Shown here: positions 1-64,000 of the stretch, one piece after another
How positions within the stretch are numbered: position 1 is the first letter of the stretch
How the letters are laid out: each line of letters starts with the position of its first letter
Assembly (NCBI RefSeq): GCF_003614925.1
Contig: NZ_QYLP01000012.1
Span: 1-64,000, forward strand
Source: Arthrobacter celericrescens
GTDB lineage: Bacteria > Actinomycetota > Actinomycetes > Actinomycetales > Micrococcaceae
Direction: 5' to 3'
Length of the DNA stretch: 64,000 nt
Translations under genes and position numbers: made by a program
The notes under the pieces: model-generated
Databases searched by the model: none
What the model was told of the DNA's origin: nothing
What the model saw: the letters and a program-made list of their open reading frames with translations, nothing else

Positions 1-287
1 GACCACTGGGCATCAGTCAAAACAGAATCACGAGACACCCATCAAGCATCCCGGACCCTGGCTGACAGCTTTAGGAGACACGCCCTAGGCGACCACCGGT
101 GTGCTCGCCTTCCGGCTGTCAGCCGTGGCTGGCTTCCGGCTGCAGAACAGCCATCCTCCGCGTGCTCGCTCGTTCCTCGCTTAGACGCACGCTTCCGGAT
201 GCCTGCCCCCGCCGCCGGTGTGCGTTTGTCGCCTTTCCGTCGTTGCGCAGTTGGCCTTCTTCCGTCGCCTGTTCCAGCGCCGTATCA
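1..287. other. left-edge region with no recognised gene
   Basis: I find no recognisable gene here. One plus-strand frame stays open from the first base to a stop at 364-366, but it has no recognisable motif, its codon use is not the GC-rich third-position pattern of the neighbouring genes, and it runs through the hairpin at 288-340. It is more likely noncoding or the decayed end of something to the left of the window. The base composition looks somewhat less GC-rich than the rest. Confidence 0.4.
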
Positions 288-340
288 ACACAAAGCAGGA
301 CGGCGGGTGCACCCTTTGCACTTGCCGTCCTGCTTTGTGT
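288..340. terminator. 17-bp perfect hairpin downstream of the acid phosphatase
   Basis: Positions 288-304 and 324-340 form a perfect 17-bp inverted repeat around a 19-nt loop that itself contains the palindrome GGGTGCACCC. It lies 22 nt beyond the stop codon of the minus-strand phosphatase gene. A T-rich stretch follows on the plus strand (336-363), so it may also stop transcription entering from the left. Confidence 0.75.
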
Positions 341-362
341 TTTGGGGGTCTGTTTTTGGGGT

Positions 363-1208
363 TTAGAGGACCTTGCCCTGGGCCGCCAGGAGCATTCGGG
401 CGCGGTATTCCGGGGTGTCCGCGGGTTCGCTGGTGCCGAAGATGGCGCGCATCCAGTGGCCGTCCGTGTTGTTCGGGAAGAGGATGAAGTCGCGGCCGAA
501 GCGCTCGGCGTCCTCGGCGGCGAGGGTGCGGCGTTCTTCGACAGACTTCACGTAGTAGCGGCGGCTAAAGTCGTTGAGGTTGTCGCCCAGGAACGCGATG
601 ACCTCATACTTGTCCGCAATGGCCTGCTGAGCCGGTTCCTTGTTGGAGGATTCGCGCTGGAAAATCGCGTGCTCGTCATCGGCGTAGGCCAGGCCGGCGT
701 GCCGCAGGTTCGCGACGCCGATCTGCTGGGTGTCCGGGCCCTGGTCGCGCTGGGAAACGTAGAAGACCTCCACGCCGCGGCTTTCGGCGTAGCGGGTGAA
801 CTCGACGGCGCCGGGAGTGGCGGTGGGGCCGTTCTCCCGGACCCAGGCGTCCCACAGCTCGTCGTCGAACGCTTGCTTGCCCGCGGAGATCAGCATCTCC
901 CAATAGGAGTTGGAGGACAGCACAGTGTCGTCGACGTCGGAAATGAAAGCCAGCGGCTTGGCTCCGCGCCGCTCCTGGCCGACGCCGCGGAGCGCGTTGT
1001 CGAGCCGGTCGCGGGCGATGTTGAAGGCTTGCCGGTACAGCATCTCCCGCTCGGCGGCTGTCACCCGCCATGCCACTGCGGCGGAAAGGATGTTCTGCGC
1101 TTCCGGAGATGCGTCGGCCCTGGCCGGGGCGGCGGCGAACATCGCCAGCCCTCCTGCCACTGAACCTGCACCCAGCCCTTTCAGCATGGTCCGGCGTTCG
1201 ATACCCAT
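363..1208 (-). CDS. HAD-family acid phosphatase, class B/P4-like, Tat-exported
   Basis: 281 aa. The N-terminus has a twin-arginine type signal (IERRTMLKGLGAG, residues 3-15) followed by a hydrophobic Ala/Gly stretch and an ARADA cleavage-like site near residue 32, so export in folded form is likely. The HAD nucleophile motif DVDDTVL lies near residue 91. The later GDNLNDF (near residue 208) is the acidic Mg-binding motif of the subfamily IIIB acid phosphatase/5'-nucleotidase P4 group. Family members remove phosphate from organic phosphomonoesters outside the membrane. The ATG is preceded by a strong AAGGAGG. The gene is monocistronic, with hairpins on the downstream side. The exact substrate cannot be told from sequence. 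Confidence 0.85.
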   Translation of the reverse strand: MGIERRTMLKGLGAGSVAGGLAMFAAAPARADASPEAQNILSAAVAWRVTAAEREMLYRQAFNIARDRLDNALRGVGQERRGAKPLAFISDVDDTVLSSNSYWEMLISAGKQAFDDELWDAWVRENGPTATPGAVEFTRYAESRGVEVFYVSQRDQGPDTQQIGVANLRHAGLAYADDEHAIFQRESSNKEPAQQAIADKYEVIAFLGDNLNDFSRRYYVKSVEERRTLAAEDAERFGRDFILFPNNTDGHWMRAIFGTSEPADTPEYRARMLLAAQGKVL

Positions 1209-1306
1209 TGGGCCTCCTTGATCACGGTGACCTCGTTGTCACGCTCGTTAGTAAACCAATGTTTATCTGCAGTAACCAGATTCCGCCTGAATATGTCGAG
1301 ATGACA

Positions 1307-1369
1307 CAACGCGGGGTCACTTACGGCCCATCCAGAGTGCCTGGATGGGCCGTAAGCGACCCCGCGTTG
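1307..1369. terminator. 28-bp near-perfect inverted repeat after the citrate transporter
   Basis: Arms 1307-1334 and 1342-1369 pair over 28 bp with one mismatch (1319) and a 7-nt loop. It begins 17 nt beyond the stop of the minus-strand transporter. Its length and symmetry exceed a minimal terminator, so it could be a member of a dispersed extragenic palindrome family; that part is inference. Confidence 0.75.
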
Positions 1370-1385
1370 GGGGTGGTGAAGGGTC

Positions 1386-2870
1386 TTAGCCGATGCCGAC
1401 GGCTCCGGTCAGCATGCCCACGCCGAGCATGACCAGGGAGACGGCCGCGGAGCGCCACAGGACCTTCTTGTGGTGGTCGCCCAGTTCCACCTTGGACAGC
1501 GACACCAGCAGCAGGATGGCCGGGACCAGCGGGCTCTGCATGTGGAAGGGCTGGCCGGTGATGGAGGCGCGGGCCATATCGGCCGCGCCGACCCCGTAGT
1601 GGGCGGCCGTTTCGCTCAGGACCGGCAGGACGCCGAAGTAGAAGGCGTCATTGCTCATGAAGAACGTCATCGGGATGCTCAGCAGGCCGGTGATGACGCC
1701 CATGAACGGGCCGAGTTCGGTGGGGATGATCTGGACGAGCCAGGCGGACATTTCCTTGACCATGCCGGTGCCGTTCAGCACGCCGGTGAGGACGGCGGCG
1801 GCCATGACCATGCTGACGACGGCGACGATCGACGGGGCGTGGGCGATCAGCTGGGCGCCCTGGTCCTTGACCTTCGGGAAGTTCACCAGCAGGGCGATCG
1901 CGGAGCCGACCATGAAGACGTAGGGCAACGGCACCAGGTCCAGGACCAGCATGACCATGACGGCGGCGGTGAGGCCGAGGTTGAACCAGAACAGCTTGGG
2001 GCGCAGGGTGGGACGGTTCGGGTCCAGGGCGGTGTCTGCCATGGCGGAATCCTGCTCGTCCACCAGGAGGGCGGTGTCTTCGCGTTCCAGGACGGCGACG
2101 CCGCCGCCGTTGCCGGAGACACCGGTGCCGGAAACACGGGCGCCGGACGGACGGCCGGAACCGCCGCGGGAGGTGCCGCCGGCAGCGCTGGCGCCCTTGC
2201 CGCCGTCGAACGCGTCATCGAGGTCGGCGAACTCGCCCCAGATTTCCGGAGCGGAGGCGCGGAGGCGGTTGCGCTCCTGCAGGCCCATCAGCCAGGCGAA
2301 GGCGAAGACAACCAGCAGGCCGGCGATGAGGGCCGGGACCATCGGGACGAAGACGTCGTTGACGTCGATCTTCAGGGCGGTGGCGGCGCGGGCGGTGGGG
2401 CCGCCCCACGGAAGGATGTTCATGGTGCCGTTGGCCAGGCCCGCCACGCAGGTCAGGACCACGGGGCTCATCTTCAGGCGAAGGTAGACCGGCAGCATCG
2501 CGGCGGTGGTGAGGATGAAGGTGGTGGAGCCGTCGCCGTCCAGGGACACCGCGGCAGCGAGGATCGCCGTGCCGAGGACAACCTTGGCGGGGTCGTTGCC
2601 GAGCTTGCGGATGATGAATTTCACCAGCGGGTCGAAGAGTCCGACGTCGATCATCAGGCCGAAATACACGATCGCGAACATCAGCAGCGCGGCCGTGGAC
2701 GTCATGGACTTCATCGAATCCATCACCATGTCGCCGATGCCGAGCCCGGCGCCCGCGAACAGGCCGAAAACGGTCGGGACGATGATCAGCGCCAGGACCG
2801 GCGTCAACTTCTTCGTCATGATCAAGGCCATGAAAACCGCGATCATGGCGAATCCAAGCAGTACCAGCAC
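1386..2870 (-). CDS. CitMHS-family citrate (metal-citrate):proton symporter
   Basis: 494 aa, about 12 hydrophobic segments. The start (LVLLGFAMIAVFMALIM), the block LDGDGSTTFILTTAAMLPVY near residue 110 and the C-terminal FMSNDAFYFGVLPVL and GQPFHMQSPLVPA motifs are typical of the CitMHS family, which imports citrate complexed with divalent metal in symport with protons. Start GTG has AGGAG upstream. The central cytoplasmic linker (about residues 205-285) is unusually long and rich in Gly/Ser/Arg before the second half of the carrier. It is divergent from a CitA/CitB-type two-component system, which supports citrate or a related tricarboxylate as substrate. Confidence 0.88.
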   Translation of the reverse strand: MLVLLGFAMIAVFMALIMTKKLTPVLALIIVPTVFGLFAGAGLGIGDMVMDSMKSMTSTAALLMFAIVYFGLMIDVGLFDPLVKFIIRKLGNDPAKVVLGTAILAAAVSLDGDGSTTFILTTAAMLPVYLRLKMSPVVLTCVAGLANGTMNILPWGGPTARAATALKIDVNDVFVPMVPALIAGLLVVFAFAWLMGLQERNRLRASAPEIWGEFADLDDAFDGGKGASAAGGTSRGGSGRPSGARVSGTGVSGNGGGVAVLEREDTALLVDEQDSAMADTALDPNRPTLRPKLFWFNLGLTAAVMVMLVLDLVPLPYVFMVGSAIALLVNFPKVKDQGAQLIAHAPSIVAVVSMVMAAAVLTGVLNGTGMVKEMSAWLVQIIPTELGPFMGVITGLLSIPMTFFMSNDAFYFGVLPVLSETAAHYGVGAADMARASITGQPFHMQSPLVPAILLLVSLSKVELGDHHKKVLWRSAAVSLVMLGVGMLTGAVGIG

Positions 2871-2971
2871 GGCCGGCTCCTAACTATGAATGGCATCACG
2901 TCGGTGTGGTGCGCATTACGAATGTAGGGCGAGCTGCATCACATCCCGGGGTTTGCCGGAATTGATTGGCA

Positions 2972-3009
2972 TACTGCTCATTGCCAGCATTTTGCTCATT
3001 TTGCTCAGT
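2972..3009. promoter_or_regulatory. TGCTCA direct repeats in the transporter/two-component divergent promoter region
   Basis: The 165-nt gap between the divergent transporter and sensor kinase genes holds three TGCTCA copies. Two are perfect tandem 9-mers TTTTGCTCA (2990-2998, 2999-3007); the third is ACTGCTCA at 2973-2980, 18 nt upstream in phase. Direct repeats at 9-nt spacing just before the kinase ribosome-binding site (GGAGGGG, 3018-3024) are a candidate site for the response regulator encoded next door. The function is inferred. Confidence 0.45.
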
Positions 3010-3035
3010 GATTCAATGGAGGGGAAGTCCCACCC

Positions 3036-4847
3036 GTGCCAGCGCCGCCGCTGAAGGCTCCGCCGGCCTGGAAACAGTCCACGCAGGCGGAAAGGTTGCC
3101 CATGCCACGGCTCGCCATGCGGTTCTCCACCCAGACACTGCTGCTGCAGCTCGGCGTCGTGCTCCTGGTGGTTTTGCTCAGCGGCGCGGTGCACGCCTGG
3201 CTGGTGTACCAGCGGATCGGCGTGGAAGCGGAGAACCAGGCACTCACGCTGGCCCGTACGGTGGCCTCGGCGCCGGAAATCCGCACCGAGGTGGACGCGA
3301 TCAGCAGGCAGACCGGCACTCCCCCGGCCGGCGAACTGGCCAAGGGGCCCATCATGGCGGCGGCGGAAGCCGCCCGGACCCGCACCGGTGCGCTGTTCGT
3401 GGTGGTGACGGACGAGACCGGGCTGCGGCTGGCCCATCCGGAACCCGAGCGGCTCGGCGAGCGCGTCAGCACCGACCCGTCCGAGGCCTTGGCCGGCAAC
3501 GAAGTCACCACCCGGAACACCGGCACCCTCGGCCCGTCCGCGGGCGCCAAGGTGCCCGTGTATGCGCCCGGCTCCGGCACCGTGGTGGGCGAAGTCAGCG
3601 TGGGCTACTCCATCGAGTCCCTGAGCCAGAGCCTGCGCCAGGACATCATGCCCATTGCCCTCACCGCCGCCGGCGCGCTGCTGGCCGGTGTGCTCGCCTC
3701 GTTCCTGCTGCGCCGCCGGCTGCAGCGGCTCACCCTCGGCCTGGAGCCGGAAGAAATCAGCACGCTGGTCCACGACCAGGTGGCGGTCCTGCAGGGCGTG
3801 GACGACGGCGTCATCGGCGTCTCGGCCGACGGCCGCATCACGGTGTTCAACGCCGCCGCGCGGCGGCTGCTGGAGATTCCCGACGACGACGGCGGCCCCT
3901 CCGCCTCCCCTGCCACCGCGTCGGTGCGGATCGGGCAGCCGTGGGCGGCCGCCGTCGTGCCCGAACAGCTGAGGGACCTCACCCGGGACGCCATGCACGA
4001 CGCCGAGGCCGCGGAAATCCTGGCCGCCGGGCGGGTGCTGGTGGTCAACGCCCGCAAGGCTTTGCATCGCAAGGAAGACCTCGGCTGGGTGGTCATGCTG
4101 CGCGACCGCACCGAACTGCAGCAGCTCACCCGGCAGCTGGACGCCGTCGGCACCATGTCCACGGCCCTGCGCGCCCAGCGCCACGAATTCGCCAACCAGC
4201 TGCACACGATCGCCGGCTTCCTCAGCATCGGACACAGCGAACAGGCCAAGGAGTACCTCGCGAAGATCTCCGAGACGGGCCCGCTGACCTTCCCGGTGCA
4301 TCAGGCGGGTCTGCTGCAGGATCCCTACCTGCAGGCCTTCATCGGGGCCAAGAGCGTGGGGGCGGACGAGCGCGGCGTGGTGCTGCGGATCGGCCCCGAA
4401 ACCCTGGTGCGCGGGACCGTCACTGACCCGCAGGACGTCACCACCGTGCTCGGCAACCTGATCGACAACGCCGTGAACGCCGCCGTCGCCGGTTCCGCTA
4501 CGGAGTGCTGGGTGGAGGTGGAACTGCTTGACGAACCGCCAAATGGGGACGACGGCGGCACACTGCACATCGTCGTCGCGGACTCCGGCGACGGGCTGGC
4601 CGGCAGCGGCCCGGAGGAGGTGTTCGCCGAGGGGTTCACCACGGCCGCCCCGGATGGTGCGGGTGCCGGGGGCCACGGCCTGGGGCTCGCGCTGAGCCGG
4701 AAGCTGGCGCGCCGCCGGGGCGGCGACGTGCGGTTGCTGGATCCGGGAACGCCGGGCGGGCCGGGAGCGGTCTTCATGGCATCACTGCCGGGCACCACCA
4801 CCGCCCTGCCCGGCACGGACGGCGAGCAAACGGAGGAGGAACAGTGA
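3036..4847 (+). CDS. CitA/DcuS-type sensor histidine kinase
   Basis: 603 aa from the GTG that follows GGAGGGG by 11 nt; an ATG at 3102 (with GGAAAGG before it) is an alternative that removes 22 residues. Domains: membrane segment at about residues 34-56, an extracytoplasmic PAS-like sensor of about 150 residues, a second membrane segment near 205-228, a cytoplasmic PAS, then the kinase core. The phosphoacceptor is in RHEFANQLHTI (His near 380), the Spo0B-like H-box of the CitA/DcuS family. The ATPase has NLIDNAVNAA near 474, DSGDGL, and GGHGLGLAL near 546. It overlaps its response regulator by 4 nt. It probably senses extracellular citrate or another carboxylate. Confidence 0.9.
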   Translation: MPAPPLKAPPAWKQSTQAERLPMPRLAMRFSTQTLLLQLGVVLLVVLLSGAVHAWLVYQRIGVEAENQALTLARTVASAPEIRTEVDAISRQTGTPPAGELAKGPIMAAAEAARTRTGALFVVVTDETGLRLAHPEPERLGERVSTDPSEALAGNEVTTRNTGTLGPSAGAKVPVYAPGSGTVVGEVSVGYSIESLSQSLRQDIMPIALTAAGALLAGVLASFLLRRRLQRLTLGLEPEEISTLVHDQVAVLQGVDDGVIGVSADGRITVFNAAARRLLEIPDDDGGPSASPATASVRIGQPWAAAVVPEQLRDLTRDAMHDAEAAEILAAGRVLVVNARKALHRKEDLGWVVMLRDRTELQQLTRQLDAVGTMSTALRAQRHEFANQLHTIAGFLSIGHSEQAKEYLAKISETGPLTFPVHQAGLLQDPYLQAFIGAKSVGADERGVVLRIGPETLVRGTVTDPQDVTTVLGNLIDNAVNAAVAGSATECWVEVELLDEPPNGDDGGTLHIVVADSGDGLAGSGPEEVFAEGFTTAAPDGAGAGGHGLGLALSRKLARRRGGDVRLLDPGTPGGPGAVFMASLPGTTTALPGTDGEQTEEEQ

Positions 4848-5509
4848 GCACGGACCTGAGGGTGCTGATCGTCGACGACGACTTCCACGTGGCTCGGCTG
4901 CACGCGGCCTACGTAGATTCGGTGGCCGGATTCCTGGCACTGAGCCCGGCCGGAACCACCGCGCAGGCGCTGCAGTCGGTGCACAGCCTGCGGCCGGATT
5001 TGGTGCTGCTGGATGTCTACCTGCCGGACGGTTCGGGCCTGGACCTGCTGGGGCAGCTGGACGTGGACGCCATGATGCTCACGGCCGCGTCAGACGCCGT
5101 GTCCATCCGCACGGCCACCCGCCGCGGCGCCCTGGCGTACCTGCTGAAGCCCTTCACGGCCGAGGCCCTTGCCCAGCAGCTGCGGGCGTACGCCCGCTAT
5201 CGGCGGATCCTGGACCGGCAGCAGGCGGTGGACCAGGACACCATCGAGAAGGCCCGGCGGGCGCTGTTCGCCGGGGAGGTCTCGACGTCGGGCAAGCCGC
5301 GCACGGCCACCGAGTCCGCGGTGCTGGAATCGCTCGAGCCCGGCGAGCAGTACTCCGCCGCGGAAGTCGCGGAACGGGTGGGGGTCTCCCGGGCCACCGC
5401 GCAACGGTACCTTTCCTCACTCGCTGACGACGGCGCCGTCGAGATCCAGCTCCGCTACGGCACCACCGGCCGCCCCGAGCATCGCTACGGAGTGCCCGGC
5501 CGGCGCTGA
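4844..5509 (+). CDS. CitB/DcuR-type response regulator
   Basis: 221 aa. The receiver domain is complete: acidic pocket DDD at 11-13, phosphorylated Asp57 in LLDVYLP, Lys102 in LLKPF. The C-terminal part (about 160-215) carries a helix-turn-helix (YSAAEVAERVGVSRATAQRYLSSL) and ends in the GRPEHRY motif seen in CitB/DcuR regulators. GTG start overlaps the kinase stop, so the two are translationally coupled. Expected target is the divergent transporter promoter (TGCTCA repeats) and perhaps its own operon. Confidence 0.92.
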   Translation: MSTDLRVLIVDDDFHVARLHAAYVDSVAGFLALSPAGTTAQALQSVHSLRPDLVLLDVYLPDGSGLDLLGQLDVDAMMLTAASDAVSIRTATRRGALAYLLKPFTAEALAQQLRAYARYRRILDRQQAVDQDTIEKARRALFAGEVSTSGKPRTATESAVLESLEPGEQYSAAEVAERVGVSRATAQRYLSSLADDGAVEIQLRYGTTGRPEHRYGVPGRR

Positions 5510-5518
5510 GTCCGGCCT

Positions 5519-6427
5519 TCAGGCTGAGCCGGTTCCCGCCGTCCGCTCCTTCAGGAGCCGCTCCAGCAGCGTAACCGCAGGAGGCACCGCCCGGTTCAGG
5601 GTGATGAAGGAAACCCGCCGCTTCCCGAGGTCCTGGACGGCCGGGCGGAGCGTGACGTCGAAGCGCGTGTCGACGGCGGTCTCGGTGCTCAGTGCCAGCC
5701 CCAGGCCCTGCGCCACGAGGCCGTGGATCATGTTGAGGTCGTCGGTGCGCATGAGCTCCCGGGGCTGGCGGCCCACCAGGCTGAAGGTCTTCTTCAGGAC
5801 GCGGTCGGAGGCCTCGTCGTCGTTCCTGCTGTGGATCCAGGCTTCGCCGTCCAGCTGCGCGAAATCGAGCACGTCCCGGGCGGCCAGCGCGCTGTTCCGG
5901 GACAGCATCACGCGGTACGGCTCCACCAGGAGCGGCACCACCGCCAGTTCGGCCGATACGAAGGCGGGATCGTCCTCGGCCTCATAGATGAGACCGGCGT
6001 GGACCTCCCCTGCCAGGAGAAGGCGCACCACTTCGGTGGGCTCGGCCTCGATGACCTCCACGCGGACCCGCACGCGCTCCTGCAGTTCGGCGATGGCGGA
6101 AGGCAGCAGCCGGGAACCGATGGAGGCGAAGGTGCCCACGCGCAGGGTGACCAGACCGGCTTCGCGTTGTTCGGCCACGAGCCGCTCGGCCTGGCCGACC
6201 CTCCGGAGGATCTGCTCGGCTTCCTCCGCGAACGCCGTACCGAGGGGCGTCAGCGTGGCGCCGCGCCGGTCGCGTTCCACGAGGCGCACCTTGAGGTGGC
6301 GCTCCAAAGTGTTGAGGTGGTGGGTCACCGTGGGGACGCCGTACTGCATGGCTTCGGCCGCCTTGGTAAGGCTCCCGTGCTCCCGGACGGCGAGGAGGAC
6401 GGTCAGTTGCTGGAGATTGATCATCAC
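5519..6427 (-). CDS. LysR-family transcriptional regulator
   Basis: About 302 aa. Residues 1-60 are a canonical LysR winged helix (LQQLTVLLAVREHGSLTKAAEAM, then VTHHLNTLERHL), followed by a substrate-binding-like effector domain. It ends 9 nt from the convergent response regulator and is divergent from the decarboxylase/permease pair, which it most likely controls. There is no Shine-Dalgarno; a CATAGT -10-like hexamer (6434-6439) sits 6 nt from the GTG, so the mRNA may be leaderless. The start could be the ATG one codon in. The effector is unknown; an amino acid is plausible from context. Confidence 0.88.
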   Translation of the reverse strand: MMINLQQLTVLLAVREHGSLTKAAEAMQYGVPTVTHHLNTLERHLKVRLVERDRRGATLTPLGTAFAEEAEQILRRVGQAERLVAEQREAGLVTLRVGTFASIGSRLLPSAIAELQERVRVRVEVIEAEPTEVVRLLLAGEVHAGLIYEAEDDPAFVSAELAVVPLLVEPYRVMLSRNSALAARDVLDFAQLDGEAWIHSRNDDEASDRVLKKTFSLVGRQPRELMRTDDLNMIHGLVAQGLGLALSTETAVDTRFDVTLRPAVQDLGKRRVSFITLNRAVPPAVTLLERLLKERTAGTGSA

Positions 6428-6498
6428 ATACTCACTATGTTGAACAGTACGAAAACATGATATTCCCTAGGTGATGCGGGCTCACTAACGTTCATGTC
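6428..6498. promoter_or_regulatory. divergent promoters with candidate LysR box
   Basis: ATGTT (6437-6441) and AACAT (6454-6458) are 5-bp inverted arms separated by 12 nt and contain a T-N11-A core, the usual LysR-type binding shape. The left arm overlaps the predicted -10 of the regulator (autorepression), while the predicted decarboxylase -10 (TAACGT, 6486-6491) lies 28 nt to the right, 7 nt before its ATG. The motif is visible; its role is inferred. Confidence 0.45.
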
Positions 6499-8031
6499 AT
6501 GCCCCTGATTTCCCCCTCCGCCGCGCCGGCGCCTTCCCTTGCATCCACCCTCGTTTCCCCCTCCCAGGCCACCGCCCCGTACGCCGATGCGCTCCGCTCC
6601 CTGGCCTCCCATGACTGGCAGCGCCTGCACGTTCCCGCACACCAGGGCCGCGGCGGCAACTCCCCCGGCGTCGCGTCCCTGGTGGGACCTGAGGCCCTGG
6701 CCATGGACTTCCCGATGCTGTTCAGCGGCATCGACCAGCAGGACTGGCGGCTCGTGTCCTCCGGACGCGAGACGCCCCTCATGCAGGCCCAGGCCCTCGC
6801 GGCCGACGCCTGGGGCGCGTCCCGGACCTGGTTCCTCACCAACGGCGCGTCCGGCGGGAACCACATCGCCACCACTGTGGTGCGGGCCCTGGGGAAGGAG
6901 TTCGTGGTCCAGCGCAGCGTGCACTCCAGCGTGATCGACGGCATCACCCATGTGGGACTGGAGCCGCATTTCGTGCAGGGCGCCGTCGACGCCGGACTCG
7001 GCTCCGCGCACGGCGTCACCGCCGGGCAGGTCGAGGAAGCCTTGGCAGCCCACCCGGACAGCGCGGCGGTGTACCTAGTCAGCCCCAGCTACTTCGGCGC
7101 AGTCGCCGACATTGCCGCGATCAGCGCGGTGGCGCACCGGCACGGGGTCCCGCTGATCGTGGACGAGGCCTGGGGTTCGCATTTCGGCCTGCACCCGTCC
7201 CTGCCGGTCAACGCCGTCCGGGCCGGGGCGGACCTGGTCATCTCCAGCACCCACAAGGGCGCCGGGTCGCTCACCCAGTCCGCCATGCTGCACCTGGGCC
7301 ACGGCCCGCACGCCCGGAAACTGGAGTCCTTGGTGGACCGCGTGGTGCGTTCCTTCCAGTCCACCAGCTGCAGTGCGTTGCTCCTGGCCTCCTTGGACGA
7401 GGCCCGGCGGCACCTGGTGGTCAACGGGCCGGAGATGATCGGCAAGGCCCTGGCGTCCGCGGAGGCGATCCGTGCCGCCGTGCGTGCCAGCGCCCGCTTC
7501 CGGGACGCCACCCCGGACATCCTCGCCAGCCCCGACGCCGTGGCCAACGATCCCTTCAAGATCGTCATCGACACCCGCGGCGCCGGCATCACCGGCACCG
7601 ACGCCCAGTACCGGCTCATCCGGGACCACCGCATCTACTGCGAACTCGCCACGCCCGCGGCGCTCCTGCTGCTGGTCGGCGCCACCGCACCGGCCGACGT
7701 CGAACGCTTCCTCACGGCGCTGCACGCACTCCCGCAGGCGGAAAGCGAGCCCGAACGGATGCGTGCCGTGCCGCCGGCAGGCGAGCGCCGGATGGGACTG
7801 CAGGAAGCGTTCTTCAGCGCCGTGGAAACCGTTCCGTGGCAGGAAGCCGAGGGCCGGATCTCCGCCGATTCCCTGGCCGCCTATCCCCCGGGCATCCCGA
7901 ACGTGCTGCCCGGCGAGGTCCTGGGCGCCGGTTCCATCGCGTTCCTGCGCGGTACCGCGGCGGCGCCGTCCGGCTATGTGCGCGGTGCCAACGACCCCGC
8001 GCTTGACACCTTCCGCGTCGTCGCACGCTAA
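6499..8031 (+). CDS. PLP-dependent Orn/Lys/Arg decarboxylase family protein
   Basis: 510 aa, a short form lacking the N-terminal receiver-like wing of the large E. coli enzymes and close in plan to Bacillus YaaO/SpeA. The PLP-binding lysine is Lys253 in ISSTHKGAGSLTQS; the upstream DEAWGSHF supplies the ring-binding Asp. The C-terminal part has YPPGIPNVLPGE, the typical late motif of this fold-type I decarboxylase group. It decarboxylates a basic amino acid or a related substrate to a polyamine-type amine; which one is not visible. No Shine-Dalgarno: TAACGT lies 7 nt before the ATG, suggesting a leaderless mRNA. It precedes an amino-acid permease by 41 nt, probably in one transcript. Confidence 0.85.
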   Translation: MPLISPSAAPAPSLASTLVSPSQATAPYADALRSLASHDWQRLHVPAHQGRGGNSPGVASLVGPEALAMDFPMLFSGIDQQDWRLVSSGRETPLMQAQALAADAWGASRTWFLTNGASGGNHIATTVVRALGKEFVVQRSVHSSVIDGITHVGLEPHFVQGAVDAGLGSAHGVTAGQVEEALAAHPDSAAVYLVSPSYFGAVADIAAISAVAHRHGVPLIVDEAWGSHFGLHPSLPVNAVRAGADLVISSTHKGAGSLTQSAMLHLGHGPHARKLESLVDRVVRSFQSTSCSALLLASLDEARRHLVVNGPEMIGKALASAEAIRAAVRASARFRDATPDILASPDAVANDPFKIVIDTRGAGITGTDAQYRLIRDHRIYCELATPAALLLLVGATAPADVERFLTALHALPQAESEPERMRAVPPAGERRMGLQEAFFSAVETVPWQEAEGRISADSLAAYPPGIPNVLPGEVLGAGSIAFLRGTAAAPSGYVRGANDPALDTFRVVAR

Positions 8032-8072
8032 GCCTGCGCCCCGACCCCAACCCATCCCACAGGAGGACACCC

Positions 8073-9521
8073 ATGTCCGCACCAACCATTACCCATGCCC
8101 CGCGCGACGAACTCGAACGCGGCCTCAAGAACCGGCACCTGCAGCTCATGGCGATCGGCGGCGCCATCGGCACCGGCCTGTTCATGGGCTCCGGGAAGAT
8201 GATCAGCGTCACCGGCCCCGCGGTGATCCTCGTCTACTTGGTGATCGGCTTCATGATCTTCTTCGTCATGCGCGCCCTGGGCGAGCTGCTGCTCTCCAAC
8301 CTGCACTACAAGACCTTCGGCGACATCGCCAAGGACCTGATCGGGCCGTGGGCCGGGTTCTTCGTCTCCTGGACCTACTGGTTTTCCTGGGTGGTGGCGT
8401 GCGTGGCGGACATCGTGGCGATCACCGGCTACGTGGCTTACCTGGATCCCGGCGTCCCGTCGTGGGTGCCCGCGCTGATCGCCGCTGTGGTGCTCATCGT
8501 GCTGAACTTCCAGCCGGTGAAATACTTCGGCGAAACCGAGTTCTGGTTCGCCGTGGTGAAAATCGTGGCCATCGTGGGGCTGATCGCCACCGGCCTGGTG
8601 CTGCTGTTCACCGGCTTCCAGAACCCGGACACCGGAACCCACGCCTCGCTGGCCAACCTCTGGGAGCGCGGCGGAATGTTCCCCTTCGGCCTCAGCGGCT
8701 TCATCCTCGGCTTCCAGATGGGCATTTTCTCCTTCATCGGCGTCGAACTGGTGGGCACCGCCGCGGCCGAGACCGAGTCGCCCCGGAAGACCCTGCCGAA
8801 GGCCATCAATTCGATCGTGGCCCGGATCCTGGTGTTCTACGTGGGCGCGCTGACCATCATCATGACCATCACGCCGTGGGACCGGATCGCGCCTGGAAAG
8901 AGCCCCTTCGTGACCACCCTGGCCTACGCGGGCTTCGGCATCGCCGCCCTGGTCATCAACCTGGTGGTGCTCACCTCGGCCGCCTCCAGCGCCAACTCGG
9001 GGCTGTACTCCGGCACGCGGATGCTCTACGGCCTGGCCAAGGACGGCCACGCCCCGAAGGGATTTGCCTGGACGGACAGCCGCGGCGTGCCGCGCAAGGC
9101 GGTGTTCTTCACCAGCGTCTTCCTGTTCGCCGCGATCCCGCTGCTGTTCGCCGGGGACAATGTGGTGGCCGCGTTCACGTTCGTTTCCTCGGTCTGCGCC
9201 ACCCTGGTGCTCTTCACCTGGGGTTCCATCGTGGTGAGCTTCATCATCTACCGCCGTCGCTTCCCGGAACGCCATGCCGCCTCCGGCTTCCGGATGCCGC
9301 TGGCCAGGTTCGCGCCCTGGCTGGTGCTGGCCTTCTTCGCCTTCATTGCAACGACGCTGTTCATCGGTGAAGACACCCGCCTGCCGTTCCTGGCCACGCC
9401 GCTGTGGTTCGTGCTGCTGGCCGTGCTCTGGCAGCTGAAGAAGAAGCGTCTCCTGCGGGCCGGGCTGCCCCTGACGTCCCCGGTGCCCGTGGTCCCGCAC
9501 CCGCTCGACGACGAGCGCTGA
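8073..9521 (+). CDS. cycA: CycA-like amino-acid permease (APC superfamily)
   Basis: 482 aa, 12 predicted membrane helices. The first helix motif GGAIGTGLFMGSGK and the blocks FFVMRALGELLLSNL, ELVGTAAAE and LTSAASSANSG are almost those of E. coli CycA, the proton symporter for D-serine, D-alanine and glycine, as I remember that sequence. AGGAGG lies 7 nt before the ATG. Following a PLP decarboxylase, it may import that enzyme's substrate, so the specificity may differ from CycA. The gene ends just before a hairpin shared with the convergent RidA gene. Confidence 0.87.
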   Translation: MSAPTITHAPRDELERGLKNRHLQLMAIGGAIGTGLFMGSGKMISVTGPAVILVYLVIGFMIFFVMRALGELLLSNLHYKTFGDIAKDLIGPWAGFFVSWTYWFSWVVACVADIVAITGYVAYLDPGVPSWVPALIAAVVLIVLNFQPVKYFGETEFWFAVVKIVAIVGLIATGLVLLFTGFQNPDTGTHASLANLWERGGMFPFGLSGFILGFQMGIFSFIGVELVGTAAAETESPRKTLPKAINSIVARILVFYVGALTIIMTITPWDRIAPGKSPFVTTLAYAGFGIAALVINLVVLTSAASSANSGLYSGTRMLYGLAKDGHAPKGFAWTDSRGVPRKAVFFTSVFLFAAIPLLFAGDNVVAAFTFVSSVCATLVLFTWGSIVVSFIIYRRRFPERHAASGFRMPLARFAPWLVLAFFAFIATTLFIGEDTRLPFLATPLWFVLLAVLWQLKKKRLLRAGLPLTSPVPVVPHPLDDER

Positions 9522-9541
9522 CCGGGCGGGCAGCAGACGCC

Positions 9542-9598
9542 CGAGCGTACAGTTGAGGCCCCGAAATCGCGGATTCCGGGGCCTCAGCTGTACGTTCG
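9542..9598. terminator. bidirectional hairpin between convergent genes
   Basis: Arms 9542-9563 and 9577-9598 pair over 22 bp with two wobble-type mismatches and a 13-nt loop. It lies between the stops of the plus-strand permease and the minus-strand RidA gene, so it can serve both. Confidence 0.8.
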
Positions 9599-9602
9599 CG
9601 CT

Positions 9603-9986
9603 TTAGTTGGCGCTCTTCTGGGCCACCAGTTCGATCTCGACCAGCATCTCCGGGTCAAGGAACGGCAGCACGTGCACCAGGGACAGGGTGGGGCGGATGT
9701 CGCCGAAGACTTCGCCGTGGGCGCGGCCGGCGTCTTCCCACTTGCTGATGTCGGTCAGGTACAGCTTCGACTGCACCACGTCCTCATAGGAGAAACCGGC
9801 GTCGGCCAGCACGGTGCCGAGCTTCTCGAGGATGTACTTGCTCTGGGAGTAGAAGTCATCGCCCACGATGCCGTCCGGGCCGGAGGCCGCCGTGGCGGAA
9901 ATATACAGGGTGTTGTCCACCTGCACCGCACGCGAGTATCCGAGGGACTGTTCCCAGACCGAACCCGTACCGTAAGTCTTGCGCAT
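9603..9986 (-). CDS. RidA/YjgF/YER057c family enamine/imine deaminase
   Basis: 127 aa, the usual family length. Typical features are the N-terminal SRAVQVDNTLYISATAA strand pair, the central DVVQSKLYLTDI helix-strand, and C-terminal IRPTLSLVHV with LDPEMLVEIELVA. The Arg in IRPTLS fits the position of the RidA catalytic arginine. Family members hydrolyse reactive 2-aminoacrylate-type enamines made by PLP enzymes. That fits the PLP decarboxylase/permease locus next door, although it is on the other strand. AGGAGAA precedes the ATG. It is downstream of, and possibly cotranscribed with, the broken GNAT gene. Confidence 0.88.
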   Translation of the reverse strand: MRKTYGTGSVWEQSLGYSRAVQVDNTLYISATAASGPDGIVGDDFYSQSKYILEKLGTVLADAGFSYEDVVQSKLYLTDISKWEDAGRAHGEVFGDIRPTLSLVHVLPFLDPEMLVEIELVAQKSAN

Positions 9987-10043
9987 GCCGCGCTTCTCCT
10001 GTCCGCCAAGCCCGGCCCGGTGGCCGGGGTCTACGGTGAAACT

Positions 10044-10557
10044 TTAGGGCTGGCCGAGCTCGCGCCGGTAAACGAACAGCTTTATGTCGGTGCCCGGCAC
10101 GAACCAGTCCCGCTCCGGGACCCGCTCGAATCCGGTGGCCCGATACAGGGCGTTGGCGCTTTCCCAGGTGGCTCCGGTGGTCAGGGCCACCGCGTTGATG
10201 CCGGTCCGGGAGCGGGCGTGGTCCATCAGCGCCTTGACGAGCGTCTTCCCGGCACCGGAGCGCTGCACGGCGGGATCCACCACGAGGGTGCGCATTTCGA
10301 GCTCGTCCTCGTAGGCGATGTCCGCGAAGGGACCGCCGGCCGATGCTACGGTCACGGACCCGATGACTTCGCCGCCGCGTTCGGCCACCCCACACGTCTG
10401 CGTGTTCGGCACGCCCTGCCACGTCCTGGAGCTGGCGCAGGTACGGGTGCTCCGGATCACCGTAGTAGCCGGCGGTGACGTAGGAGTCGAGCGTGATGCG
10501 GGCGACGTCGTTGTAGTCTGCGGGCCTGGCGGGACGGACGGTGATCGGGTTTTGCAC
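10044..10557 (-). pseudogene. GNAT-family N-acetyltransferase with a one-base frameshift
   Basis: The N-terminal half of a GNAT enzyme (ITVRPARPADYNDVARITL, GTG start at 10557) reads in one minus-strand frame up to ADVWG. The remainder (VAERGGEVIGSVTV, then the acetyl-CoA loop DPAVQRSGAGKTLV and ESANALYRATGFERV) reads in another frame to the stop at 10044. Removing one base from the four-C run at 10388-10391 (plus strand) restores ADVWVAERGG and a full-length protein of about 170 aa. Either a real inactivating indel or a homopolymer sequencing error. Substrate unknown. Confidence 0.8.
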
Positions 10558-10831
10558 TGATCCATGGTAGTGGCGCGGCGTCCCACGGACCCCCAAAACG
10601 GGCGTTTCCGTGACCGATCTATCACTTGTGGAGCCCGACGGCGGCACTTCCGTTGCGTCGCCGTGTTGCCTTGCGATGTGGCTTCACGTGTTGCTTTCCG
10701 TGGCGCCGTGTTGAGCCCGGTTGCGGGCCGTGAAGCCCGGTTTCCCGCTGTTTCGCGAAGATGTCGGATCGCTGGCGGAGGCCGCGGCGGGCGTGGTTGA
10801 TTGGCGGCCAGGACCCAGGAAAGGACCCCGA

Positions 10832-12192
10832 ATGAGCACCCGACGAACCCTCCACCTCAACGCCTTCCTCATGAGCACCGGCCACCACGAAGCCTCGTGG
10901 CGGCTGCCCGAAAGCGATCCCCTCGCCAACACCAGGATCGCCCACTACCAGCACCTCGCGCGCGTTGCCGAGCACGGCAAGCTGGACTCGATCTTCTTCG
11001 CCGACTCCCCCGTGCTGTTCGGCGAGGTCGGACGCCGTCCGGCGGGCAAGCTGGAGCCCACCGTGCTGCTGACCGCCATTGCAGGCGCCACGGAAAAGAT
11101 CGGACTCATCGCCACCGCCTCCACCACCTACAACGAGCCCTTCAACCTGGCGCGCCGCTTCGCCTCGGTGGACTGGGTGAGCGGCGGCCGTGCGGGCTGG
11201 AACGTGGTCACCACGGCCGGGCCCGACGCCGCCCGCAACTTCGGCGTGGACGACCAGCCGGCGCACGCCGTCCGTTACGAACGCGCCGCCGAGTTCATCG
11301 AAGTTGCCCGGAAGCTCTGGGACAGCTGGGACGACGACGCGGTGGTGGCCGACAAGGCCGAAGGTTTCTGGGGCGACCCCGGCAGGATCCGCACCATCGA
11401 CCACGAAGGCAAACACTTCCGGGTCCGTGGCCCCCTGAACGTGCCGCGCTCCCCGCAGGGCCACCCGCTGATCGTGCAGGCCGGCTCGTCCGAGAACGGC
11501 AAGAACCTCGCCGCCCGCTACGCCGAGGCGGTCTTCACCGCGCACCAGACCCTTGCCGACGCGCAGGCGTTCTACGCCGACCTCAAGGCCCGCACGGCCG
11601 CCGTCGGACGCAATCCGGAAGGCATCAAGATCCTCCCGGGCATTGTCCCCGTGATCGGCGAGACCGAGGCGGAAGCCCTCAGGTTGGAGCGCGAACTGGA
11701 CGAGCTCATCAAGCCCGAGTACGCCCGGGAGCAGCTTGCCAAGACCCTCCGCGTGGCCCCCGAGGACCTTCCCCTGGACCGGCAGCTGCCGGCCGACCTG
11801 CCGTCCGAGGACGAGATCGAGGGCGCCAAGAGCCGCTACACCCTCATCGTGGAACTCGCCCGCCGGGAACAGCTCACCGTGCGGCAGCTGATCGGACGCC
11901 TGGGCGGCGGCCGCGGGCACCGCACCTTCGCCGGAACGGCGGAGCAGGTGGCGGACGCCATCCAGGAATGGTTCGACGGCGGAGCGGCCGACGGCTTCAA
12001 CATCATGCCGCCGGTGCTCCCCTCGGGCCTGGAAACCTTCGTGGACCAGGTGGTACCGATCCTGCAGGAGCGCGGCCTCTTCCGCCGCGAATACACGGCG
12101 TCGACCCTCCGCGGACACTACGGCCTGGAGCGACCTGTCAGCCGCTACGCCGGGATCGAGGCGCCGCAACTGACCTCGATCGGCTCGGGCTT

Positions 12193-12196
<4 letters not shown>
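10832..12196 (+). CDS. LLM-class FMN-dependent monooxygenase, NtaA/SnaA/DszA family
   Basis: 454 aa from the ATG that follows AGGAAAGGA. The TIM-barrel luciferase-like fold is indicated by LHLNAFLMSTGHHEASWR at the start, LIATASTTYNEPFNLARRF, and SGGRAGWNVVTT near residue 125, all typical of the nitrilotriacetate/pristinamycin/dibenzothiophene-sulfone monooxygenase group. The late RRQLIGRLGGGRGHRTFAGT-type segment (near 350) is also standard. These enzymes use FMNH2 from a partner reductase, and none is encoded beside it. The 274 nt upstream hold no gene I recognise. It converges on the next gene with the two stop codons sharing CTAG. Confidence 0.87.
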
Positions 12197-15401
<3,205 letters not shown>

Positions 15402-16007
15402 TCAGTGCACGCCGATCCGGTTCCTGCTCCAGAGGGCGAAGGCCAGGCCGCCCAGGCCCACCACCAGCACGCCCGCCATGATGGCGAGGATCCCGAAAAC
15501 GCCGTTGCCGGAGGCCGGCTTGTCGCTGACGAGCGCGGCCTGGGTGGCTTCCGTGGCGTCCTCGATGGGCTTGGTCCAGGCAGAATCGACCGTCGCGCTC
15601 GCGCTGGGAGTCCAGCGGATCGGCGTGGGTGTCATGGACGACGACGGCGCCGGGCTGGCCGCCGCCGTCTCCTCCGGCGTCGCGCTCGGGGCAGGTTCCC
15701 GGACCACCGGTGCCGGGGTCACCACCGGGGGCTTTGCCGGTGCGGGCTCCTGGATGACCGGTGCCGGGTCCGCCGGCGCCGTCTCGCTGGGCGTGGGTGC
15801 CGGAAGCACGGGGGCCGGGGAAATGCCGGGAACCTGGCAGACCTGCCCGGGAGGACAGGGCTTGGCCGACTCTTCCGCGTGCGCAGCCAGCAGCGGGAAG
15901 GCGCACAGGACGAGTGCAAGGAGCACCGCTGCCAGGGACGCGGCGAACGGGGTCCGCTCCGCCGCGCGGGCGGCAGGCCGGTGCTTCGGGGTGGGGCGAA
16001 CGGTCAT
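15402..16007 (-). CDS. secreted Pro/Ala-rich protein with C-terminal membrane anchor
   Basis: 201 aa, family not recognised. An N-terminal signal sequence (hydrophobic segment about residues 22-43, AHA cleavage-like site before EESAKP) is followed by CPPGQVCQVPG, a possible small disulfide loop, a Pro/Ala/Thr/Ser-rich extended region, and a hydrophobic segment near 168-193 ending in a short basic tail (SRNRIGVH). That is signal plus stop-transfer, so the protein should be an extracellular stalk anchored by its C-terminus. There is no LPXTG sorting motif. It lies between the EssC-type cluster and ligA on the same strand, separated from the cluster by a strong hairpin. Confidence 0.7.
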   Translation of the reverse strand: MTVRPTPKHRPAARAAERTPFAASLAAVLLALVLCAFPLLAAHAEESAKPCPPGQVCQVPGISPAPVLPAPTPSETAPADPAPVIQEPAPAKPPVVTPAPVVREPAPSATPEETAAASPAPSSSMTPTPIRWTPSASATVDSAWTKPIEDATEATQAALVSDKPASGNGVFGILAIMAGVLVVGLGGLAFALWSRNRIGVH

Positions 16008-16110
16008 GATGGCCTCACGGGGCAGCCATGCTGCCCGGAATTGGGGATGGTTCCGGAATTTTCCTATACCCGCCCGGCCCCCGCAAATCCATTCGCTGGC
16101 GTAACCGGCC

Positions 16111-16148
16111 CCGCCGGAGAACCGCTGCTAGCTGCGGTTCTCCGGCGG
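16111..16148 (-). terminator. 15-bp hairpin at the end of the EssC-type cluster, stop codon in loop
   Basis: Arms 16111-16125 and 16134-16148 are a perfect 15-bp inverted repeat with an 8-nt loop. The right arm encodes the last residues of the FtsK/EssC protein, and its TAG stop (16128-16130) sits in the loop. There is no obvious U-run after it on the minus strand. It marks the end of the long cluster transcript. Confidence 0.7.
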
Positions 16149-19100
16149 CAGTGCCACCTGGATCTTGCGGACCTTGCCGCGGCCTACGATGTAGCCCCGG
16201 CCCGGGATGAAGTCCGGGCTGATCCGGCCCAGCGAGGTGCTGAGCAGGCTGTCGCCTTCCACGTCCGAGGGGTTGAGCAGCAGGCCGCGCCGCCCGGACT
16301 TGAAGGGCTGGGCCAGGGACCAGGCCTGGGACCAGGTGGAGCTCTCCGATTCGCCGACCACCCACTGGTCCGCCTTGATCGAATCGGTGACCAGCTTGTT
16401 GATGGACATTTCGGCGAGGGAATCCGTGAAATCCGTCAGGCCCTCGATGAAGATCGCCATGGTTCCCGGGCGCTCCGTGGACCGCTCGGTGAGCTCCTCG
16501 GCGGCTTCCTCCACCTCGTCCGGCCCCACGAGCGAACGGTTCCACACCTTCAGGCCGGCCACGGCCGAGCGGCGGGCCCCGATGTAGATCAGTTCCGTGT
16601 CCGGGTTGGAGCGGCGCAGGGCGTAGGCCATGGTGACGAGCGCGACCGTGCGGCCCGCTCCTGGCGGGCCGGACACGAGCAGCGGCCCCTTGGCGGCGAT
16701 CGCGGCGGGGTCCAGGGACTCGTCGTCGACGCCGATGACGGGCTGGTCGAAGCCGCCGGCGGGCAGGATGTCCAGGTCCACCTGATCGGGCAGGCGCTGG
16801 ATGCGCGGCGCTTCCTCCATGCCCTGGCGCTGCATGGCCTGCGCGAGCTTGGTGACTTCGCGGGCCTGCAGGGCGAGGTTGGAGTTGCCGCCGAGCACGG
16901 CCAGCTGCACTTCAAGGTCGCCAAGGAGTCCGCGGCCGGGGGGCGACGCCGGGCTGAGCACGTCCTTGGGGACGTCCAGTGTCATGTAGTCGTCCTCGGA
17001 ACTCAGGCGCAGGACCAGGCGGCGCTGGATCGAGGCGAGCAGCGAGGCCGGCACCGAGTTGGGCCGGTCGCCGCTGACCACCAGGTGGATGCCCAGCGGA
17101 CGGCCGTCCGTGGCCAGCTGCAGGAAGATGTCCCACAGGGCGGAGAGGCGGCTGTACTCGTAGGCTTCCCGGAACGCCGACATGCCGTCCACGAGCACGA
17201 AGATGCGTTTCTCGTCGGGCCGGTTGGCCAGTTTCCGGTACTCCACGATCGTGGAGGCCCGGACCTCGGCGAAGCGGGTGGAACGGTCCTCGGCGATGTC
17301 GCGGAGCCAGCGCAGCAGCCGGCCGACGCGTTCGACGTCGTCGCCGCCGATGATTTCGCCCACGTGCGGCAGGCCGTCGAGCATCTTCAGCCCCGAGGAG
17401 CCGCAGTCGATGCCGTACACGTGCACGGGGCCGCCGCGGGGCGTGACGGCGGCGGCGATGGCGATACCCCGCAGCGCCGCCGACTTGCCCGAACCGCCGG
17501 TGCCGTAGACGGCCATGTTGCCGTCTTTGTCCGGCTCGTAGAACACGGTGGGCTGGTCCTGGTGCACGGGATCGTCGGCCACGCCGAGCAGCAGCCGTTC
17601 GTCGGTGCGCGGGTTGGGCAGCTTGGAGAAGTCGTAGGTGGTGGCCAGTTCGTTGAGCCACGGCTTCCGGGGCGGGTTGATGGCCAGGGAATCGGCGGCC
17701 CGGATGATGTTGGTGGTCATCCGGGAAATGTCGTTCGGGCCGGCCGGCTCCTCCTTGACGGCGTCCACCGGGGCCGGCGCCTCCCAGCTCGCCCCGGAGC
17801 CGAAGGCCATTTCCACGATGTCGATCCGTGGACGCTGCGGCTTCTCGGTGGTCCAGCCGCCGGCGTACCCGGTCTGGAAGCCCTGGATCCTGCCGGGGCC
17901 GGTCTTGGCGGCACCGCGGCCGGGAATCGAGGGGTCGAAGTACGCGGCCAGGGGCACCCCGAGGATGTCCGTGGCGTCGTCTTCGTCGGCCATGCGCAGC
18001 GCGACGCGCAGGTTGGTGTTGGCACGCAGGCTGTCCTTGATGACGCCGGCGGGGCGCTGCGTGGCCAGGATCAAGTGCACGCCCAGGGAGCGACCGCGGG
18101 CGGCAACGTCCACCACTCCGTCCACGAACTCGGGCATTTCCGAGGCGAGGGCGGCGAACTCGTCCACAATGATGATCAGGTACGGCGGCGCCTCGGGATC
18201 GGCTTCGCGCTGCAGGGCGAGCAGGTCCTTGGCCTTCTTCCGGTTGAACAGGTGCTCGCGGTAGTGCAGCTCAGCGCGCAGGGAGGTCAATGCCCGGCGC
18301 ACGAGGTGCGGCGACAGGTCGGTCACCAGGCCCACGGTGTGCGGAAGCTTCACGCAGTCCGCGAACGCGGCACCACCCTTGTAGTCGACGAAGAGGAACG
18401 TGACCCGGTCCGGGCTGTAGGCCGAGGCCATGCCCATCACCCAGGACTGCAGGAACTCGGATTTGCCGGCGCCGGTGGTGCCGCCCACGAGGGCGTGCGG
18501 GCCCTCGTTCTTGAGGTCCAGGTAGAACGGTTCCACGCCCTTCGAGCCCACCAGGGCGCGCAGGCTGCCGTTGTCCTTGCGGTTGGGCACGGCGCTGGAG
18601 TGCACCGAGTTGTTCTCCTGCCAGCGTTCGGCCACCGACTGCGGGACGTCCATGAAGTCCTTGCCCACCAGGGTCACGTAGGACACCGCGCGCGGCAGGT
18701 CGGAGTCGTCGTCCACCGGCTTGCCCACGTCCACCAGGGGCGACATCATGCGGGCCAGCTGGGTGGCGAGCCCGGCCTCGACGCTTTCGCAACTCACCGG
18801 GTAGGTGTGGCGGCCGAGCCGGACCTGGCCGGTGGTGGTGCCGTGGTCGCCGTCGACGGCCATGAAGTCGCGGCACGCGGCCGGCAGGGCCTGCACGTTG
18901 GCGGCGACCCACATGACGTGGACGCCGGAGTCGGGGCCGCGTTCCACCAGGCGGGTGAGCCGGCCGCGGTCCACCGGGGCGTCGTCTTCCACGACCACCA
19001 GGACGGTGGGTAGCACCGGCCCGGCGAGCTCGCCGTGTTCGTTGGCCAGGGACGGGCGCGGCAACGGCCGCGGGTCCTTCGAGGCGGCTTCGCGCTGTTC

Positions 19101-20573
19101 CACGAGGTCTTCGAGCTTGGACAGCAGGGAGGCGCCGGCCCCGGGCCCCGCAGCGAGGTGGTCGCCCGAGAGCGGGCTGTGGCCCGAGCCGACGTGGGGC
19201 AGCCACTGCAGCCAGTTCCAGCGTTCCCGGGAGCGGCCCGAGGTCAGCGAGGTGACCACGAGTTCGGCGGGCGAATGCAGGCCCACCAGCTGCAGCACCA
19301 TGCCGCGGGCGACGTCGTCGACCAGCCCGCGCTCCCCGGCGATGCCGAAGGAGCCGGAGGTGCGCAGCTGGGAGACGACCGGCACGCCGTCGATCATCCG
19401 CACCTGGGCCAGGCATTCCTGGATCTCGCGCATGTACTGCGCTTCGGTGTCGTTGCTGCCCGGCTCTTCGAACGGAATGCGCGACGGCGCCGTGCCCAGT
19501 CCGAAGCGCACCCCCAGGAAGCCCTTGTGCTCCGGGCGGTGGGTCCACAGCAGGGGGCCCAGCTTGTAGATCGCGTCCACGGTGTCGCTCACGGAGGGCG
19601 ATTCCTGCAGCCGCACCGAACGTTCGATGTTCTGCTGCTCGGCGATGTCTTCGCGGAACGCCAGCATCGAGGCGCGGAAGTGCTTTATGGCCTCCTTCAT
19701 CTGCCGTTTCGACTGGACCTTGTGGTCCACGTAGTGGCCGATGATGAACAGCGGCATCATCATCATGAACACCACCGAGAGGATGTTCTGGGTGACGGCG
19801 AACATGATGCCGCCCATGAGGAGCGGGGCCATCAGCATGATGTACGGGAAGGCCTGGTGGTCCGGACGCTTCGGGCCGGACGGGACCACGCGCTTGGGCG
19901 GGTCGAATCGGGGCACGACGCGCGGGGAACGGTTGAAGTCAACCAGCGGGGAGCTGGGCGCGGCGCCATGGTTCCTGGACAGGGCGACGACGCCCACCGT
20001 GGTGTCGCCGAGGGTCACCGTGTCCGAGGAATTCAGGGTGGCCCGGGCCACCGGCAGGCCGTCCATGAGCAGGCCGTTGGCGGAGTTGGTGTCCGCGATT
20101 TCCACGGTTTCGGCGACGGTGATGCGGGCGTGCCGCTTCGAGGTCATGGGGTCGCTCAGGCGGACGTCGACGTCGCGGTCGCGGCCGATGTAGCTGGTAC
20201 CGAACGGCAGCGAAAATTCGCTGCCCGAGTCGGGACCCGACAGCACGCGGAGGGTCGCCGCCGTCGGGCCGCGCTGCCCGCCCGGGGTGGCGAACTGTTC
20301 GCTCACCTGGGTCAGGGACACCGTGGATCCGGGCCGGAGCCCGGATTCGAGCAGGTTCCCGGCGGGGTCCAGCACGATGCCGCTCATGCCTGCCCCGACG
20401 AAGGCCTCGTCGACCTTCAGGGAGAGGTTCGGCGGGACGTCGGTGCCCTGCCGGTCCGGGTCGGCCGCCCAGAGTTCACCGGCGATGTCGGCGACCGTGG
20501 CCCGGCCGTCCACGGTGACCGCGAGGTCCTTGGCGGCAGCGGGATCGCGGCGCAAAGTCAGGCGGAACTTCAT
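16128..20573 (-). CDS. FHA-FtsK/SpoIIIE ATPase, EssC/EccC-like (type VII secretion type)
   Basis: 1481 aa. A ubiquitin-like/FHA N-terminus (FHA near 107-200, with SYIGRDRDVDVRLSDPMTSKRHARI) precedes two membrane segments (about 241-280) and three FtsK-type ATPase modules. The first Walker A is GGTTGAGKSE near 698 with Walker B LIIIVDEFAAL near 801. The second is GTGGSGKSA near 1023. The third is degenerate, GPPGAGRTV near 1301, with Arg in place of the Walker Lys. This matches EssC/EccC, the motor of type VII secretion. I see no WXG100 substrate and no EccB, EccD or EsaA-like gene in the window. It overlaps the upstream FHA gene by 4 nt and is the last gene of the cluster. It probably exports or assembles a cluster product. 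Confidence 0.9.
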   Translation of the reverse strand: MKFRLTLRRDPAAAKDLAVTVDGRATVADIAGELWAADPDRQGTDVPPNLSLKVDEAFVGAGMSGIVLDPAGNLLESGLRPGSTVSLTQVSEQFATPGGQRGPTAATLRVLSGPDSGSEFSLPFGTSYIGRDRDVDVRLSDPMTSKRHARITVAETVEIADTNSANGLLMDGLPVARATLNSSDTVTLGDTTVGVVALSRNHGAAPSSPLVDFNRSPRVVPRFDPPKRVVPSGPKRPDHQAFPYIMLMAPLLMGGIMFAVTQNILSVVFMMMMPLFIIGHYVDHKVQSKRQMKEAIKHFRASMLAFREDIAEQQNIERSVRLQESPSVSDTVDAIYKLGPLLWTHRPEHKGFLGVRFGLGTAPSRIPFEEPGSNDTEAQYMREIQECLAQVRMIDGVPVVSQLRTSGSFGIAGERGLVDDVARGMVLQLVGLHSPAELVVTSLTSGRSRERWNWLQWLPHVGSGHSPLSGDHLAAGPGAGASLLSKLEDLVEQREAASKDPRPLPRPSLANEHGELAGPVLPTVLVVVEDDAPVDRGRLTRLVERGPDSGVHVMWVAANVQALPAACRDFMAVDGDHGTTTGQVRLGRHTYPVSCESVEAGLATQLARMMSPLVDVGKPVDDDSDLPRAVSYVTLVGKDFMDVPQSVAERWQENNSVHSSAVPNRKDNGSLRALVGSKGVEPFYLDLKNEGPHALVGGTTGAGKSEFLQSWVMGMASAYSPDRVTFLFVDYKGGAAFADCVKLPHTVGLVTDLSPHLVRRALTSLRAELHYREHLFNRKKAKDLLALQREADPEAPPYLIIIVDEFAALASEMPEFVDGVVDVAARGRSLGVHLILATQRPAGVIKDSLRANTNLRVALRMADEDDATDILGVPLAAYFDPSIPGRGAAKTGPGRIQGFQTGYAGGWTTEKPQRPRIDIVEMAFGSGASWEAPAPVDAVKEEPAGPNDISRMTTNIIRAADSLAINPPRKPWLNELATTYDFSKLPNPRTDERLLLGVADDPVHQDQPTVFYEPDKDGNMAVYGTGGSGKSAALRGIAIAAAVTPRGGPVHVYGIDCGSSGLKMLDGLPHVGEIIGGDDVERVGRLLRWLRDIAEDRSTRFAEVRASTIVEYRKLANRPDEKRIFVLVDGMSAFREAYEYSRLSALWDIFLQLATDGRPLGIHLVVSGDRPNSVPASLLASIQRRLVLRLSSEDDYMTLDVPKDVLSPASPPGRGLLGDLEVQLAVLGGNSNLALQAREVTKLAQAMQRQGMEEAPRIQRLPDQVDLDILPAGGFDQPVIGVDDESLDPAAIAAKGPLLVSGPPGAGRTVALVTMAYALRRSNPDTELIYIGARRSAVAGLKVWNRSLVGPDEVEEAAEELTERSTERPGTMAIFIEGLTDFTDSLAEMSINKLVTDSIKADQWVVGESESSTWSQAWSLAQPFKSGRRGLLLNPSDVEGDSLLSTSLGRISPDFIPGRGYIVGRGKVRKIQVALPPENRS

Positions 20574-21274
20574 CCTTCGTCAACGCCCCTCATCTTTTCC
20601 AGCAGGAACAAGTCGTCCGAGGTGACCAGGTGCGAGGTGACGGCGTGCTCCACCAATCGGGCGCGCCGGTTGGTGGCGAGCTTTCCGCCGCCACCGCGCA
20701 GGCCCACCACGCCCACGCGGTCCAGCTTGTCGCAGACGTTGTCGAGCTTGCGGTTGAAGCGGGTCAGGGCCCAGCCCAGGCGTTTGGCGGCCTCCGCCGA
20801 GGACGGGATCGAGCTGAAACCGGTTCCGTCACGGCGCAGCATCGGCTCGGCCAGGGCGACGATCAGCGCCTTCTGCGAGTCGGTGAACACCACGGGCCCG
20901 ATCGTGGTGTCGCCGGCCGAGTCTTCGTCGCGGACTTCCTGGCGGAAGGAGGGCGTCTTCAGGTGCACGGCGAACTCGTAGGTGGTGGGTCCGGCCGTGA
21001 AGATGACCTTGGTGTGGCTGAACACCAGCGGGATGCGGGCGCCCGGTGCCAACCAGGCCTGCATGCCGCCGGAGCCGTCCGCGATGGTGGCGGAGAGCAT
21101 GCTGCCCACGTTGCTCAGCCACCAGATGCCGTCATAGCGTGCGATCTGCAGGAAACGGCGGTGCAGGTAGGGGTTGTCGTCGACCTCCAGGTCACCTTCG
21201 CGGCCGATGTTGAAGACGTCTTCGTCGGACGGCTCATGCCATTCCCCGCAGAAATCTATCGCCAGATCTCCCAT
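20570..21274 (-). CDS. FHA-like protein with C-terminal winged-helix-like domain
   Basis: 234 aa from an ATG preceded by AAAGGAGG. The N-terminal half resembles an FHA fold (VFNIGREGDLEVDDNPYLHRRF, then IWWLSNVGS), which would bind phosphothreonine peptides. The C-terminal half (TDSQKALIVALAEPMLRRDG, then SAEAAKRLGWALTRFNRKLDN) looks like a winged-helix or similar helical DNA/protein-binding domain. It sits between the Ser/Thr kinase (34 nt upstream) and the EssC-type ATPase (4-nt overlap). A likely role is a kinase-responsive adaptor or regulator. The DNA-binding reading is inference only. Confidence 0.72.
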   Translation of the reverse strand: MGDLAIDFCGEWHEPSDEDVFNIGREGDLEVDDNPYLHRRFLQIARYDGIWWLSNVGSMLSATIADGSGGMQAWLAPGARIPLVFSHTKVIFTAGPTTYEFAVHLKTPSFRQEVRDEDSAGDTTIGPVVFTDSQKALIVALAEPMLRRDGTGFSSIPSSAEAAKRLGWALTRFNRKLDNVCDKLDRVGVVGLRGGGGKLATNRRARLVEHAVTSHLVTSDDLFLLEKMRGVDEG

Positions 21275-21308
21275 GCCAGGCCTCCTTTGTCCTCGTAGTT
21301 GTGTGTCA

Positions 21309-23054
21309 TTACTTCCCGATAAAGCAGTTGATGGAGCTGTCGCCCGCCGGCGAGGCATTGCCGTCCGAGCGGACGATGATCACTTGGATGCAGGTCCGGC
21401 CGCCGGGGCTCTCGGGGATTTCCGTAGCGGGGGCTTTCGTGGCGTGGTAGGCGGCATCGGCCGCGAACGCCCGGCGCCATTTGTAGCTGTCGCCGTCCTG
21501 CGGCTGCGGGTTGGTCCACGTGAAGCGGAGTTTCCCGGCCGCGGTGCGCTTCGCCGCCAGGTTCGTGACGTCCGGCACCACCCCGTTGTCCAGGGCATCC
21601 GCCGGCGGCTTGCTGCGAGTTTCGATCGGCTGTGCTTTCTGGGGCGCGTTCGCGCCCAGGACGATTCCGACGACGACGGCGACCACCAGCACCGCGGCAC
21701 CGACCGCGGCAAGCACGAGGTTGCGTTTGCGGTGGTCCGGTGTCCCGGGCTCCCCCTCGGCCCCGTCGTCCTCACCCGCGGCGGGCCGGTTGACTGTGGC
21801 AGCGAGGTCCCCCTCGGAGTGCTGCGGGGCCACCTGCGGGCCGGCCGCAGGACCGCCGGTGAAGGGCGGCGGGGTGTAGGCGGGGGCCGCCGGGGTCCAG
21901 CCGCGCAGGACGGTGGACTCATTCTGCTCTTCCTGCGGAGCGGTCTGTGGAACGGCCTTCGGTGCCGCCTGTGCGGCCGTTTGGGGAGCAGCCGCAGGTG
22001 CCGTGTAGCTCGCGGTTTGGGGTGCGGGCGGCTGGGTCCTGGTAGTCGGGAAGGTCCGGGCCGGGAACGTCGGCGCTGACCCGGTAGGCGAGGTGCCGCC
22101 GTCGGGATCGATCGCGGCGACGCTGCGGACGCGGGTCTCCTCGAAGTTGTCGTCCGGGTGGACGTCGTCGGAGCCGCCGGGCTCGGCGAGGACTTCGAAG
22201 GGGGTCACCGAAAGGTTCAGTTCGGCTTGGATCCGCTGCAGAGCCAGCGCGAAGGCGTGCGCCGAGGAGTAGCGGGATCCCGGGGCCTTCGCCATGGCGG
22301 TGGACAGCACCAGTTCCAGCGACTCCGGCACATCGGCCCGGCCCAGCCGCGGCACGGGCGAGTTGGTGATGCGGGAAATCAGTTCGCGCTGGGAGTTGTC
22401 CTGGCCCGGCATCACGAAGGGCGAACGGCCGGCGAGCAGGGTGTAGATGGTGGCGCCCAGCGCCCAGACATCCACCGGCACGCCGTCCACCGGGCCGCCG
22501 CGGAACTGCTCCGGCGGCGACCACGGGATGGACATGCCGGCGTCGTCGTCCGCGTCGTCGCCGATGGTGCCCGAGATGCCGAAGTCGGTCAGTGCCGGCC
22601 GGTTGTAATCGGTCACCAGGATGTTCGCTGGCTTGATGTCGCGGTGCACGATTCCTGCGCGGTGCGCGGTCTCGACGGCGGACGCCACCTGGATGCCCAC
22701 CGCCAGGACCTCGTCCACGCTGAAGCGCTGGCGGCGGTAGCGCACATCCAGGCTGGGCCGGGAGCAGTACTCCATGGCCAGGTACGAGTGTCCGTCCTCG
22801 GTGGTTTCGGCCTCGAAGATGGTCACGATGTACGGGTGCGAGGACAGCTGCGCCATGAGGTTGGCTTCGGATTCGAAGCGGCGGCGCGCGTCTTCGGTCT
22901 TCAGGTCCGACAGGAGCACCTTCACGGCCACCCTGCGGCGCGGCCGGTCCTGTTCGTAGAGGTAGACGTCTGCAAAGCCCCCGGAGCCGAGGTGGCTGAT
23001 GTATTTGTACCCGGGAAGGGGCGGCGGCGGTGCGGGGGGCCGCTTGGAACTCAC
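21309..23054 (-). CDS. membrane Ser/Thr protein kinase with external Fn3-like domain
   Basis: 581 aa from a GTG that overlaps the upstream stop. The kinase domain (about 14-280) is complete: GSGGFADVY loop, VAVKVL lysine, IVHRDIKPANIL catalytic loop, DFGIS and SPPEQF. A Pro/Ala/Gln-rich juxtamembrane region leads to one membrane helix (near 441-465) and an external domain of about 110 residues (LRFTWTNPQPQDGDSYKWRRAF) that looks Fn3-like, not PASTA. Bifidobacterial Pkb2, in the PFNA cluster, is the closest concept. Likely targets are the FHA proteins and the EssC-type ATPase around it, with the PP2C gene two upstream as the reversing phosphatase. Confidence 0.92.
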   Translation of the reverse strand: MSSKRPPAPPPPLPGYKYISHLGSGGFADVYLYEQDRPRRRVAVKVLLSDLKTEDARRRFESEANLMAQLSSHPYIVTIFEAETTEDGHSYLAMEYCSRPSLDVRYRRQRFSVDEVLAVGIQVASAVETAHRAGIVHRDIKPANILVTDYNRPALTDFGISGTIGDDADDDAGMSIPWSPPEQFRGGPVDGVPVDVWALGATIYTLLAGRSPFVMPGQDNSQRELISRITNSPVPRLGRADVPESLELVLSTAMAKAPGSRYSSAHAFALALQRIQAELNLSVTPFEVLAEPGGSDDVHPDDNFEETRVRSVAAIDPDGGTSPTGSAPTFPARTFPTTRTQPPAPQTASYTAPAAAPQTAAQAAPKAVPQTAPQEEQNESTVLRGWTPAAPAYTPPPFTGGPAAGPQVAPQHSEGDLAATVNRPAAGEDDGAEGEPGTPDHRKRNLVLAAVGAAVLVVAVVVGIVLGANAPQKAQPIETRSKPPADALDNGVVPDVTNLAAKRTAAGKLRFTWTNPQPQDGDSYKWRRAFAADAAYHATKAPATEIPESPGGRTCIQVIIVRSDGNASPAGDSSINCFIGK

Positions 23055-24973
23055 AGAATCTCCTCGAAACGCAATGAAATGTTCTCGCCCAGTTCGGCGA
23101 TGTCGCCGTCCAGGACGATGGCCATCTCGTTCTGGGCAAGCCGGCGCGGCGCCTGGCCTTCCCGGACCAGGACGGTGCCGTTGGTGGCCTTGAGGTCGCA
23201 GAGCATCACGTGCCAGCCCTCCAGGCGGACCTCCACGTGCGAACGCGAAATGTCCCCGCCGGGGCTCTCCACCTGGACCAGGGCCGGCATGCCGCCGCCC
23301 TGGACCCGGGATACCGACGGCTGGCGCCCGATGACCAGCGAACGGTCCAGTTCGATGACCTCGCCGCTGGACAGCCGGACCTTGCCCAGGCTCGGCCGCG
23401 GGACCTGGACGCCGTCGCCGGACAGGGTGCTCCCGCAGGCCGGGCACTGCGAATACGTGGGCGGGTTGGCGTGGCCCTGCGGGCACACGCGGGCCAGGAC
23501 GAGCGGGCGCTTCGTCCCGTCCGGCAGGAGGTCCGCGGCCGCGCCTGTGGGCGTCGCCGGGGCCGGGGTGGACGGGAGGTCCGGCAGGCTGCTCTTCATG
23601 ACAGTGTGGCCGTCGTGGTCGCCGTCATCATTCCCGACGCCGGACGCGAAGGCACCGGGGCCGGTGCCTGGGGCAGGGGCGGGCGCGGGCGGCGGAGTCC
23701 ACTGTTGCGGGGCCGGGGGTGCGGGTGGCTGCGCGGCCGGGGCTTGCGGAGCGGATCCTTGTGCTGCCGGGGCGGAATTGCCCGACAGCCAGGGCACGGA
23801 AGAAATCAGCCCGCTGTTTTGCGGCGCCGGCGGCTGTGGAGCGAGTGGTTGTGACGCGGGGTGCTGTGGCGCGGGCTTCCCGGCCGGCGACGGTTCGAGC
23901 GGCTCCGTCACCTGGGGCCGGGCTTCGGGGGCCTGGGCCGCGGGAGCCGGCTCCTGGTGCTCTTCCTCGTCCGGGTTGACCCGCACGGCCGCGTCCTCGA
24001 TGGTGCGGATGACGGTCCGCTCCCAGAGGTGGTCGTAGCTGCTGGTCTGTTCCAGGTTCTGCACCAGCTGGTCAGTGGTGGCGCCGGTGTCCACCCCGGC
24101 CTCCATGGCCTGGGACTCTTCCACGGCTTCCGTGCCGTCACGGAGCTGGCCCGGGGCGATCGTCAGTTCCAGGTCGTCGTGGGCTTCATCGTCCGGAGCT
24201 GCGTCGTCCGGAGCTGCGTCGTCCGGAGTTGCATGGTCCGGAGCTGCATTATCCGGAGTTGGGTCGTCCTCTTCCGGCTCTTCGCCGGCCGCCACAGTCT
24301 CCGGCACAGGCGGCTCGGGCACGGCCTCGGGCTCGAACGCGAGGATCGTTTCGACCGGGGCAGGCCGGTCCGCCGTCGCGGATTCGGCAGCGGCAGGAAC
24401 GCCGGCAACAGCAGGAACAGCCACAGTTTCCGGGGACTTCCCGGCGGCCGGTTCCGGCGACCGCTTTGCAGCTTCCGGCGCGTTTTCAGATTCCAGCACG
24501 GCGGCAGGAACCGCGGGTGCGTCGCCGCCGGTGAGCGTGGCCTCCAGGCCGGAGAGCAGCACCACGCCTTCCTGCAGCGGCAGGGAACCCGTCGCGGGAC
24601 CCGTTCCGGCGGCCGAGCCGATCCGCAGGCGGTAGGACGCGGGCAGTTCCATGCGCCGCTCCGTCCAGGTGGTGACGTCGCGGCCATGGATGCTTTGCGC
24701 CGTGCCATGCGCGGTTTCCAGGTCGAGGTCGCCGCGCAGGACAACGCGCAGCGCGTCTTTGGCGTCGACGATGCCGAACGCCGGGATCCGGGTCAATGAC
24801 ACCCCGAAGGCCTCGGTGACCTCGTTCAGGATCTCGTGGATCTCCGGGCTGCGCCCCAGCAGCGCCCAGAGGGAGTCCAGGAGGTCCGGCCCGGTGCCGG
24901 GGCCGAGCACCACCACCGTGCCGCAACGGACCACGCCGAACCAGTCGCCGGGAACATAGCTATTCAGCGCCAT
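23051..24973 (-). CDS. zinc-ribbon/FHA protein with long acidic Pro-rich linker
   Basis: 640 aa from an ATG 14 nt inside the upstream PP2C gene (GGGGGA before it). An N-terminal domain of about 170 residues that I do not recognise (MALNSYVPGDWFGVV) is followed by a low-complexity linker rich in Pro, Ala, Glu, Asp and Gln (about 180-500, with DNA-level 15-bp tandem repeats). Then comes a zinc ribbon (CPQGHANPPTYSQCPACGS) and a C-terminal FHA domain (LVIGRQPSVSRVQ, then SRSHVEVRL). FHA domains read phosphothreonine, so it is probably a substrate or adaptor for the kinase whose GTG start overlaps its stop. Cytoplasmic; no signal or membrane segment seen. Confidence 0.85.
   Translation of the reverse strand: MALNSYVPGDWFGVVRCGTVVVLGPGTGPDLLDSLWALLGRSPEIHEILNEVTEAFGVSLTRIPAFGIVDAKDALRVVLRGDLDLETAHGTAQSIHGRDVTTWTERRMELPASYRLRIGSAAGTGPATGSLPLQEGVVLLSGLEATLTGGDAPAVPAAVLESENAPEAAKRSPEPAAGKSPETVAVPAVAGVPAAAESATADRPAPVETILAFEPEAVPEPPVPETVAAGEEPEEDDPTPDNAAPDHATPDDAAPDDAAPDDEAHDDLELTIAPGQLRDGTEAVEESQAMEAGVDTGATTDQLVQNLEQTSSYDHLWERTVIRTIEDAAVRVNPDEEEHQEPAPAAQAPEARPQVTEPLEPSPAGKPAPQHPASQPLAPQPPAPQNSGLISSVPWLSGNSAPAAQGSAPQAPAAQPPAPPAPQQWTPPPAPAPAPGTGPGAFASGVGNDDGDHDGHTVMKSSLPDLPSTPAPATPTGAAADLLPDGTKRPLVLARVCPQGHANPPTYSQCPACGSTLSGDGVQVPRPSLGKVRLSSGEVIELDRSLVIGRQPSVSRVQGGGMPALVQVESPGGDISRSHVEVRLEGWHVMLCDLKATNGTVLVREGQAPRRLAQNEMAIVLDGDIAELGENISLRFEEIL
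24192..24266. repeat. five-copy 15-bp tandem repeat inside the FHA gene
   Basis: Five head-to-tail 15-bp units of the form TCCGGAGCTGCGTCG start at 24192, 24207, 24222, 24237 and 24252. The first two are identical and the others differ at a few bases. They are in frame and encode an acidic Ala-Pro-Asp-Asp repeat. Copy number may vary between strains. Confidence 0.9.
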
Positions 24974-25877
24974 GGCCACCGTCCCCCTGTCCGTCAGGCG
25001 CACCGGCGGCGCCGCCGTCAGCGGCGGTCACTTCCTGGCGCGGCAGGGTGTCCTCGTCCTCGGCGCCGGCCCCCGGGCGGGGGGCGGTGGTGGCCACGCC
25101 GGCGTCGTTCAGGACGTTCTTCGCGTCCACCACCACAACCGTCACGTTGTCCCGCCCGCCGGACCGCAGGGCCGCCTGGATGAGGGCGTCCACGGCGTCC
25201 TGGGGGTGGCCCACGGTGCTGAGGATGCGGAAGATGTGCTCGTCGGCGAGTTCCCCGGTGAGCCCGTCGGAGCAGACCAGGATCCGGTCCCCCTCATGGA
25301 TGGGCAGGAGCCAGAAGTCGGCCTCGGTCTCGTCCCCGGTGCCCAGCGCACGGGTGACCACGTGGCGGCGCGGGTGGACGTTCGCTTCCTCGGACGTGAT
25401 GCTGCCGGCGTCCACCATTTCCTGGACCTCGGAGTGGTCCACGCTGACCTGCGCAAATTCCCCCTGGCTGAGCAAGTACGTGCGGGAGTCACCGATGTTC
25501 ATGACCAACCAGTACGGCAGCCCCATCTGTTCCACCACGACAACGCCGGACAGCGTGGTCCCGGCCCGGGCGCCGGTGGCGTTGCGGATGCGTGCGTCCG
25601 CGGCCAGCAGGCAATCCTGCAGCACGGCCGCCGTCGCGGTGCGGGTGCCGGTAGCCAGCTGCGGGTAACCACCCAGGGTGCGGACGCAGAGGCCGCTGGC
25701 GATCTCGCCGGCCTCGTGCCCGCCCATGCCGTCGGCCACCGCGAACACGGGATCGGAGGCTATGAACGAGTCCTCGTTGAGTTCGCGGCGGAGGCCACGG
25801 TCCGTGCCGTAGCCATAGCTCAGCCCGAATCCGGACTCGTTGGCGGTCGCAGCTGCGGCTGCGGGCTGTGAGTTCAT
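24960..25877 (-). CDS. PP2C-family Ser/Thr protein phosphatase
   Basis: 305 aa. The bacterial PP2C motifs are present: GLRRELNEDSF, VFAVADGMGGHEAGEIAS, VNIGDSRTYLL-type (here MNIGDSRTYLLSQG), ILVCSDGLTGEL and GRDNVTVVVVDA, supplying the acidic residues that bind two metal ions. It removes phosphate from Ser/Thr residues placed by the kinase of the same operon, like PrpC or PstP. It is cytoplasmic with no membrane segment, unlike mycobacterial PstP. The start overlaps the upstream RDD gene stop by 4 nt (ATGA). Its end overlaps the next gene by 14 nt, so the expression of the set is tightly coupled. Confidence 0.94.
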   Translation of the reverse strand: MNSQPAAAAATANESGFGLSYGYGTDRGLRRELNEDSFIASDPVFAVADGMGGHEAGEIASGLCVRTLGGYPQLATGTRTATAAVLQDCLLAADARIRNATGARAGTTLSGVVVVEQMGLPYWLVMNIGDSRTYLLSQGEFAQVSVDHSEVQEMVDAGSITSEEANVHPRRHVVTRALGTGDETEADFWLLPIHEGDRILVCSDGLTGELADEHIFRILSTVGHPQDAVDALIQAALRSGGRDNVTVVVVDAKNVLNDAGVATTAPRPGAGAEDEDTLPRQEVTAADGGAAGAPDGQGDGGHGAE

Positions 25878-27493
25878 GCCTGTCCTAGGTGGAAGAAACG
25901 GTCACCGAACCGGACGGTGGACCCGGGGCGGACGAAAACGGCCTCGCCGGGAAGCAAACGGCTCTGGTTGCCGTCCGGGGTGGTGACGGCCGAGCCGTTG
26001 GTGGAGTTGCGGTCCGTGACCCAGACGCCGTCGCCCTCGCGGCGGAGCTGCAGGTGCGTCTTGGAGATCGAACGCCCGGGATCTGACACGGAAACCAGCT
26101 GCTCCACGGATTCCCCGGCCATCGCGGCGGGGTTGCGTCCGATCAGCAGGGAGGCCCCCACTTCAACGTCCTGGCCGTCGTCGAGCCGGATCCGGAGCAC
26201 CGCCGGGGCGGCGGCCTGGACGCCGGGACGCAGCTGGGTGCGTTCGACGTCGTCGTCCGGGTGGGCGGGCGAAGCGGCGCCGGCGGGACCCGCTGACGGG
26301 GCCGGCGCCGGGCCTGCCTGCGCCGCCCACGGCGGGGCGGAAACGGGCGGCTGCCACTGGTTCGGATTGTGCTGTGTCATCGGATTGTGCTGTGTCATCG
26401 GGTTCTGCGGCATCGGGTTCTGCTGGGGAACCGGGTTCTGCTGCGGCACCGGTGCCCCCTGCGGCATGCCGTGGGCCGGGCCTCCCGGCTGCGGGATCTG
26501 CAGGGGCTGGCCTGGCTGCTGGACCGGTTGCTGAACCGATTGCTGGAATGCGCCCCTGGCGGCGGGCATCGCCACCGGGGACGCCACCTGCTTGACCGGC
26601 GGCAGGTCCAGCGGCGCAAAGTTGTATTCGCCCGGGATGCCGCCGGTCTTCACCGGGTTCCGGCCGGCGGAGACATCGAACACCAGGGCCTTGGACGCCT
26701 TGTCGTGCCAGCCCCGCAGCCTGCCCTGCTTGTCCCAGGCGTTGGAAACAACCACGATCACGGCCCACGCGGCGGACAGGACGAGCAGCGGAGCGAGGAT
26801 GAGCAAGGCGATGCCGAGCCAGCCGACGGCAAGCACCACGGCGGCCGCGATGACCGTCAGGATCAGCACACCGCCGGTAATCAGGCCGCGCAGGAACACG
26901 ATGCCGCCGCCGGGGGCGTACCCGTCGGCGTCGGCACTGCGGATGCCCATCAGCCGGTTGCCGATCGTGGCACCGGAACGGGCCTCGATGCCGAGCAGCA
27001 CCACCGTGTAGACGAGGGTCAGCCCGAGGGCGATACCGCCTAGGAGGACCAGCAGCCCCGTGTCGTAGACGATGAAACCGTTGCTGCGCCGCTCGGTGAT
27101 CCCGGCTGCCCCGACGCCGAAGGCGATGCCCAGGATTACCGCCGGGCCCAGCCAGTCGAGCACGGCGGCTCCGAGCCGTTTGCCCGTCGACGCCGGAACC
27201 AGCTCAGCGTTGTTGTTCATGGTCGCCCCTCCCCCTGGCATGTGCGGCACGCGCTGTCCCGCCGGGGCCGGGCCTGTGGCACCGGGCGGCGTGGGCGCTA
27301 TGGCGATCCTACCGGCATCGCTTCCGGCCTGAGGGGCGGCCGGGTCGCGCCTGGCCAGCTGGGCCTGGCTGATGTTGCGCTCGATCCGGGCACCGCGGTT
27401 GCTCAGCGGCGAGCCGCAGTGGGTGCAGAACGATGCCCCGGGCTTGACCGCCTGGCGGCAGGCCGGGCACCGTTCTTCGTGGCCGTTGGTCAC
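25874..27493 (-). CDS. zinc-ribbon, RDD membrane domain and FHA fusion protein
   Basis: 539 aa from a GTG overlapping the upstream stop (GTGA). Order: zinc ribbon (CPACRQAVKPGASFCTHCGSPL, 9-30), linker, RDD domain with three or more membrane helices (about 105-265; PASTGKRLGAAVLDWLGPAVI, then GNRLMGIRSAD), a Pro/Gln/Met-rich linker with short repeats, and a C-terminal FHA domain (LLIGRNPAAM, then SISKTHLQLRR). It would place a phosphothreonine reader at the membrane. RDD domains have no single known function; some are linked to transport. It lies between the transglutaminase-like protein and the phosphatase. Confidence 0.85.
   Translation of the reverse strand: MTNGHEERCPACRQAVKPGASFCTHCGSPLSNRGARIERNISQAQLARRDPAAPQAGSDAGRIAIAPTPPGATGPAPAGQRVPHMPGGGATMNNNAELVPASTGKRLGAAVLDWLGPAVILGIAFGVGAAGITERRSNGFIVYDTGLLVLLGGIALGLTLVYTVVLLGIEARSGATIGNRLMGIRSADADGYAPGGGIVFLRGLITGGVLILTVIAAAVVLAVGWLGIALLILAPLLVLSAAWAVIVVVSNAWDKQGRLRGWHDKASKALVFDVSAGRNPVKTGGIPGEYNFAPLDLPPVKQVASPVAMPAARGAFQQSVQQPVQQPGQPLQIPQPGGPAHGMPQGAPVPQQNPVPQQNPMPQNPMTQHNPMTQHNPNQWQPPVSAPPWAAQAGPAPAPSAGPAGAASPAHPDDDVERTQLRPGVQAAAPAVLRIRLDDGQDVEVGASLLIGRNPAAMAGESVEQLVSVSDPGRSISKTHLQLRREGDGVWVTDRNSTNGSAVTTPDGNQSRLLPGEAVFVRPGSTVRFGDRFFHLGQA
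26363..26398. repeat. two-copy 18-bp tandem repeat in the RDD/FHA gene linker
   Basis: CGGATTGTGCTGTGTCAT occurs twice head to tail (26363-26380, 26381-26398), followed by more degenerate copies. It encodes the HNPMTQ-type repeats of the linker before the FHA domain. Confidence 0.85.
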
Positions 27494-29958
27494 TGCTGCT
27501 GTTCCTTCCCGGCACCGTTGTCCGGCTCCGTGTTCCTGCGGAACACGGAGCGGAGGCGGTGCGGTTTGAGGTTGCCGTCCCGGATCGCGGTGCGTGCCTC
27601 GGCCAGCAGGGAGCGCGGCGAGAACCGCGCCTGCTGGCGTTTCCAGAAGCCCACGTTGCTGGTGATGTCCTTGAGGGAGCCGTCCACGATTTCCCAGTAC
27701 TTCCGCACTTCTTCTTCGCTGGGCTGGCCCGCCCCGAAGATCGCGGCGTCGGCACGGCCGGCGAGCATCGTCGTCGTCGAACTGTTCACGGGGAACGCCT
27801 CGGCGATCACCCCGGCGGATTCCCGGCGGGTGGCCTTGCCGTCGATGGCGGCGCCCATGTCGGTGGCGAGGCTGACCACCTCGCTCCACCCGCCGCCGAC
27901 GCGCTGCGCCGGGTGGCCGGTGTTCAGCCGGCTCTTCCGGCGCCGCAGCTTCAGCAGCAGGATCAGCGCCAGCGGCAGCGCAAGGACCACCAGCGGAAGC
28001 AAGGCGGTGCCGATCGCGGCCAGCAGCGCACCCCAGAACAGCCAGGGGTTGTTCTTCTTCTCGTCGGCGTCCAGGGCGTCCGGGGTGGAATCCGGCGGCA
28101 GGTCCGCCGGCTCCTGCGGCGGGGGCGGCGGCTGCAGGACCTGCGGCTTGGGCTTGGACTTGGTCTGCGGGTCCGGCGGGATGGGCACGTTGTCCTTGGG
28201 CGGAGTGGGATCGAAGGCCACCCAGCCCACCCGGTCGAAGGCCACTTCCACCCAGGCGTGCACGTCCTTGCCCTTGATCGGGATGTCCGCGCCGCCGTTT
28301 TCGGGGCTCTTCGGGTCCGGGTAGAAACCCATCACCACGCGGGACGGGATGCCCAGGTGGCGCAGCATCAGGGACATGGCCACGGCATACTGCTCGTCGT
28401 CGCCGAGCATCTGCTTGGCGGTCAGCAGGCTGCGGACGCGGGCGGCGCTGTGGCCGGGCAGGCTGGGAAGCTGCCCGTCCGCCACCAGGCCGTTGCTGAA
28501 CGCACCGGACTTCTGGAAGTGGGCCTCGATCTGGCGCACCCGGTCGATCGCCGTGGGCGCGTCGGCGGACAACTCGTTGGCCTGCGACCCCACCACCGGC
28601 GGCACCTCTTCGGCCACCGGCAGCGACAGCTTGGCGAAGTCGTACTGGGTCAGCTGCCCGTGCTCCAGCGTGCCCGGATCGGAGACCTTCACGGTGTAGT
28701 TGTCGCCCTGGCTGAGGCCCTTGGTGGTCACCGCGGTGTCCGTGCCGGCGTTGAAGTACAGGCCGGACGCCGCCTGGGAACCGTTGGCGAAGCTGATGCC
28801 GGTGGTGTGGCGGCCGCCGGGCACGAAGTAGCCCTGGTAGTCCCCCACCGTGATGTCCAGCGTGTAAGTGGTTCCCGCTGCGGCCTCCTCCGGCTGGCTA
28901 TTCAGCGCCCGCGCGTCGCCCACCTTGTTGAAGCTGCCGGAGCCGTTCGGATCCATGTTGTAGTTCAGGCCGTTGAAGGAATCCAGGGCGGCAAGGCGCA
29001 CCCGGCCGTCCTTGGGCAGGCCCTTGACGGTGAAGAGGGTGTCGTCCTTCTTGTCCTTGACGAATTCCCGGAAGCTGGCCAGGGGTGTGATGTAGTCGCG
29101 CGGGTCGAACGGCGGAACGATGCTGTTGCGCAGCACCTTGCGGTCGTCCGTGGCCGTGATGAGCGGAGAGGCGACGGCGGTGATCCCGACGGCGGCCGCG
29201 ATCACCGCGGCGGCCATCCCCAGCCGGCGCAGGCGTCCGCGCCGTGCCGTCCGGGCGTCGGCCTCGGGACGGTTCGCGGACACCCTGCGGGTGTCGTTGC
29301 GCCGCAGCACGTCACGCCGGAACGTCGCCCAGACAATGGCGACGATGGCGACGCCCACGCCGCGTTCGACGTTGAGGAACGCCGCGCTGGTGCTGAACAG
29401 GATCCCGGTGACGAACAGTGCCATCACGGGCAGCAACGGCCAGTACGGGCTCTTCAGCCGCCAGGCGAGCAGGCCAGCCGCCACGGCACAGAGCAGTGCG
29501 CTGAGGAAGGGCACGATCAGCATTCCGCCCGCGGTGCCCACCGGGACGCCGACGGTCAGCATGTCCTTCCAGGCGAACACGACGCCCAGCAGCAGGGTGC
29601 GGAGGGAGTCAAGGCTGGGCAGCACAGCAGCGATGGCGGCGTCCGGCACCGCCAGGGCCGTGCCCAGGAGCATGTAGGCGCCGAAGGCCAGTGCCACGGT
29701 GATGAGCAGGCCGAGGCGGTAATGCGCATTGGCGGCAGCAAGGGCCAAGCCGGTCACGATCCCGCCGAAACCGGCCAGGAGGAAATGCGGATCGCCACCG
29801 AAGCTCTGGCTGAACCCGAGCACGCCCAGGCCCAGCAGCAGGACCAGGGCGCCGGCGTCGAGCGCTGTGTGCCACAGGGGACGGCCGTCCGCGAAGGCGG
29901 ACTGTGCGGGCTGCTTCCGGGCAGCGCGCCGCGGGCGGGAAGTCTGGGTGGAGCTCAT
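27490..29958 (-). CDS. TgpA-like membrane transglutaminase-fold protein, catalytic Cys replaced
   Basis: 822 aa. Several membrane helices (about 30-230), a large external region with the transglutaminase-like domain (about 470-590), another membrane helix near 645-680, and a cytoplasmic tail. The His (HAWVEVAF, near 567) and Asp (VAFDPTPP, near 581) of the papain-like triad are present. At the Cys position the sequence reads GDDEQYAVAM (near 519), where active homologues have a Cys before the acidic-aromatic pair. It is therefore probably a noncatalytic, substrate-binding version. It is paired with DUF58 and MoxR, the standard partners of this family. Overlaps DUF58 by 4 nt. Confidence 0.88.
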   Translation of the reverse strand: MSSTQTSRPRRAARKQPAQSAFADGRPLWHTALDAGALVLLLGLGVLGFSQSFGGDPHFLLAGFGGIVTGLALAAANAHYRLGLLITVALAFGAYMLLGTALAVPDAAIAAVLPSLDSLRTLLLGVVFAWKDMLTVGVPVGTAGGMLIVPFLSALLCAVAAGLLAWRLKSPYWPLLPVMALFVTGILFSTSAAFLNVERGVGVAIVAIVWATFRRDVLRRNDTRRVSANRPEADARTARRGRLRRLGMAAAVIAAAVGITAVASPLITATDDRKVLRNSIVPPFDPRDYITPLASFREFVKDKKDDTLFTVKGLPKDGRVRLAALDSFNGLNYNMDPNGSGSFNKVGDARALNSQPEEAAAGTTYTLDITVGDYQGYFVPGGRHTTGISFANGSQAASGLYFNAGTDTAVTTKGLSQGDNYTVKVSDPGTLEHGQLTQYDFAKLSLPVAEEVPPVVGSQANELSADAPTAIDRVRQIEAHFQKSGAFSNGLVADGQLPSLPGHSAARVRSLLTAKQMLGDDEQYAVAMSLMLRHLGIPSRVVMGFYPDPKSPENGGADIPIKGKDVHAWVEVAFDRVGWVAFDPTPPKDNVPIPPDPQTKSKPKPQVLQPPPPPQEPADLPPDSTPDALDADEKKNNPWLFWGALLAAIGTALLPLVVLALPLALILLLKLRRRKSRLNTGHPAQRVGGGWSEVVSLATDMGAAIDGKATRRESAGVIAEAFPVNSSTTTMLAGRADAAIFGAGQPSEEEVRKYWEIVDGSLKDITSNVGFWKRQQARFSPRSLLAEARTAIRDGNLKPHRLRSVFRRNTEPDNGAGKEQQQ

Positions 29959-31346
29959 GCGGCTGCCTTCCGGAGGACGAGGGCGAGGTCGTCGAGGTCG
30001 CCGACGGTCAGGACGGTCAGGTCTGCGATGTTCGCACGGGCCGCGGGGGCACCGGCCTGCACCCGCACGGCGAGGCTGCGCACGCCGGCGGGAACCGAGG
30101 CAGCCGCCGAACGCAGCTGGGTGGCGGTCACGCCGCTGCCCACGACGAAAAAGACCACCGAGGCGTTCGGGACGGTGTCGGCCAGGGTCCGGGCGAGGTC
30201 GACGGCGGTGCGCCGCATGGGTGCGCCCACGATCCTGGTCATGTCATCCAGGAGGTTGCGGCCGGTTTCGCAGCGCAACGGTCCCTTCTGCGTCAGGACG
30301 TCGAGCTCCCGCTGTTCGCGGATGGCCTGCCGGCCGATGGACGCAGCCACGGAGATCGCGAGTTCGAACTCGGTTTCCGATTCGTACTCGTCCGTGTTGA
30401 TGGACAGCGAAATGGCCAGGTGGGCGCGCCGGGTCTCTTCGAACTGGCGGACCATCAGCTTGTTGGTGCGGGCGGTGGTCTTCCAGTGGATGTGCCTGCG
30501 GTCATCGCCGGGCACGTAGTCGCGCAGGGCGTGGAAGGACACGTCGGCGCTGGAAAGCTCGGTGGTGGGCATGCCTTCGAGGTCGCGGATGAAACCGGCC
30601 GCCGAACCGGCCAGCACCGTGGTCTTCGGGTGCACGTACAGGTCCACCGGGTCCGTCCACAGGACGCGGCGTCGCAGCAGGTGCAGCGGATCGGCCCGCA
30701 CGGAGCGTACCGGGCCGACGACGATCACGGCACGGCGCGCCGTCGGGATCGTGAAGAGGTCCTCATGCACCTGGGCCGGCTTCATCCGGGGCAGGTGGAA
30801 GACCGCGGTGTTGCTGCCCACCGGAAGCTCGAGGTCCGCCGGCAGCAGCGGCCGGGTGGAGGTATTGGAGACAGCGATGCTGCCGACGGCGTCATCGCCC
30901 ACCGCCACGCGGGTCCGGGACATGTCGAGCACCACGCCGTAGGCGGAGCGGCCGAGGATGAACGCCACGGCGAAGAGGAACAGCAGGAAGGCCACGAGCG
31001 CTGCCGACTTCGCCTCCTGCCAGCCCCAGGACTGGCCGGCGATCCACAGCAGCACGGCGGCGGCCAGGACCACCCAGCCGAGGATGCTGACCACGGACAG
31101 GGAGGGCCAGGCGTACGCGAGCCAGAGGCTGCGTACCCTCTTCCAGAGCGGGGCGAGCCATTCTGCCAGGGCCTGGGACGCTTCGCGCCAGACGGCGGCC
31201 GGGTGCAGCTTCGACGGGAGCGTGCCCGGACGGGCGGCAGGCGCCTTGCCGGCCCCTCCCCCGAGGGCGCCGAGACGCTCCCTGAGCGGACCCAGGGAGC
31301 GTGTGACGGATGCAGCAGCCCGTTTCAAGGGTGTGCCGGTAGACAT
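29955..31346 (-). CDS. DUF58 membrane protein
   Basis: 463 aa. Two membrane helices at about 73-95 and 108-132 are followed by the DUF58 core with YVPGDDRRHIHWKTTART near residue 275 and a VWA-like fold around it (VVFFVVGSG near 395). DUF58 proteins accompany MoxR ATPases and are thought to act as their membrane-bound, metal-adhesion-site type partners in the assembly or maturation of extracytoplasmic complexes. The gene is 33 nt after moxR and overlaps the transglutaminase-like gene. A low-complexity N-terminal stretch precedes the helices. Confidence 0.88.
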   Translation of the reverse strand: MSTGTPLKRAAASVTRSLGPLRERLGALGGGAGKAPAARPGTLPSKLHPAAVWREASQALAEWLAPLWKRVRSLWLAYAWPSLSVVSILGWVVLAAAVLLWIAGQSWGWQEAKSAALVAFLLFLFAVAFILGRSAYGVVLDMSRTRVAVGDDAVGSIAVSNTSTRPLLPADLELPVGSNTAVFHLPRMKPAQVHEDLFTIPTARRAVIVVGPVRSVRADPLHLLRRRVLWTDPVDLYVHPKTTVLAGSAAGFIRDLEGMPTTELSSADVSFHALRDYVPGDDRRHIHWKTTARTNKLMVRQFEETRRAHLAISLSINTDEYESETEFELAISVAASIGRQAIREQRELDVLTQKGPLRCETGRNLLDDMTRIVGAPMRRTAVDLARTLADTVPNASVVFFVVGSGVTATQLRSAAASVPAGVRSLAVRVQAGAPAARANIADLTVLTVGDLDDLALVLRKAAA

Positions 31347-31379
31347 GTTGAGACCTTTTGTTTGCGGAACCGGGGAGCG

Positions 31380-32351
31380 TCAGACGTTGGCGCGGTGCTG
31401 CGGGGCGGCGACGTCGTTGAGGACGCGCTGGAGGACGGCCTCGGCGGTGGCGCCGGAGAACTCTGCTTCCGGGTCCATGACGAAGCGGTGGGTCCAGACA
31501 ACCCCGGCCAGTTCCTTGATGTCGTCCGGCAGGACGTAGTTGCGTCCCTGCCCGGCCGCCCAGACCTTTGCCGCACGCACCATCGCCAAGGCACCACGCA
31601 CCGAGACGCCGAGCCTGGTTTCGGGGGCGTTGCGGGTCTCCTCGCACAGGCGCGAGATGTATTCGAGCACCGCTGAATCAATGTGGGTGGTGGCCGCGAG
31701 GTCAGCCATGTCGGCCACGGCCTGGGTGGTGATGATCGGACTGAGGTCGCGCGAACGGTCCTTCAGGTTGCTCCCGCCCAGCAGCTGCACGGTGGACGCG
31801 TGGTCCGGGTAGCCGATGGAGGTCTTGATGAGGAAGCGGTCCAGCTGGGCTTCGGGCAGGCGGTACGTGCCGGCCTGTTCGATCGGGTTCTGGGTGGCGA
31901 GCACCATGAACGGGCGGCCGGCTTCGTAGGTGGTGCCGTCCACGGTCACCCGGGACTCCTCCATGACCTCCAGGAGCGCGGACTGGGTCTTCGGCGAGGC
32001 ACGGTTGATTTCGTCGGCCAGCACAATGTTGCTGAAGATCGGGCCCTTGTGGAACTCGAACTTCTGGGTCTTCTGGTCGTAGATGGTCACGCCGGTGACG
32101 TCCGAGGGCAGCAGGTCAGGTGTGAACTGGATGCGGTTGTGGGAGCCTTGGACGGTGGCTGCGAGGGCCCGGGCCAGGGAGGTCTTGCCTGTGCCGGGGG
32201 CGTCCTCGAAAAGGACGTGGCCCTCGGCGAGCATCGCCGTGAAGGTCAGCCGGATGACGTGGGACTTGCCCAACACGGCCTGGCCGACGTTGCCGACCAG
32301 CTTTTCAAACGTGTCCGCGAACCAGGCCGCCTGCTCGCTTGTCATTGTCAT
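31380..32351 (-). CDS. MoxR-family AAA+ ATPase
   Basis: 323 aa. Walker A is DAPGTGKTSLARAL near residue 48-60, Walker B LADEINRASPKTQSALLEVMEE near 110, with sensor and arginine-finger segments (LATQNPIEQAGTYRLPEAQLDRF) standard for MoxR. It would work as a chaperone-like hexamer on the DUF58/transglutaminase-like pair downstream. The gene is 110 nt after the stop of the giant surface protein. I see no strong hairpin in that gap, so read-through is possible. Confidence 0.93.
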   Translation of the reverse strand: MTMTSEQAAWFADTFEKLVGNVGQAVLGKSHVIRLTFTAMLAEGHVLFEDAPGTGKTSLARALAATVQGSHNRIQFTPDLLPSDVTGVTIYDQKTQKFEFHKGPIFSNIVLADEINRASPKTQSALLEVMEESRVTVDGTTYEAGRPFMVLATQNPIEQAGTYRLPEAQLDRFLIKTSIGYPDHASTVQLLGGSNLKDRSRDLSPIITTQAVADMADLAATTHIDSAVLEYISRLCEETRNAPETRLGVSVRGALAMVRAAKVWAAGQGRNYVLPDDIKELAGVVWTHRFVMDPEAEFSGATAEAVLQRVLNDVAAPQHRANV

Positions 32352-32461
32352 GTCGTGGATCCTTCGTTTAGGTGTTGTCCGGGCGGCCGTTCTGGAGTGC
32401 CTGGCCTGGGTTATTCAATTCGGTGTACAAGTTTACGCGGTTGATGCCGCGCGGTGCGTAG

Positions 32462-35400
32462 CTAGCAGGGCCGGCTGCCGGACACAAAGTGCACGGTGTC
32501 TGCCCGGACCCAGCGGCCGCTGAGGTTCTTGCCCGAGGCCGAGGCCCCGCTGATGTGGAGCCAGCCGCTGCCGCCCCACGGGCTGCCGCAGCGGTCCACC
32601 GGCGTTCCGCCGTCGGTGGTGCTCAGCCACGGCGACGGAGCGCCGGGTCCGCCCGGGCTCGCCACGCCGTAGCAGCGCTTCGGCGTGCCGCCGTCGTACC
32701 CGTTGCCGCCGGTGACTTCGGTGCAGCTGTTGATGTCCGCACCGTTCACGGCGACGCGGTTCGGCGGCGGGGGCGGGGTCGGGTCGTTGCCGGTGGTGGC
32801 ATTGGCGCTGCCGATGCCGCCGGCCACCACGGTCACAGCACGGACCCTGAGGTTGTGCTGCTGGTCCCAGCCGCCGCCTCCGCGGTCGTAGCGGTTGGCC
32901 TTGCCCACATTGATCCAGCCGCCGTTGTCGTAGCTGACCTCGAAGTGGTCCAGCGGACGCCCGTTCATGTTCGGGTTGTTCCAGGTCCAGTGCACGTCGC
33001 CGTCACCGGTGGCGGACTTGCCGCCGTTGACGTTCGGGGCATCGGGCGGGCCGTAGGGGTTGCCGCTGCCGATGGCCTTGGCGTCGCCGGAGATGTTGGC
33101 CTTGATGGAGCGGGCCACGATGTTGACGGTGACGTCGGTGCCGTTCGGCTGGCCTCCGATGGTGCCGCCGCCGGGCGCGATGGGCCCGGAACCGTAGGCG
33201 GTGCGCCAGCTGTATTCGATCTCGCTCTCCTGCGAACCGTTGCGCTGGGCCGCGGTCAGTGGAGTGAAGGTCAGCCGCAGCTGCCCGCTGCTGCCGGTGG
33301 GCGCCACGGTGCCGCTGTTCACGGTGCCTGGCTTGCCCGCCGCGCGGGTGGGCGCCGAGGACTGGCTGGTGCCGCTGGTGCCGGCCTTGTTGGTGGCGGA
33401 AACCGTGAAGGTGTAGTCCGCCTCCGAGTTGTCCACCACCACGTTCTGGGCCGTGGTTCCGACCTTCTGGCTGCTGACCACTGAACCGCCGCGCAGGGTG
33501 GTCAGGGTGTAGGCCGAGACGGCGTCACCGTTGTTGTCCGGCGCGGCCCAGGTCACCCTGAGCTGGCTCTGGGAGCCGACCGGCTGGGCACTGGCCACCG
33601 TGGGCGCCGACGGCGTCGCCGGAACGCCCGCGGGCACCTCGGCCGCGGAGTAGGGGCTCCACTCGGAGGGGTCCTTGGCGTCGTTGCGGGCCAGGACGCG
33701 CACCTTGTAGGAGACACCGTTCGTCAGGCCCTTCCACACGTAGGTGGTGGAGGTCAGGTTCTGGATCTGCGGGTTCTGCCCTGCCGGGGCCGGCGAGATC
33801 TCCAGGTCGTAGGACTTGATCGGCGAGCCCTTGCTGGCAGGGGCGGTCCACGTGACCGCAAGCTGCTTGTCGCCGAACTTCAGGCCCGGCGCCAGCGGAG
33901 TATCCGGCTTGACGTCGGGACGTACCTCGGCCGAAGCCGGCGACGGCTCGGAATCGCCGATCGCGTTGGTGGCAGTCACCGTGAAGTGGTACTTCACGTT
34001 GTTGGTCAGGCCGTTGAGGGTGCAGGTATTGGCCGGGCAGTCCTGCTGGAATCCGCCCTCGCCCTTCACGGTGTATTTGGTGATGGCCGAGCCGCGGTCG
34101 GCCGGGGCCGTCCAGGTCAGCAGGGCGGTCCTGTCCCCCACGCTCTGCGCCTGCGGCGTCGACGGCGGCATCGGCTTGTCCTTGACGCTCAGCCGGATGC
34201 GCGCCGTGGCCTGGCGGGAGGGATCGCCGGTCTTGTCCGCCACCGTGTAGGCGACGATCATCGAGCCGGTGAACCCCGCGGACGGGGTGACCGTGACGGA
34301 GTCGCCGTTGGCCACGGCCGACCCCTCGCCCGTCTCGGTGACCGCGTTGACGATCTTCAGCGGAGTGTCCGGGAACGGGTTGCTGTCATTGGCCAGCACC
34401 TTGACTGTCACCGGTTTGCCGGCGGACGCGTTAGGTTCCACGTCGTCGCTCGCCACCGGCTTGGGGCGGTTGGACGCGGTCACTGAGAGCTTGTAGGTGG
34501 CCGTGGCCTCCAGGCCGCGCGGGTCCTTGGCCTTGACCTGGACGCTTCCGGCCACGCCTGGCTTCGCCTCGCCCTTTGCGCTCACGCGGAGTGTCCTGCC
34601 GTCGATCCTGGCGTCGAATCCTGCCGGGCTGTCGCCGACCACCTCGTACTTCATGTTTGCCGCGTCCTCGCCGTCGGGATCGCTGGTGAGGCGGCCCAGC
34701 TCGAGGCTGGCGGAGTCGTTCTGCGGCACTTCGAGGGAACTGCCCAGCAGCTTCGGAGGATTGTTCCGGTTGGGGTCCGGGAGCACCTTGGTGCGGATGC
34801 TCAGCGTGGCCTTTTGCCCGTTCGGATCGTCCGGGCCGGTGCCATCAGTGGCTTCGAAGGTGATGGAGCCGGGACCCACATAGTCCTTGCCCGCCGTGTA
34901 CTTGATGGCGGTGCCGCCGTTCGCCACCGGCTCTCCGCCGTCGGCGCCGATGAGCTTGATGCGGTCGGCCTGGCTCAGGCGGGGGCTGCGGCCGTCGCGG
35001 ACTTTCACCCATTCGTTGAGGTCAACAGTTACGGACTGGCCGGCGATGACCTCGATGACCTCGTCCTTGGCGAGGGTGGGAACCTGCTGGCCGATGCCCG
35101 GGACCCAGATGATCGCGGTGGACTTCTGTCCGTCCACGTCCTCCACGGTGTAGGGCACCAATTGCGGGCCGTCGGTCAGCTGGATCACCACGTTGCCGTC
35201 GTTGCCTGGCTTGGCGGTTTCCACGGCGGTGGCGATCTTCAGGTTCTCACCGACGCCGTCGGGATCCTCGTCGTTCTTCAGGACCGGCACGTCCACGGCC
35301 TTCTTGCCCATGGTCTGGGCCGAGGTGACACGGTCGTCGCGGGCGATCGGTGCCAGCAGCGGGATGTTGCCCTTGACGTTGACCCGGATGGTGGCACCGG

Positions 35401-38400
35401 CGGTGGCGCCGCGCTCGTCGACCACCGTGTACCGGAGGTTGACGATCCCTTCCTTCCCGGGTGCGGTCAGGATGATGCGTCCGCTGGTCTTGCTGACGTT
35501 GGCCTGGAGTGCGGGATCGGCTTCGATGCCGTCGGACTTGATGGCGATCCGGTCGCCGTCGGGGTCGGAATCGTTGGCGAGGGCGTCGACGGCGATCTGG
35601 CGGCCCGGGCGCACGGAGACGGTGTCGTCCACGGGGGCGGGTTTCTGGTTGTCTTCGCCCTGCGGGGCGATGCCGACAGTGACGGTTCCGGAGTTGACGG
35701 CACCCTGGCGGTCGATCACCTTGTAGCGGAAGGTATCGGTACCTGCGCCGTCGCCGGCGGCCACGAAGTCGATGAAGCTGCTGCCCACCGTCGCTGTACC
35801 CATGCCGGGCGTGCTGTCGATGCCGGTCAGCTGCACGGAGTCGCCGTCGGGATCGATGCCATCAAGCGGTACAGGGATGCGGACGGTGCCCCCGGCCACC
35901 ACGCGGGCGGTCAGGTTCTGCGGCTGCGGACGCGAGTTCTGCGTGCCCTCAAGGGGCAGGATGTGGATGGTCACCGCGGCAGCGCTCTTCTGGCCCTGCG
36001 GGTCCACCGCGTTGTAGATAGCGCGCACGGTCTTGGGCACGGAGCCGGCGATGAAGCGCAGCTTGTCCTCGGAGATGAAGGTCTTGCCGTCGGCCTCCGG
36101 GACGGTCTGCGCCAGGGCCGGGTCCACGTGCAGCTTCTCGCCCTGCGGGTGGGTGTCGTTGGCCAGGACCGGGACGGTGACGACGTCGTTGACGCGCACG
36201 TTCACCTCATCGGGTTTCGGCTGCGGTGCTTCGACGACGGCGGGAGCCGGCACCGGGACCACGGAGACCGTGCCGCTGGCGGACTTGTGCCCGTTGGAAA
36301 TCGTGTAGCGGAAGATGACCGGCTGCTGTGTGCCGAGGACGTCGGTGACCCGCAGGACGCTGTGGTCGATGACGCTGACGGACACCGTGGCGTCCTCAGG
36401 CAGGGTCACGGACTGCAGCACGAGGACGCCGCCGGAGGGATCGGAGTCGTTGGCCAGGGGGTCCACCAGCACGTTGCCGCCCACGGGGAGCAGCGCGACG
36501 TCGTGCACGGCCACCGGGTTCCCGGCGTCCTTGCCGGACTCGACGTCCACCCGGATCAGGCCCTGGGTGCTTTGCGGGCCGTTGCTGGCGATGTAGGTCA
36601 GGTACACGGGGCCGGGGGTGTTGCTGCGGAAGGTGAAGGTGCCGCCGTCGGTCACGGGGCCGAGCTCGGCCGGGCCGGCCGCCTCCACGTGGGCAAGGCG
36701 CAGGGCGCCGCCGTTGGGGTCGACGTCGTTCTTCAGCGGGGCGATCACCAGGTCCTGCCCGACGACGGCGGTCACGTGGTCCGCGTTGACCACCGGCTGC
36801 AGCGCCCCCGGCGGCCGGACGTTGATGACCACGCGGCCGGTGGCCGTGGCGCGGCCGTCCCAGACGGAGATGGTGACGTTCTTCTTGCCGGCGGTGGCGC
36901 CGGAGTCCTGGTAGGTCAGCAGGCCGTCGCGGCGGAACTTGACCTGGTCCTGCGGGTTGTCGGCTTTGGCGTCCATGAGGACGAGGTCGTCGCCGTCGGG
37001 GTCCATCCAGTCGGTGAGGATGTTCTGGCTGACGGTCTTGCCCTGTTCGACGAGCAGCGTGGTGGGGCTGGCGCGTTTGAAGACCGGTGCCTTGTTCTCG
37101 TCCGGTCCCACCACGTGCAGGGTGATCTTGCCGCCGGCGGACAGGCCGCGGCCGTCGGCGGCGTTGTAGTCGATGGTCTCGGTGCCGGGCTTGGCGTCGG
37201 CGGGAACGGAGATCTGGAAGGCGGAGCCGCCGTAGATGTTCTCGATGGACCCCGACTTGGGCGGATTGCCGCCGATCGAGGCGGTGAGGACGTCGCCGTC
37301 GGGGTCGGAGTCGTTGTCCAGCACGCTCATCACGGTGGTCCGGCCCGGGCGGGCGCCGATCTCGTCCGGTTTGGTTTCCGGCGGCCGGTTGGGCTTGGTG
37401 CGGTCCGGCAGCACGTTGATGGTGTTCTCGTCCGCGGAGTCCTCGTCCTGGTCGTCCGACTGGTTCTTCGGCGGGATGACGTCGTCCCAATTGTTGACCA
37501 GCTGCATGTTCTGGTTGACCATCCAGACGTTGCCGGAGTTCACGTCGTTGAGGACCACGAGGTCCCGGTTGACCCGGAACACGTAGCTCGGGGCACCGCT
37601 GGCCTTGGGCACATCGGCGGTCTTGTCGTCGGCGTCGGAGGTGCAGTCGCGGACGTACTTGTTGGCGCCGGCCCAGGCCGAGTGCGTGCAGCCGGCCACC
37701 TGCACCGGGGCGGCGGGCACGCCCTGGCCGCCGAAGGTCACGACGGCGGCGGTGGAGCCGTCAAGCGGTTGCTTGATGAGGGCCTTCGGGGTGGCGACGG
37801 CCACGTAGCTGCTTGCTTCGCTGCTTTGCTGCAGCTTGGCTTCACGGGCGTCCTGGAGCTGGAGCTTGCGCCCGCCCGGCAGGAACAGGTTTCCGCGGGC
37901 AGCGTCCAGGACCACCGGCTTGTCGCCGACGACCGCGAGCTGGATGTCGCCTGCGCCCTTGAGCTCGTCGACCTTCGTGGTTTCGGAGTCCTTCCGTTCG
38001 CCGTTGGCGTCCACCGAGGTGACGGTGATTTCACCCTTCTGCGGGTCCGCCGTGTAGATCCGGTTGTCCTGCCCGACGGCGGAAACCGCACCGGAGGAGG
38101 CCAGCAGCACCGGCTGCGTGCCTTCTTCGTCGAAGCTGTTGATCGTGGAGGGCGACATGGCCCAGACCCGGCCCCTGACCGGGTCGGTGACGGAGAGCAC
38201 TTCGGTGCCGAAGCTGACCTTCGAAGAGGACGGGAGCTGCTTGTCTCCGCCGAGCCGCAGGTTCGCCGCGGAAACCTGGTTGACCGTGGACCCGGTGCTG
38301 TCGTCGACGAAGACGTCGCTGGAGTTCTGCAGCACGTCGAAGGTGGTGCTGGCGGGCGTGACCGCACCGTCGAGCACCCGGGAGGGATAGTTCAGGCGGC

Positions 38401-38587
38401 CCACGGCGTTCTTGGTCTTGCTGACCACCCACACGCCGCCGTCGTTCAGTTCAAGCTCCGCGGTCTTGAAGCCCGGGTACAGCACGGCACCGGTCACCAG
38501 CAGCACGGTTGCCGCAGTGAATCCGGTGGTGGCGATGAACTTGTTTCGGCGTTTCCTGAGCCCCAATTTGCCGAATAAAGACGTCAC
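32462..38587 (-). CDS. giant surface protein 1: membrane anchor, Ig/cadherin-like repeats, Fn3 domains
   Basis: 2041 aa from a GTG with AAGGGAA upstream. A short basic N-terminus (RKRRNK) and one membrane helix (17-38) give an N-in, C-out signal anchor. Residues about 45-330 look like a beta-propeller-type region with two conserved Cys. A very conserved block (332-372, RVNRDLVVLNDVNSG to NNWDDVIPP) leads into an acidic linker. About ten repeats of roughly 100 residues (400-1470) each have an NDSDPDGD-like acidic motif, possibly binding calcium as in cadherin/VCBS domains. Three or more Fn3 domains (1470-1770) and a Cys-containing tail ending in Cys follow. It is probably an adhesin or envelope scaffold handled by the downstream cluster. 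Confidence 0.88.
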   Translation of the reverse strand: MTSLFGKLGLRKRRNKFIATTGFTAATVLLVTGAVLYPGFKTAELELNDGGVWVVSKTKNAVGRLNYPSRVLDGAVTPASTTFDVLQNSSDVFVDDSTGSTVNQVSAANLRLGGDKQLPSSSKVSFGTEVLSVTDPVRGRVWAMSPSTINSFDEEGTQPVLLASSGAVSAVGQDNRIYTADPQKGEITVTSVDANGERKDSETTKVDELKGAGDIQLAVVGDKPVVLDAARGNLFLPGGRKLQLQDAREAKLQQSSEASSYVAVATPKALIKQPLDGSTAAVVTFGGQGVPAAPVQVAGCTHSAWAGANKYVRDCTSDADDKTADVPKASGAPSYVFRVNRDLVVLNDVNSGNVWMVNQNMQLVNNWDDVIPPKNQSDDQDEDSADENTINVLPDRTKPNRPPETKPDEIGARPGRTTVMSVLDNDSDPDGDVLTASIGGNPPKSGSIENIYGGSAFQISVPADAKPGTETIDYNAADGRGLSAGGKITLHVVGPDENKAPVFKRASPTTLLVEQGKTVSQNILTDWMDPDGDDLVLMDAKADNPQDQVKFRRDGLLTYQDSGATAGKKNVTISVWDGRATATGRVVINVRPPGALQPVVNADHVTAVVGQDLVIAPLKNDVDPNGGALRLAHVEAAGPAELGPVTDGGTFTFRSNTPGPVYLTYIASNGPQSTQGLIRVDVESGKDAGNPVAVHDVALLPVGGNVLVDPLANDSDPSGGVLVLQSVTLPEDATVSVSVIDHSVLRVTDVLGTQQPVIFRYTISNGHKSASGTVSVVPVPAPAVVEAPQPKPDEVNVRVNDVVTVPVLANDTHPQGEKLHVDPALAQTVPEADGKTFISEDKLRFIAGSVPKTVRAIYNAVDPQGQKSAAAVTIHILPLEGTQNSRPQPQNLTARVVAGGTVRIPVPLDGIDPDGDSVQLTGIDSTPGMGTATVGSSFIDFVAAGDGAGTDTFRYKVIDRQGAVNSGTVTVGIAPQGEDNQKPAPVDDTVSVRPGRQIAVDALANDSDPDGDRIAIKSDGIEADPALQANVSKTSGRIILTAPGKEGIVNLRYTVVDERGATAGATIRVNVKGNIPLLAPIARDDRVTSAQTMGKKAVDVPVLKNDEDPDGVGENLKIATAVETAKPGNDGNVVIQLTDGPQLVPYTVEDVDGQKSTAIIWVPGIGQQVPTLAKDEVIEVIAGQSVTVDLNEWVKVRDGRSPRLSQADRIKLIGADGGEPVANGGTAIKYTAGKDYVGPGSITFEATDGTGPDDPNGQKATLSIRTKVLPDPNRNNPPKLLGSSLEVPQNDSASLELGRLTSDPDGEDAANMKYEVVGDSPAGFDARIDGRTLRVSAKGEAKPGVAGSVQVKAKDPRGLEATATYKLSVTASNRPKPVASDDVEPNASAGKPVTVKVLANDSNPFPDTPLKIVNAVTETGEGSAVANGDSVTVTPSAGFTGSMIVAYTVADKTGDPSRQATARIRLSVKDKPMPPSTPQAQSVGDRTALLTWTAPADRGSAITKYTVKGEGGFQQDCPANTCTLNGLTNNVKYHFTVTATNAIGDSEPSPASAEVRPDVKPDTPLAPGLKFGDKQLAVTWTAPASKGSPIKSYDLEISPAPAGQNPQIQNLTSTTYVWKGLTNGVSYKVRVLARNDAKDPSEWSPYSAAEVPAGVPATPSAPTVASAQPVGSQSQLRVTWAAPDNNGDAVSAYTLTTLRGGSVVSSQKVGTTAQNVVVDNSEADYTFTVSATNKAGTSGTSQSSAPTRAAGKPGTVNSGTVAPTGSSGQLRLTFTPLTAAQRNGSQESEIEYSWRTAYGSGPIAPGGGTIGGQPNGTDVTVNIVARSIKANISGDAKAIGSGNPYGPPDAPNVNGGKSATGDGDVHWTWNNPNMNGRPLDHFEVSYDNGGWINVGKANRYDRGGGGWDQQHNLRVRAVTVVAGGIGSANATTGNDPTPPPPPNRVAVNGADINSCTEVTGGNGYDGGTPKRCYGVASPGGPGAPSPWLSTTDGGTPVDRCGSPWGGSGWLHISGASASGKNLSGRWVRADTVHFVSGSRPC

Positions 38588-38868
38588 AGATTCAATTCCC
38601 TTGCATCACGGCCGCCCCCAGGCAGCCTCGAACCTCACGGCCTCCGACCGGTGATCATGCGATTCCGCCGTACCCCCATACGGCGGCGGAATTTGTCCCT
38701 ACGACTATCGCACGGGCGTCCCCCTGTTACAAAGGGAGCCCGGATACCACCGGCGCTCCAGAATAATCAAGGTCCCGCGGCCGCCGCGATGGGGAAAGGT
38801 CCCCATCGCGGGGCGGCCGCATCAGTGCCCGGATAGGATGTGGGCCGCCACAATGCAGGAGGATCGTC
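38588..38868. other. divergent upstream region with two hairpins
   Basis: The 281 nt between the divergent giant-protein and glycosyltransferase genes hold no gene. An 8-bp stem at 38665-38672/38679-38686 has a C-rich loop. A second, stronger inverted repeat (38777-38794/38801-38820, 18 pairs with a 2-nt bulge) lies about 50 nt before the glycosyltransferase. TAGGAT at 38834-38839 may be its -10, and AGGAGG its ribosome-binding site. The hairpins may insulate the two promoters or act as regulatory elements. Confidence 0.5.
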
Positions 38869-40371
38869 ATGACGCAGCTAGCCCGGACCGGCAGGGCCGG
38901 TACCGAGGGCACCCGTTTTCGTGAGAAACCCCACAGCCTGTGGCTTTGGGCGATCGGGCTGCTGGGCTTCCTGGTTCCCTTGGCTAAAGCCTGGGTGCCG
39001 TCCTTCTGGAACGACGAAATCACCACGATTTCCGCAGCGCGCCGCTCGCCGGAACAGCTGTTTGAACTCCTCAAGTCGGTGGACGCCGTCCACGGGGCGT
39101 ACTACTTGCTGATGCATTTCTGGACGTCGCTCTTCGAGTTCTCCGAGCTGTCGATGCGCCTCCCGTCCGCCATTGCCGTGGGGCTGGCGTGCGCCGGGAC
39201 CGTGGTGATCGGCCGCAAGCTTGGCAACGAATTCGTGGGCCTCGGCGCCGGGCTCGTCCTCGTGTTCCTGCCTCGGATGGTCTGGGCGGGAACCGAGGCC
39301 CGGCAGTCTGCCCTCATCGCCCTGTTTGCGGTGGCGCTGACCCTGTTCCTGATCCGGGCGTGGAACTCGGGGCACGTCATTGACTGGGTGCTCTACTCAG
39401 TGTGTGCCGCGGCCGGAGTGTATGTGTTCATGTTCTTTGCCTTGGCTATCGCGGCCCACGTAGTCGCCGCCGTCCTGCTGCGCCGCCGTGTGCTGGCTGT
39501 GCTCGTTTCGGCGCTGGCTGCCGCAATTGCCGCGTCCCCGTTCCTGCTGTTTGCCCTGGGACAGAAGGGACAGGTCGCCTGGATCCAGGACCGTTCCCTC
39601 CTCCAGAACATCCAGGCGATTGCCGTCAAACAGTTCTTCTACGGAGATGACCGGCCCACCGGGAACCTGCCGCCCGGCTGGGTCCTGGGAGCCGTCGTCG
39701 TCCTGGGCCTTCTTCAGCTTGGCCTCGCGGTCCTGGGACTGATCCACAGCGCCGGGCATACGGAGTTCCGGGGACTCGCGGTGCTGGCGGCCTGCGCCGT
39801 GGCTGTACCGATCGGTGTGTTGCTGCTCGTCAGCATCCTCGTTCAGCCCGTGTATGTTCCCCGGTACCTCACCTTTACTGCACCAATGTTTGCCTTGCTG
39901 GTCGGGCTCGGGCTGGACAAGGTCCGAAGCCTTGGCAGCAGGAAACTGGCGGCGGCGGCCGCTTTGGTACTCCTGGCCGGCCTGCCCCAGCAGTTGACCT
40001 TGAAGAGCCTGGTCAACGGGCCCCGGGACACGGAGCGCCACGTCGCTGCCCTGCTCGACGCCGACGGTCCCGGCCCCGCAGCCGTGGTCTACGGTCGTCC
40101 CGAGGACCGCGACCCCGCACTGGCTTATCCGGCATCGTTCTCCCGTTTGACGGACCTGTCACTGAAGGCTTCCCCGGAAGAGTCCGGGACGCTCTGGGGT
40201 GTCAACAAGGAAGTCACCGCGGCCGAGCTGGAACACCGCGGCAGAGTTTACTTCATCGGCTCAGGCACGGGCCCGACCCCGGATCCGGGTGCATTCCAAC
40301 AGGCCGGATGCACCCAGACCAGGGCCACAGCGACGGAGCGGCTACGCTTCGTGGTCTACGACTGCTCCTAG
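38869..40371 (+). CDS. GT39-family membrane glycosyltransferase
   Basis: 500 aa, about 10-11 membrane helices. The first external loop has the GT39/PMT Asp-Glu pair in PSFWNDEITT (Asp49, Glu50), followed by HGAYYLLMHFW and SELSMRLPSAIAVG, typical of bacterial dolichyl/polyprenyl-phosphate-sugar dependent transferases (PMT/ArnT-like). Such enzymes add a sugar, often mannose, to proteins or glycans outside the membrane. Its place between two giant extracellular proteins suggests they are acceptors (inference). AGGAGG precedes the ATG. Its TAG stop shares CTAG with the stop of the convergent second giant gene. Confidence 0.87.
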   Translation: MTQLARTGRAGTEGTRFREKPHSLWLWAIGLLGFLVPLAKAWVPSFWNDEITTISAARRSPEQLFELLKSVDAVHGAYYLLMHFWTSLFEFSELSMRLPSAIAVGLACAGTVVIGRKLGNEFVGLGAGLVLVFLPRMVWAGTEARQSALIALFAVALTLFLIRAWNSGHVIDWVLYSVCAAAGVYVFMFFALAIAAHVVAAVLLRRRVLAVLVSALAAAIAASPFLLFALGQKGQVAWIQDRSLLQNIQAIAVKQFFYGDDRPTGNLPPGWVLGAVVVLGLLQLGLAVLGLIHSAGHTEFRGLAVLAACAVAVPIGVLLLVSILVQPVYVPRYLTFTAPMFALLVGLGLDKVRSLGSRKLAAAAALVLLAGLPQQLTLKSLVNGPRDTERHVAALLDADGPGPAAVVYGRPEDRDPALAYPASFSRLTDLSLKASPEESGTLWGVNKEVTAAELEHRGRVYFIGSGTGPTPDPGAFQQAGCTQTRATATERLRFVVYDCS

Positions 40372-43300
40372 CACCGCGGCGCCCCCAGGCCGGCGGGATC
40401 GGGAAGGTGCGTGTGACCGGCGATGATGTAGCGCCCGACGTTGCGGTACGAACCGTCCTCGATCCGCCACCACCGGTGCATGCCCGTCCAGTTGTCGCTC
40501 TGGTCGATGTAGCAACGGACCACGATCGCCCCTTGATCGGACGAGTACATCCACGGAGGCTGGTTGCCGCCCTTGCCGTCACAGGTGAACCTGTCCGGGT
40601 CGTAGTTGGAACCACCCAGGGTGAAGGAGCAGGAGCGGACCACGGCGTTGGGATTCATCGTGGTGGTCCACACCCCTTGCCGTCCGGACTTGGCGCTGGC
40701 AGTGGCGGTTCCACCCGGGGTTCCCAAGGAGTTGAAGGTCTGCACCGTGATGCTGTGCGATTCCTCGAAGCCGGCGGTGTTTATGGTCCGGCTGCCCGCC
40801 GCGGCAACGGTTTCCCATCCCCCGCCGTCGATCCTGATCCTGGTCTCGGCAACGTCGTTGGTGGACGCCGGGGGCGAGGCCCAGTTCAAGGTCAGGGACT
40901 TTTGGTTCATGCCGCCGTCCTGCCCTGAGGCCGAGGGCGTGCCCGGCGAACCGTAGGGCGTGGTGCTCGACGGCGCGCTGGCATCGGAACTCGGTGCCAC
41001 CGAGGAGCTGGCGGTAACGGTGATGGTGGTCCGCTGCCCGTTGGCGAAACCGCCCACGACTCCCCCGGGCCGGATCGGTCCGCCCTGGCCCGTGGAGGCG
41101 CTGAAGCTGTAGCTGATTTCATTCGCGCCAGAGCCGTTCCTCTGGCCGGCGTCCAGCTCCCGGAAGTCGATCCGGACCTGCCCGCCCGCTCCGCCGGTGG
41201 CTGCCGGGGAGACGCTGACGCCGGAGACGGTGCCGAGTTTGCCAGTAGCCCGGCGCGGGGCGGACGGGGCGCTGACGGCGCCCTTCCCTGCTTTGTTTTC
41301 TGCCTGGACGGTGAAGGTGTAGGCGGTTTCCGAGGTGCCGGCGGTGAACGTGGCGGTGCGTACATTGCCCGGAATGGTCTGGGTCTGGGCGGCGCGTCCG
41401 CCGCCGCTCATCGTCACGTAATAGTTCCTGACCGGGTCGCCGTTGGTGACCGGTTCGCTCCAGTCGGCCCGCAACTGGTTCTGCGAGCCGACCGCGGAGA
41501 CGACCGCCGTCGTCGGGGCCGCCGGGGCCGCCGGCACTCCGGCGGGGTTGTCCTCCGACGAGTAGTTGCCCCATTCGGAGGGTCCAAGGTCGTTCACGGC
41601 CTGGGCCCGGACCTTGTATTTGACGCCGTTCGTCAGGCCCTGCCACACGTAGCTGAGGCCGGCCACGTTGTTCTTCACGGCGATGCCATTGGCCGGGGAC
41701 GGGGAGATCTCCAGGTTGTAGCCCTTGACCGGCGAGCCTTCGGTCTTCGCGGCCGTCCAGTTGATGGCCATGGTCTTGTCGCCGGCCTTCACCGTGGGCG
41801 CGTCCGGCGGCGAGGGCTTCTCGTCCGGACGGATCTCGTTCGACGGCGGCGAAGGCGTGGAATCCCCCACCTCGTTGCTGGCGGTGACCGTGAAGACGTA
41901 CTTGACGTTGTTGGTCAGCCCGGTCAGGGTGCAGGTAGTGGTGGCGCACTCCTGCGAGAACCCTGCGGACTTCACGGTGTATTTGGTGATCTCCGCACCG
42001 TTGTCCGACGGCGGCGCCCATTTCAGCACGGCGGTCCGGCTGCGCACCTCGCTGGCGACGGGCGCCGAAGGCGCATCGGGTTCTGCCCGGACGGTCAGCC
42101 GGATCCTGGCCGAGGCCTGGCGGGACGGATCCCCGGTCTTGTCCGCAACCGTGTACTTGACCACCATGACGCCCTTGAAGTCCCCTGCGGGTGTCACCGT
42201 CACGGCGTCCCCCGCGATCACCGGCTGGCCTGCGGCCTGCCCGGTCTCCACGACGGCCGACACGATCTTCAGCGGGGTGTCCTCGAAGGGGTTGACGTCG
42301 TTGGCGAGCACCTTGACGGTTTCGCTGCGCCCGGCATTGGCGGCGGCAACGGTGTCGTCATTGGCCGACGGCGGGCGCCGCTTGGACGCGACGGTCACCG
42401 CGGTGATGGTGGCCTGGACCGCCGGTGAGCGGCCGTCGGTGACCTTCACCGGGATGCTTCCCTTCGCCCCGGCGGACGCCGACGCGTCCGCGGAAACCCG
42501 CAGCACGGCCCCATCGAGGGTGACCCCGAAGCCGGCCGGCGGCGTGCCGGCGAGTTCGAACTTCAGGTTTCCCTGGTCGCGCTGGTCCACGTCCCTGGCC
42601 AGGTTGGCCAGCTCAAGCTCCTCGGAATCGCCCCGCGGCACCTCGACGGTCGCCCCGGCGAAGGTGGGTGGATGGTTGGCGTTGGGATCCGGCACCACCC
42701 TCGTCATGATCGTCAGGGTGGACTTCAGGCCCTGCGCATCGTCCGGGCCGGTGCCGTCGGTCACTTCGAAGGTGACCGAGCCCGGGCCGACGTAGTCGGG
42801 CAACGCCGCGTACCGGAGTGCGTCGCCGTCGCCGGCCACCACGTTCCGCGGCTGCGCGCCCTGGACCCGGACCTTGTCCGCCACGGTGATGCGCGGTTTC
42901 CGGCCGTCCCGGACGCGCACGTAGTCAGCCAGCTGGACGGTGAGGTCCTTCCCGGACATCACCTCGACCGGATCGTTCCTCGAAAGCGTCGGGTACTGCA
43001 GTCCCTGTCCCGGGACCCAGATGATGCCGGTTGCGCTTTGCCCGTCCACGTCCGTGACCGTGTAGGGAATCAGCTGTTCGCCCGGGGCGAGGGTGACCAC
43101 CACGTGGCCGTCGGCGCCGGGGCGGGCGTTCGCCGTGCCGGCGGGCAGCGTGACTTTCAGCTCGGCGGCCACGCCGTCCGGGTCGGAGTCGTTTTCCAGC
43201 ACCGGAACGTCGACGGCGGTCTTGCCGAGGGTTTCGGCTAGCGTCACCCTGTCGTCAACAGCGAGCGGGGCATGGAGGGTGGCTTCCGGGCTGGTGCGGA

Positions 43301-46300
43301 CCCGGACGACGGCGGCCGCCTGGGCCTTCTTGTCGTCCTGGATCCGGTATCCGACGCTGCCGTTGCCGGCGGTGGCCGGCGCCGTCACCAGCACCTGGCC
43401 CTGCTGTCCCGGTTCCGCCGCCAGTCCCGGGCTGGCCTCCAGGCCGTTGCCAACCAAGGCGATGGGGTCGCCGTCGGGATCGGAATCGTTGCCGAGGACC
43501 GGTACGGCAATCCGGCGGCCGGGGCGCACGTCCACCGCGTCATCCACGGCGAGGGGTTTCTGGTTGTCCGGGTTCGGCGGGGCGATGCCGACCAGCACGG
43601 TCCCGGTGTTTTCGGCTCCGATCCGGTCCCGGACCCGGTAACTGAACGTGTCTGTTCCCGCCGAATCCGCGCCGGCGGTGTATTCAAGGTAGCCATCCTT
43701 GACGACGGCGGTGCCTGCCGCGGGCGCCTTGTCGATGCCGGTCAACTGGACGGAGTCGCCGTCGGCGTCGATGCCGTCCAGGGGCACGGCGATCTTCGCG
43801 GTGGTCCCGGCGATGATCCGCGCAGTCAGGCTCCTGGGCTCGGGCCGGCTGTTGCGTTCGTCGTCCCGGGCCCGGATCCGGATGGTCACCTGTTCGGAGT
43901 CGCTCTGCCCGGAGTCGTTGCGGACCTTGTAGATCGCGTAGACGGTCTTGGCCTTGCTGCCGGCCACGAAGCGGAGGGTATTCCCGGAGACGAACGTCTG
44001 GCCGTCGGCGGCATCGGGCTGCTGGGCCAGCTTCGGGTCCAGCGAGAGCCTGCCGCCGTTCGGGTCGGTGTCGTTGTCCAGCACCGGGATCGTGACGACG
44101 TCGCCCGCCCGGACCGGGACGTCATCCGCCTTCGCCTGCGGTGCCTGCAGCCTTGCCGGCGTGGGGACGACGACGACGGCCACCTCGCCGCTCGCCTGCG
44201 CCTTGCCGTTGGAGATCGTGTACTTGAAGGTCAGCTGGCCGGTGGCATTGACGTCCCGCACCCGCACCACGGAGTGGTCCAGGACGGACACGGCGACGGG
44301 CAGTCCGTCCACTCCGCTGACGGACTGCACCACGAGCACGCCGCCGGAAGGGTCGGAGTCGTTGCCCAGCACGTCCACCACGGTGCTCCCGCCGCGGGGC
44401 AGCAACGCGATGTCGCGCACCGCCACCGGGACCCCGCCTCCGCTGCCGGCCACGACGTCGACGCGCACCAACTGCTGGGCGCTGGCAGGTCCGTTGGTCA
44501 CCAGATAGCTGACGTAGTGCGGACCCGTGACGGCCGAGTTGAAGGTGAAGGTCTGCTGGTCGGCGCCCGTGGGGGCCGTGGACTGGCCGTCCGGCGTCAC
44601 CTGTGCCAAACGCAGGGAACCGCCTTGCGGATCGGTGTCGTTCTTGAGCGGGGCAATCACGGTGTTCTGGCCGGCGACGGCCACCACATGGTCCGCGTTT
44701 GCTACGGGCGGCAGGGCTCCCGGCGGCCGGACGTCCACGGTGATTCTTCCTTCGGCTTCCCTTGTGCCGTCGGACACCGTGATGGTGAGGGTTTTCTTCC
44801 CCGGTCCGGTTCCGGAGTCCTGGAAGGTGAGCAGGCCGTCCGGCCGGATCCGGACCTGGTCGCCAGGGTCGCTGCTCCTGGCGGACACCGCGAAGACGTC
44901 GTCGCCGTCGGGGTCCATCCAGTCGGTGAGGACGTTCTGGGTGAGCGTCTTCCCTGCGGCGAGCACGAGGGTGGTACTGCGGTTCGGCTTCTGCCGCGGC
45001 GCGGAGTTTTCGCCCGCCGGGACCACGCGCAAGGTGACTTCCGAGGAGGCGGAACCGCCGCGGCCGTCGTCGACGGTGTACTTGAAGGCCTCGTTGCCCG
45101 CCTTGCCAGCGCCCACGGCCACCTGGAAACCGGTGCCGCCGTAGACGGGCGATACCGTGCCCAGCCGCGCCGGTTCCGGGGTCCGCACTGTCAGGACGTC
45201 GCCGTCGGGGTCGCTGTCGTTGTCCAGGACCGGAAGGACCGTGGTCTTGCCGGCGCGCACCCCGAAGGCGTCGCTCTTGGCCACGGGCGGGCTGTTCGGC
45301 TTCGTCCGGTCCGGGAGGACGGTCTGCTGGACCTCGTCCGCGGAGTCCTTGTCGGCGTCGTCGGAGGTCTCCTTGGGCGGGATGACGTCGTCCCAGTTGT
45401 TAACCAGCTGCATGTTGCGGTTGACCAGCCAGACGTTGCCGGAGTTGACGTCGTTCAGGACCACCAGGTCGCGGTTGACCCGGAACACGTAGCTGGGCGA
45501 GGCGCTGGCCGAAGGAACGGCCTTGGCCTGGTCGTCGGCGTCGTTGGCGCAGTCGCGGACGTAGCGGTTGCTGCCGGACCATGCAGCGTAGGCGCAGCCG
45601 CCCAGCTGCACGGGCGCCGCCGGGACGCCTTCGCCTCCGCTGGCAGCGGTCCGCGCCGTGCCGCCGTCGAGGGGCTGCAGGAGCAGTGCCCCCGGGGTCG
45701 CGACGGCGACGGCGCCGGTGTCGGCGCCGGGCTGCTGCAGCCGGGCGTCGCGGGCGGAGTCGAGGTGGACTTTCTGCCCGCCGGGCAGGTGGAGGGTTCC
45801 GGATTCCCGGTCCAGCACGACGGGCCGGCCGCCCACGGTGGTGAGGTCGAGTTCGCCGGCGCCCTTCAGTTCGTCCACGGTGCGGCTGGTGGTGTCCCGG
45901 GAAAGTCCGTCGGCATCGAAGGTGCTGCTCGAGATCCTGCCGGTGGCCGGGTCCACGGTGTGCACCGCGTCGTCGCTGCCCACCACGGCCGCCACGCCCG
46001 GTTCCGAGTCGAGGAACGGCTCCGCCGCGGCGGGGTCGAAACCGCCCAGGCCCGACGCCGGGATGACCCAGACCTTGCCGGCGGCGGGATCGGTGATGGC
46101 AAGGATGGTCCTGCCGAAGCCGACCCTCGCGCCCGCGGGCAGTTTGCGGTCCCCGCCGAGGCGCATGTTCGCGGCGCTGACCGGGTTGAGGTTGCTGCTG
46201 CTCCGGTCATCGACGAAGACCGCGCTCTCCTGCTGCAGGACGTCGAAGTCCACACTGGCCGGGGTGACGGCGCCGTCGAGCATTTTGGCCGGGTAGTTGA

Positions 46301-46493
46301 GCCGGCCGACGGAGTTGCGGGACTTGCTGGTCACCCAGACGCTGCCGTCGTTGAGGTCCACCTCGCTGGTCTTGAACCCGGGATACAGCACCGCACCGGC
46401 CACCAGCGCACCGCCAGTGGCCATGACGACGGCGGCCTTGATCCACCGGCCGGGACGGCGCCTCGGGGCGCGGCCATCCGGGAACTTGGACAT
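40368..46493 (-). CDS. giant surface protein 2, collinear paralogue of protein 1
   Basis: 2041 aa, the same length as the other. N-terminal basic segment and membrane helix (18-38) ending in VLYPGFKT at the same residue numbers. The block at 332-372 is nearly identical in protein and strongly similar in DNA (about 37470-37592 versus 45375-45497). The ten acidic repeats occur in the same order with matching variants (NDSDPDGD, WMDPDGDD, NDTDPQGG, GIDADGDS), then Fn3 domains and a divergent C-terminal tail ending in Cys. This is an old duplication that kept its domain register. GGGGGAT precedes the ATG. The gene has its own 185-nt upstream region and is not in the MoxR cluster operon. Confidence 0.88.
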   Translation of the reverse strand: MSKFPDGRAPRRRPGRWIKAAVVMATGGALVAGAVLYPGFKTSEVDLNDGSVWVTSKSRNSVGRLNYPAKMLDGAVTPASVDFDVLQQESAVFVDDRSSSNLNPVSAANMRLGGDRKLPAGARVGFGRTILAITDPAAGKVWVIPASGLGGFDPAAAEPFLDSEPGVAAVVGSDDAVHTVDPATGRISSSTFDADGLSRDTTSRTVDELKGAGELDLTTVGGRPVVLDRESGTLHLPGGQKVHLDSARDARLQQPGADTGAVAVATPGALLLQPLDGGTARTAASGGEGVPAAPVQLGGCAYAAWSGSNRYVRDCANDADDQAKAVPSASASPSYVFRVNRDLVVLNDVNSGNVWLVNRNMQLVNNWDDVIPPKETSDDADKDSADEVQQTVLPDRTKPNSPPVAKSDAFGVRAGKTTVLPVLDNDSDPDGDVLTVRTPEPARLGTVSPVYGGTGFQVAVGAGKAGNEAFKYTVDDGRGGSASSEVTLRVVPAGENSAPRQKPNRSTTLVLAAGKTLTQNVLTDWMDPDGDDVFAVSARSSDPGDQVRIRPDGLLTFQDSGTGPGKKTLTITVSDGTREAEGRITVDVRPPGALPPVANADHVVAVAGQNTVIAPLKNDTDPQGGSLRLAQVTPDGQSTAPTGADQQTFTFNSAVTGPHYVSYLVTNGPASAQQLVRVDVVAGSGGGVPVAVRDIALLPRGGSTVVDVLGNDSDPSGGVLVVQSVSGVDGLPVAVSVLDHSVVRVRDVNATGQLTFKYTISNGKAQASGEVAVVVVPTPARLQAPQAKADDVPVRAGDVVTIPVLDNDTDPNGGRLSLDPKLAQQPDAADGQTFVSGNTLRFVAGSKAKTVYAIYKVRNDSGQSDSEQVTIRIRARDDERNSRPEPRSLTARIIAGTTAKIAVPLDGIDADGDSVQLTGIDKAPAAGTAVVKDGYLEYTAGADSAGTDTFSYRVRDRIGAENTGTVLVGIAPPNPDNQKPLAVDDAVDVRPGRRIAVPVLGNDSDPDGDPIALVGNGLEASPGLAAEPGQQGQVLVTAPATAGNGSVGYRIQDDKKAQAAAVVRVRTSPEATLHAPLAVDDRVTLAETLGKTAVDVPVLENDSDPDGVAAELKVTLPAGTANARPGADGHVVVTLAPGEQLIPYTVTDVDGQSATGIIWVPGQGLQYPTLSRNDPVEVMSGKDLTVQLADYVRVRDGRKPRITVADKVRVQGAQPRNVVAGDGDALRYAALPDYVGPGSVTFEVTDGTGPDDAQGLKSTLTIMTRVVPDPNANHPPTFAGATVEVPRGDSEELELANLARDVDQRDQGNLKFELAGTPPAGFGVTLDGAVLRVSADASASAGAKGSIPVKVTDGRSPAVQATITAVTVASKRRPPSANDDTVAAANAGRSETVKVLANDVNPFEDTPLKIVSAVVETGQAAGQPVIAGDAVTVTPAGDFKGVMVVKYTVADKTGDPSRQASARIRLTVRAEPDAPSAPVASEVRSRTAVLKWAPPSDNGAEITKYTVKSAGFSQECATTTCTLTGLTNNVKYVFTVTASNEVGDSTPSPPSNEIRPDEKPSPPDAPTVKAGDKTMAINWTAAKTEGSPVKGYNLEISPSPANGIAVKNNVAGLSYVWQGLTNGVKYKVRAQAVNDLGPSEWGNYSSEDNPAGVPAAPAAPTTAVVSAVGSQNQLRADWSEPVTNGDPVRNYYVTMSGGGRAAQTQTIPGNVRTATFTAGTSETAYTFTVQAENKAGKGAVSAPSAPRRATGKLGTVSGVSVSPAATGGAGGQVRIDFRELDAGQRNGSGANEISYSFSASTGQGGPIRPGGVVGGFANGQRTTITVTASSSVAPSSDASAPSSTTPYGSPGTPSASGQDGGMNQKSLTLNWASPPASTNDVAETRIRIDGGGWETVAAAGSRTINTAGFEESHSITVQTFNSLGTPGGTATASAKSGRQGVWTTTMNPNAVVRSCSFTLGGSNYDPDRFTCDGKGGNQPPWMYSSDQGAIVVRCYIDQSDNWTGMHRWWRIEDGSYRNVGRYIIAGHTHLPDPAGLGAPRC

Positions 46494-46678
46494 GGAGCAT
46501 CCCCCAACTCACTGAAGCATTGATCCCAAAACTGGAAGGGGCGGCTCCCGGCCGCCGGGTCCGGTGGAACCCGGGTCCCGCGAAAGGCGCATGGAAAAGG
46601 GACGCCGCCGCGGATAAGTCTATCAATTGGCGGAACCGTGATTTGACCGCAGGTTGAGGCGCCAGGGCAGGTGCCCCG

Positions 46679-47851
46679 TCAGTCCAGGACGAGCCCCTTG
46701 CCCCGGCCGGGCGACAGCAGGACCGGGGTGATTTCGCCGAAGCCGCGGACGTTCTCCGTGGCCTGCGGGTCCAGGACGAAGCGCTCGTCCTGGCCCAGGG
46801 CCGCGGCGGTAGCCTGGTCCACCAGGACGGTGCCGGGTTCGGCCAGCGCCGTCAGGCGCGCGGCAAGGTTGACGGTGGGTCCGTAGATGTCGCCGAGCCG
46901 GGACAGGATGCGGCCCCACACCATCGCGACGCGGGCCTGCGGCAGGATCTCGTCCTCGCTGAACGCGCGGGACAGTGCCAGCGAGATTTCGGCGCCGGCC
47001 GCCGGGGTTTCGGCGATGTAGAGCACTTCGTCCCCGATGGTCTTGACCAGGCGTCCGCCGCCCACCGAGATGATCTCGGCACACTTGTTCTCGAAACGCT
47101 GGACCATCTGGGCCAGCGTCTTTTCGTTCATCCGGCGGGACAGGCTCGTGTAGGACACCAGGTCCGCGAAGCCCACCGCGCGGGCCAGCGGTAGCGGAGC
47201 GTCGTCCTCGTCGCCCTCACGGCCGGCTTCGCTGGCCCTCAGCCCGGCTTCGGCGCGGATCGCCAACCGCTGCACGCCGGCATTCATCTGGCGCCGCCAC
47301 GAGTACAGCAGGATCTCTTCCATGGCGTCCAGGAGGTTCGGCAGTTCACTGACAAGCCGCTTGCGTGCCACCGCATCGGGGATTCCCTGCTGCATCACCA
47401 TGTCTTCGATCAGGGCCTCGACCTGCCAGACGACCATGCGGTCCGTCATCTGCCCGATCGCGCGGGTGACCGAGATGGCCGCCTCTTCGGTGAGCTTTCC
47501 GGCACGCACCAGGTCCAGGATGGTGGACAGTGCGGAGAGGTCCTGGTCCGTGAAGGCAACGTCCTCGTCCCCGAAGTTCGGGAAGCCCAGGGCGCGCCAC
47601 AGTTTGCGGGCAGAGAGGAGGGAGACGCCGGCTGCGGCGGAGACTTCACGACGGCGGAGCTTGCGTTCGCCGCCAAGGAGCCTTGTCTCGAGGACCTTCA
47701 TCGCGATGCGTTCGGCGGACATCACGCCCGTGGGCGGGGAGGCCTGCGGATCGGATGCCACGGGGAGGGGCCGGGTGATGGGCTCGTCGAGGGAAGGCTC
47801 CGGCAAGGAATCGTTGCCGTCCTCCGGGTTCCAGTGCTGGTCACCACTCAT
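46679..47851 (-). CDS. class III adenylate cyclase with Rv1264-like N-terminal domain
   Basis: 390 aa from an ATG with AAGGTGG upstream. The N-terminal part (about 40-190; VSAAAGVSLLSARKLWRALG, then QDLSALSTILDLVRAG) resembles the autoinhibitory, pH-sensing domain of mycobacterial Rv1264. The cyclase domain has both metal Asp residues (GFADLVSYT near 234 and TIGDEV near 272), the substrate-selecting Lys in LVKTIGD and Asp in GDIYGPT, and the transition-state Asn and Arg in VNLAARL near 328. All are present, so cAMP synthesis is expected. It is cytoplasmic with no membrane helix. The start overlaps the PH-domain gene by 11 nt, in an operon with birA. Confidence 0.9.
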   Translation of the reverse strand: MSGDQHWNPEDGNDSLPEPSLDEPITRPLPVASDPQASPPTGVMSAERIAMKVLETRLLGGERKLRRREVSAAAGVSLLSARKLWRALGFPNFGDEDVAFTDQDLSALSTILDLVRAGKLTEEAAISVTRAIGQMTDRMVVWQVEALIEDMVMQQGIPDAVARKRLVSELPNLLDAMEEILLYSWRRQMNAGVQRLAIRAEAGLRASEAGREGDEDDAPLPLARAVGFADLVSYTSLSRRMNEKTLAQMVQRFENKCAEIISVGGGRLVKTIGDEVLYIAETPAAGAEISLALSRAFSEDEILPQARVAMVWGRILSRLGDIYGPTVNLAARLTALAEPGTVLVDQATAAALGQDERFVLDPQATENVRGFGEITPVLLSPGRGKGLVLD

Positions 47852-48425
47852 CGCGTCCACCTTCTCTCCTTGCCCATGTGTTTCCGTTGTCAGCCGCCGA
47901 TACCGGCGGGAGTCCGTCAATGGCCTCGAGGATGAAGTTCCGGAACCGTGCGGCCTCCGGAACATCGGGCATCAGTGTTCCGCCCGGCTGCCCGGTATCC
48001 AAGGATATATTCCCCGAACGCAATGTCCGCTGGATCAGGGTCTGCCTGAGACCGACGTTACGCACCGCGGCAAGGGAAAGCTGCCAGTCGCGGCGCCGAA
48101 GCATTCCGAAACGGGCAATTATCCGGCGGCTGGTGAGGATGTACTGCACGGCCAACCATTCAAGGTACTTCGGCAGGCAATAGCCCAGGAGCACCACCAC
48201 GGCGAGGAAGACGCACGCGAGCACCAGCCAGAGCGTCCATTCGGCGCCGGTCATCACGGGCACCAGCTTGCCTGGCCCGCCCTTGAGAATCCAGGCGCAG
48301 GCGTAGGCGGCGAGCGCCGGGGTCAGGATGAATGCCGCCGCCGGGAAGAACAGCCGGCGCCCCTGTTGCCGGGTCACCACGATCACTTGTTCACCCGGCA
48401 GGAGCTGTTTACGCATATCCGCCAT
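47841..48425 (-). CDS. bacterial PH-domain (bPH2) membrane protein
   Basis: 194 aa. Two membrane helices (about 27-48 and 65-85) are followed by a bacterial pleckstrin-homology type domain (YILTSRRIIARFGMLRRRDWQLSL, then VRNVGLRQTLIQRTL), as in YdbS/YdbT-like proteins. The function of these is poorly known; membrane stress roles have been proposed. The start overlaps the birA stop by 17 nt; an internal ATG three codons in is an alternative. It sits between BirA and the cyclase, with no clear joint pathway. Confidence 0.82.
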   Translation of the reverse strand: MADMRKQLLPGEQVIVVTRQQGRRLFFPAAAFILTPALAAYACAWILKGGPGKLVPVMTGAEWTLWLVLACVFLAVVVLLGYCLPKYLEWLAVQYILTSRRIIARFGMLRRRDWQLSLAAVRNVGLRQTLIQRTLRSGNISLDTGQPGGTLMPDVPEAARFRNFILEAIDGLPPVSAADNGNTWARREGGRDEW

Positions 48426-49281
48426 CTGTGGGCCGCAGATGCACCACGTCCCCGGCCGTCACGACATGTTCGCGGCCACCGTGGTCCACCACCAGCAGCG
48501 ATCCGTATTCATCCAGGCGGGAGGCGTGGCCCACCAGTTCGTGGTCGCCCGGAAGCTGCGCCCGGACTTCGCGGCCCAGCGTCACCAGCACCGCTTCGAC
48601 CCGCTTGTGCAGCGACGGCCCGCCCGCGAGACCCGCGGCGGGATCGCCGTCAGCGTTGCAGAAGCTGCGGTAGAGCGCCGCGAAACGGGACAGGTAGTTC
48701 TGCAGGATCGCAGTGCGGTCCAGCGTGTCGGAGCCCTCGACCAGGAGGGAGGTGGCGGTGGGAACAGGCAGTTCCTCTTCGGCGAGGCTGACGTTCAGGC
48801 CCGTGCCGAGCACCACCGCGGGAACCGTGCCGTCACCCATCGGGCCGAGCTGGGCGAGGATTCCGGAGATCTTCCGGCCTCGGACCAGGACGTCGTTGGG
48901 CCACTTGATCTCCGCGGGCAGGCCGCAGAATTCCAGCAGCGTTTCACGCAGGGCCAGGGCGGCGAGCAGCGACAGCCAGGAATAGCTCTGGGTAGGCACC
49001 GGCAGGCCCTGGGCGTTGACGGGCCGCAGCACGATCGACACGGACACGGCGGAATGGTCGGGCGCGTCCCAGTGCCGCTCCAGCCGTCCCCGCGCCGCGG
49101 TCTGGTGTTCGGCGGTCAGCACGGACATGTCCGGCCATTCCTTGGGTTCCACCGTGACCGCCCGCAGGAGGTCCGCGTTCGTGGAGCCCGTGGTCTCAAC
49201 GACCTCCAGGCGGGAGATGCCGGCGCTTGAGAGGAAGTCCCCGTTGAGCAGCGCGTCCTTGTCGAGGTTTGCCCGTTCCAT
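48409..49281 (-). CDS. birA: biotin-[acetyl-CoA-carboxylase] ligase
   Basis: 290 aa, class I (no N-terminal helix-turn-helix). The ligase core has VVETTGSTNADLLRA near the N-terminus, the biotinyl-AMP loop in QTAARGRLERHW (here AARGRLERHW near 67), IKWPNDVLVRGRKISGIL near 135 and a C-terminal SH3-like domain. It attaches biotin to the carrier domain of the acyl-CoA carboxylase alpha subunit encoded 11 kb away. A TAGGAT hexamer (49289-49294) lies 7 nt before the ATG with no Shine-Dalgarno, so the operon mRNA is probably leaderless. Confidence 0.92.
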   Translation of the reverse strand: MERANLDKDALLNGDFLSSAGISRLEVVETTGSTNADLLRAVTVEPKEWPDMSVLTAEHQTAARGRLERHWDAPDHSAVSVSIVLRPVNAQGLPVPTQSYSWLSLLAALALRETLLEFCGLPAEIKWPNDVLVRGRKISGILAQLGPMGDGTVPAVVLGTGLNVSLAEEELPVPTATSLLVEGSDTLDRTAILQNYLSRFAALYRSFCNADGDPAAGLAGGPSLHKRVEAVLVTLGREVRAQLPGDHELVGHASRLDEYGSLLVVDHGGREHVVTAGDVVHLRPTDGGYA

Positions 49282-49328
49282 ACTCTGAATCCTAACGATC
49301 CCGGCAGCCGCGGACGTAGCCCTTCCGC

Positions 49329-50213
49329 CTACAGGAAAATGTCCGGGACCAGCTGCTCTTCCGGAGCCCCGAGGCTGTAGGGCCGGAAGTCGTCCACTCC
49401 GGCCGCGCGCAGCACCTGTTCATCGGTGTAGAAGTTCCCGCTCAGGGGTCCGGCGGCACCCGCTCCCCCGCTGAGGATGGCGTGGGCAGCGTCGGCCATG
49501 ATTTCCGGTCCGCGGGCGGCCTGCGCGATCCGGTCGCCGCCGGGCATGTTCCGGATGGCGGCGGTGTCGATCAGGGTGCAGGGCCAGAGCGAGTTGACCA
49601 GCACGCCGTCGTCCTTCAACTCTTCGGCAAGCCCCAGGGTGGTGAGGCTCATCCCGTACTTGGCCATGGTGTAGGCCAGGTGCATGCCCGCCCACTTCGG
49701 GTCCAGGTTCAGCGGCGGCGACAGGGTGAGGATCTGTCCGTGCACAGATTCCCGCAATGCAGGCAGGGCGAGTTTGGAGAGCAGGAAGGTGCCGCGGACG
49801 TTGATGTCCTGCATGAGGTCGTAGCGCTTCATGTCGACGGCGTCCGTCCGGGACAAGTCGATGGCCGAGGCATTGTTGATGACGGCGTCGATCCCGCCGA
49901 AGTGTTCGACGGCGGCAGCCACCGCGGCGGCGACGTCCCCGTCGTTCCGTACGTCGCCCACGAGGGCGAGCGCCTTGCCGCCGGCGGCCTCCAGCCGGGC
50001 GGCGGCGGTGCGCACCGTGCCTTCCAGCTTGGGGTGGGGTTCTCCGGTCTTGGCCAGGAGCACGATGTTGGCGCCGTCGCGCGCGGCACGCAGGGCGATG
50101 GCCAGGCCGATTCCCCGGCTGCCGCCGGACATCAGGAGGGTGCGGCCCTTGAGGGTGCCGGTTGCCCGGTACGGGGTGGCGGCGCGTGCTGAAGCGTCGT
50201 TGCTTGAGGTCAT
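49329..50213 (-). CDS. short-chain dehydrogenase/reductase, HSDL2-like
   Basis: 294 aa. Rossmann motif GGSRGIG near residues 30-36, NNASAIDL, and the catalytic Tyr-Lys in YTMAKYGMS near 187, with LTLSPPLNL supplying the Ser region. The SPPLNLDP/AYTMAKYGMS combination is typical of the HSDL2/SDR group near fatty-acid genes. The substrate is unknown. A TACAGT -10-like hexamer lies 6 nt before the ATG with no ribosome-binding site, so a leaderless mRNA is likely. It is divergent from acyl-CoA carboxylase beta, which suggests acyl-CoA metabolism. Confidence 0.88.
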   Translation of the reverse strand: MTSSNDASARAATPYRATGTLKGRTLLMSGGSRGIGLAIALRAARDGANIVLLAKTGEPHPKLEGTVRTAAARLEAAGGKALALVGDVRNDGDVAAAVAAAVEHFGGIDAVINNASAIDLSRTDAVDMKRYDLMQDINVRGTFLLSKLALPALRESVHGQILTLSPPLNLDPKWAGMHLAYTMAKYGMSLTTLGLAEELKDDGVLVNSLWPCTLIDTAAIRNMPGGDRIAQAARGPEIMADAAHAILSGGAGAAGPLSGNFYTDEQVLRAAGVDDFRPYSLGAPEEQLVPDIFL

Positions 50214-50219
50214 GGGGAC

Positions 50220-50251
50220 ACTGTAGCCGATCGAAGTTACTCACGGGTAAC
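50220..50251 (-). promoter_or_regulatory. SDR promoter with GTTAC/GTAAC dyad
   Basis: TACAGT (minus strand, 50220-50225) is a -10-like element 6 nt from the SDR start codon. Upstream, GTTAC (50236-50240) and GTAAC (50247-50251) form a 16-bp imperfect palindrome GTTACTCACGGGTAAC, the size and shape of a TetR-family operator lying over the -35 region. Confidence 0.45.
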
Positions 50252-50282
50252 ATTGCCGGATGCTCGACTTGAAGACGGAAAA

Positions 50283-50298
50283 TTGTAGGGTTTCTACA
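50283..50298. promoter_or_regulatory. palindromic operator upstream of acyl-CoA carboxylase beta
   Basis: TTGTAGGGTTTCTACA is a dyad (TGTAG/CTACA, 5-nt spacer) about 125 nt before the beta-subunit start and 23 nt upstream of a -10-like TAGACT (50322-50327). An almost identical site, reversed, precedes the alpha-subunit gene at 60421-60437. A shared acyl-CoA carboxylase regulator is likely; FasR, a TetR-type repressor, fills this role in Corynebacterium glutamicum. Confidence 0.6.
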
Positions 50299-50423
50299 GC
50301 GGGATCCGGGTTTTGCGTCACTAGACTAGCCAGCAGGGCCCGCATTTTGTACGGATGCTACTTAAGAGCGCATGCCCAGCAATGCAGTGCCAGCGTAAAC
50401 AGCTACAGAGCCGGAGACACTTG

Positions 50424-52003
<1,580 letters not shown>

Positions 52004-52007
<4 letters not shown>

Positions 52008-52246
52008 GCACCGAGCCCATGAACCAGGACCCGGTTGCCGAGGCACCCGAGGCGCCCCTGCTTTCGGTGGTCAAGGGAAACCCGACGCCGGAAGAGCTCG
52101 CCGCGCTGGCCGCCGTCGTCGCATCGCTTTCGGCACCCGCGGTGCCGATGCCCGAGAAGCCGAGCGTCCGCCACTGGGTGCGGCGCCAGCGGCTCGGCCT
52201 GGACCCGACGCCGGGTCCGGGCGCCTGGCGGCGCAGCAAGGGCTGA
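52004..52246 (+). CDS. acyl-CoA carboxylase epsilon subunit
   Basis: 80 aa from a GTG that overlaps the beta-subunit stop. The motif [20 protein letters not shown] and the basic tail ([21 protein letters not shown]) are the signature of the small actinobacterial epsilon subunit, which stabilises the alpha-beta complex and raises its activity. Tight overlap implies translation coupled to beta. Confidence 0.92.
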
Positions 52247-52295
52247 GTGTTCAGCAACCCTTTCAGAAAGGCGCGCCCGCCGCTAGGCTCGTCAG

Positions 52296-53981
52296 GTGAC
52301 TACTGAAAACACCTCACCGGCACGTTCCCGGACCGCCATCGACGCCGTAGCTGACGCGTACACCGAAACGTACCTGGCGTTGAACCCGAGCTTGGCCACC
52401 ACCCTCGGCATCCCGGGTCACGAGAGCGAGTACCAGGACTTCTCGCCGGCGGGCGCCGCGGCCTTCGCTGCCGCTGCCCGCGACACCCTAGACAAGCTCT
52501 CAGGCCTGGAGCCTGCCGACGCCTCCGACGTCATCACCCTCGACGCCATGCGGGAGCGCCTGGGCCTGCAGCTGGAGTTCCACGAATCCGGCTGGGACGC
52601 AGCTGAGCTGAACAACATCGCCTCGCCCGCCCAGGACATCCGCGCCGTCTTCGACCTGATGCCCACCGCCACGGAGCGGGACTGGGGGCACATTGCCGGC
52701 CGCGCCGCCAACGTGCCGGGAGCCGTCGAGGGCTACATCGCCTCCCTGCGCTCGGCCAAGGACTCCGGAAAGGTCGCGGCCGCGCGCCAGGTGCGGATCG
52801 TGATCGAACAGGCCGGCAAATACGCCGCCGAAGACGGCTTCTTCGCCAAGCTCGCCGCGGACGCGGCGATCGACGGCAAGCCGCTGCCCGCGGACCTGCA
52901 GGAGAAGCTCGACGCCGGTGCCGCCGTCGCGCGTTCGGCCTACGCGGGACTTGCCGCGTTCCTCGAGGCGGAACTGCTGCCGCTCGCCCCCGAGAAGGAC
53001 GCGGTGGGCCGCGAACGCTATTCCCTGGCCTCCCGCACCTTCCTGGGCGCCACCGTGGACCTCGAGGAAACCTACGCGTGGGGAGTCCAGGAACTGCAGC
53101 GCATCATCGCCGAGCAGGAGCGCGTGGCGGAACAGGTCCGGCCCGGGGCCACGATCGAGGAAGCCAAGGAGATCCTGGACAACGATCCCGCCCGGCAGAT
53201 CAAGGGCACGGACGCCCTCCAGGCGTGGATGCAGGAACTGTCCGACCGGGCCGTGGCCGACCTTGCCGACGTCCACTTCGAGATCCCGGACGTCATGAAG
53301 ACCCTGGAATGCAAGATCGCCCCGACCGACGAGGGCGGCATCTACTACACCGGGCCCGCGGACGATTTCTCCCGCCCCGGACGCATGTGGTGGTCCGTGC
53401 CCGCCGGCGAGGACACCTTCACCACCTGGGCGGAGACGACGACGGTCTTCCACGAAGGCGTGCCGGGCCACCACCTGCAGGTGGCCACCGCCGTCTACCG
53501 CCGCGAGCTGCTGAACGACTGGCGCCGCAACATCTGCTGGGTGTCCGGCCACGGCGAAGGCTGGGCCCTGTACGCCGAGAAGCTCATGCTGGAACTGGGC
53601 TACCTGAAGGATCCAGGCGACCACATGGGCATGCTGGACATGCAGCGCATGCGTGCCGCCCGCGTGGTCTTCGACATCGGCGTGCACCTTGAGCTCGCGG
53701 TCCCCGAGGCTTGGGGCAGCGGCACATGGACGCCGGAGAAGGGCTACGACTTCCTCCGCGCCAACCTGCCCATCAGCGAAGGCCAGCTCAAGTTCGAGTT
53801 CACCCGCTACCTCGGCTGGCCGGGCCAGGCCCCTTCGTACAAGGTGGGCCAGCGGCTCTGGGAAGAGATCCGCGCCGAACTGGAAAAGCGCGACGGCTTC
53901 GAGCTCAAGGCCTTCCACACGGACGCCCTGAACATCGGCTCGGTGGGGCTGGACACGCTCCGCCGGGCGCTGCTTGGCTGA
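52296..53981 (+). CDS. DUF885 putative metallopeptidase
   Basis: 561 aa. The family zinc motif HEGVPGHHLQ starts at His386, and the downstream GHGEGWALYAEKLMLELG supplies a likely third ligand Glu. Such proteins are related to gluzincin-type carboxypeptidases and act on peptides, but their substrate is not established. No signal peptide is visible, so it is probably cytoplasmic. TAGGCT lies 6 nt before the GTG start with no Shine-Dalgarno, so its transcript may be leaderless and separate from the carboxylase genes. A strong hairpin follows it. Confidence 0.85.
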   Translation: MTTENTSPARSRTAIDAVADAYTETYLALNPSLATTLGIPGHESEYQDFSPAGAAAFAAAARDTLDKLSGLEPADASDVITLDAMRERLGLQLEFHESGWDAAELNNIASPAQDIRAVFDLMPTATERDWGHIAGRAANVPGAVEGYIASLRSAKDSGKVAAARQVRIVIEQAGKYAAEDGFFAKLAADAAIDGKPLPADLQEKLDAGAAVARSAYAGLAAFLEAELLPLAPEKDAVGRERYSLASRTFLGATVDLEETYAWGVQELQRIIAEQERVAEQVRPGATIEEAKEILDNDPARQIKGTDALQAWMQELSDRAVADLADVHFEIPDVMKTLECKIAPTDEGGIYYTGPADDFSRPGRMWWSVPAGEDTFTTWAETTTVFHEGVPGHHLQVATAVYRRELLNDWRRNICWVSGHGEGWALYAEKLMLELGYLKDPGDHMGMLDMQRMRAARVVFDIGVHLELAVPEAWGSGTWTPEKGYDFLRANLPISEGQLKFEFTRYLGWPGQAPSYKVGQRLWEEIRAELEKRDGFELKAFHTDALNIGSVGLDTLRRALLG

Positions 53982-54027
53982 GACATTTGCCACAGCAACA
54001 GACGGAATAACTTGAAACTTCATTGAT

Positions 54028-54065
54028 GTGGCGGCCGTCGCTGGTATTCCAGTGACGGCCGCCAC
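54028..54065. terminator. 17-bp hairpin after the DUF885 gene
   Basis: Arms 54028-54044 and 54049-54065 pair over 17 bp with one mismatch and a TATT loop, followed by a T-containing stretch. It separates the DUF885 gene from the dicarboxylate symporter. Its apex CTGGTATTCCAG is repeated at 54104-54115. Confidence 0.78.
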
Positions 54066-54103
54066 TTCATCTTACCCGTCATATTTCTCAACGTCCGCTC
54101 GCT

Positions 54104-54128
54104 CTGGTATTCCAGCTACCCCTACGTT
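54104..54128 (+). promoter_or_regulatory. dyad CTGGTATTCCAG and -10 element before the symporter
   Basis: CTGGTATTCCAG (54104-54115) is a 4-bp-arm dyad 7 nt before TACGTT (54123-54128), a TAnnnT -10-like element that ends 6 nt before the GTG start. The same 12-mer forms the apex of the upstream hairpin. It could be an operator or a partial duplication of the hairpin. Confidence 0.4.
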
Positions 54129-54134
54129 GTTCGG

Positions 54135-55553
54135 GTGAGCAAAACATCCAACCTCTCGCCCTCCGCCGGAAAGACCGCGCCCAAGCTCCCCAAGTGGGCA
54201 ACGTCCTTCGGCGTGCAGATCATCGCCGCCCTCATCATCGGCCTGGTGCTCGGCCTCATCGCCAAGTACACCGGCAGCACCAAGGCCGCCCCCAACGGCC
54301 TCGGCGCCACCCTGCAGACCATCGGCTCGAGCTATGTCTCGCTACTGCAGACCGCCGTCGTCCCGCTGATCTTCACCGCCGTCGTCAGCTCGATCGCCAA
54401 CCTCCGCCAGGTCTCCAACGCGGCAAAGCTCGCATGGAACACCCTGCTCTGGTTCGCCATCACCTCCCTGATCGCCGTGCTGATCGGCATCGGGCTGGGC
54501 GTACTCTTCCAGCCGGGCACCGGCACCGGCATCAACAGCCAGGGCGAGGCCCCAGGCAAGGTCGGCAGCTGGTGGGCCTTCCTCACGGGCCTGTTCCCGA
54601 AGAACTTCCTGGGCCTCGGCGCGAGCACCACCATCGCCGACGACGCAGTCACCACCGCCGTGAACTTCAACGTGCTGCAGATCCTGGTGATCGCGATCGC
54701 TGTCGGCGTGGCCGCCCTCAAGGTGGGCAAGCAGGCCGAACCCTTCCTGAACTTCAACGCCTCCGCACTCGCCGTGATCCAGAAGGTCCTCTGGTGGATC
54801 ATCCGGATCGCCCCGCTGGGCACCATCGGCCTGATCGGCAACGCCGTGGCCATCTACGGCTGGGACACCATCGGCTCCCTGGGCAAGTTCACAGTGGCCA
54901 TCTACATCGGCCTGGCGCTGGTGCTGTTCGCCGTCTACCCGGTGCTGGTCCGCAGCCATGGCCTGTCCGTGAAGCAGTACTTCTCCGGCGTGTGGCCTGC
55001 CGTGCAGCTGGCCTTCGTCTCCCGTTCCTCGATCGGCACCCTGCCGCTCACGCAGCGTGTCACCGAACGGAACCTCGGCGTTCCGAGCGGCTACGCCTCC
55101 TTCGCCGTGCCGCTGGGCGCCACCACCAAGATGGACGGCTGCGCCGCGATCTACCCGGCCATCGCGGCGATCTTCGTGGCCCAGTTCTTCGGCATCAACC
55201 TGGACTTCAGCCAGTACCTGCTTATCGCCCTCGTCTCGGTGCTGGGCTCGGCCGCGACGGCCGGCACCACCGGCGCCGTCGTGATGCTGACCCTGACCCT
55301 GTCCACCCTCGGACTGCCGCTGGCGGGCGTCGGCCTGCTCCTTGCGATCGACCCGATCCTCGACATGGGCCGCACGGCGGTCAACGTCGCCGGGCAGGCC
55401 CTCGTGCCCACCATCGTGGCCAAGCGCCAGGGCATCCTGGACGAGGAACTGTACAACGCACCGCGCACCGGCACCGCCTTTGCGGACGACGCCCTGGAAC
55501 GGGAGTCCGCAGCCCCGGCGGCAGAGCGCGAGCTCGCGGACGCCAAGGCCTAA
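54135..55553 (+). CDS. dicarboxylate/amino-acid:cation symporter (DAACS family)
   Basis: 472 aa with eight membrane helices and two re-entrant loops expected. The family signatures are visible: SRSSIGTLPLTQRV (first hairpin loop), GATTKMDGCA near 330 (helix 7, usually GATxNMDG) and DPILDMGRTAVNVAGQ near 413 (helix 8). DAACS carriers such as DctA and GltP import C4-dicarboxylates, glutamate or aspartate with protons or sodium. The 8-residue Lys in TTKMDG in place of Asn is seen in some members. No ribosome-binding site; predicted leaderless. Followed by a strong terminator. The exact substrate is not clear. Confidence 0.9.
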   Translation: MSKTSNLSPSAGKTAPKLPKWATSFGVQIIAALIIGLVLGLIAKYTGSTKAAPNGLGATLQTIGSSYVSLLQTAVVPLIFTAVVSSIANLRQVSNAAKLAWNTLLWFAITSLIAVLIGIGLGVLFQPGTGTGINSQGEAPGKVGSWWAFLTGLFPKNFLGLGASTTIADDAVTTAVNFNVLQILVIAIAVGVAALKVGKQAEPFLNFNASALAVIQKVLWWIIRIAPLGTIGLIGNAVAIYGWDTIGSLGKFTVAIYIGLALVLFAVYPVLVRSHGLSVKQYFSGVWPAVQLAFVSRSSIGTLPLTQRVTERNLGVPSGYASFAVPLGATTKMDGCAAIYPAIAAIFVAQFFGINLDFSQYLLIALVSVLGSAATAGTTGAVVMLTLTLSTLGLPLAGVGLLLAIDPILDMGRTAVNVAGQALVPTIVAKRQGILDEELYNAPRTGTAFADDALERESAAPAAERELADAKA

Positions 55554-55586
55554 GGCAGCCGCCTCACAAGGGCATGGCGCGATGCT

Positions 55587-55619
55587 GACGGATCCCCGGG
55601 AATTCCCCGGGGATCCGTC
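55587..55619. terminator. 14-bp perfect hairpin after the symporter
   Basis: Arms 55587-55600 and 55606-55619 are fully complementary (GACGGATCCCCGGG) around a 5-nt loop, followed by CGTTTAA. It lies 33 nt beyond the symporter stop. Confidence 0.88.
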
Positions 55620-55651
55620 CGTTTAACGGGGCGCCCCGGTAGGCTCAGCGC

Positions 55652-56044
55652 ATGCTGATTGTCACCTCCAACGAAATCCCGGGCCACCGCATCGACGCCG
55701 TGTTCGGCGAGGTCATGGGCCTCACCGTGCGGTCCCGGGACATCGGCTCGCAGATGCTCGCCGGAATCCGCTCCCTGGGCGGCGGCGAACTCCCCGAAAT
55801 GACCAAGGCCCTCTACGAAAGCCGCCAGGAAGTCATGGCCCGCATGGTCAACGAAGCACAGCAGCGCGGCGCCAACGCCATCGTGGCCATGCGCTTCGAC
55901 ACCTCGGAAATGGGAACGAACTGGACCGAGGTGTGCGCCTACGGCACCGCCGTCTTCGCCATCCCGCTCAAGGAAGGCGAACCCGGGGCAACCGGCCAGT
56001 CGATCTATCTGAGCAGCACCGCCGGCCAGCAACAGCAGGCATAG
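55652..56044 (+). CDS. UPF0145 (YbjQ-like) family protein
   Basis: 130 aa, one compact domain. The N-terminus IVTSNEIPGHRIDAVFGEVMGLTVRSRDIG and the later EAQQRGANAIVAMRFD segment (here NEAQQRGANAIVAMRFD) are the hallmark of the UPF0145/YbjQ family, a pentameric fold whose role is not established. TAGGCT at 55640-55645 lies 6 nt before the ATG without a Shine-Dalgarno, so it is predicted to be leaderless. It stands alone between a terminator and the TetR promoter. Confidence 0.87.
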   Translation: MLIVTSNEIPGHRIDAVFGEVMGLTVRSRDIGSQMLAGIRSLGGGELPEMTKALYESRQEVMARMVNEAQQRGANAIVAMRFDTSEMGTNWTEVCAYGTAVFAIPLKEGEPGATGQSIYLSSTAGQQQQA

Positions 56045-56085
56045 CCCCCGCTCCCCCGGATCTAACTTGCGCCGGATTCTTTAAC

Positions 56086-56121
56086 TTGCGCAGAGTGCAA
56101 AAATGCACTTAGTGTAAATAT
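56086..56121 (+). promoter_or_regulatory. TetR gene promoter with embedded operator
   Basis: TTGCGC (56086-56091) and TAGTGT (56110-56115) are spaced by 18 nt. The GTG start lies 6 nt after the latter, where transcription should begin, so the mRNA is predicted leaderless. The spacer holds a perfect dyad, AGTGCA-AAAA-TGCACT (56094-56109), a good candidate for autorepression by the encoded TetR protein. Confidence 0.55.
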
Positions 56122-56757
56122 GTGCCTGCAACCGCTCCCACCACAACAGCGTCCCGCCGTGAACTGAACAAGGTCGCCACCCGCCGCGCGATCGCCGACG
56201 CCGCGCTTGCCCTGCTGCGCAGCAACGGCGCGGGAAACTTCACCGTGGAAGACATCGCCGCCGAGGCGGGGGTGTCCCGGCGGACGTTCTTCAATTACTT
56301 CACCGGCGTGGACGCCGCCTTGGCCTCCCTGGCGGACCGCTTCCTCGAGAACGTCCTGGAGCAATTCCGCCTCCGCCCGGCGGATGAACCCATCCTTGAA
56401 TCCGCCCGCATTGCGCTGATGGAACTGGCGGACCCGATGACGGCGGCGCCCATCGCCGAACTCTTCAGCCTCACGAACTCCAGCCAGGTGCTGGGCCGCT
56501 GCGAGCTCGAAGCCTGGGAACACTGCACCGAACAGATCATCGCCGCCGCCCGCGAACGCCTCGGCGACGGCGCAGACGAACTGCACCTGCGCGCCATGGC
56601 CGGCTCCATCATCGCCTGCGGCAAGGCCGCGATGGGCGTCTGGTTCGAAGAACGCGGCGCCGACCTTTCCCTGGAGTCGCTGGCAGTCTTCCGCCAGCAC
56701 CTCGTCACCGCCGTGGGCCTGCTGGCCTCCGGCTTCAACGCACCTGCCACCGCCTGA
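56122..56757 (+). CDS. TetR-family transcriptional regulator
   Basis: 211 aa. Residues about 15-60 are the TetR helix-turn-helix (RRAIADAALALLRSNGAGNFTVEDIAAEAGVSRRTFFNYF order, with RRTFFNYF as recognition helix). The C-terminal ligand domain is diverse. It lies 55 nt before an MMPL-family exporter on the same strand, with a dyad operator in its own promoter. The usual arrangement is a repressor that senses the exporter's substrate or a toxic ligand. Confidence 0.9.
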   Translation: MPATAPTTTASRRELNKVATRRAIADAALALLRSNGAGNFTVEDIAAEAGVSRRTFFNYFTGVDAALASLADRFLENVLEQFRLRPADEPILESARIALMELADPMTAAPIAELFSLTNSSQVLGRCELEAWEHCTEQIIAAARERLGDGADELHLRAMAGSIIACGKAAMGVWFEERGADLSLESLAVFRQHLVTAVGLLASGFNAPATA

Positions 56758-56812
56758 CCACGCGGAACCTGACCACCTACCGCCTGACCACCCGGAACAG
56801 ATCGGCACCACC

Positions 56813-59350
56813 ATGGCTACTTTGCTCTACCGTCTCGGCAAGTTCTCCTACCGCCACCGCTGGCTGGTGATCTCCCTGTGGCTGGCCGTCCTGGTAGCCG
56901 TGGGCGGTTCCGCCGTGGCCTTCCATGGCACCATGTCCAACAACTTCCAGATCCCGGGCACGGAAACCCAGCGGATGCTGGACAAGCTCAAGAGGGACCT
57001 GCCCGAAGCATCCGGCGGCTCGGCCGGCATCGTCTTCGAGGCCGGCAGCAGCGGCTTCGACCAAGCCGGCAAGGATGCGGTCGCCGCGGCCCTGGACAAG
57101 CTCGGGACGCTTCCCACGGTGCAGTCCACAGTCAACCCCTTTGACACGCAGGCCGAACTCGACAAGGCGCCCGCCGCCGTCGAGCAGGGCGAGAAGCAGG
57201 CAGCCGCGGGCAAGGCACAACTCGAGCAGGCCCGCGCGCAACTGGCCGCCGGCGAGGCCCAGCTCAAGGCGGCGGAAGAGCAGATGGCGGGTGCAGGAAT
57301 GCCCGCGGCCGCGATCGACGCGCAGGTTGCCCCGCAGAAGGCCCAGCTCGCGGCGGGGAAGGCAAAGCTCGACGCCGGCGAGAAGCAGGCAGCCGACGGC
57401 GCGGAGAAGCTCGCGCTGGCGAAACGCCAGCTTGAGGCCTCCCAGGGCATGCGCTTCGTGTCCGAGGATGGCAAGGCCGCGATCGCCCAGGTGCAGTTCA
57501 AGACCTCCATCAACGCCCTGAGCCCCGCCGAACGCCAGCAGGTCCAGGACGTCGTCCACGGCGTGTCCTCCGCTGGCGTCACGGCGCTGGCCAGCAAGGA
57601 GATCACCGAGGACGTCTCCCAGATCTTCGGCGTCGCGGAGATCGTCGGCGTCGCCGTCGCGGCCCTTGCCCTGATCGTGATGCTCGGGACCCTGATCGCC
57701 GCCGGGCTGCCCCTGCTCATGGCACTTGTGGGCGTGGCGGTGGGCGTGGGCGGCACCTTCGCACTCACCGGCGTCATCGACATGAGCTCCATCTCCCCCA
57801 TGCTCGCCCTCATGCTCGGCCTGGCCGTGGGCATCGATTACTCCCTCTTCATCGTCAACCGGCACCGCGGCCAGCTGCTCTCCGGGATGGACCCGGAGGA
57901 GTCCGCGGCCCTCGCCACCGGCACCTCCGGCAACGCGGTGCTGTTCGCCGGCCTCACGGTGGTCATCGCGCTGGCCGCCCTGGTGGTCCCCGGACTGCCG
58001 TTCCTGGCCGTGATGGGCCTTTCCGCCGCCGCCACGGTGGCTGTCGCCGTCGTCGTCTCGCTCACCCTGACGCCGGCTGTGCTGTCGCTGATCGGCCGCC
58101 GCCTCATCTCCAAGCGTGCGTGGGCGAAGGCCGCACGGCACAACGCCGAGCCGGGCCACGAGGCCGCGGACCGGGCCGCCGACGCCCGCAAGAGCAACCG
58201 CGGCTGGGGCGCCCTGGTGACCCGACACCCGGTGTGGTCCCTGCTCGCCGGCTTCGTGCTGCTGGGTGTCCTGGCGCTGCCGGCCTCCCAGCTGCGGCTC
58301 GCCCTTCCCGACGGCGGCTCCGAACCCGTCGACTCGCAGGCCTTCAAGGCCTACGACCTCACCCGCAAGAGCTTCGGCGAAGGCGTCACCGGACCGATCG
58401 TCGTCGTCGGCGAACTCCCCGGCGGCCTCAGCGACAGCGAGGCTCTCAACAAGCAGCTGGACGTCGCAGCGGAGCTGCGCGGCGTGGACAAGGTGGTGGC
58501 CGCCGTCCCGGTCGCCCTGAGCCCCTCCACGGGAAGCGACGGCCACCGCACCGCGGTGTTCCAGGTGATCCCGCAGGACGGTCCGGCCAGCGAAAGCACC
58601 GTCCAGGTGGTCTCCGAACTCCGGGCCAAGGGCAGCAGCATCAAGGCCCGCACCGGCGTCACCATCGGCCTGACCGGCCAGACCGCCGGCAACGTGGACG
58701 TCTCCGCCAAGCTCGGCGCGGCCCTGCCGCCCTACCTGGCGATCGTCGTCGGCCTGTCCGTGATCCTGCTGCTGCTGGTGTTCCGTTCTGTGGTGGTGCC
58801 GCTGCTGGCCACCGGCGGCTTCCTGCTCTCCCTCGCAGCGGCGTTTGGCGCCGTGGTGGCCGTGTACCAGTGGGGCTGGCTGGGTGCCGTGTTCGACGTC
58901 GCCAACCCCGGTGCGGTGCTGAGCTTCCTGCCGATCATCCTCATCGGCGTCCTGTTCGGCCTGGCAATGGACTACCAGGTCTTCATCACCTCGGGCATGC
59001 GGGAATCGTTCATGCACGGCGAGAGCGCCCGGCCGGCCGTGCGCAGCGGCTTCAGCCACGCCGCCGCGGTGGTCACTGCCGCCGCGATCATCATGGTGAG
59101 CGTCTTCGCCGGCTTCATCTTCTCGCACCTGACCATGGTCCGGCCGCTCGGCTTCGCCATGGCGTTCGGCGTGCTGGTGGATGCCTTCGTGGTCCGCATG
59201 ACCATCCTGCCCGCCGCGATGTACCTCCTGGGCGACAAGGCATGGTGGCTCCCGCGCTGGCTGGACCGGATCCTGCCGGACGTTGACGTCGAAGGCGCCT
59301 CGCTCGAGCGGACGGGTGTCCGGGAAGGCGCGAAGGAACTGGTGCCCTGA
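56813..59350 (+). CDS. MMPL-family RND-type transporter
   Basis: 845 aa with 12 membrane helices in two halves and large external loops. The permease cores carry GLAVGIDYSLFIVNRHRG near 350 and the matching LFGLAMDYQVFITSGMRE near 720, which hold the proton-relay Asp-Tyr pairs of MmpL/YdgH proteins. The first external loop (about 115-220) contains an Ala/Gln/Lys-rich, likely coiled-coil stretch (EKQAAAGKAQLEQARAQLAA). Proton-driven export of lipids or toxic compounds is the family role; no lipid-synthesis genes are adjacent, so the cargo is open. Probably cotranscribed with and controlled by the TetR gene. Confidence 0.9.
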   Translation: MATLLYRLGKFSYRHRWLVISLWLAVLVAVGGSAVAFHGTMSNNFQIPGTETQRMLDKLKRDLPEASGGSAGIVFEAGSSGFDQAGKDAVAAALDKLGTLPTVQSTVNPFDTQAELDKAPAAVEQGEKQAAAGKAQLEQARAQLAAGEAQLKAAEEQMAGAGMPAAAIDAQVAPQKAQLAAGKAKLDAGEKQAADGAEKLALAKRQLEASQGMRFVSEDGKAAIAQVQFKTSINALSPAERQQVQDVVHGVSSAGVTALASKEITEDVSQIFGVAEIVGVAVAALALIVMLGTLIAAGLPLLMALVGVAVGVGGTFALTGVIDMSSISPMLALMLGLAVGIDYSLFIVNRHRGQLLSGMDPEESAALATGTSGNAVLFAGLTVVIALAALVVPGLPFLAVMGLSAAATVAVAVVVSLTLTPAVLSLIGRRLISKRAWAKAARHNAEPGHEAADRAADARKSNRGWGALVTRHPVWSLLAGFVLLGVLALPASQLRLALPDGGSEPVDSQAFKAYDLTRKSFGEGVTGPIVVVGELPGGLSDSEALNKQLDVAAELRGVDKVVAAVPVALSPSTGSDGHRTAVFQVIPQDGPASESTVQVVSELRAKGSSIKARTGVTIGLTGQTAGNVDVSAKLGAALPPYLAIVVGLSVILLLLVFRSVVVPLLATGGFLLSLAAAFGAVVAVYQWGWLGAVFDVANPGAVLSFLPIILIGVLFGLAMDYQVFITSGMRESFMHGESARPAVRSGFSHAAAVVTAAAIIMVSVFAGFIFSHLTMVRPLGFAMAFGVLVDAFVVRMTILPAAMYLLGDKAWWLPRWLDRILPDVDVEGASLERTGVREGAKELVP

Positions 59351-59449
59351 CCGGCCCTGCCTGAAGGCCTTCGAACGCCCCGAACAGCCCTCGACGCCCC
59401 GCCGGATCAGGAGGAGGATTAAGGGGCAGTCACCAGAAGGAGGTCTGTG

Positions 59450-59632
59450 ATGTGCTACGGGTACAGCAAGGATTTCCGTTGGGACACCAAGAAAGATGCC
59501 TCACGGGAAACCGAGGAGCACAAGGAACCACACGTTGACGCGAAGGGCACGTTCTGGGCCTTCCCGCGCCGGCGCCGCGATTTCACCACCCCGCGGGAAC
59601 CGGTCATCGACCGGAGCCGCGAGAGGGTTTAG
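59450..59632 (+). CDS. small conserved-looking basic protein, unknown function
   Basis: 60 aa from an ATG with AAGGAGG 6 nt upstream; a GTG one codon earlier is too close to it. The protein is rich in charged and aromatic residues (MCYGYSKDFRWDTKKDAS, then FWAFPRRRRDF) with no membrane segment. I do not recognise a family. A good ribosome-binding site and a terminator right after the stop argue that it is a real gene. Confidence 0.65.
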   Translation: MCYGYSKDFRWDTKKDASRETEEHKEPHVDAKGTFWAFPRRRRDFTTPREPVIDRSRERV

Positions 59633-59640
59633 CCCCCGAT

Positions 59641-59675
59641 AAGGAAGGAACGCCCCACCCGGGCGTTCCTTCCTT
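59641..59675. terminator. 15-bp perfect hairpin after the small protein gene
   Basis: Arms 59641-59655 and 59661-59675 (AAGGAAGGAACGCCC and complement) pair perfectly around CACCC. It starts 8 nt beyond the stop at 59632, with a T/C-rich right arm followed by GCGTT. Confidence 0.88.
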
Positions 59676-59754
59676 GCGTTCCGGCGGGACAGCGCTCCGC
59701 CGGGACGCAGGGCGGGACGTCCGCCGGGGCCCGGCAGCGGATACCCTTGAACGC

Positions 59755-60426
59755 GTGACCCGACTCATCCTGGCCTCCCAGTCCCCCGCCCGCACCAAGC
59801 TCCTCACCGAGGCCGGCATCCGGCACGAAATCCTCGTCTCCGACGTCGATGAGGACGCCGTCCAGGCGCGCTACGGGGTCACCGACCCGCACGACACCGC
59901 CCTGCTGCTCGCGCGCGCCAAAGCCGAAGCGGTCGCGGCGCTGCCGGAAGCCGAAGGCGCCCTGGTGATCGGCTGCGACTCGGTCTTCGAGTTCGACGGC
60001 GAGGCGCACGGCAAGCCGTACACCGCCGAAATCGCCAAGGAGCGGATGCTGCGGATGAGCGGCTCCTCCGGCGTGCTGCACACCGGGCACTGGCTGGTGG
60101 ACTGCCGCGACACAGCCGCCGACGTCGCGGACGGGGAAAGCGCCGACGGCACGGGGGCGACCCTCGGCGCCGTTTCCAGCGCCGAAGTGCATTTCACGCC
60201 GATGAGCGAGGCGGAGGTGGATGCCTACATCGCCACCGGCGAGCCGCTGCACTGCGCGGGCTCCTTCACCATCGACGGACTGGGCGGGGCGTTCATCCGC
60301 AAGGTCGACGGCGACCCGCACGCCGTAGTCGGGCTGTCTGTCTCCACCCTGCGCGAGCTGCTCGGCCAGGCGCAGGTGGGCATCACCGAGCTGTGGGCAA
60401 GCGACGGCGACTCCGCCGGTTTGTAG
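59755..60426 (+). CDS. maf: Maf-family nucleotide pyrophosphatase
   Basis: 223 aa. It begins with the Maf signature LILASQSPARTKLLTEAGI, followed by LARAKAEAVAAL, the catalytic Asp in GCDSVFEFDG near 80 and the late VGLSVSTLRELL. Maf proteins hydrolyse non-canonical or bulk nucleoside triphosphates to monophosphates and affect septum formation. The start is the GTG at 59755. TACCCT lies 7 nt before it with no Shine-Dalgarno, so it is probably leaderless. Its stop codon lies inside the palindromic site for the downstream carboxylase gene. Confidence 0.93.
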   Translation: MTRLILASQSPARTKLLTEAGIRHEILVSDVDEDAVQARYGVTDPHDTALLLARAKAEAVAALPEAEGALVIGCDSVFEFDGEAHGKPYTAEIAKERMLRMSGSSGVLHTGHWLVDCRDTAADVADGESADGTGATLGAVSSAEVHFTPMSEAEVDAYIATGEPLHCAGSFTIDGLGGAFIRKVDGDPHAVVGLSVSTLRELLGQAQVGITELWASDGDSAGL

Positions 60427-60437
60427 CAACCCTACAA
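60421..60437. promoter_or_regulatory. palindromic operator upstream of acyl-CoA carboxylase alpha
   Basis: TTGTAGCAACCCTACAA is a 6-bp-arm dyad overlapping the maf stop codon, about 92 nt before the alpha-subunit start. Its reverse complement, TTGTAGGGTTGCTACAA, differs from the beta-locus site in one of the first 16 bases. A -10-like TAGTCT lies at 60499-60504. Confidence 0.6.
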
Positions 60438-60528
60438 AGAGGAGGCGCCGCACGCACGGATTCCCCCATCAATATGGGCGGAACCCTCACAATCGCGCTA
60501 GTCTCCTTTGAGGACAAAAGGAGTCAAC

Positions 60529-62331
60529 TTGACAGCACAACCGGCGCAGCCCGTTTCCAGCTCGATCACCAAGGTACTGGTGGCCAACCGCGGCGAGATC
60601 GCGGTCCGCATCATCCGCGCAGCCCGGGACGAAGGCCTCGCCTCCGTCGCTGTCTACGCCGACCCGGACCGGGACGCCCTGCACGTCCGGCTGGCCGACG
60701 AGGCTTACGCCCTGGGCGGCAACACCGCCGCAGAGTCGTACCTCGTCATCGACAAGCTGATCGACGTCGCCAAGCAGTCCGGCGCCGACGCCATCCACCC
60801 CGGATACGGCTTCCTGGCAGAGAACGCCGAATTCGCAAGCCGCGTGATCGGGGCGGGCATCACCTGGATCGGCCCCTCCCCCGAAGCCATTGACGCCCTC
60901 GGCGACAAGGCGAAGGCCAAGCACATCGCACTGGCCGCCGGCGCCCCGCTGGCTCCCGGCCTCAAGGACCCCGTCAAGGACGCCGACGAGATCGTCGCCT
61001 TCGCCCAGGAGTACGGCCTGCCGGTGGCCATCAAGGCCGTCTACGGTGGCGGCGGCCGCGGGCTCAAGGTGGCCCGCACGCTGGAAGAGATCCCCGAACT
61101 CTACGAATCCGCCGTCCGCGAGGCGTTGGCCGCCTTCGGGCGCGGCGAGTGCCTCGTGGAAAAGTTCCTGGACTCTCCCCGCCACGTCGAAACCCAGTGC
61201 CTGGCCGACGCGCACGGCAACGTCGTCGTCGTCTCCACCCGTGACTGCTCCCTGCAGCGCCGCAACCAGAAGCTCGTGGAGGAAGCCCCGGCACCGTTCC
61301 TCTCCGAAGAGCAGAACCGCCGCCTGTACGAATCGTCCAAGGCAATCCTGAAGGAGGCCGGCTACCTCGGCGCGGGCACCTGCGAGTTCCTGGTGGGCCA
61401 GGACGGCACCATCTCCTTCCTCGAGGTCAACACCCGCCTGCAGGTGGAGCACTGCGTCTCCGAGGAAGTCACCGGGATCGACCTGGTCCGCGAACAGTTC
61501 CGTATGGCCCGCGGCGAGGAACTCGGCTACGGCGACCCGGAGGTCCGCGGCCATTCCTTCGAATTCCGCATCAACGGCGAGGACGCGGGCCGCAACTTCA
61601 TGCCCGCCCCCGGCACCGTGGAAACCCTCCGCTTCCCCACCGGCCCCGGCGTCCGCGTGGACTCCGGCATCCAGGCCGGCGAGGTGATCAGCGGCAACTT
61701 CGACTCCATGCTGGCCAAGCTGGTGGTCACCGGCTCCAGCCGCAAGCAGGCCCTCGAACGCTCCCGCCGCGCCCTGGCCGAGCTGGAGATCACGGGCATG
61801 CCCACAGTGACTCCTTTCCACCGCACGGTGGTCTCCGACCCCGCCTTCGCCCCGGAGGAGGGCCCGTTCTCGGTCCACACCCGCTGGATCGAAACCGAGT
61901 TCGTCAATCACATCCCGGCCTGGTCGGGCGCTGCGTCCACTGAAGCCCCCGACGCCGGTGAGCGCCAGCGCTTCGTCGTCGAGGTCGGCGGCAAGCGCCT
62001 TGAGGTCGCCCTCCCGGCGGGCCTCGGCGCCGTGTCCGTGAACGGCGCTTCGCCGAAGGCGGGCAAGTCCAAGAAGCGCGCCCGCGGCGCCGGTGCCTCC
62101 GCGGCTGCTGCAGGCGGAAACGCGTTGACCTCACCGATGCAGGGAACCATCGTGAAGGTGGCCGTGGCCGATGGCGACGTGGTGGCCGAAGGCGACCTGA
62201 TCGTGGTGCTCGAAGCCATGAAGATGGAACAGCCGCTCACCGCCCACCGCGCAGGCACCATCCACGGCCTGGTTTCCCAGGCTGGCGAGACCGTGTCCGC
62301 CGGGGCCGTCATCGCCACGATCGAAGACTAA
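60529..62331 (+). CDS. acyl-CoA carboxylase alpha subunit: biotin carboxylase plus biotin carrier
   Basis: 600 aa from a TTG start with AAAAGGAG 5 nt upstream. The ATP-grasp biotin carboxylase domain (about 15-455) starts [18 protein letters not shown] and has [15 protein letters not shown] and [17 protein letters not shown]. After a linker rich in Lys/Ala (about 500-525), the C-terminal biotinyl domain has [11 protein letters not shown] with biotin-accepting Lys565. It makes carboxybiotin from bicarbonate and ATP and works with the beta and epsilon subunits encoded at 50.4-52.2 kb. BirA (48.4 kb) modifies it. A strong terminator follows. Confidence 0.94.
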
Positions 62332-62350
62332 TTACACTTAGCGAAGACTA

Positions 62351-62381
62351 GGAGGGCGCCCCCTTAACGGGGGCGCCCTCC
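62351..62381. terminator. 13-bp perfect hairpin after acyl-CoA carboxylase alpha
   Basis: GGAGGGCGCCCCC (62351-62363) and its complement (62369-62381) enclose TTAAC; the following GGCATTTAA gives a short T tract. It lies 19 nt beyond the stop. Confidence 0.9.
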
Positions 62382-62399
62382 GGCATTTAACATCGTGGC

Positions 62400-63005
62400 A
62401 TGAGGGCGCTGTACAACTCCTGGTACCGCTTCGGCACCCCGCCGTGGGTCGGAGACGCCCGGCAGGAGCTGGTTGCCCTCGTCAACGACGGGACGCTGAC
62501 CCCGTGCCGGGCCATCGACCTGGGCTGCGGCGAGGGCGACAACGCCGTGTTCCTGGCGCGGCACGGCTTCGACGTGACCGCCGTCGACTTCGCGCCTGCG
62601 GCCATCGAGAAGGCACGGGCCAAGGCCCGCGCCGCCGCCGTGGGCGTCGAGTTCGTCGTGGACGACCTCACAGAGTTGCGGCATGTCCGGGGACCCTTTG
62701 GGCTGCTTGTCGACTACGGCACGTTCGACGACCTTTCCGAAACACAGCGCGCCGGCTACCTCCGCGACGTCGTCCCGTTGGCCGCGCCCGGGGCGAAGTT
62801 CCTGCTGTGGAATTTCGAGTGGGAGCTCAAGGGCTGGGAGAAAGCCGCCGTGAAGCTGCTGCCGTTCGGCGGCATGGCCCTGGCCCCCGGGTATGTGGAG
62901 GCCACGTTCTCACCGGACTTTTCCATCGAGCGGGTGGCCGGCGAATCCGGCCTCAAGGGCTGGCCGCGGGGCTGGGCAGCCTATCTGATGACCCGCCGCG
63001 CCTGA
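62400..63005 (+). CDS. class I SAM-dependent methyltransferase
   Basis: 201 aa. Motif I is AIDLGCGEGDNAVFLARHGF near 38-57, with the acidic end of strand 2 in VTAVDFAP and a later VVDDLTEL. The protein is near the size of thiopurine/tellurite-type small methyltransferases, but the substrate is unknown. It has no Shine-Dalgarno. TAACAT at 62388-62393 lies 6 nt before the ATG, suggesting a leaderless mRNA starting just after the carboxylase terminator. Confidence 0.85.
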   Translation: MRALYNSWYRFGTPPWVGDARQELVALVNDGTLTPCRAIDLGCGEGDNAVFLARHGFDVTAVDFAPAAIEKARAKARAAAVGVEFVVDDLTELRHVRGPFGLLVDYGTFDDLSETQRAGYLRDVVPLAAPGAKFLLWNFEWELKGWEKAAVKLLPFGGMALAPGYVEATFSPDFSIERVAGESGLKGWPRGWAAYLMTRRA

Positions 63006-63020
63006 GCCGCCACAACGCCA

Positions 63021-63052
63021 AGCGGCTCCGCACCATCAGGTGCGGAGCCGCT
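63021..63052. terminator. bidirectional hairpin between the methyltransferase and the MFS transporter
   Basis: AGCGGCTCCGCACC (63021-63034) and its complement (63039-63052) form a perfect 14-bp stem with an ATCA loop and TTT after it on the plus strand. It lies between convergent stops. Confidence 0.9.
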
Positions 63053-63074
63053 TTCTGCGTTGCCGGAGGACTTG

Positions 63075-64000
63075 TCAGGCGATGTTGTTCTCGTAGTCCA
63101 TGTCCTTGGTTTCGCGGGTCAGCCAGAGCGCCACGAGGGTGACCACCGCGGCGAGCGCCATATAGACACCGACCAACCACGTGTTGCCTGAAGCCGCCTG
63201 CCAGAGGGCGATGGCAACGAACGATGCCGGTGCGGCTCCGATCATGGACGACAGGTTATACGCCACCGCCGAACCGGTGTAGCGGACGTTCGCGGGGAAC
63301 AGTTCGGGGAGGATTGCTGCCATCGGGCCGAAGGTCAGGCCCATGAGGGTGAATCCGACGATGAGGCCGACCATGGCCGCTGCCTGCCCGGGACCAAACA
63401 TCGTGAACCAGAGCGCGCCGAACACGAAAATGCCGGCCGTGACACCGAGCAGGAACTTGCGGCGGCCCCATTTCTCAGCGAGCGGCCCGGACACCACGGT
63501 GAAGACGCCGAAGAAGACGACGCCGATGATCAGCATCCAGAGGAAGTCGGACCGGCTGATACCCAGGCCGGGAACGAATGCGGCAACTTGTTCTGCGGTC
63601 ATCGGCTTGCCGGCCGCTTCTGCCGCCGATTGGGCGCCGGCCAGCGTGGGCTTGGTGCCGTACGACAGGGTGAACGTGGTCATGATGTAGAAGAGCACGT
63701 ACGTGGCGAACATGATGAATGTACCGGCGAGAACCGGGCGCCAGTGGCTCCTGAACGTGGCCGCAAGGGGCAGCTTCTGCACCTTTTCCTGCTCGATCAC
63801 CCTGGTGAAGGACATGCTCTCCACCAGCTTCAGGCGGACGTAAAGGCCCACGACGACCAGAACCGCGCTGAGGAGGAATGGAACCCGCCAACCCCAGGCA
63901 AGGAACTCTTCGGGGCTCAGGGAGACGTTCATCCAGATGAAGATCACGTTGGCGATGATGAAACCGATCGGAGCCCCCAGCTGCGGGAACGTTCCGTAGA
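63075..64000 (-). CDS. MFS metabolite:proton symporter (MHS family), truncated by the window edge
   Basis: The last 308 codons of a major-facilitator transporter. The reading frame stays open to position 64000 (it begins YGTFPQLGAPIGF, a helix-5 motif of the MHS group with ProP, ShiA and KgtP), so the start is outside the window. The central cytoplasmic loop (RLKLVESMSFTRVIEQEKV) and GPMAAILPELFPANVRYTGSAV near the C-terminal half are typical of MHS symporters for organic acids or osmolytes. An internal ATG at 63947 is not the true start. Substrate not determinable. Confidence 0.9.
   Translation of the reverse strand, partial: YGTFPQLGAPIGFIIANVIFIWMNVSLSPEEFLAWGWRVPFLLSAVLVVVGLYVRLKLVESMSFTRVIEQEKVQKLPLAATFRSHWRPVLAGTFIMFATYVLFYIMTTFTLSYGTKPTLAGAQSAAEAAGKPMTAEQVAAFVPGLGISRSDFLWMLIIGVVFFGVFTVVSGPLAEKWGRRKFLLGVTAGIFVFGALWFTMFGPGQAAAMVGLIVGFTLMGLTFGPMAAILPELFPANVRYTGSAVAYNLSSMIGAAPASFVAIALWQAASGNTWLVGVYMALAAVVTLVALWLTRETKDMDYENNIA

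Follow-up and report, generated by a model that had tools for sequence, protein, structure and literature searches.

In Bifidobacterium, giant FN3 proteins are encoded in the PFNA operon, for which four reports give the gene order pkb2-fn3-aaa-atp-duf58-tgm-prpC-hyp-fha (PMC8430577, PMC10688814, PMC6803598, PMC12607495). The FN3 protein of B. longum has 1994 residues and two Fn3 domains at 1494–1671 (PMC10688814), and the C-terminal region of FN3 is described as the most variable part. The system has been described as Bifidobacterium-specific and tied to host immunity; PMC6803598 reports that no orthologues were found in other organisms and that its set gave no evidence of recombination.

Here, we analysed a window of 64,000 nucleotides from Arthrobacter celericrescens (contig NZ_QYLP01000012.1), which carries two tandem giant genes, copies A and B, and the operon that begins with copy A:

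40368–46493, minus strand: copy B, second giant FN3/Big_9 protein, 2041 residues, paralogue of copy A
38869–40371, plus strand: PMT_2 glycosyltransferase-like gene between copies B and A, outside the operon
32462–38587, minus strand: copy A, giant FN3/Big_9 protein, 2041 residues, first gene of the operon
31380–32351, minus strand: MoxR-family AAA ATPase
29955–31346, minus strand: DUF58 protein (start uncertain)
27490–29958, minus strand: TgpA-type membrane transglutaminase
25874–27889, minus strand: RDD and FHA protein (start uncertain)
24960–25877, minus strand: PP2C phosphatase
23051–25003, minus strand: FHA protein with a Pro-rich middle
21309–23486, minus strand: Ser/Thr protein kinase with a membrane helix (start probably 23054)
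20570–21358, minus strand: conserved operon protein without a Pfam match (FHA-like by eye)
16128–20573, minus strand: EssC/EccC-type FHA-FtsK/SpoIIIE ATPase, 1481 residues

The two 2041-residue genes reported in the first-pass annotation are open frames on the minus strand, copy A running from 38587 to 32462 with a GTG start and copy B from 46493 to 40368 with an ATG start. The core order fn3, MoxR, DUF58, transglutaminase is that of the PFNA operon, with MoxR starting 110 bases past the copy A stop, and PP2C, FHA and kinase genes are likewise present. Of 99 genomes sampled across the order, 47 encode a giant, and among 39 loci from the order, DUF58 and transglutaminase genes were found in all and MoxR in 37. 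The bifidobacterial build is also recognizable, namely ~2000 residues with a membrane helix, Fn3 domains at ~1480–1670 (here ~1474–1646 of 2041) and a C-terminal region beyond them. Copies A and B probably belong to a single actinobacterial family of giant FN3-type surface proteins, of the type known from the PFNA operon. The Arthrobacter locus differs in having two tandem giant copies, in ending with an EssC-type ATPase gene and in its tip exchange by recombination, described below, whereas the kinase gene, directly upstream of fn3 in Bifidobacterium and downstream here, is a difference in gene order rather than content. Two loci from a family of small genomes (L139 and L146), in which the giant is matched at 25–32% in the N-terminus, show the order kinase-FN3-MoxR-DUF58-transglutaminase-PP2C.

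Domain order and operon core shared with Bifidobacterium might suggest that these proteins bind host cytokines such as TNF-alpha, as reported for bifidobacterial FN3. However, the nearest named relatives are genomes of Arthrobacter, Pseudarthrobacter and Paenarthrobacter, known as soil bacteria, and giants of this kind are spread over many families of the order; we regard this function as exceedingly improbable here.

The predicted parts of copy A, together with the tip of copy B, are as follows:

38480–38536, minus strand: copy A membrane helix, residues 18–36 (hydropathy maximum; helix in the model)
37541–38371, minus strand: copy A membrane-proximal beta-propeller, residues ~73–349 (alignment A1 and low-confidence model)
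34187–37393, minus strand: copy A, 11 Ig-like (Big_9) repeats, residues 399–1467
33353–34186, minus strand: copy A, three Fn3 domains, residues 1468–1745 (Pfam; model pLDDT 88.8)
32768–33352, minus strand: copy A, two Fn3-like beta domains, residues 1746–1940 (model strands, alignment A4, mosaic identity)
32465–32767, minus strand: copy A exchangeable tip, type T4, last ~95–100 residues
40371–40673, minus strand: copy B exchangeable tip, type T2

The predicted anatomy is thus a membrane helix, a beta-propeller, 11 Ig-like, three Fn3 and two Fn3-like domains, and a Cys-containing tip. The shared N-terminal anchor was borne out, VLYPGFKT starting at residue 35 in both copies, and Pfam found fn3 and Big_9 domains in each. 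Where ten acidic repeats in the same order had been counted, the order held, but our segmentation gave 11 Ig-like repeats, the ninth without the acidic motif; the strict D.[DN]..G-type motif occurs only four to five times per protein, with DPxG variants elsewhere. A C-terminal Cys, also proposed as a shared feature, proved inconstant in the family, lying within the last three residues in 27/53 copies of A and 36/39 of B. The C-termini are Cys-containing globular tips, and the LPXTG motif, helix and positive tail of a sortase-anchored adhesin are absent from them.

The membrane-adjacent propeller and the two extra Fn3-like domains ahead of the tip are predictions from models. That of the propeller has a mean pLDDT of 58.9 (low confidence) and matches WD40/NHL-type propellers with a best Z of 15.2 over 243 residues; Cys300 and Cys315 in this region are invariant in the wider family, one row of alignment A1 excepted. 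The C-terminal model matched Fn3 arrays only and was uninformative on the tip. A predicted propeller beside MoxR and DUF58 genes recalls the MoxR-vWA-beta-propeller ternary systems, DUF58 being related to vWA (PMC12067865), and the MoxR protein of the window matches the Pfam family bpMoxR weakly (2.2e-10). In contrast, AAA_3 is a far better match (3.6e-63), and the propeller here would lie outside the cell on a membrane-anchored rod.

Global alignment of copies A and B gave 52.8% identity over 2018 columns, with a score of 5203 against −49 to −132 for five shuffles. In a tree of 12 A, 11 B and 6 C rows, A and B each formed one supported group, from which one old duplication follows; copies A and B are evidently old duplicates of each other. 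Copy B is missing from close relatives. All 14 segments cut for a repeat-by-repeat comparison (11 Ig-like, 3 Fn3) best matched their own counterpart. The block at residues 332–372 is indeed almost identical, with 38 of its 41 residues shared, where windows of this length average 21.6 overall. The wider family conserves the block too, with R338, N340, L346, N347, G352 and W367 invariant among 30 sequences (alignment A1), so its near-identity does not call for recent gene conversion between the copies.

The first-pass annotation took identical length after divergence as a sign of strong constraint on protein length and domain register. In the wider sense register is kept, with ordered pairing and a stable build; exact length fared otherwise, the equality being the net of 23 indel runs with 23 residues in each direction, along which the running offset wanders between −6 and +6 before returning to 0. 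The same indels with random signs gave a net of 0 in 6.8% of trials, and equal length was found in 2 of 37 measured genus pairs, one being the window pair (2.5% expected from independent length draws), the B-minus-A difference ranging from −4 to +22. The equal lengths thus come from unrelated indels and are attributable to chance, while the repeats do not pair out of order.

Length near 2000 is a family trait all the same. From anchor motif to stop, 90/92 copies of A in the genus span 1990–2008 residues (the other two, 2050 and 2058) and 58/58 copies of B span 2001–2015, and no whole-repeat gain or loss was seen among these 92 A and 58 B copies, judged by length. In other families of the order, the post-helix stretch has a median of 1992 residues, with 32 of 40 at 1915–2055, five at 1736–1796 and three at 2082–2185. 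Domain build and length near 2000 are kept across the order, and a length-sensitive filament or adhesin, as first suggested, is possible on these comparisons. A ruler, in which total length is directly selected, would accord with this narrow range and with the 1994 residues of B. longum FN3 (PMC10688814). Yet A and B are equally long in so few pairs, viable members are ~200 residues shorter (5/40), and the ratio of squared net length change to summed squared indels (0.60 for A-B, 0.72 for A-A and 1.80 for B-B) gives no consistent sign of compensation, leaving direct selection on length unlikely.

On the alignments, the part of the giants that does vary is the C-terminal tip. Clustering sorted the 92 distinct A copies into five tip groups (35, 32, 16, 5 and 4), and on a tree of the first 1400 stalk residues, the tip families require 19 changes (minimum 4) in a topology with 27/89 inner branches poorly supported. 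The four T1 rows sit at four places of this tree, and the 58 B copies require 10 changes (minimum 4). For the most part, tips are also passed on together with their stalk (19 changes vs 45.6 in shuffles), and the number of families depends on the 50% cut, T2 and T3 being 44–49% alike. In the clearest DNA comparison (loci L072 and L167), identity is 94–98% until ~1.1 kb before the stop codon, 90% and then 50–72% from there through 55 bases past the stop, and again 89–98% in MoxR and DUF58; block edges are less sharp in other compared pairs. Stalk dN/dS is 0.01–0.13 in copy A and 0.04–0.25 in copy B, while tip dN rises to 0.6–0.9 in pairs carrying different tips. Conversely, some B pairs with the same tip are 84–86% identical there and ~60–80% in most of the stalk.

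Tips therefore look as if they were exchanged between related strains with the rest of the gene unchanged. The variable block, to which the two Fn3-like domains of copy A (1746–1940) belong, is by these identities a mosaic rather than one clean cassette because the fourth and fifth Fn3 domains are exchanged separately (median identity 54% even in near pairs with the same tip); B stalks are mosaic as well. Sequence comparison shows a giant that has a membrane helix near its N-terminus, keeps its Ig-like and Fn3 repeats in one order and ends in a tip exchanged by recombination. Silent tip cassettes were sought and none was found in 61 genus genomes, although the tip model also missed the tips of C copies, so that distant types could escape it; at this sensitivity, the same genomes hold no tip domain outside giants and their fragments.

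A long conserved stalk with a replaced C-terminus is also what a polymorphic-toxin-like system would present, the variable end being a delivered effector. Against this, there is no room for an immunity gene after copy A because the next gene, MoxR, begins 110 bases past the stop, and in the pair comparisons identity recovers within ~250 bases of the stop. Moreover, the ten tip clusters apparently share one fold with two invariant Cys, and Pfam returned no toxin family among 26 tips (one match of any kind, E 0.81) and no family for the window tip. We consider delivery of a toxin very improbable.

The last gene of the operon raises a different connection. Its product has the FHA, two-part membrane and FtsK/SpoIIIE regions of type VII EssC/EccC ATPases, and phmmer matched it to EccC, EccC5 and YukB structures. 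An orthologue was found in 12/12 tested genus genomes bearing copy A (of 65) and in 0/16 without it, so that giant A and ATPase are present and lost together in the genus. Across the order, giants occur in 26 of 28 genomes with a full-length ATPase orthologue (>1000 bits) versus 21 of 71 others (hand count), and in 19 of these 26 genomes giant and orthologue share a contig and are no more than 30 kb apart. Downstream of the ATPase gene, WXG100 genes occur in 6 of 9 fetched loci outside model building (13 of 16 including the seven used for the model).

These associations might mean that the giants belong structurally to a type VII-like secretion apparatus, with the rod as the wall-spanning element around the ATPase. 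In Firmicutes, EsaA/YueB is such an element. However, 21 giant-bearing genomes of the order have no full-length orthologue, and in five of the 26 the two genes lie far apart (on separate contigs in the remaining two). With a model of eight relatives, no WXG100 gene was detected in positions 1–34000 of the window at E up to 1, nor in a same-genus locus (L223); the only clear WXG100 gene in the A. celericrescens genome lies on another contig. A Pfam scan of the ten operon proteins (E up to 0.01) recognized no EsaA-, EssB-, EssA-, EccB- or EccD-type family. The ATPase gene is instead grouped with MoxR, DUF58 and transglutaminase genes and a giant FN3 protein, and exchangeable tips would be unexpected in a pure apparatus component. 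A literature search, with most subscription journals outside its scope, returned no report that connects the PFNA operon with type VII secretion. A structural role in such an apparatus is a tentative proposal, with the odds rather against it.

The reading we favour, and hold to be probable although partly inferred, is that of a stalk of the FN3 family, anchored in the membrane and displaying a recognition tip that can be exchanged. The giant chain would form a rod crossing the cell wall and holding outside a tip that may bind another cell, a surface or a glycan, or serve as a phage contact site. Homologous recombination between strains, through the flanking conserved Fn3 region and moxR, would replace the tip and thereby change the binding target, the rod presumably staying under purifying selection. 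Linkage suggests that the kinase, phosphatase, FHA proteins, MoxR-DUF58, transglutaminase and EssC-type ATPase may assemble, modify or export the surface structure, and copy B would be an older, accessory duplicate that carries a tip of its own. More speculatively, and with doubt prevailing, the PFNA operon might be the phospho-regulated surface module of an order-wide type VII-like machine, with the FN3 giant as wall-spanning rod, the exchangeable tip as its strain-specific recognition element (cell-cell, surface or phage) and bifidobacterial cytokine binding as a late side use.

Giants of this build, with these neighbouring genes, in Arthrobacter and in nearly half of the sampled genomes of the order would mean that a system described as Bifidobacterium-specific is an old actinobacterial surface system, open to study in readily cultured soil strains. 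Because giants co-occur with an EssC-type ATPase, a functional connection with type VII secretion can be tested. A constant rod with a recombining tip also provides natural strain pairs whose giant genes are otherwise little different, and comparing such pairs directly is a way to look for what the tip binds.

Both giant FN3/Big_9 genes encode 2041 residues in minus-strand frames. They and the neighbouring genes considered here are placed as follows.

15402–16007: 201-aa protein directly past the ATPase gene, with a signal-like N-terminus, a Pro-rich middle and a C-terminal helix; no Pfam match
32462–38587, minus strand: copy A, first gene of the operon
38869–40371, plus strand (opposite to A and B): PMT_2 glycosyltransferase-like gene between B and A
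40368–46493, minus strand: copy B
46679–47965, minus strand (that of B): directly upstream of B, an adenylate/guanylate cyclase-type protein that carries Ad_Cy_reg

A and B aligned over their full length at 52.8% identity across 2018 columns, and the 23 gap runs take up 23 residues in either copy. Identity per 100 residues was 41–75% up to residue 1800 and 32–34% beyond. All 14 repeat segments paired with their own counterparts at 43–66% identity, against 37% for the best off-diagonal pairing and a mean of 25% among the Ig repeats within A. The collinearity claimed in the first-pass annotation is therefore correct and reflects descent from a single ancestral gene rather than convergence.

The same annotation had read the equal length as a constraint on protein length and domain register. 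Trials retaining the A–B indels with random signs gave zero net indel length in 6.8% of cases, and, with lengths counted between the YPG anchor and the stop, A and B were equal in only two of 37 pairs (excluding loci L060 and L063, where one copy each lacked an anchor match). The equality is thus a coincidence, with odds of about one in fifteen. On this measure, A spans 1991–2008 residues in 52 copies (sd 4.8), and B 2001–2015 in 38 (sd 4.3); in a larger set, all but two of the 92 A copies fell at 1990–2008, those two at 2050 and 2058, and all 58 B copies at 2001–2015. Forty order-wide giants had a median of 1992 residues past the membrane helix, located by hydropathy (32 of 40 at 1915–2055; extremes 1736 and 2185). 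These narrow ranges in genus and order show that the domain build is conserved. Total length gave no consistent sign of being corrected, with compensation ratios (squared net length change over summed squared indels) of 0.60, 0.72 and 1.80 for A–B, A–A and B–B pairs.

Among the matches listed for 81 genomes of the genus, A, complete or broken, occurred in at least 65, B beside A in at least 46, and a third copy, C (~47% identical, located elsewhere), in at least six. Giants in four genomes (G030, G053, G026 and G058) were broken or frame-shifted, representing pseudogenes or assembly errors. In a 42-sequence tree, a supported branch separated each of A, B and C from the rest. A second genus of the family (locus L114, genome G120) has a tandem pair of different make-up, one member being A/B-like and placed next to A and B, the other C-like and next to C; tandem arrangements thus arose more than once or were reshuffled. 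Arthrobacter silvisoli and A. cupressi (L153, L154) are otherwise collinear without B and the adjoining opposite-strand gene (window ~38811–46593), and B is also absent from A. sp. ISL-30 (L156), so B is dispensable. Across L026–L065, L072–L083 and L153–L219, the PMT_2 gene had a counterpart (75% identity) in no locus but L027 and L155, apparently one and the same genome (Arthrobacter sp. SW1).

The model of A residues 1455–2041 was confident (mean pLDDT 88.8, 45 sequences). Its strands make up five Fn3-like domains, and the tip after them is less certain (54–86 by block); its PDB matches were Fn3 arrays, titin and contactin among them. The model of residues 16–500 was weak (mean pLDDT 58.9; confident stretch ~120–295) and matched propellers (best Z 15.2, rmsd 3.8, 243 residues), supporting a predicted propeller near the N-terminus.

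Clustering of the last 95 residues (average linkage, 50% cut) gave five A tip clusters (35, 32, 16, 5 and 4; n=92) and five B clusters (31, 18, 5, 3 and 1; n=58). Mapped onto trees built from the first 1400 residues of the stalk, A tips needed 19 changes (least possible 4, shuffled-label mean 45.6) and B tips 10 (least possible 4, mean 23.8), indicating that tips are mostly inherited yet often replaced; well-supported branches alone forced the five A groups, taken singly, to 7, 5, 6, 2 and 4 changes. DNA of loci L072 and L167 was 94–98% identical between 2.5 and 1.1 kb ahead of the A stop, then 90, 72, 50, 65, 61 and 54% in successive 200-base steps, returning to 93% and 89–98% onward. L054 and L072 behaved similarly (93–96%, then 86, 78 and 52–67%, then 77% and 89–98%). 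In L047/L079 and L052/L061, stalks were lower and more uneven (73–90% and 68–90% DNA identity), and identity fell to 49–64% before recovering in MoxR. The B genes of L053 and L200 shared 94.7% until 324 bases before the stop and aligned again just past it. Among sampled pairs with at least 90% stalk identity, tip clusters differed in 67 of 242 for A, with a median tip identity of 30%, and in five of 98 for B (median 42%). Same-tip A pairs had a median identity of only 54% in the two domains preceding the tip, so these are also exchanged on their own. Stalk dN/dS was 0.01–0.13 in five A pairs and 0.04–0.25 in two B pairs. A tip model, which missed C-copy tips, matched in 48 of 61 genus genomes, by position at the ends of giants or broken giants. 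Among bifidobacteria, the C-terminal region is described as the most variable part of FN3 (PMC12607495).

The genes after A encode, in turn, MoxR, DUF58, a TgpA-type transglutaminase, RDD/FHA, PP2C, FHA and a kinase, then a conserved small protein and finally an FHA-FtsK/SpoIIIE ATPase of 1481 residues, whose structural matches include EccC and YukB. In 39 FN3 loci of other genera (regions up to 20 kb), DUF58 and transglutaminase were present in all and MoxR in 37. The B. longum FN3 protein is given as 1994 residues with Fn3 domains at 1494–1671 (PMC10688814), and the mycobacterial moxR operon has been likened to the bifidobacterial PFNA operon (PMC12067865). Among 99 order genomes, a giant occurred in 26 of the 28 with a full-length ATPase orthologue (over 1000 bits) versus 21 of the 71 others, as raw counts that ignore kinship; in those 26, the two lay within 30 kb in 19, unlinked in five and on separate contigs in two. 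At L130, L141, L143 and L148, the ATPase lies a few genes from the giant even where the remaining operon is reduced. Within the genus, all 12 tested A-bearing genomes had the orthologue (80–85% identity) and none of 16 without A did; G010 and G050, lacking A, encode a distant ATPase (31% identical). WXG100 genes lay 3' of the ATPase in six of nine fetched loci outside the training set (16 loci chosen, non-random); none was found at the same-genus locus L223, at L227 or L235, or in positions 1–34000 of the window. In the genome of the window, the sole WXG100 gene to pass the curated cut-off (G000:C91:49866-50120; locus L022, a place of the L024 family) is on another contig, away from the ATPase. 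A literature search of partial coverage found no paper joining the operon of A to type VII secretion.

Given a constant rod under purifying selection and an exchanged end domain, with the next gene unexchanged, the best interpretation of the giant is a stalk that presents a recognition tip. Beta domains measure 3.5–4.5 nm and the cell wall is 20–40 nm thick, so a rod of 16 such domains would reach some 55–70 nm, past the wall, where the tip may serve in phage contact, adhesion or kin recognition.
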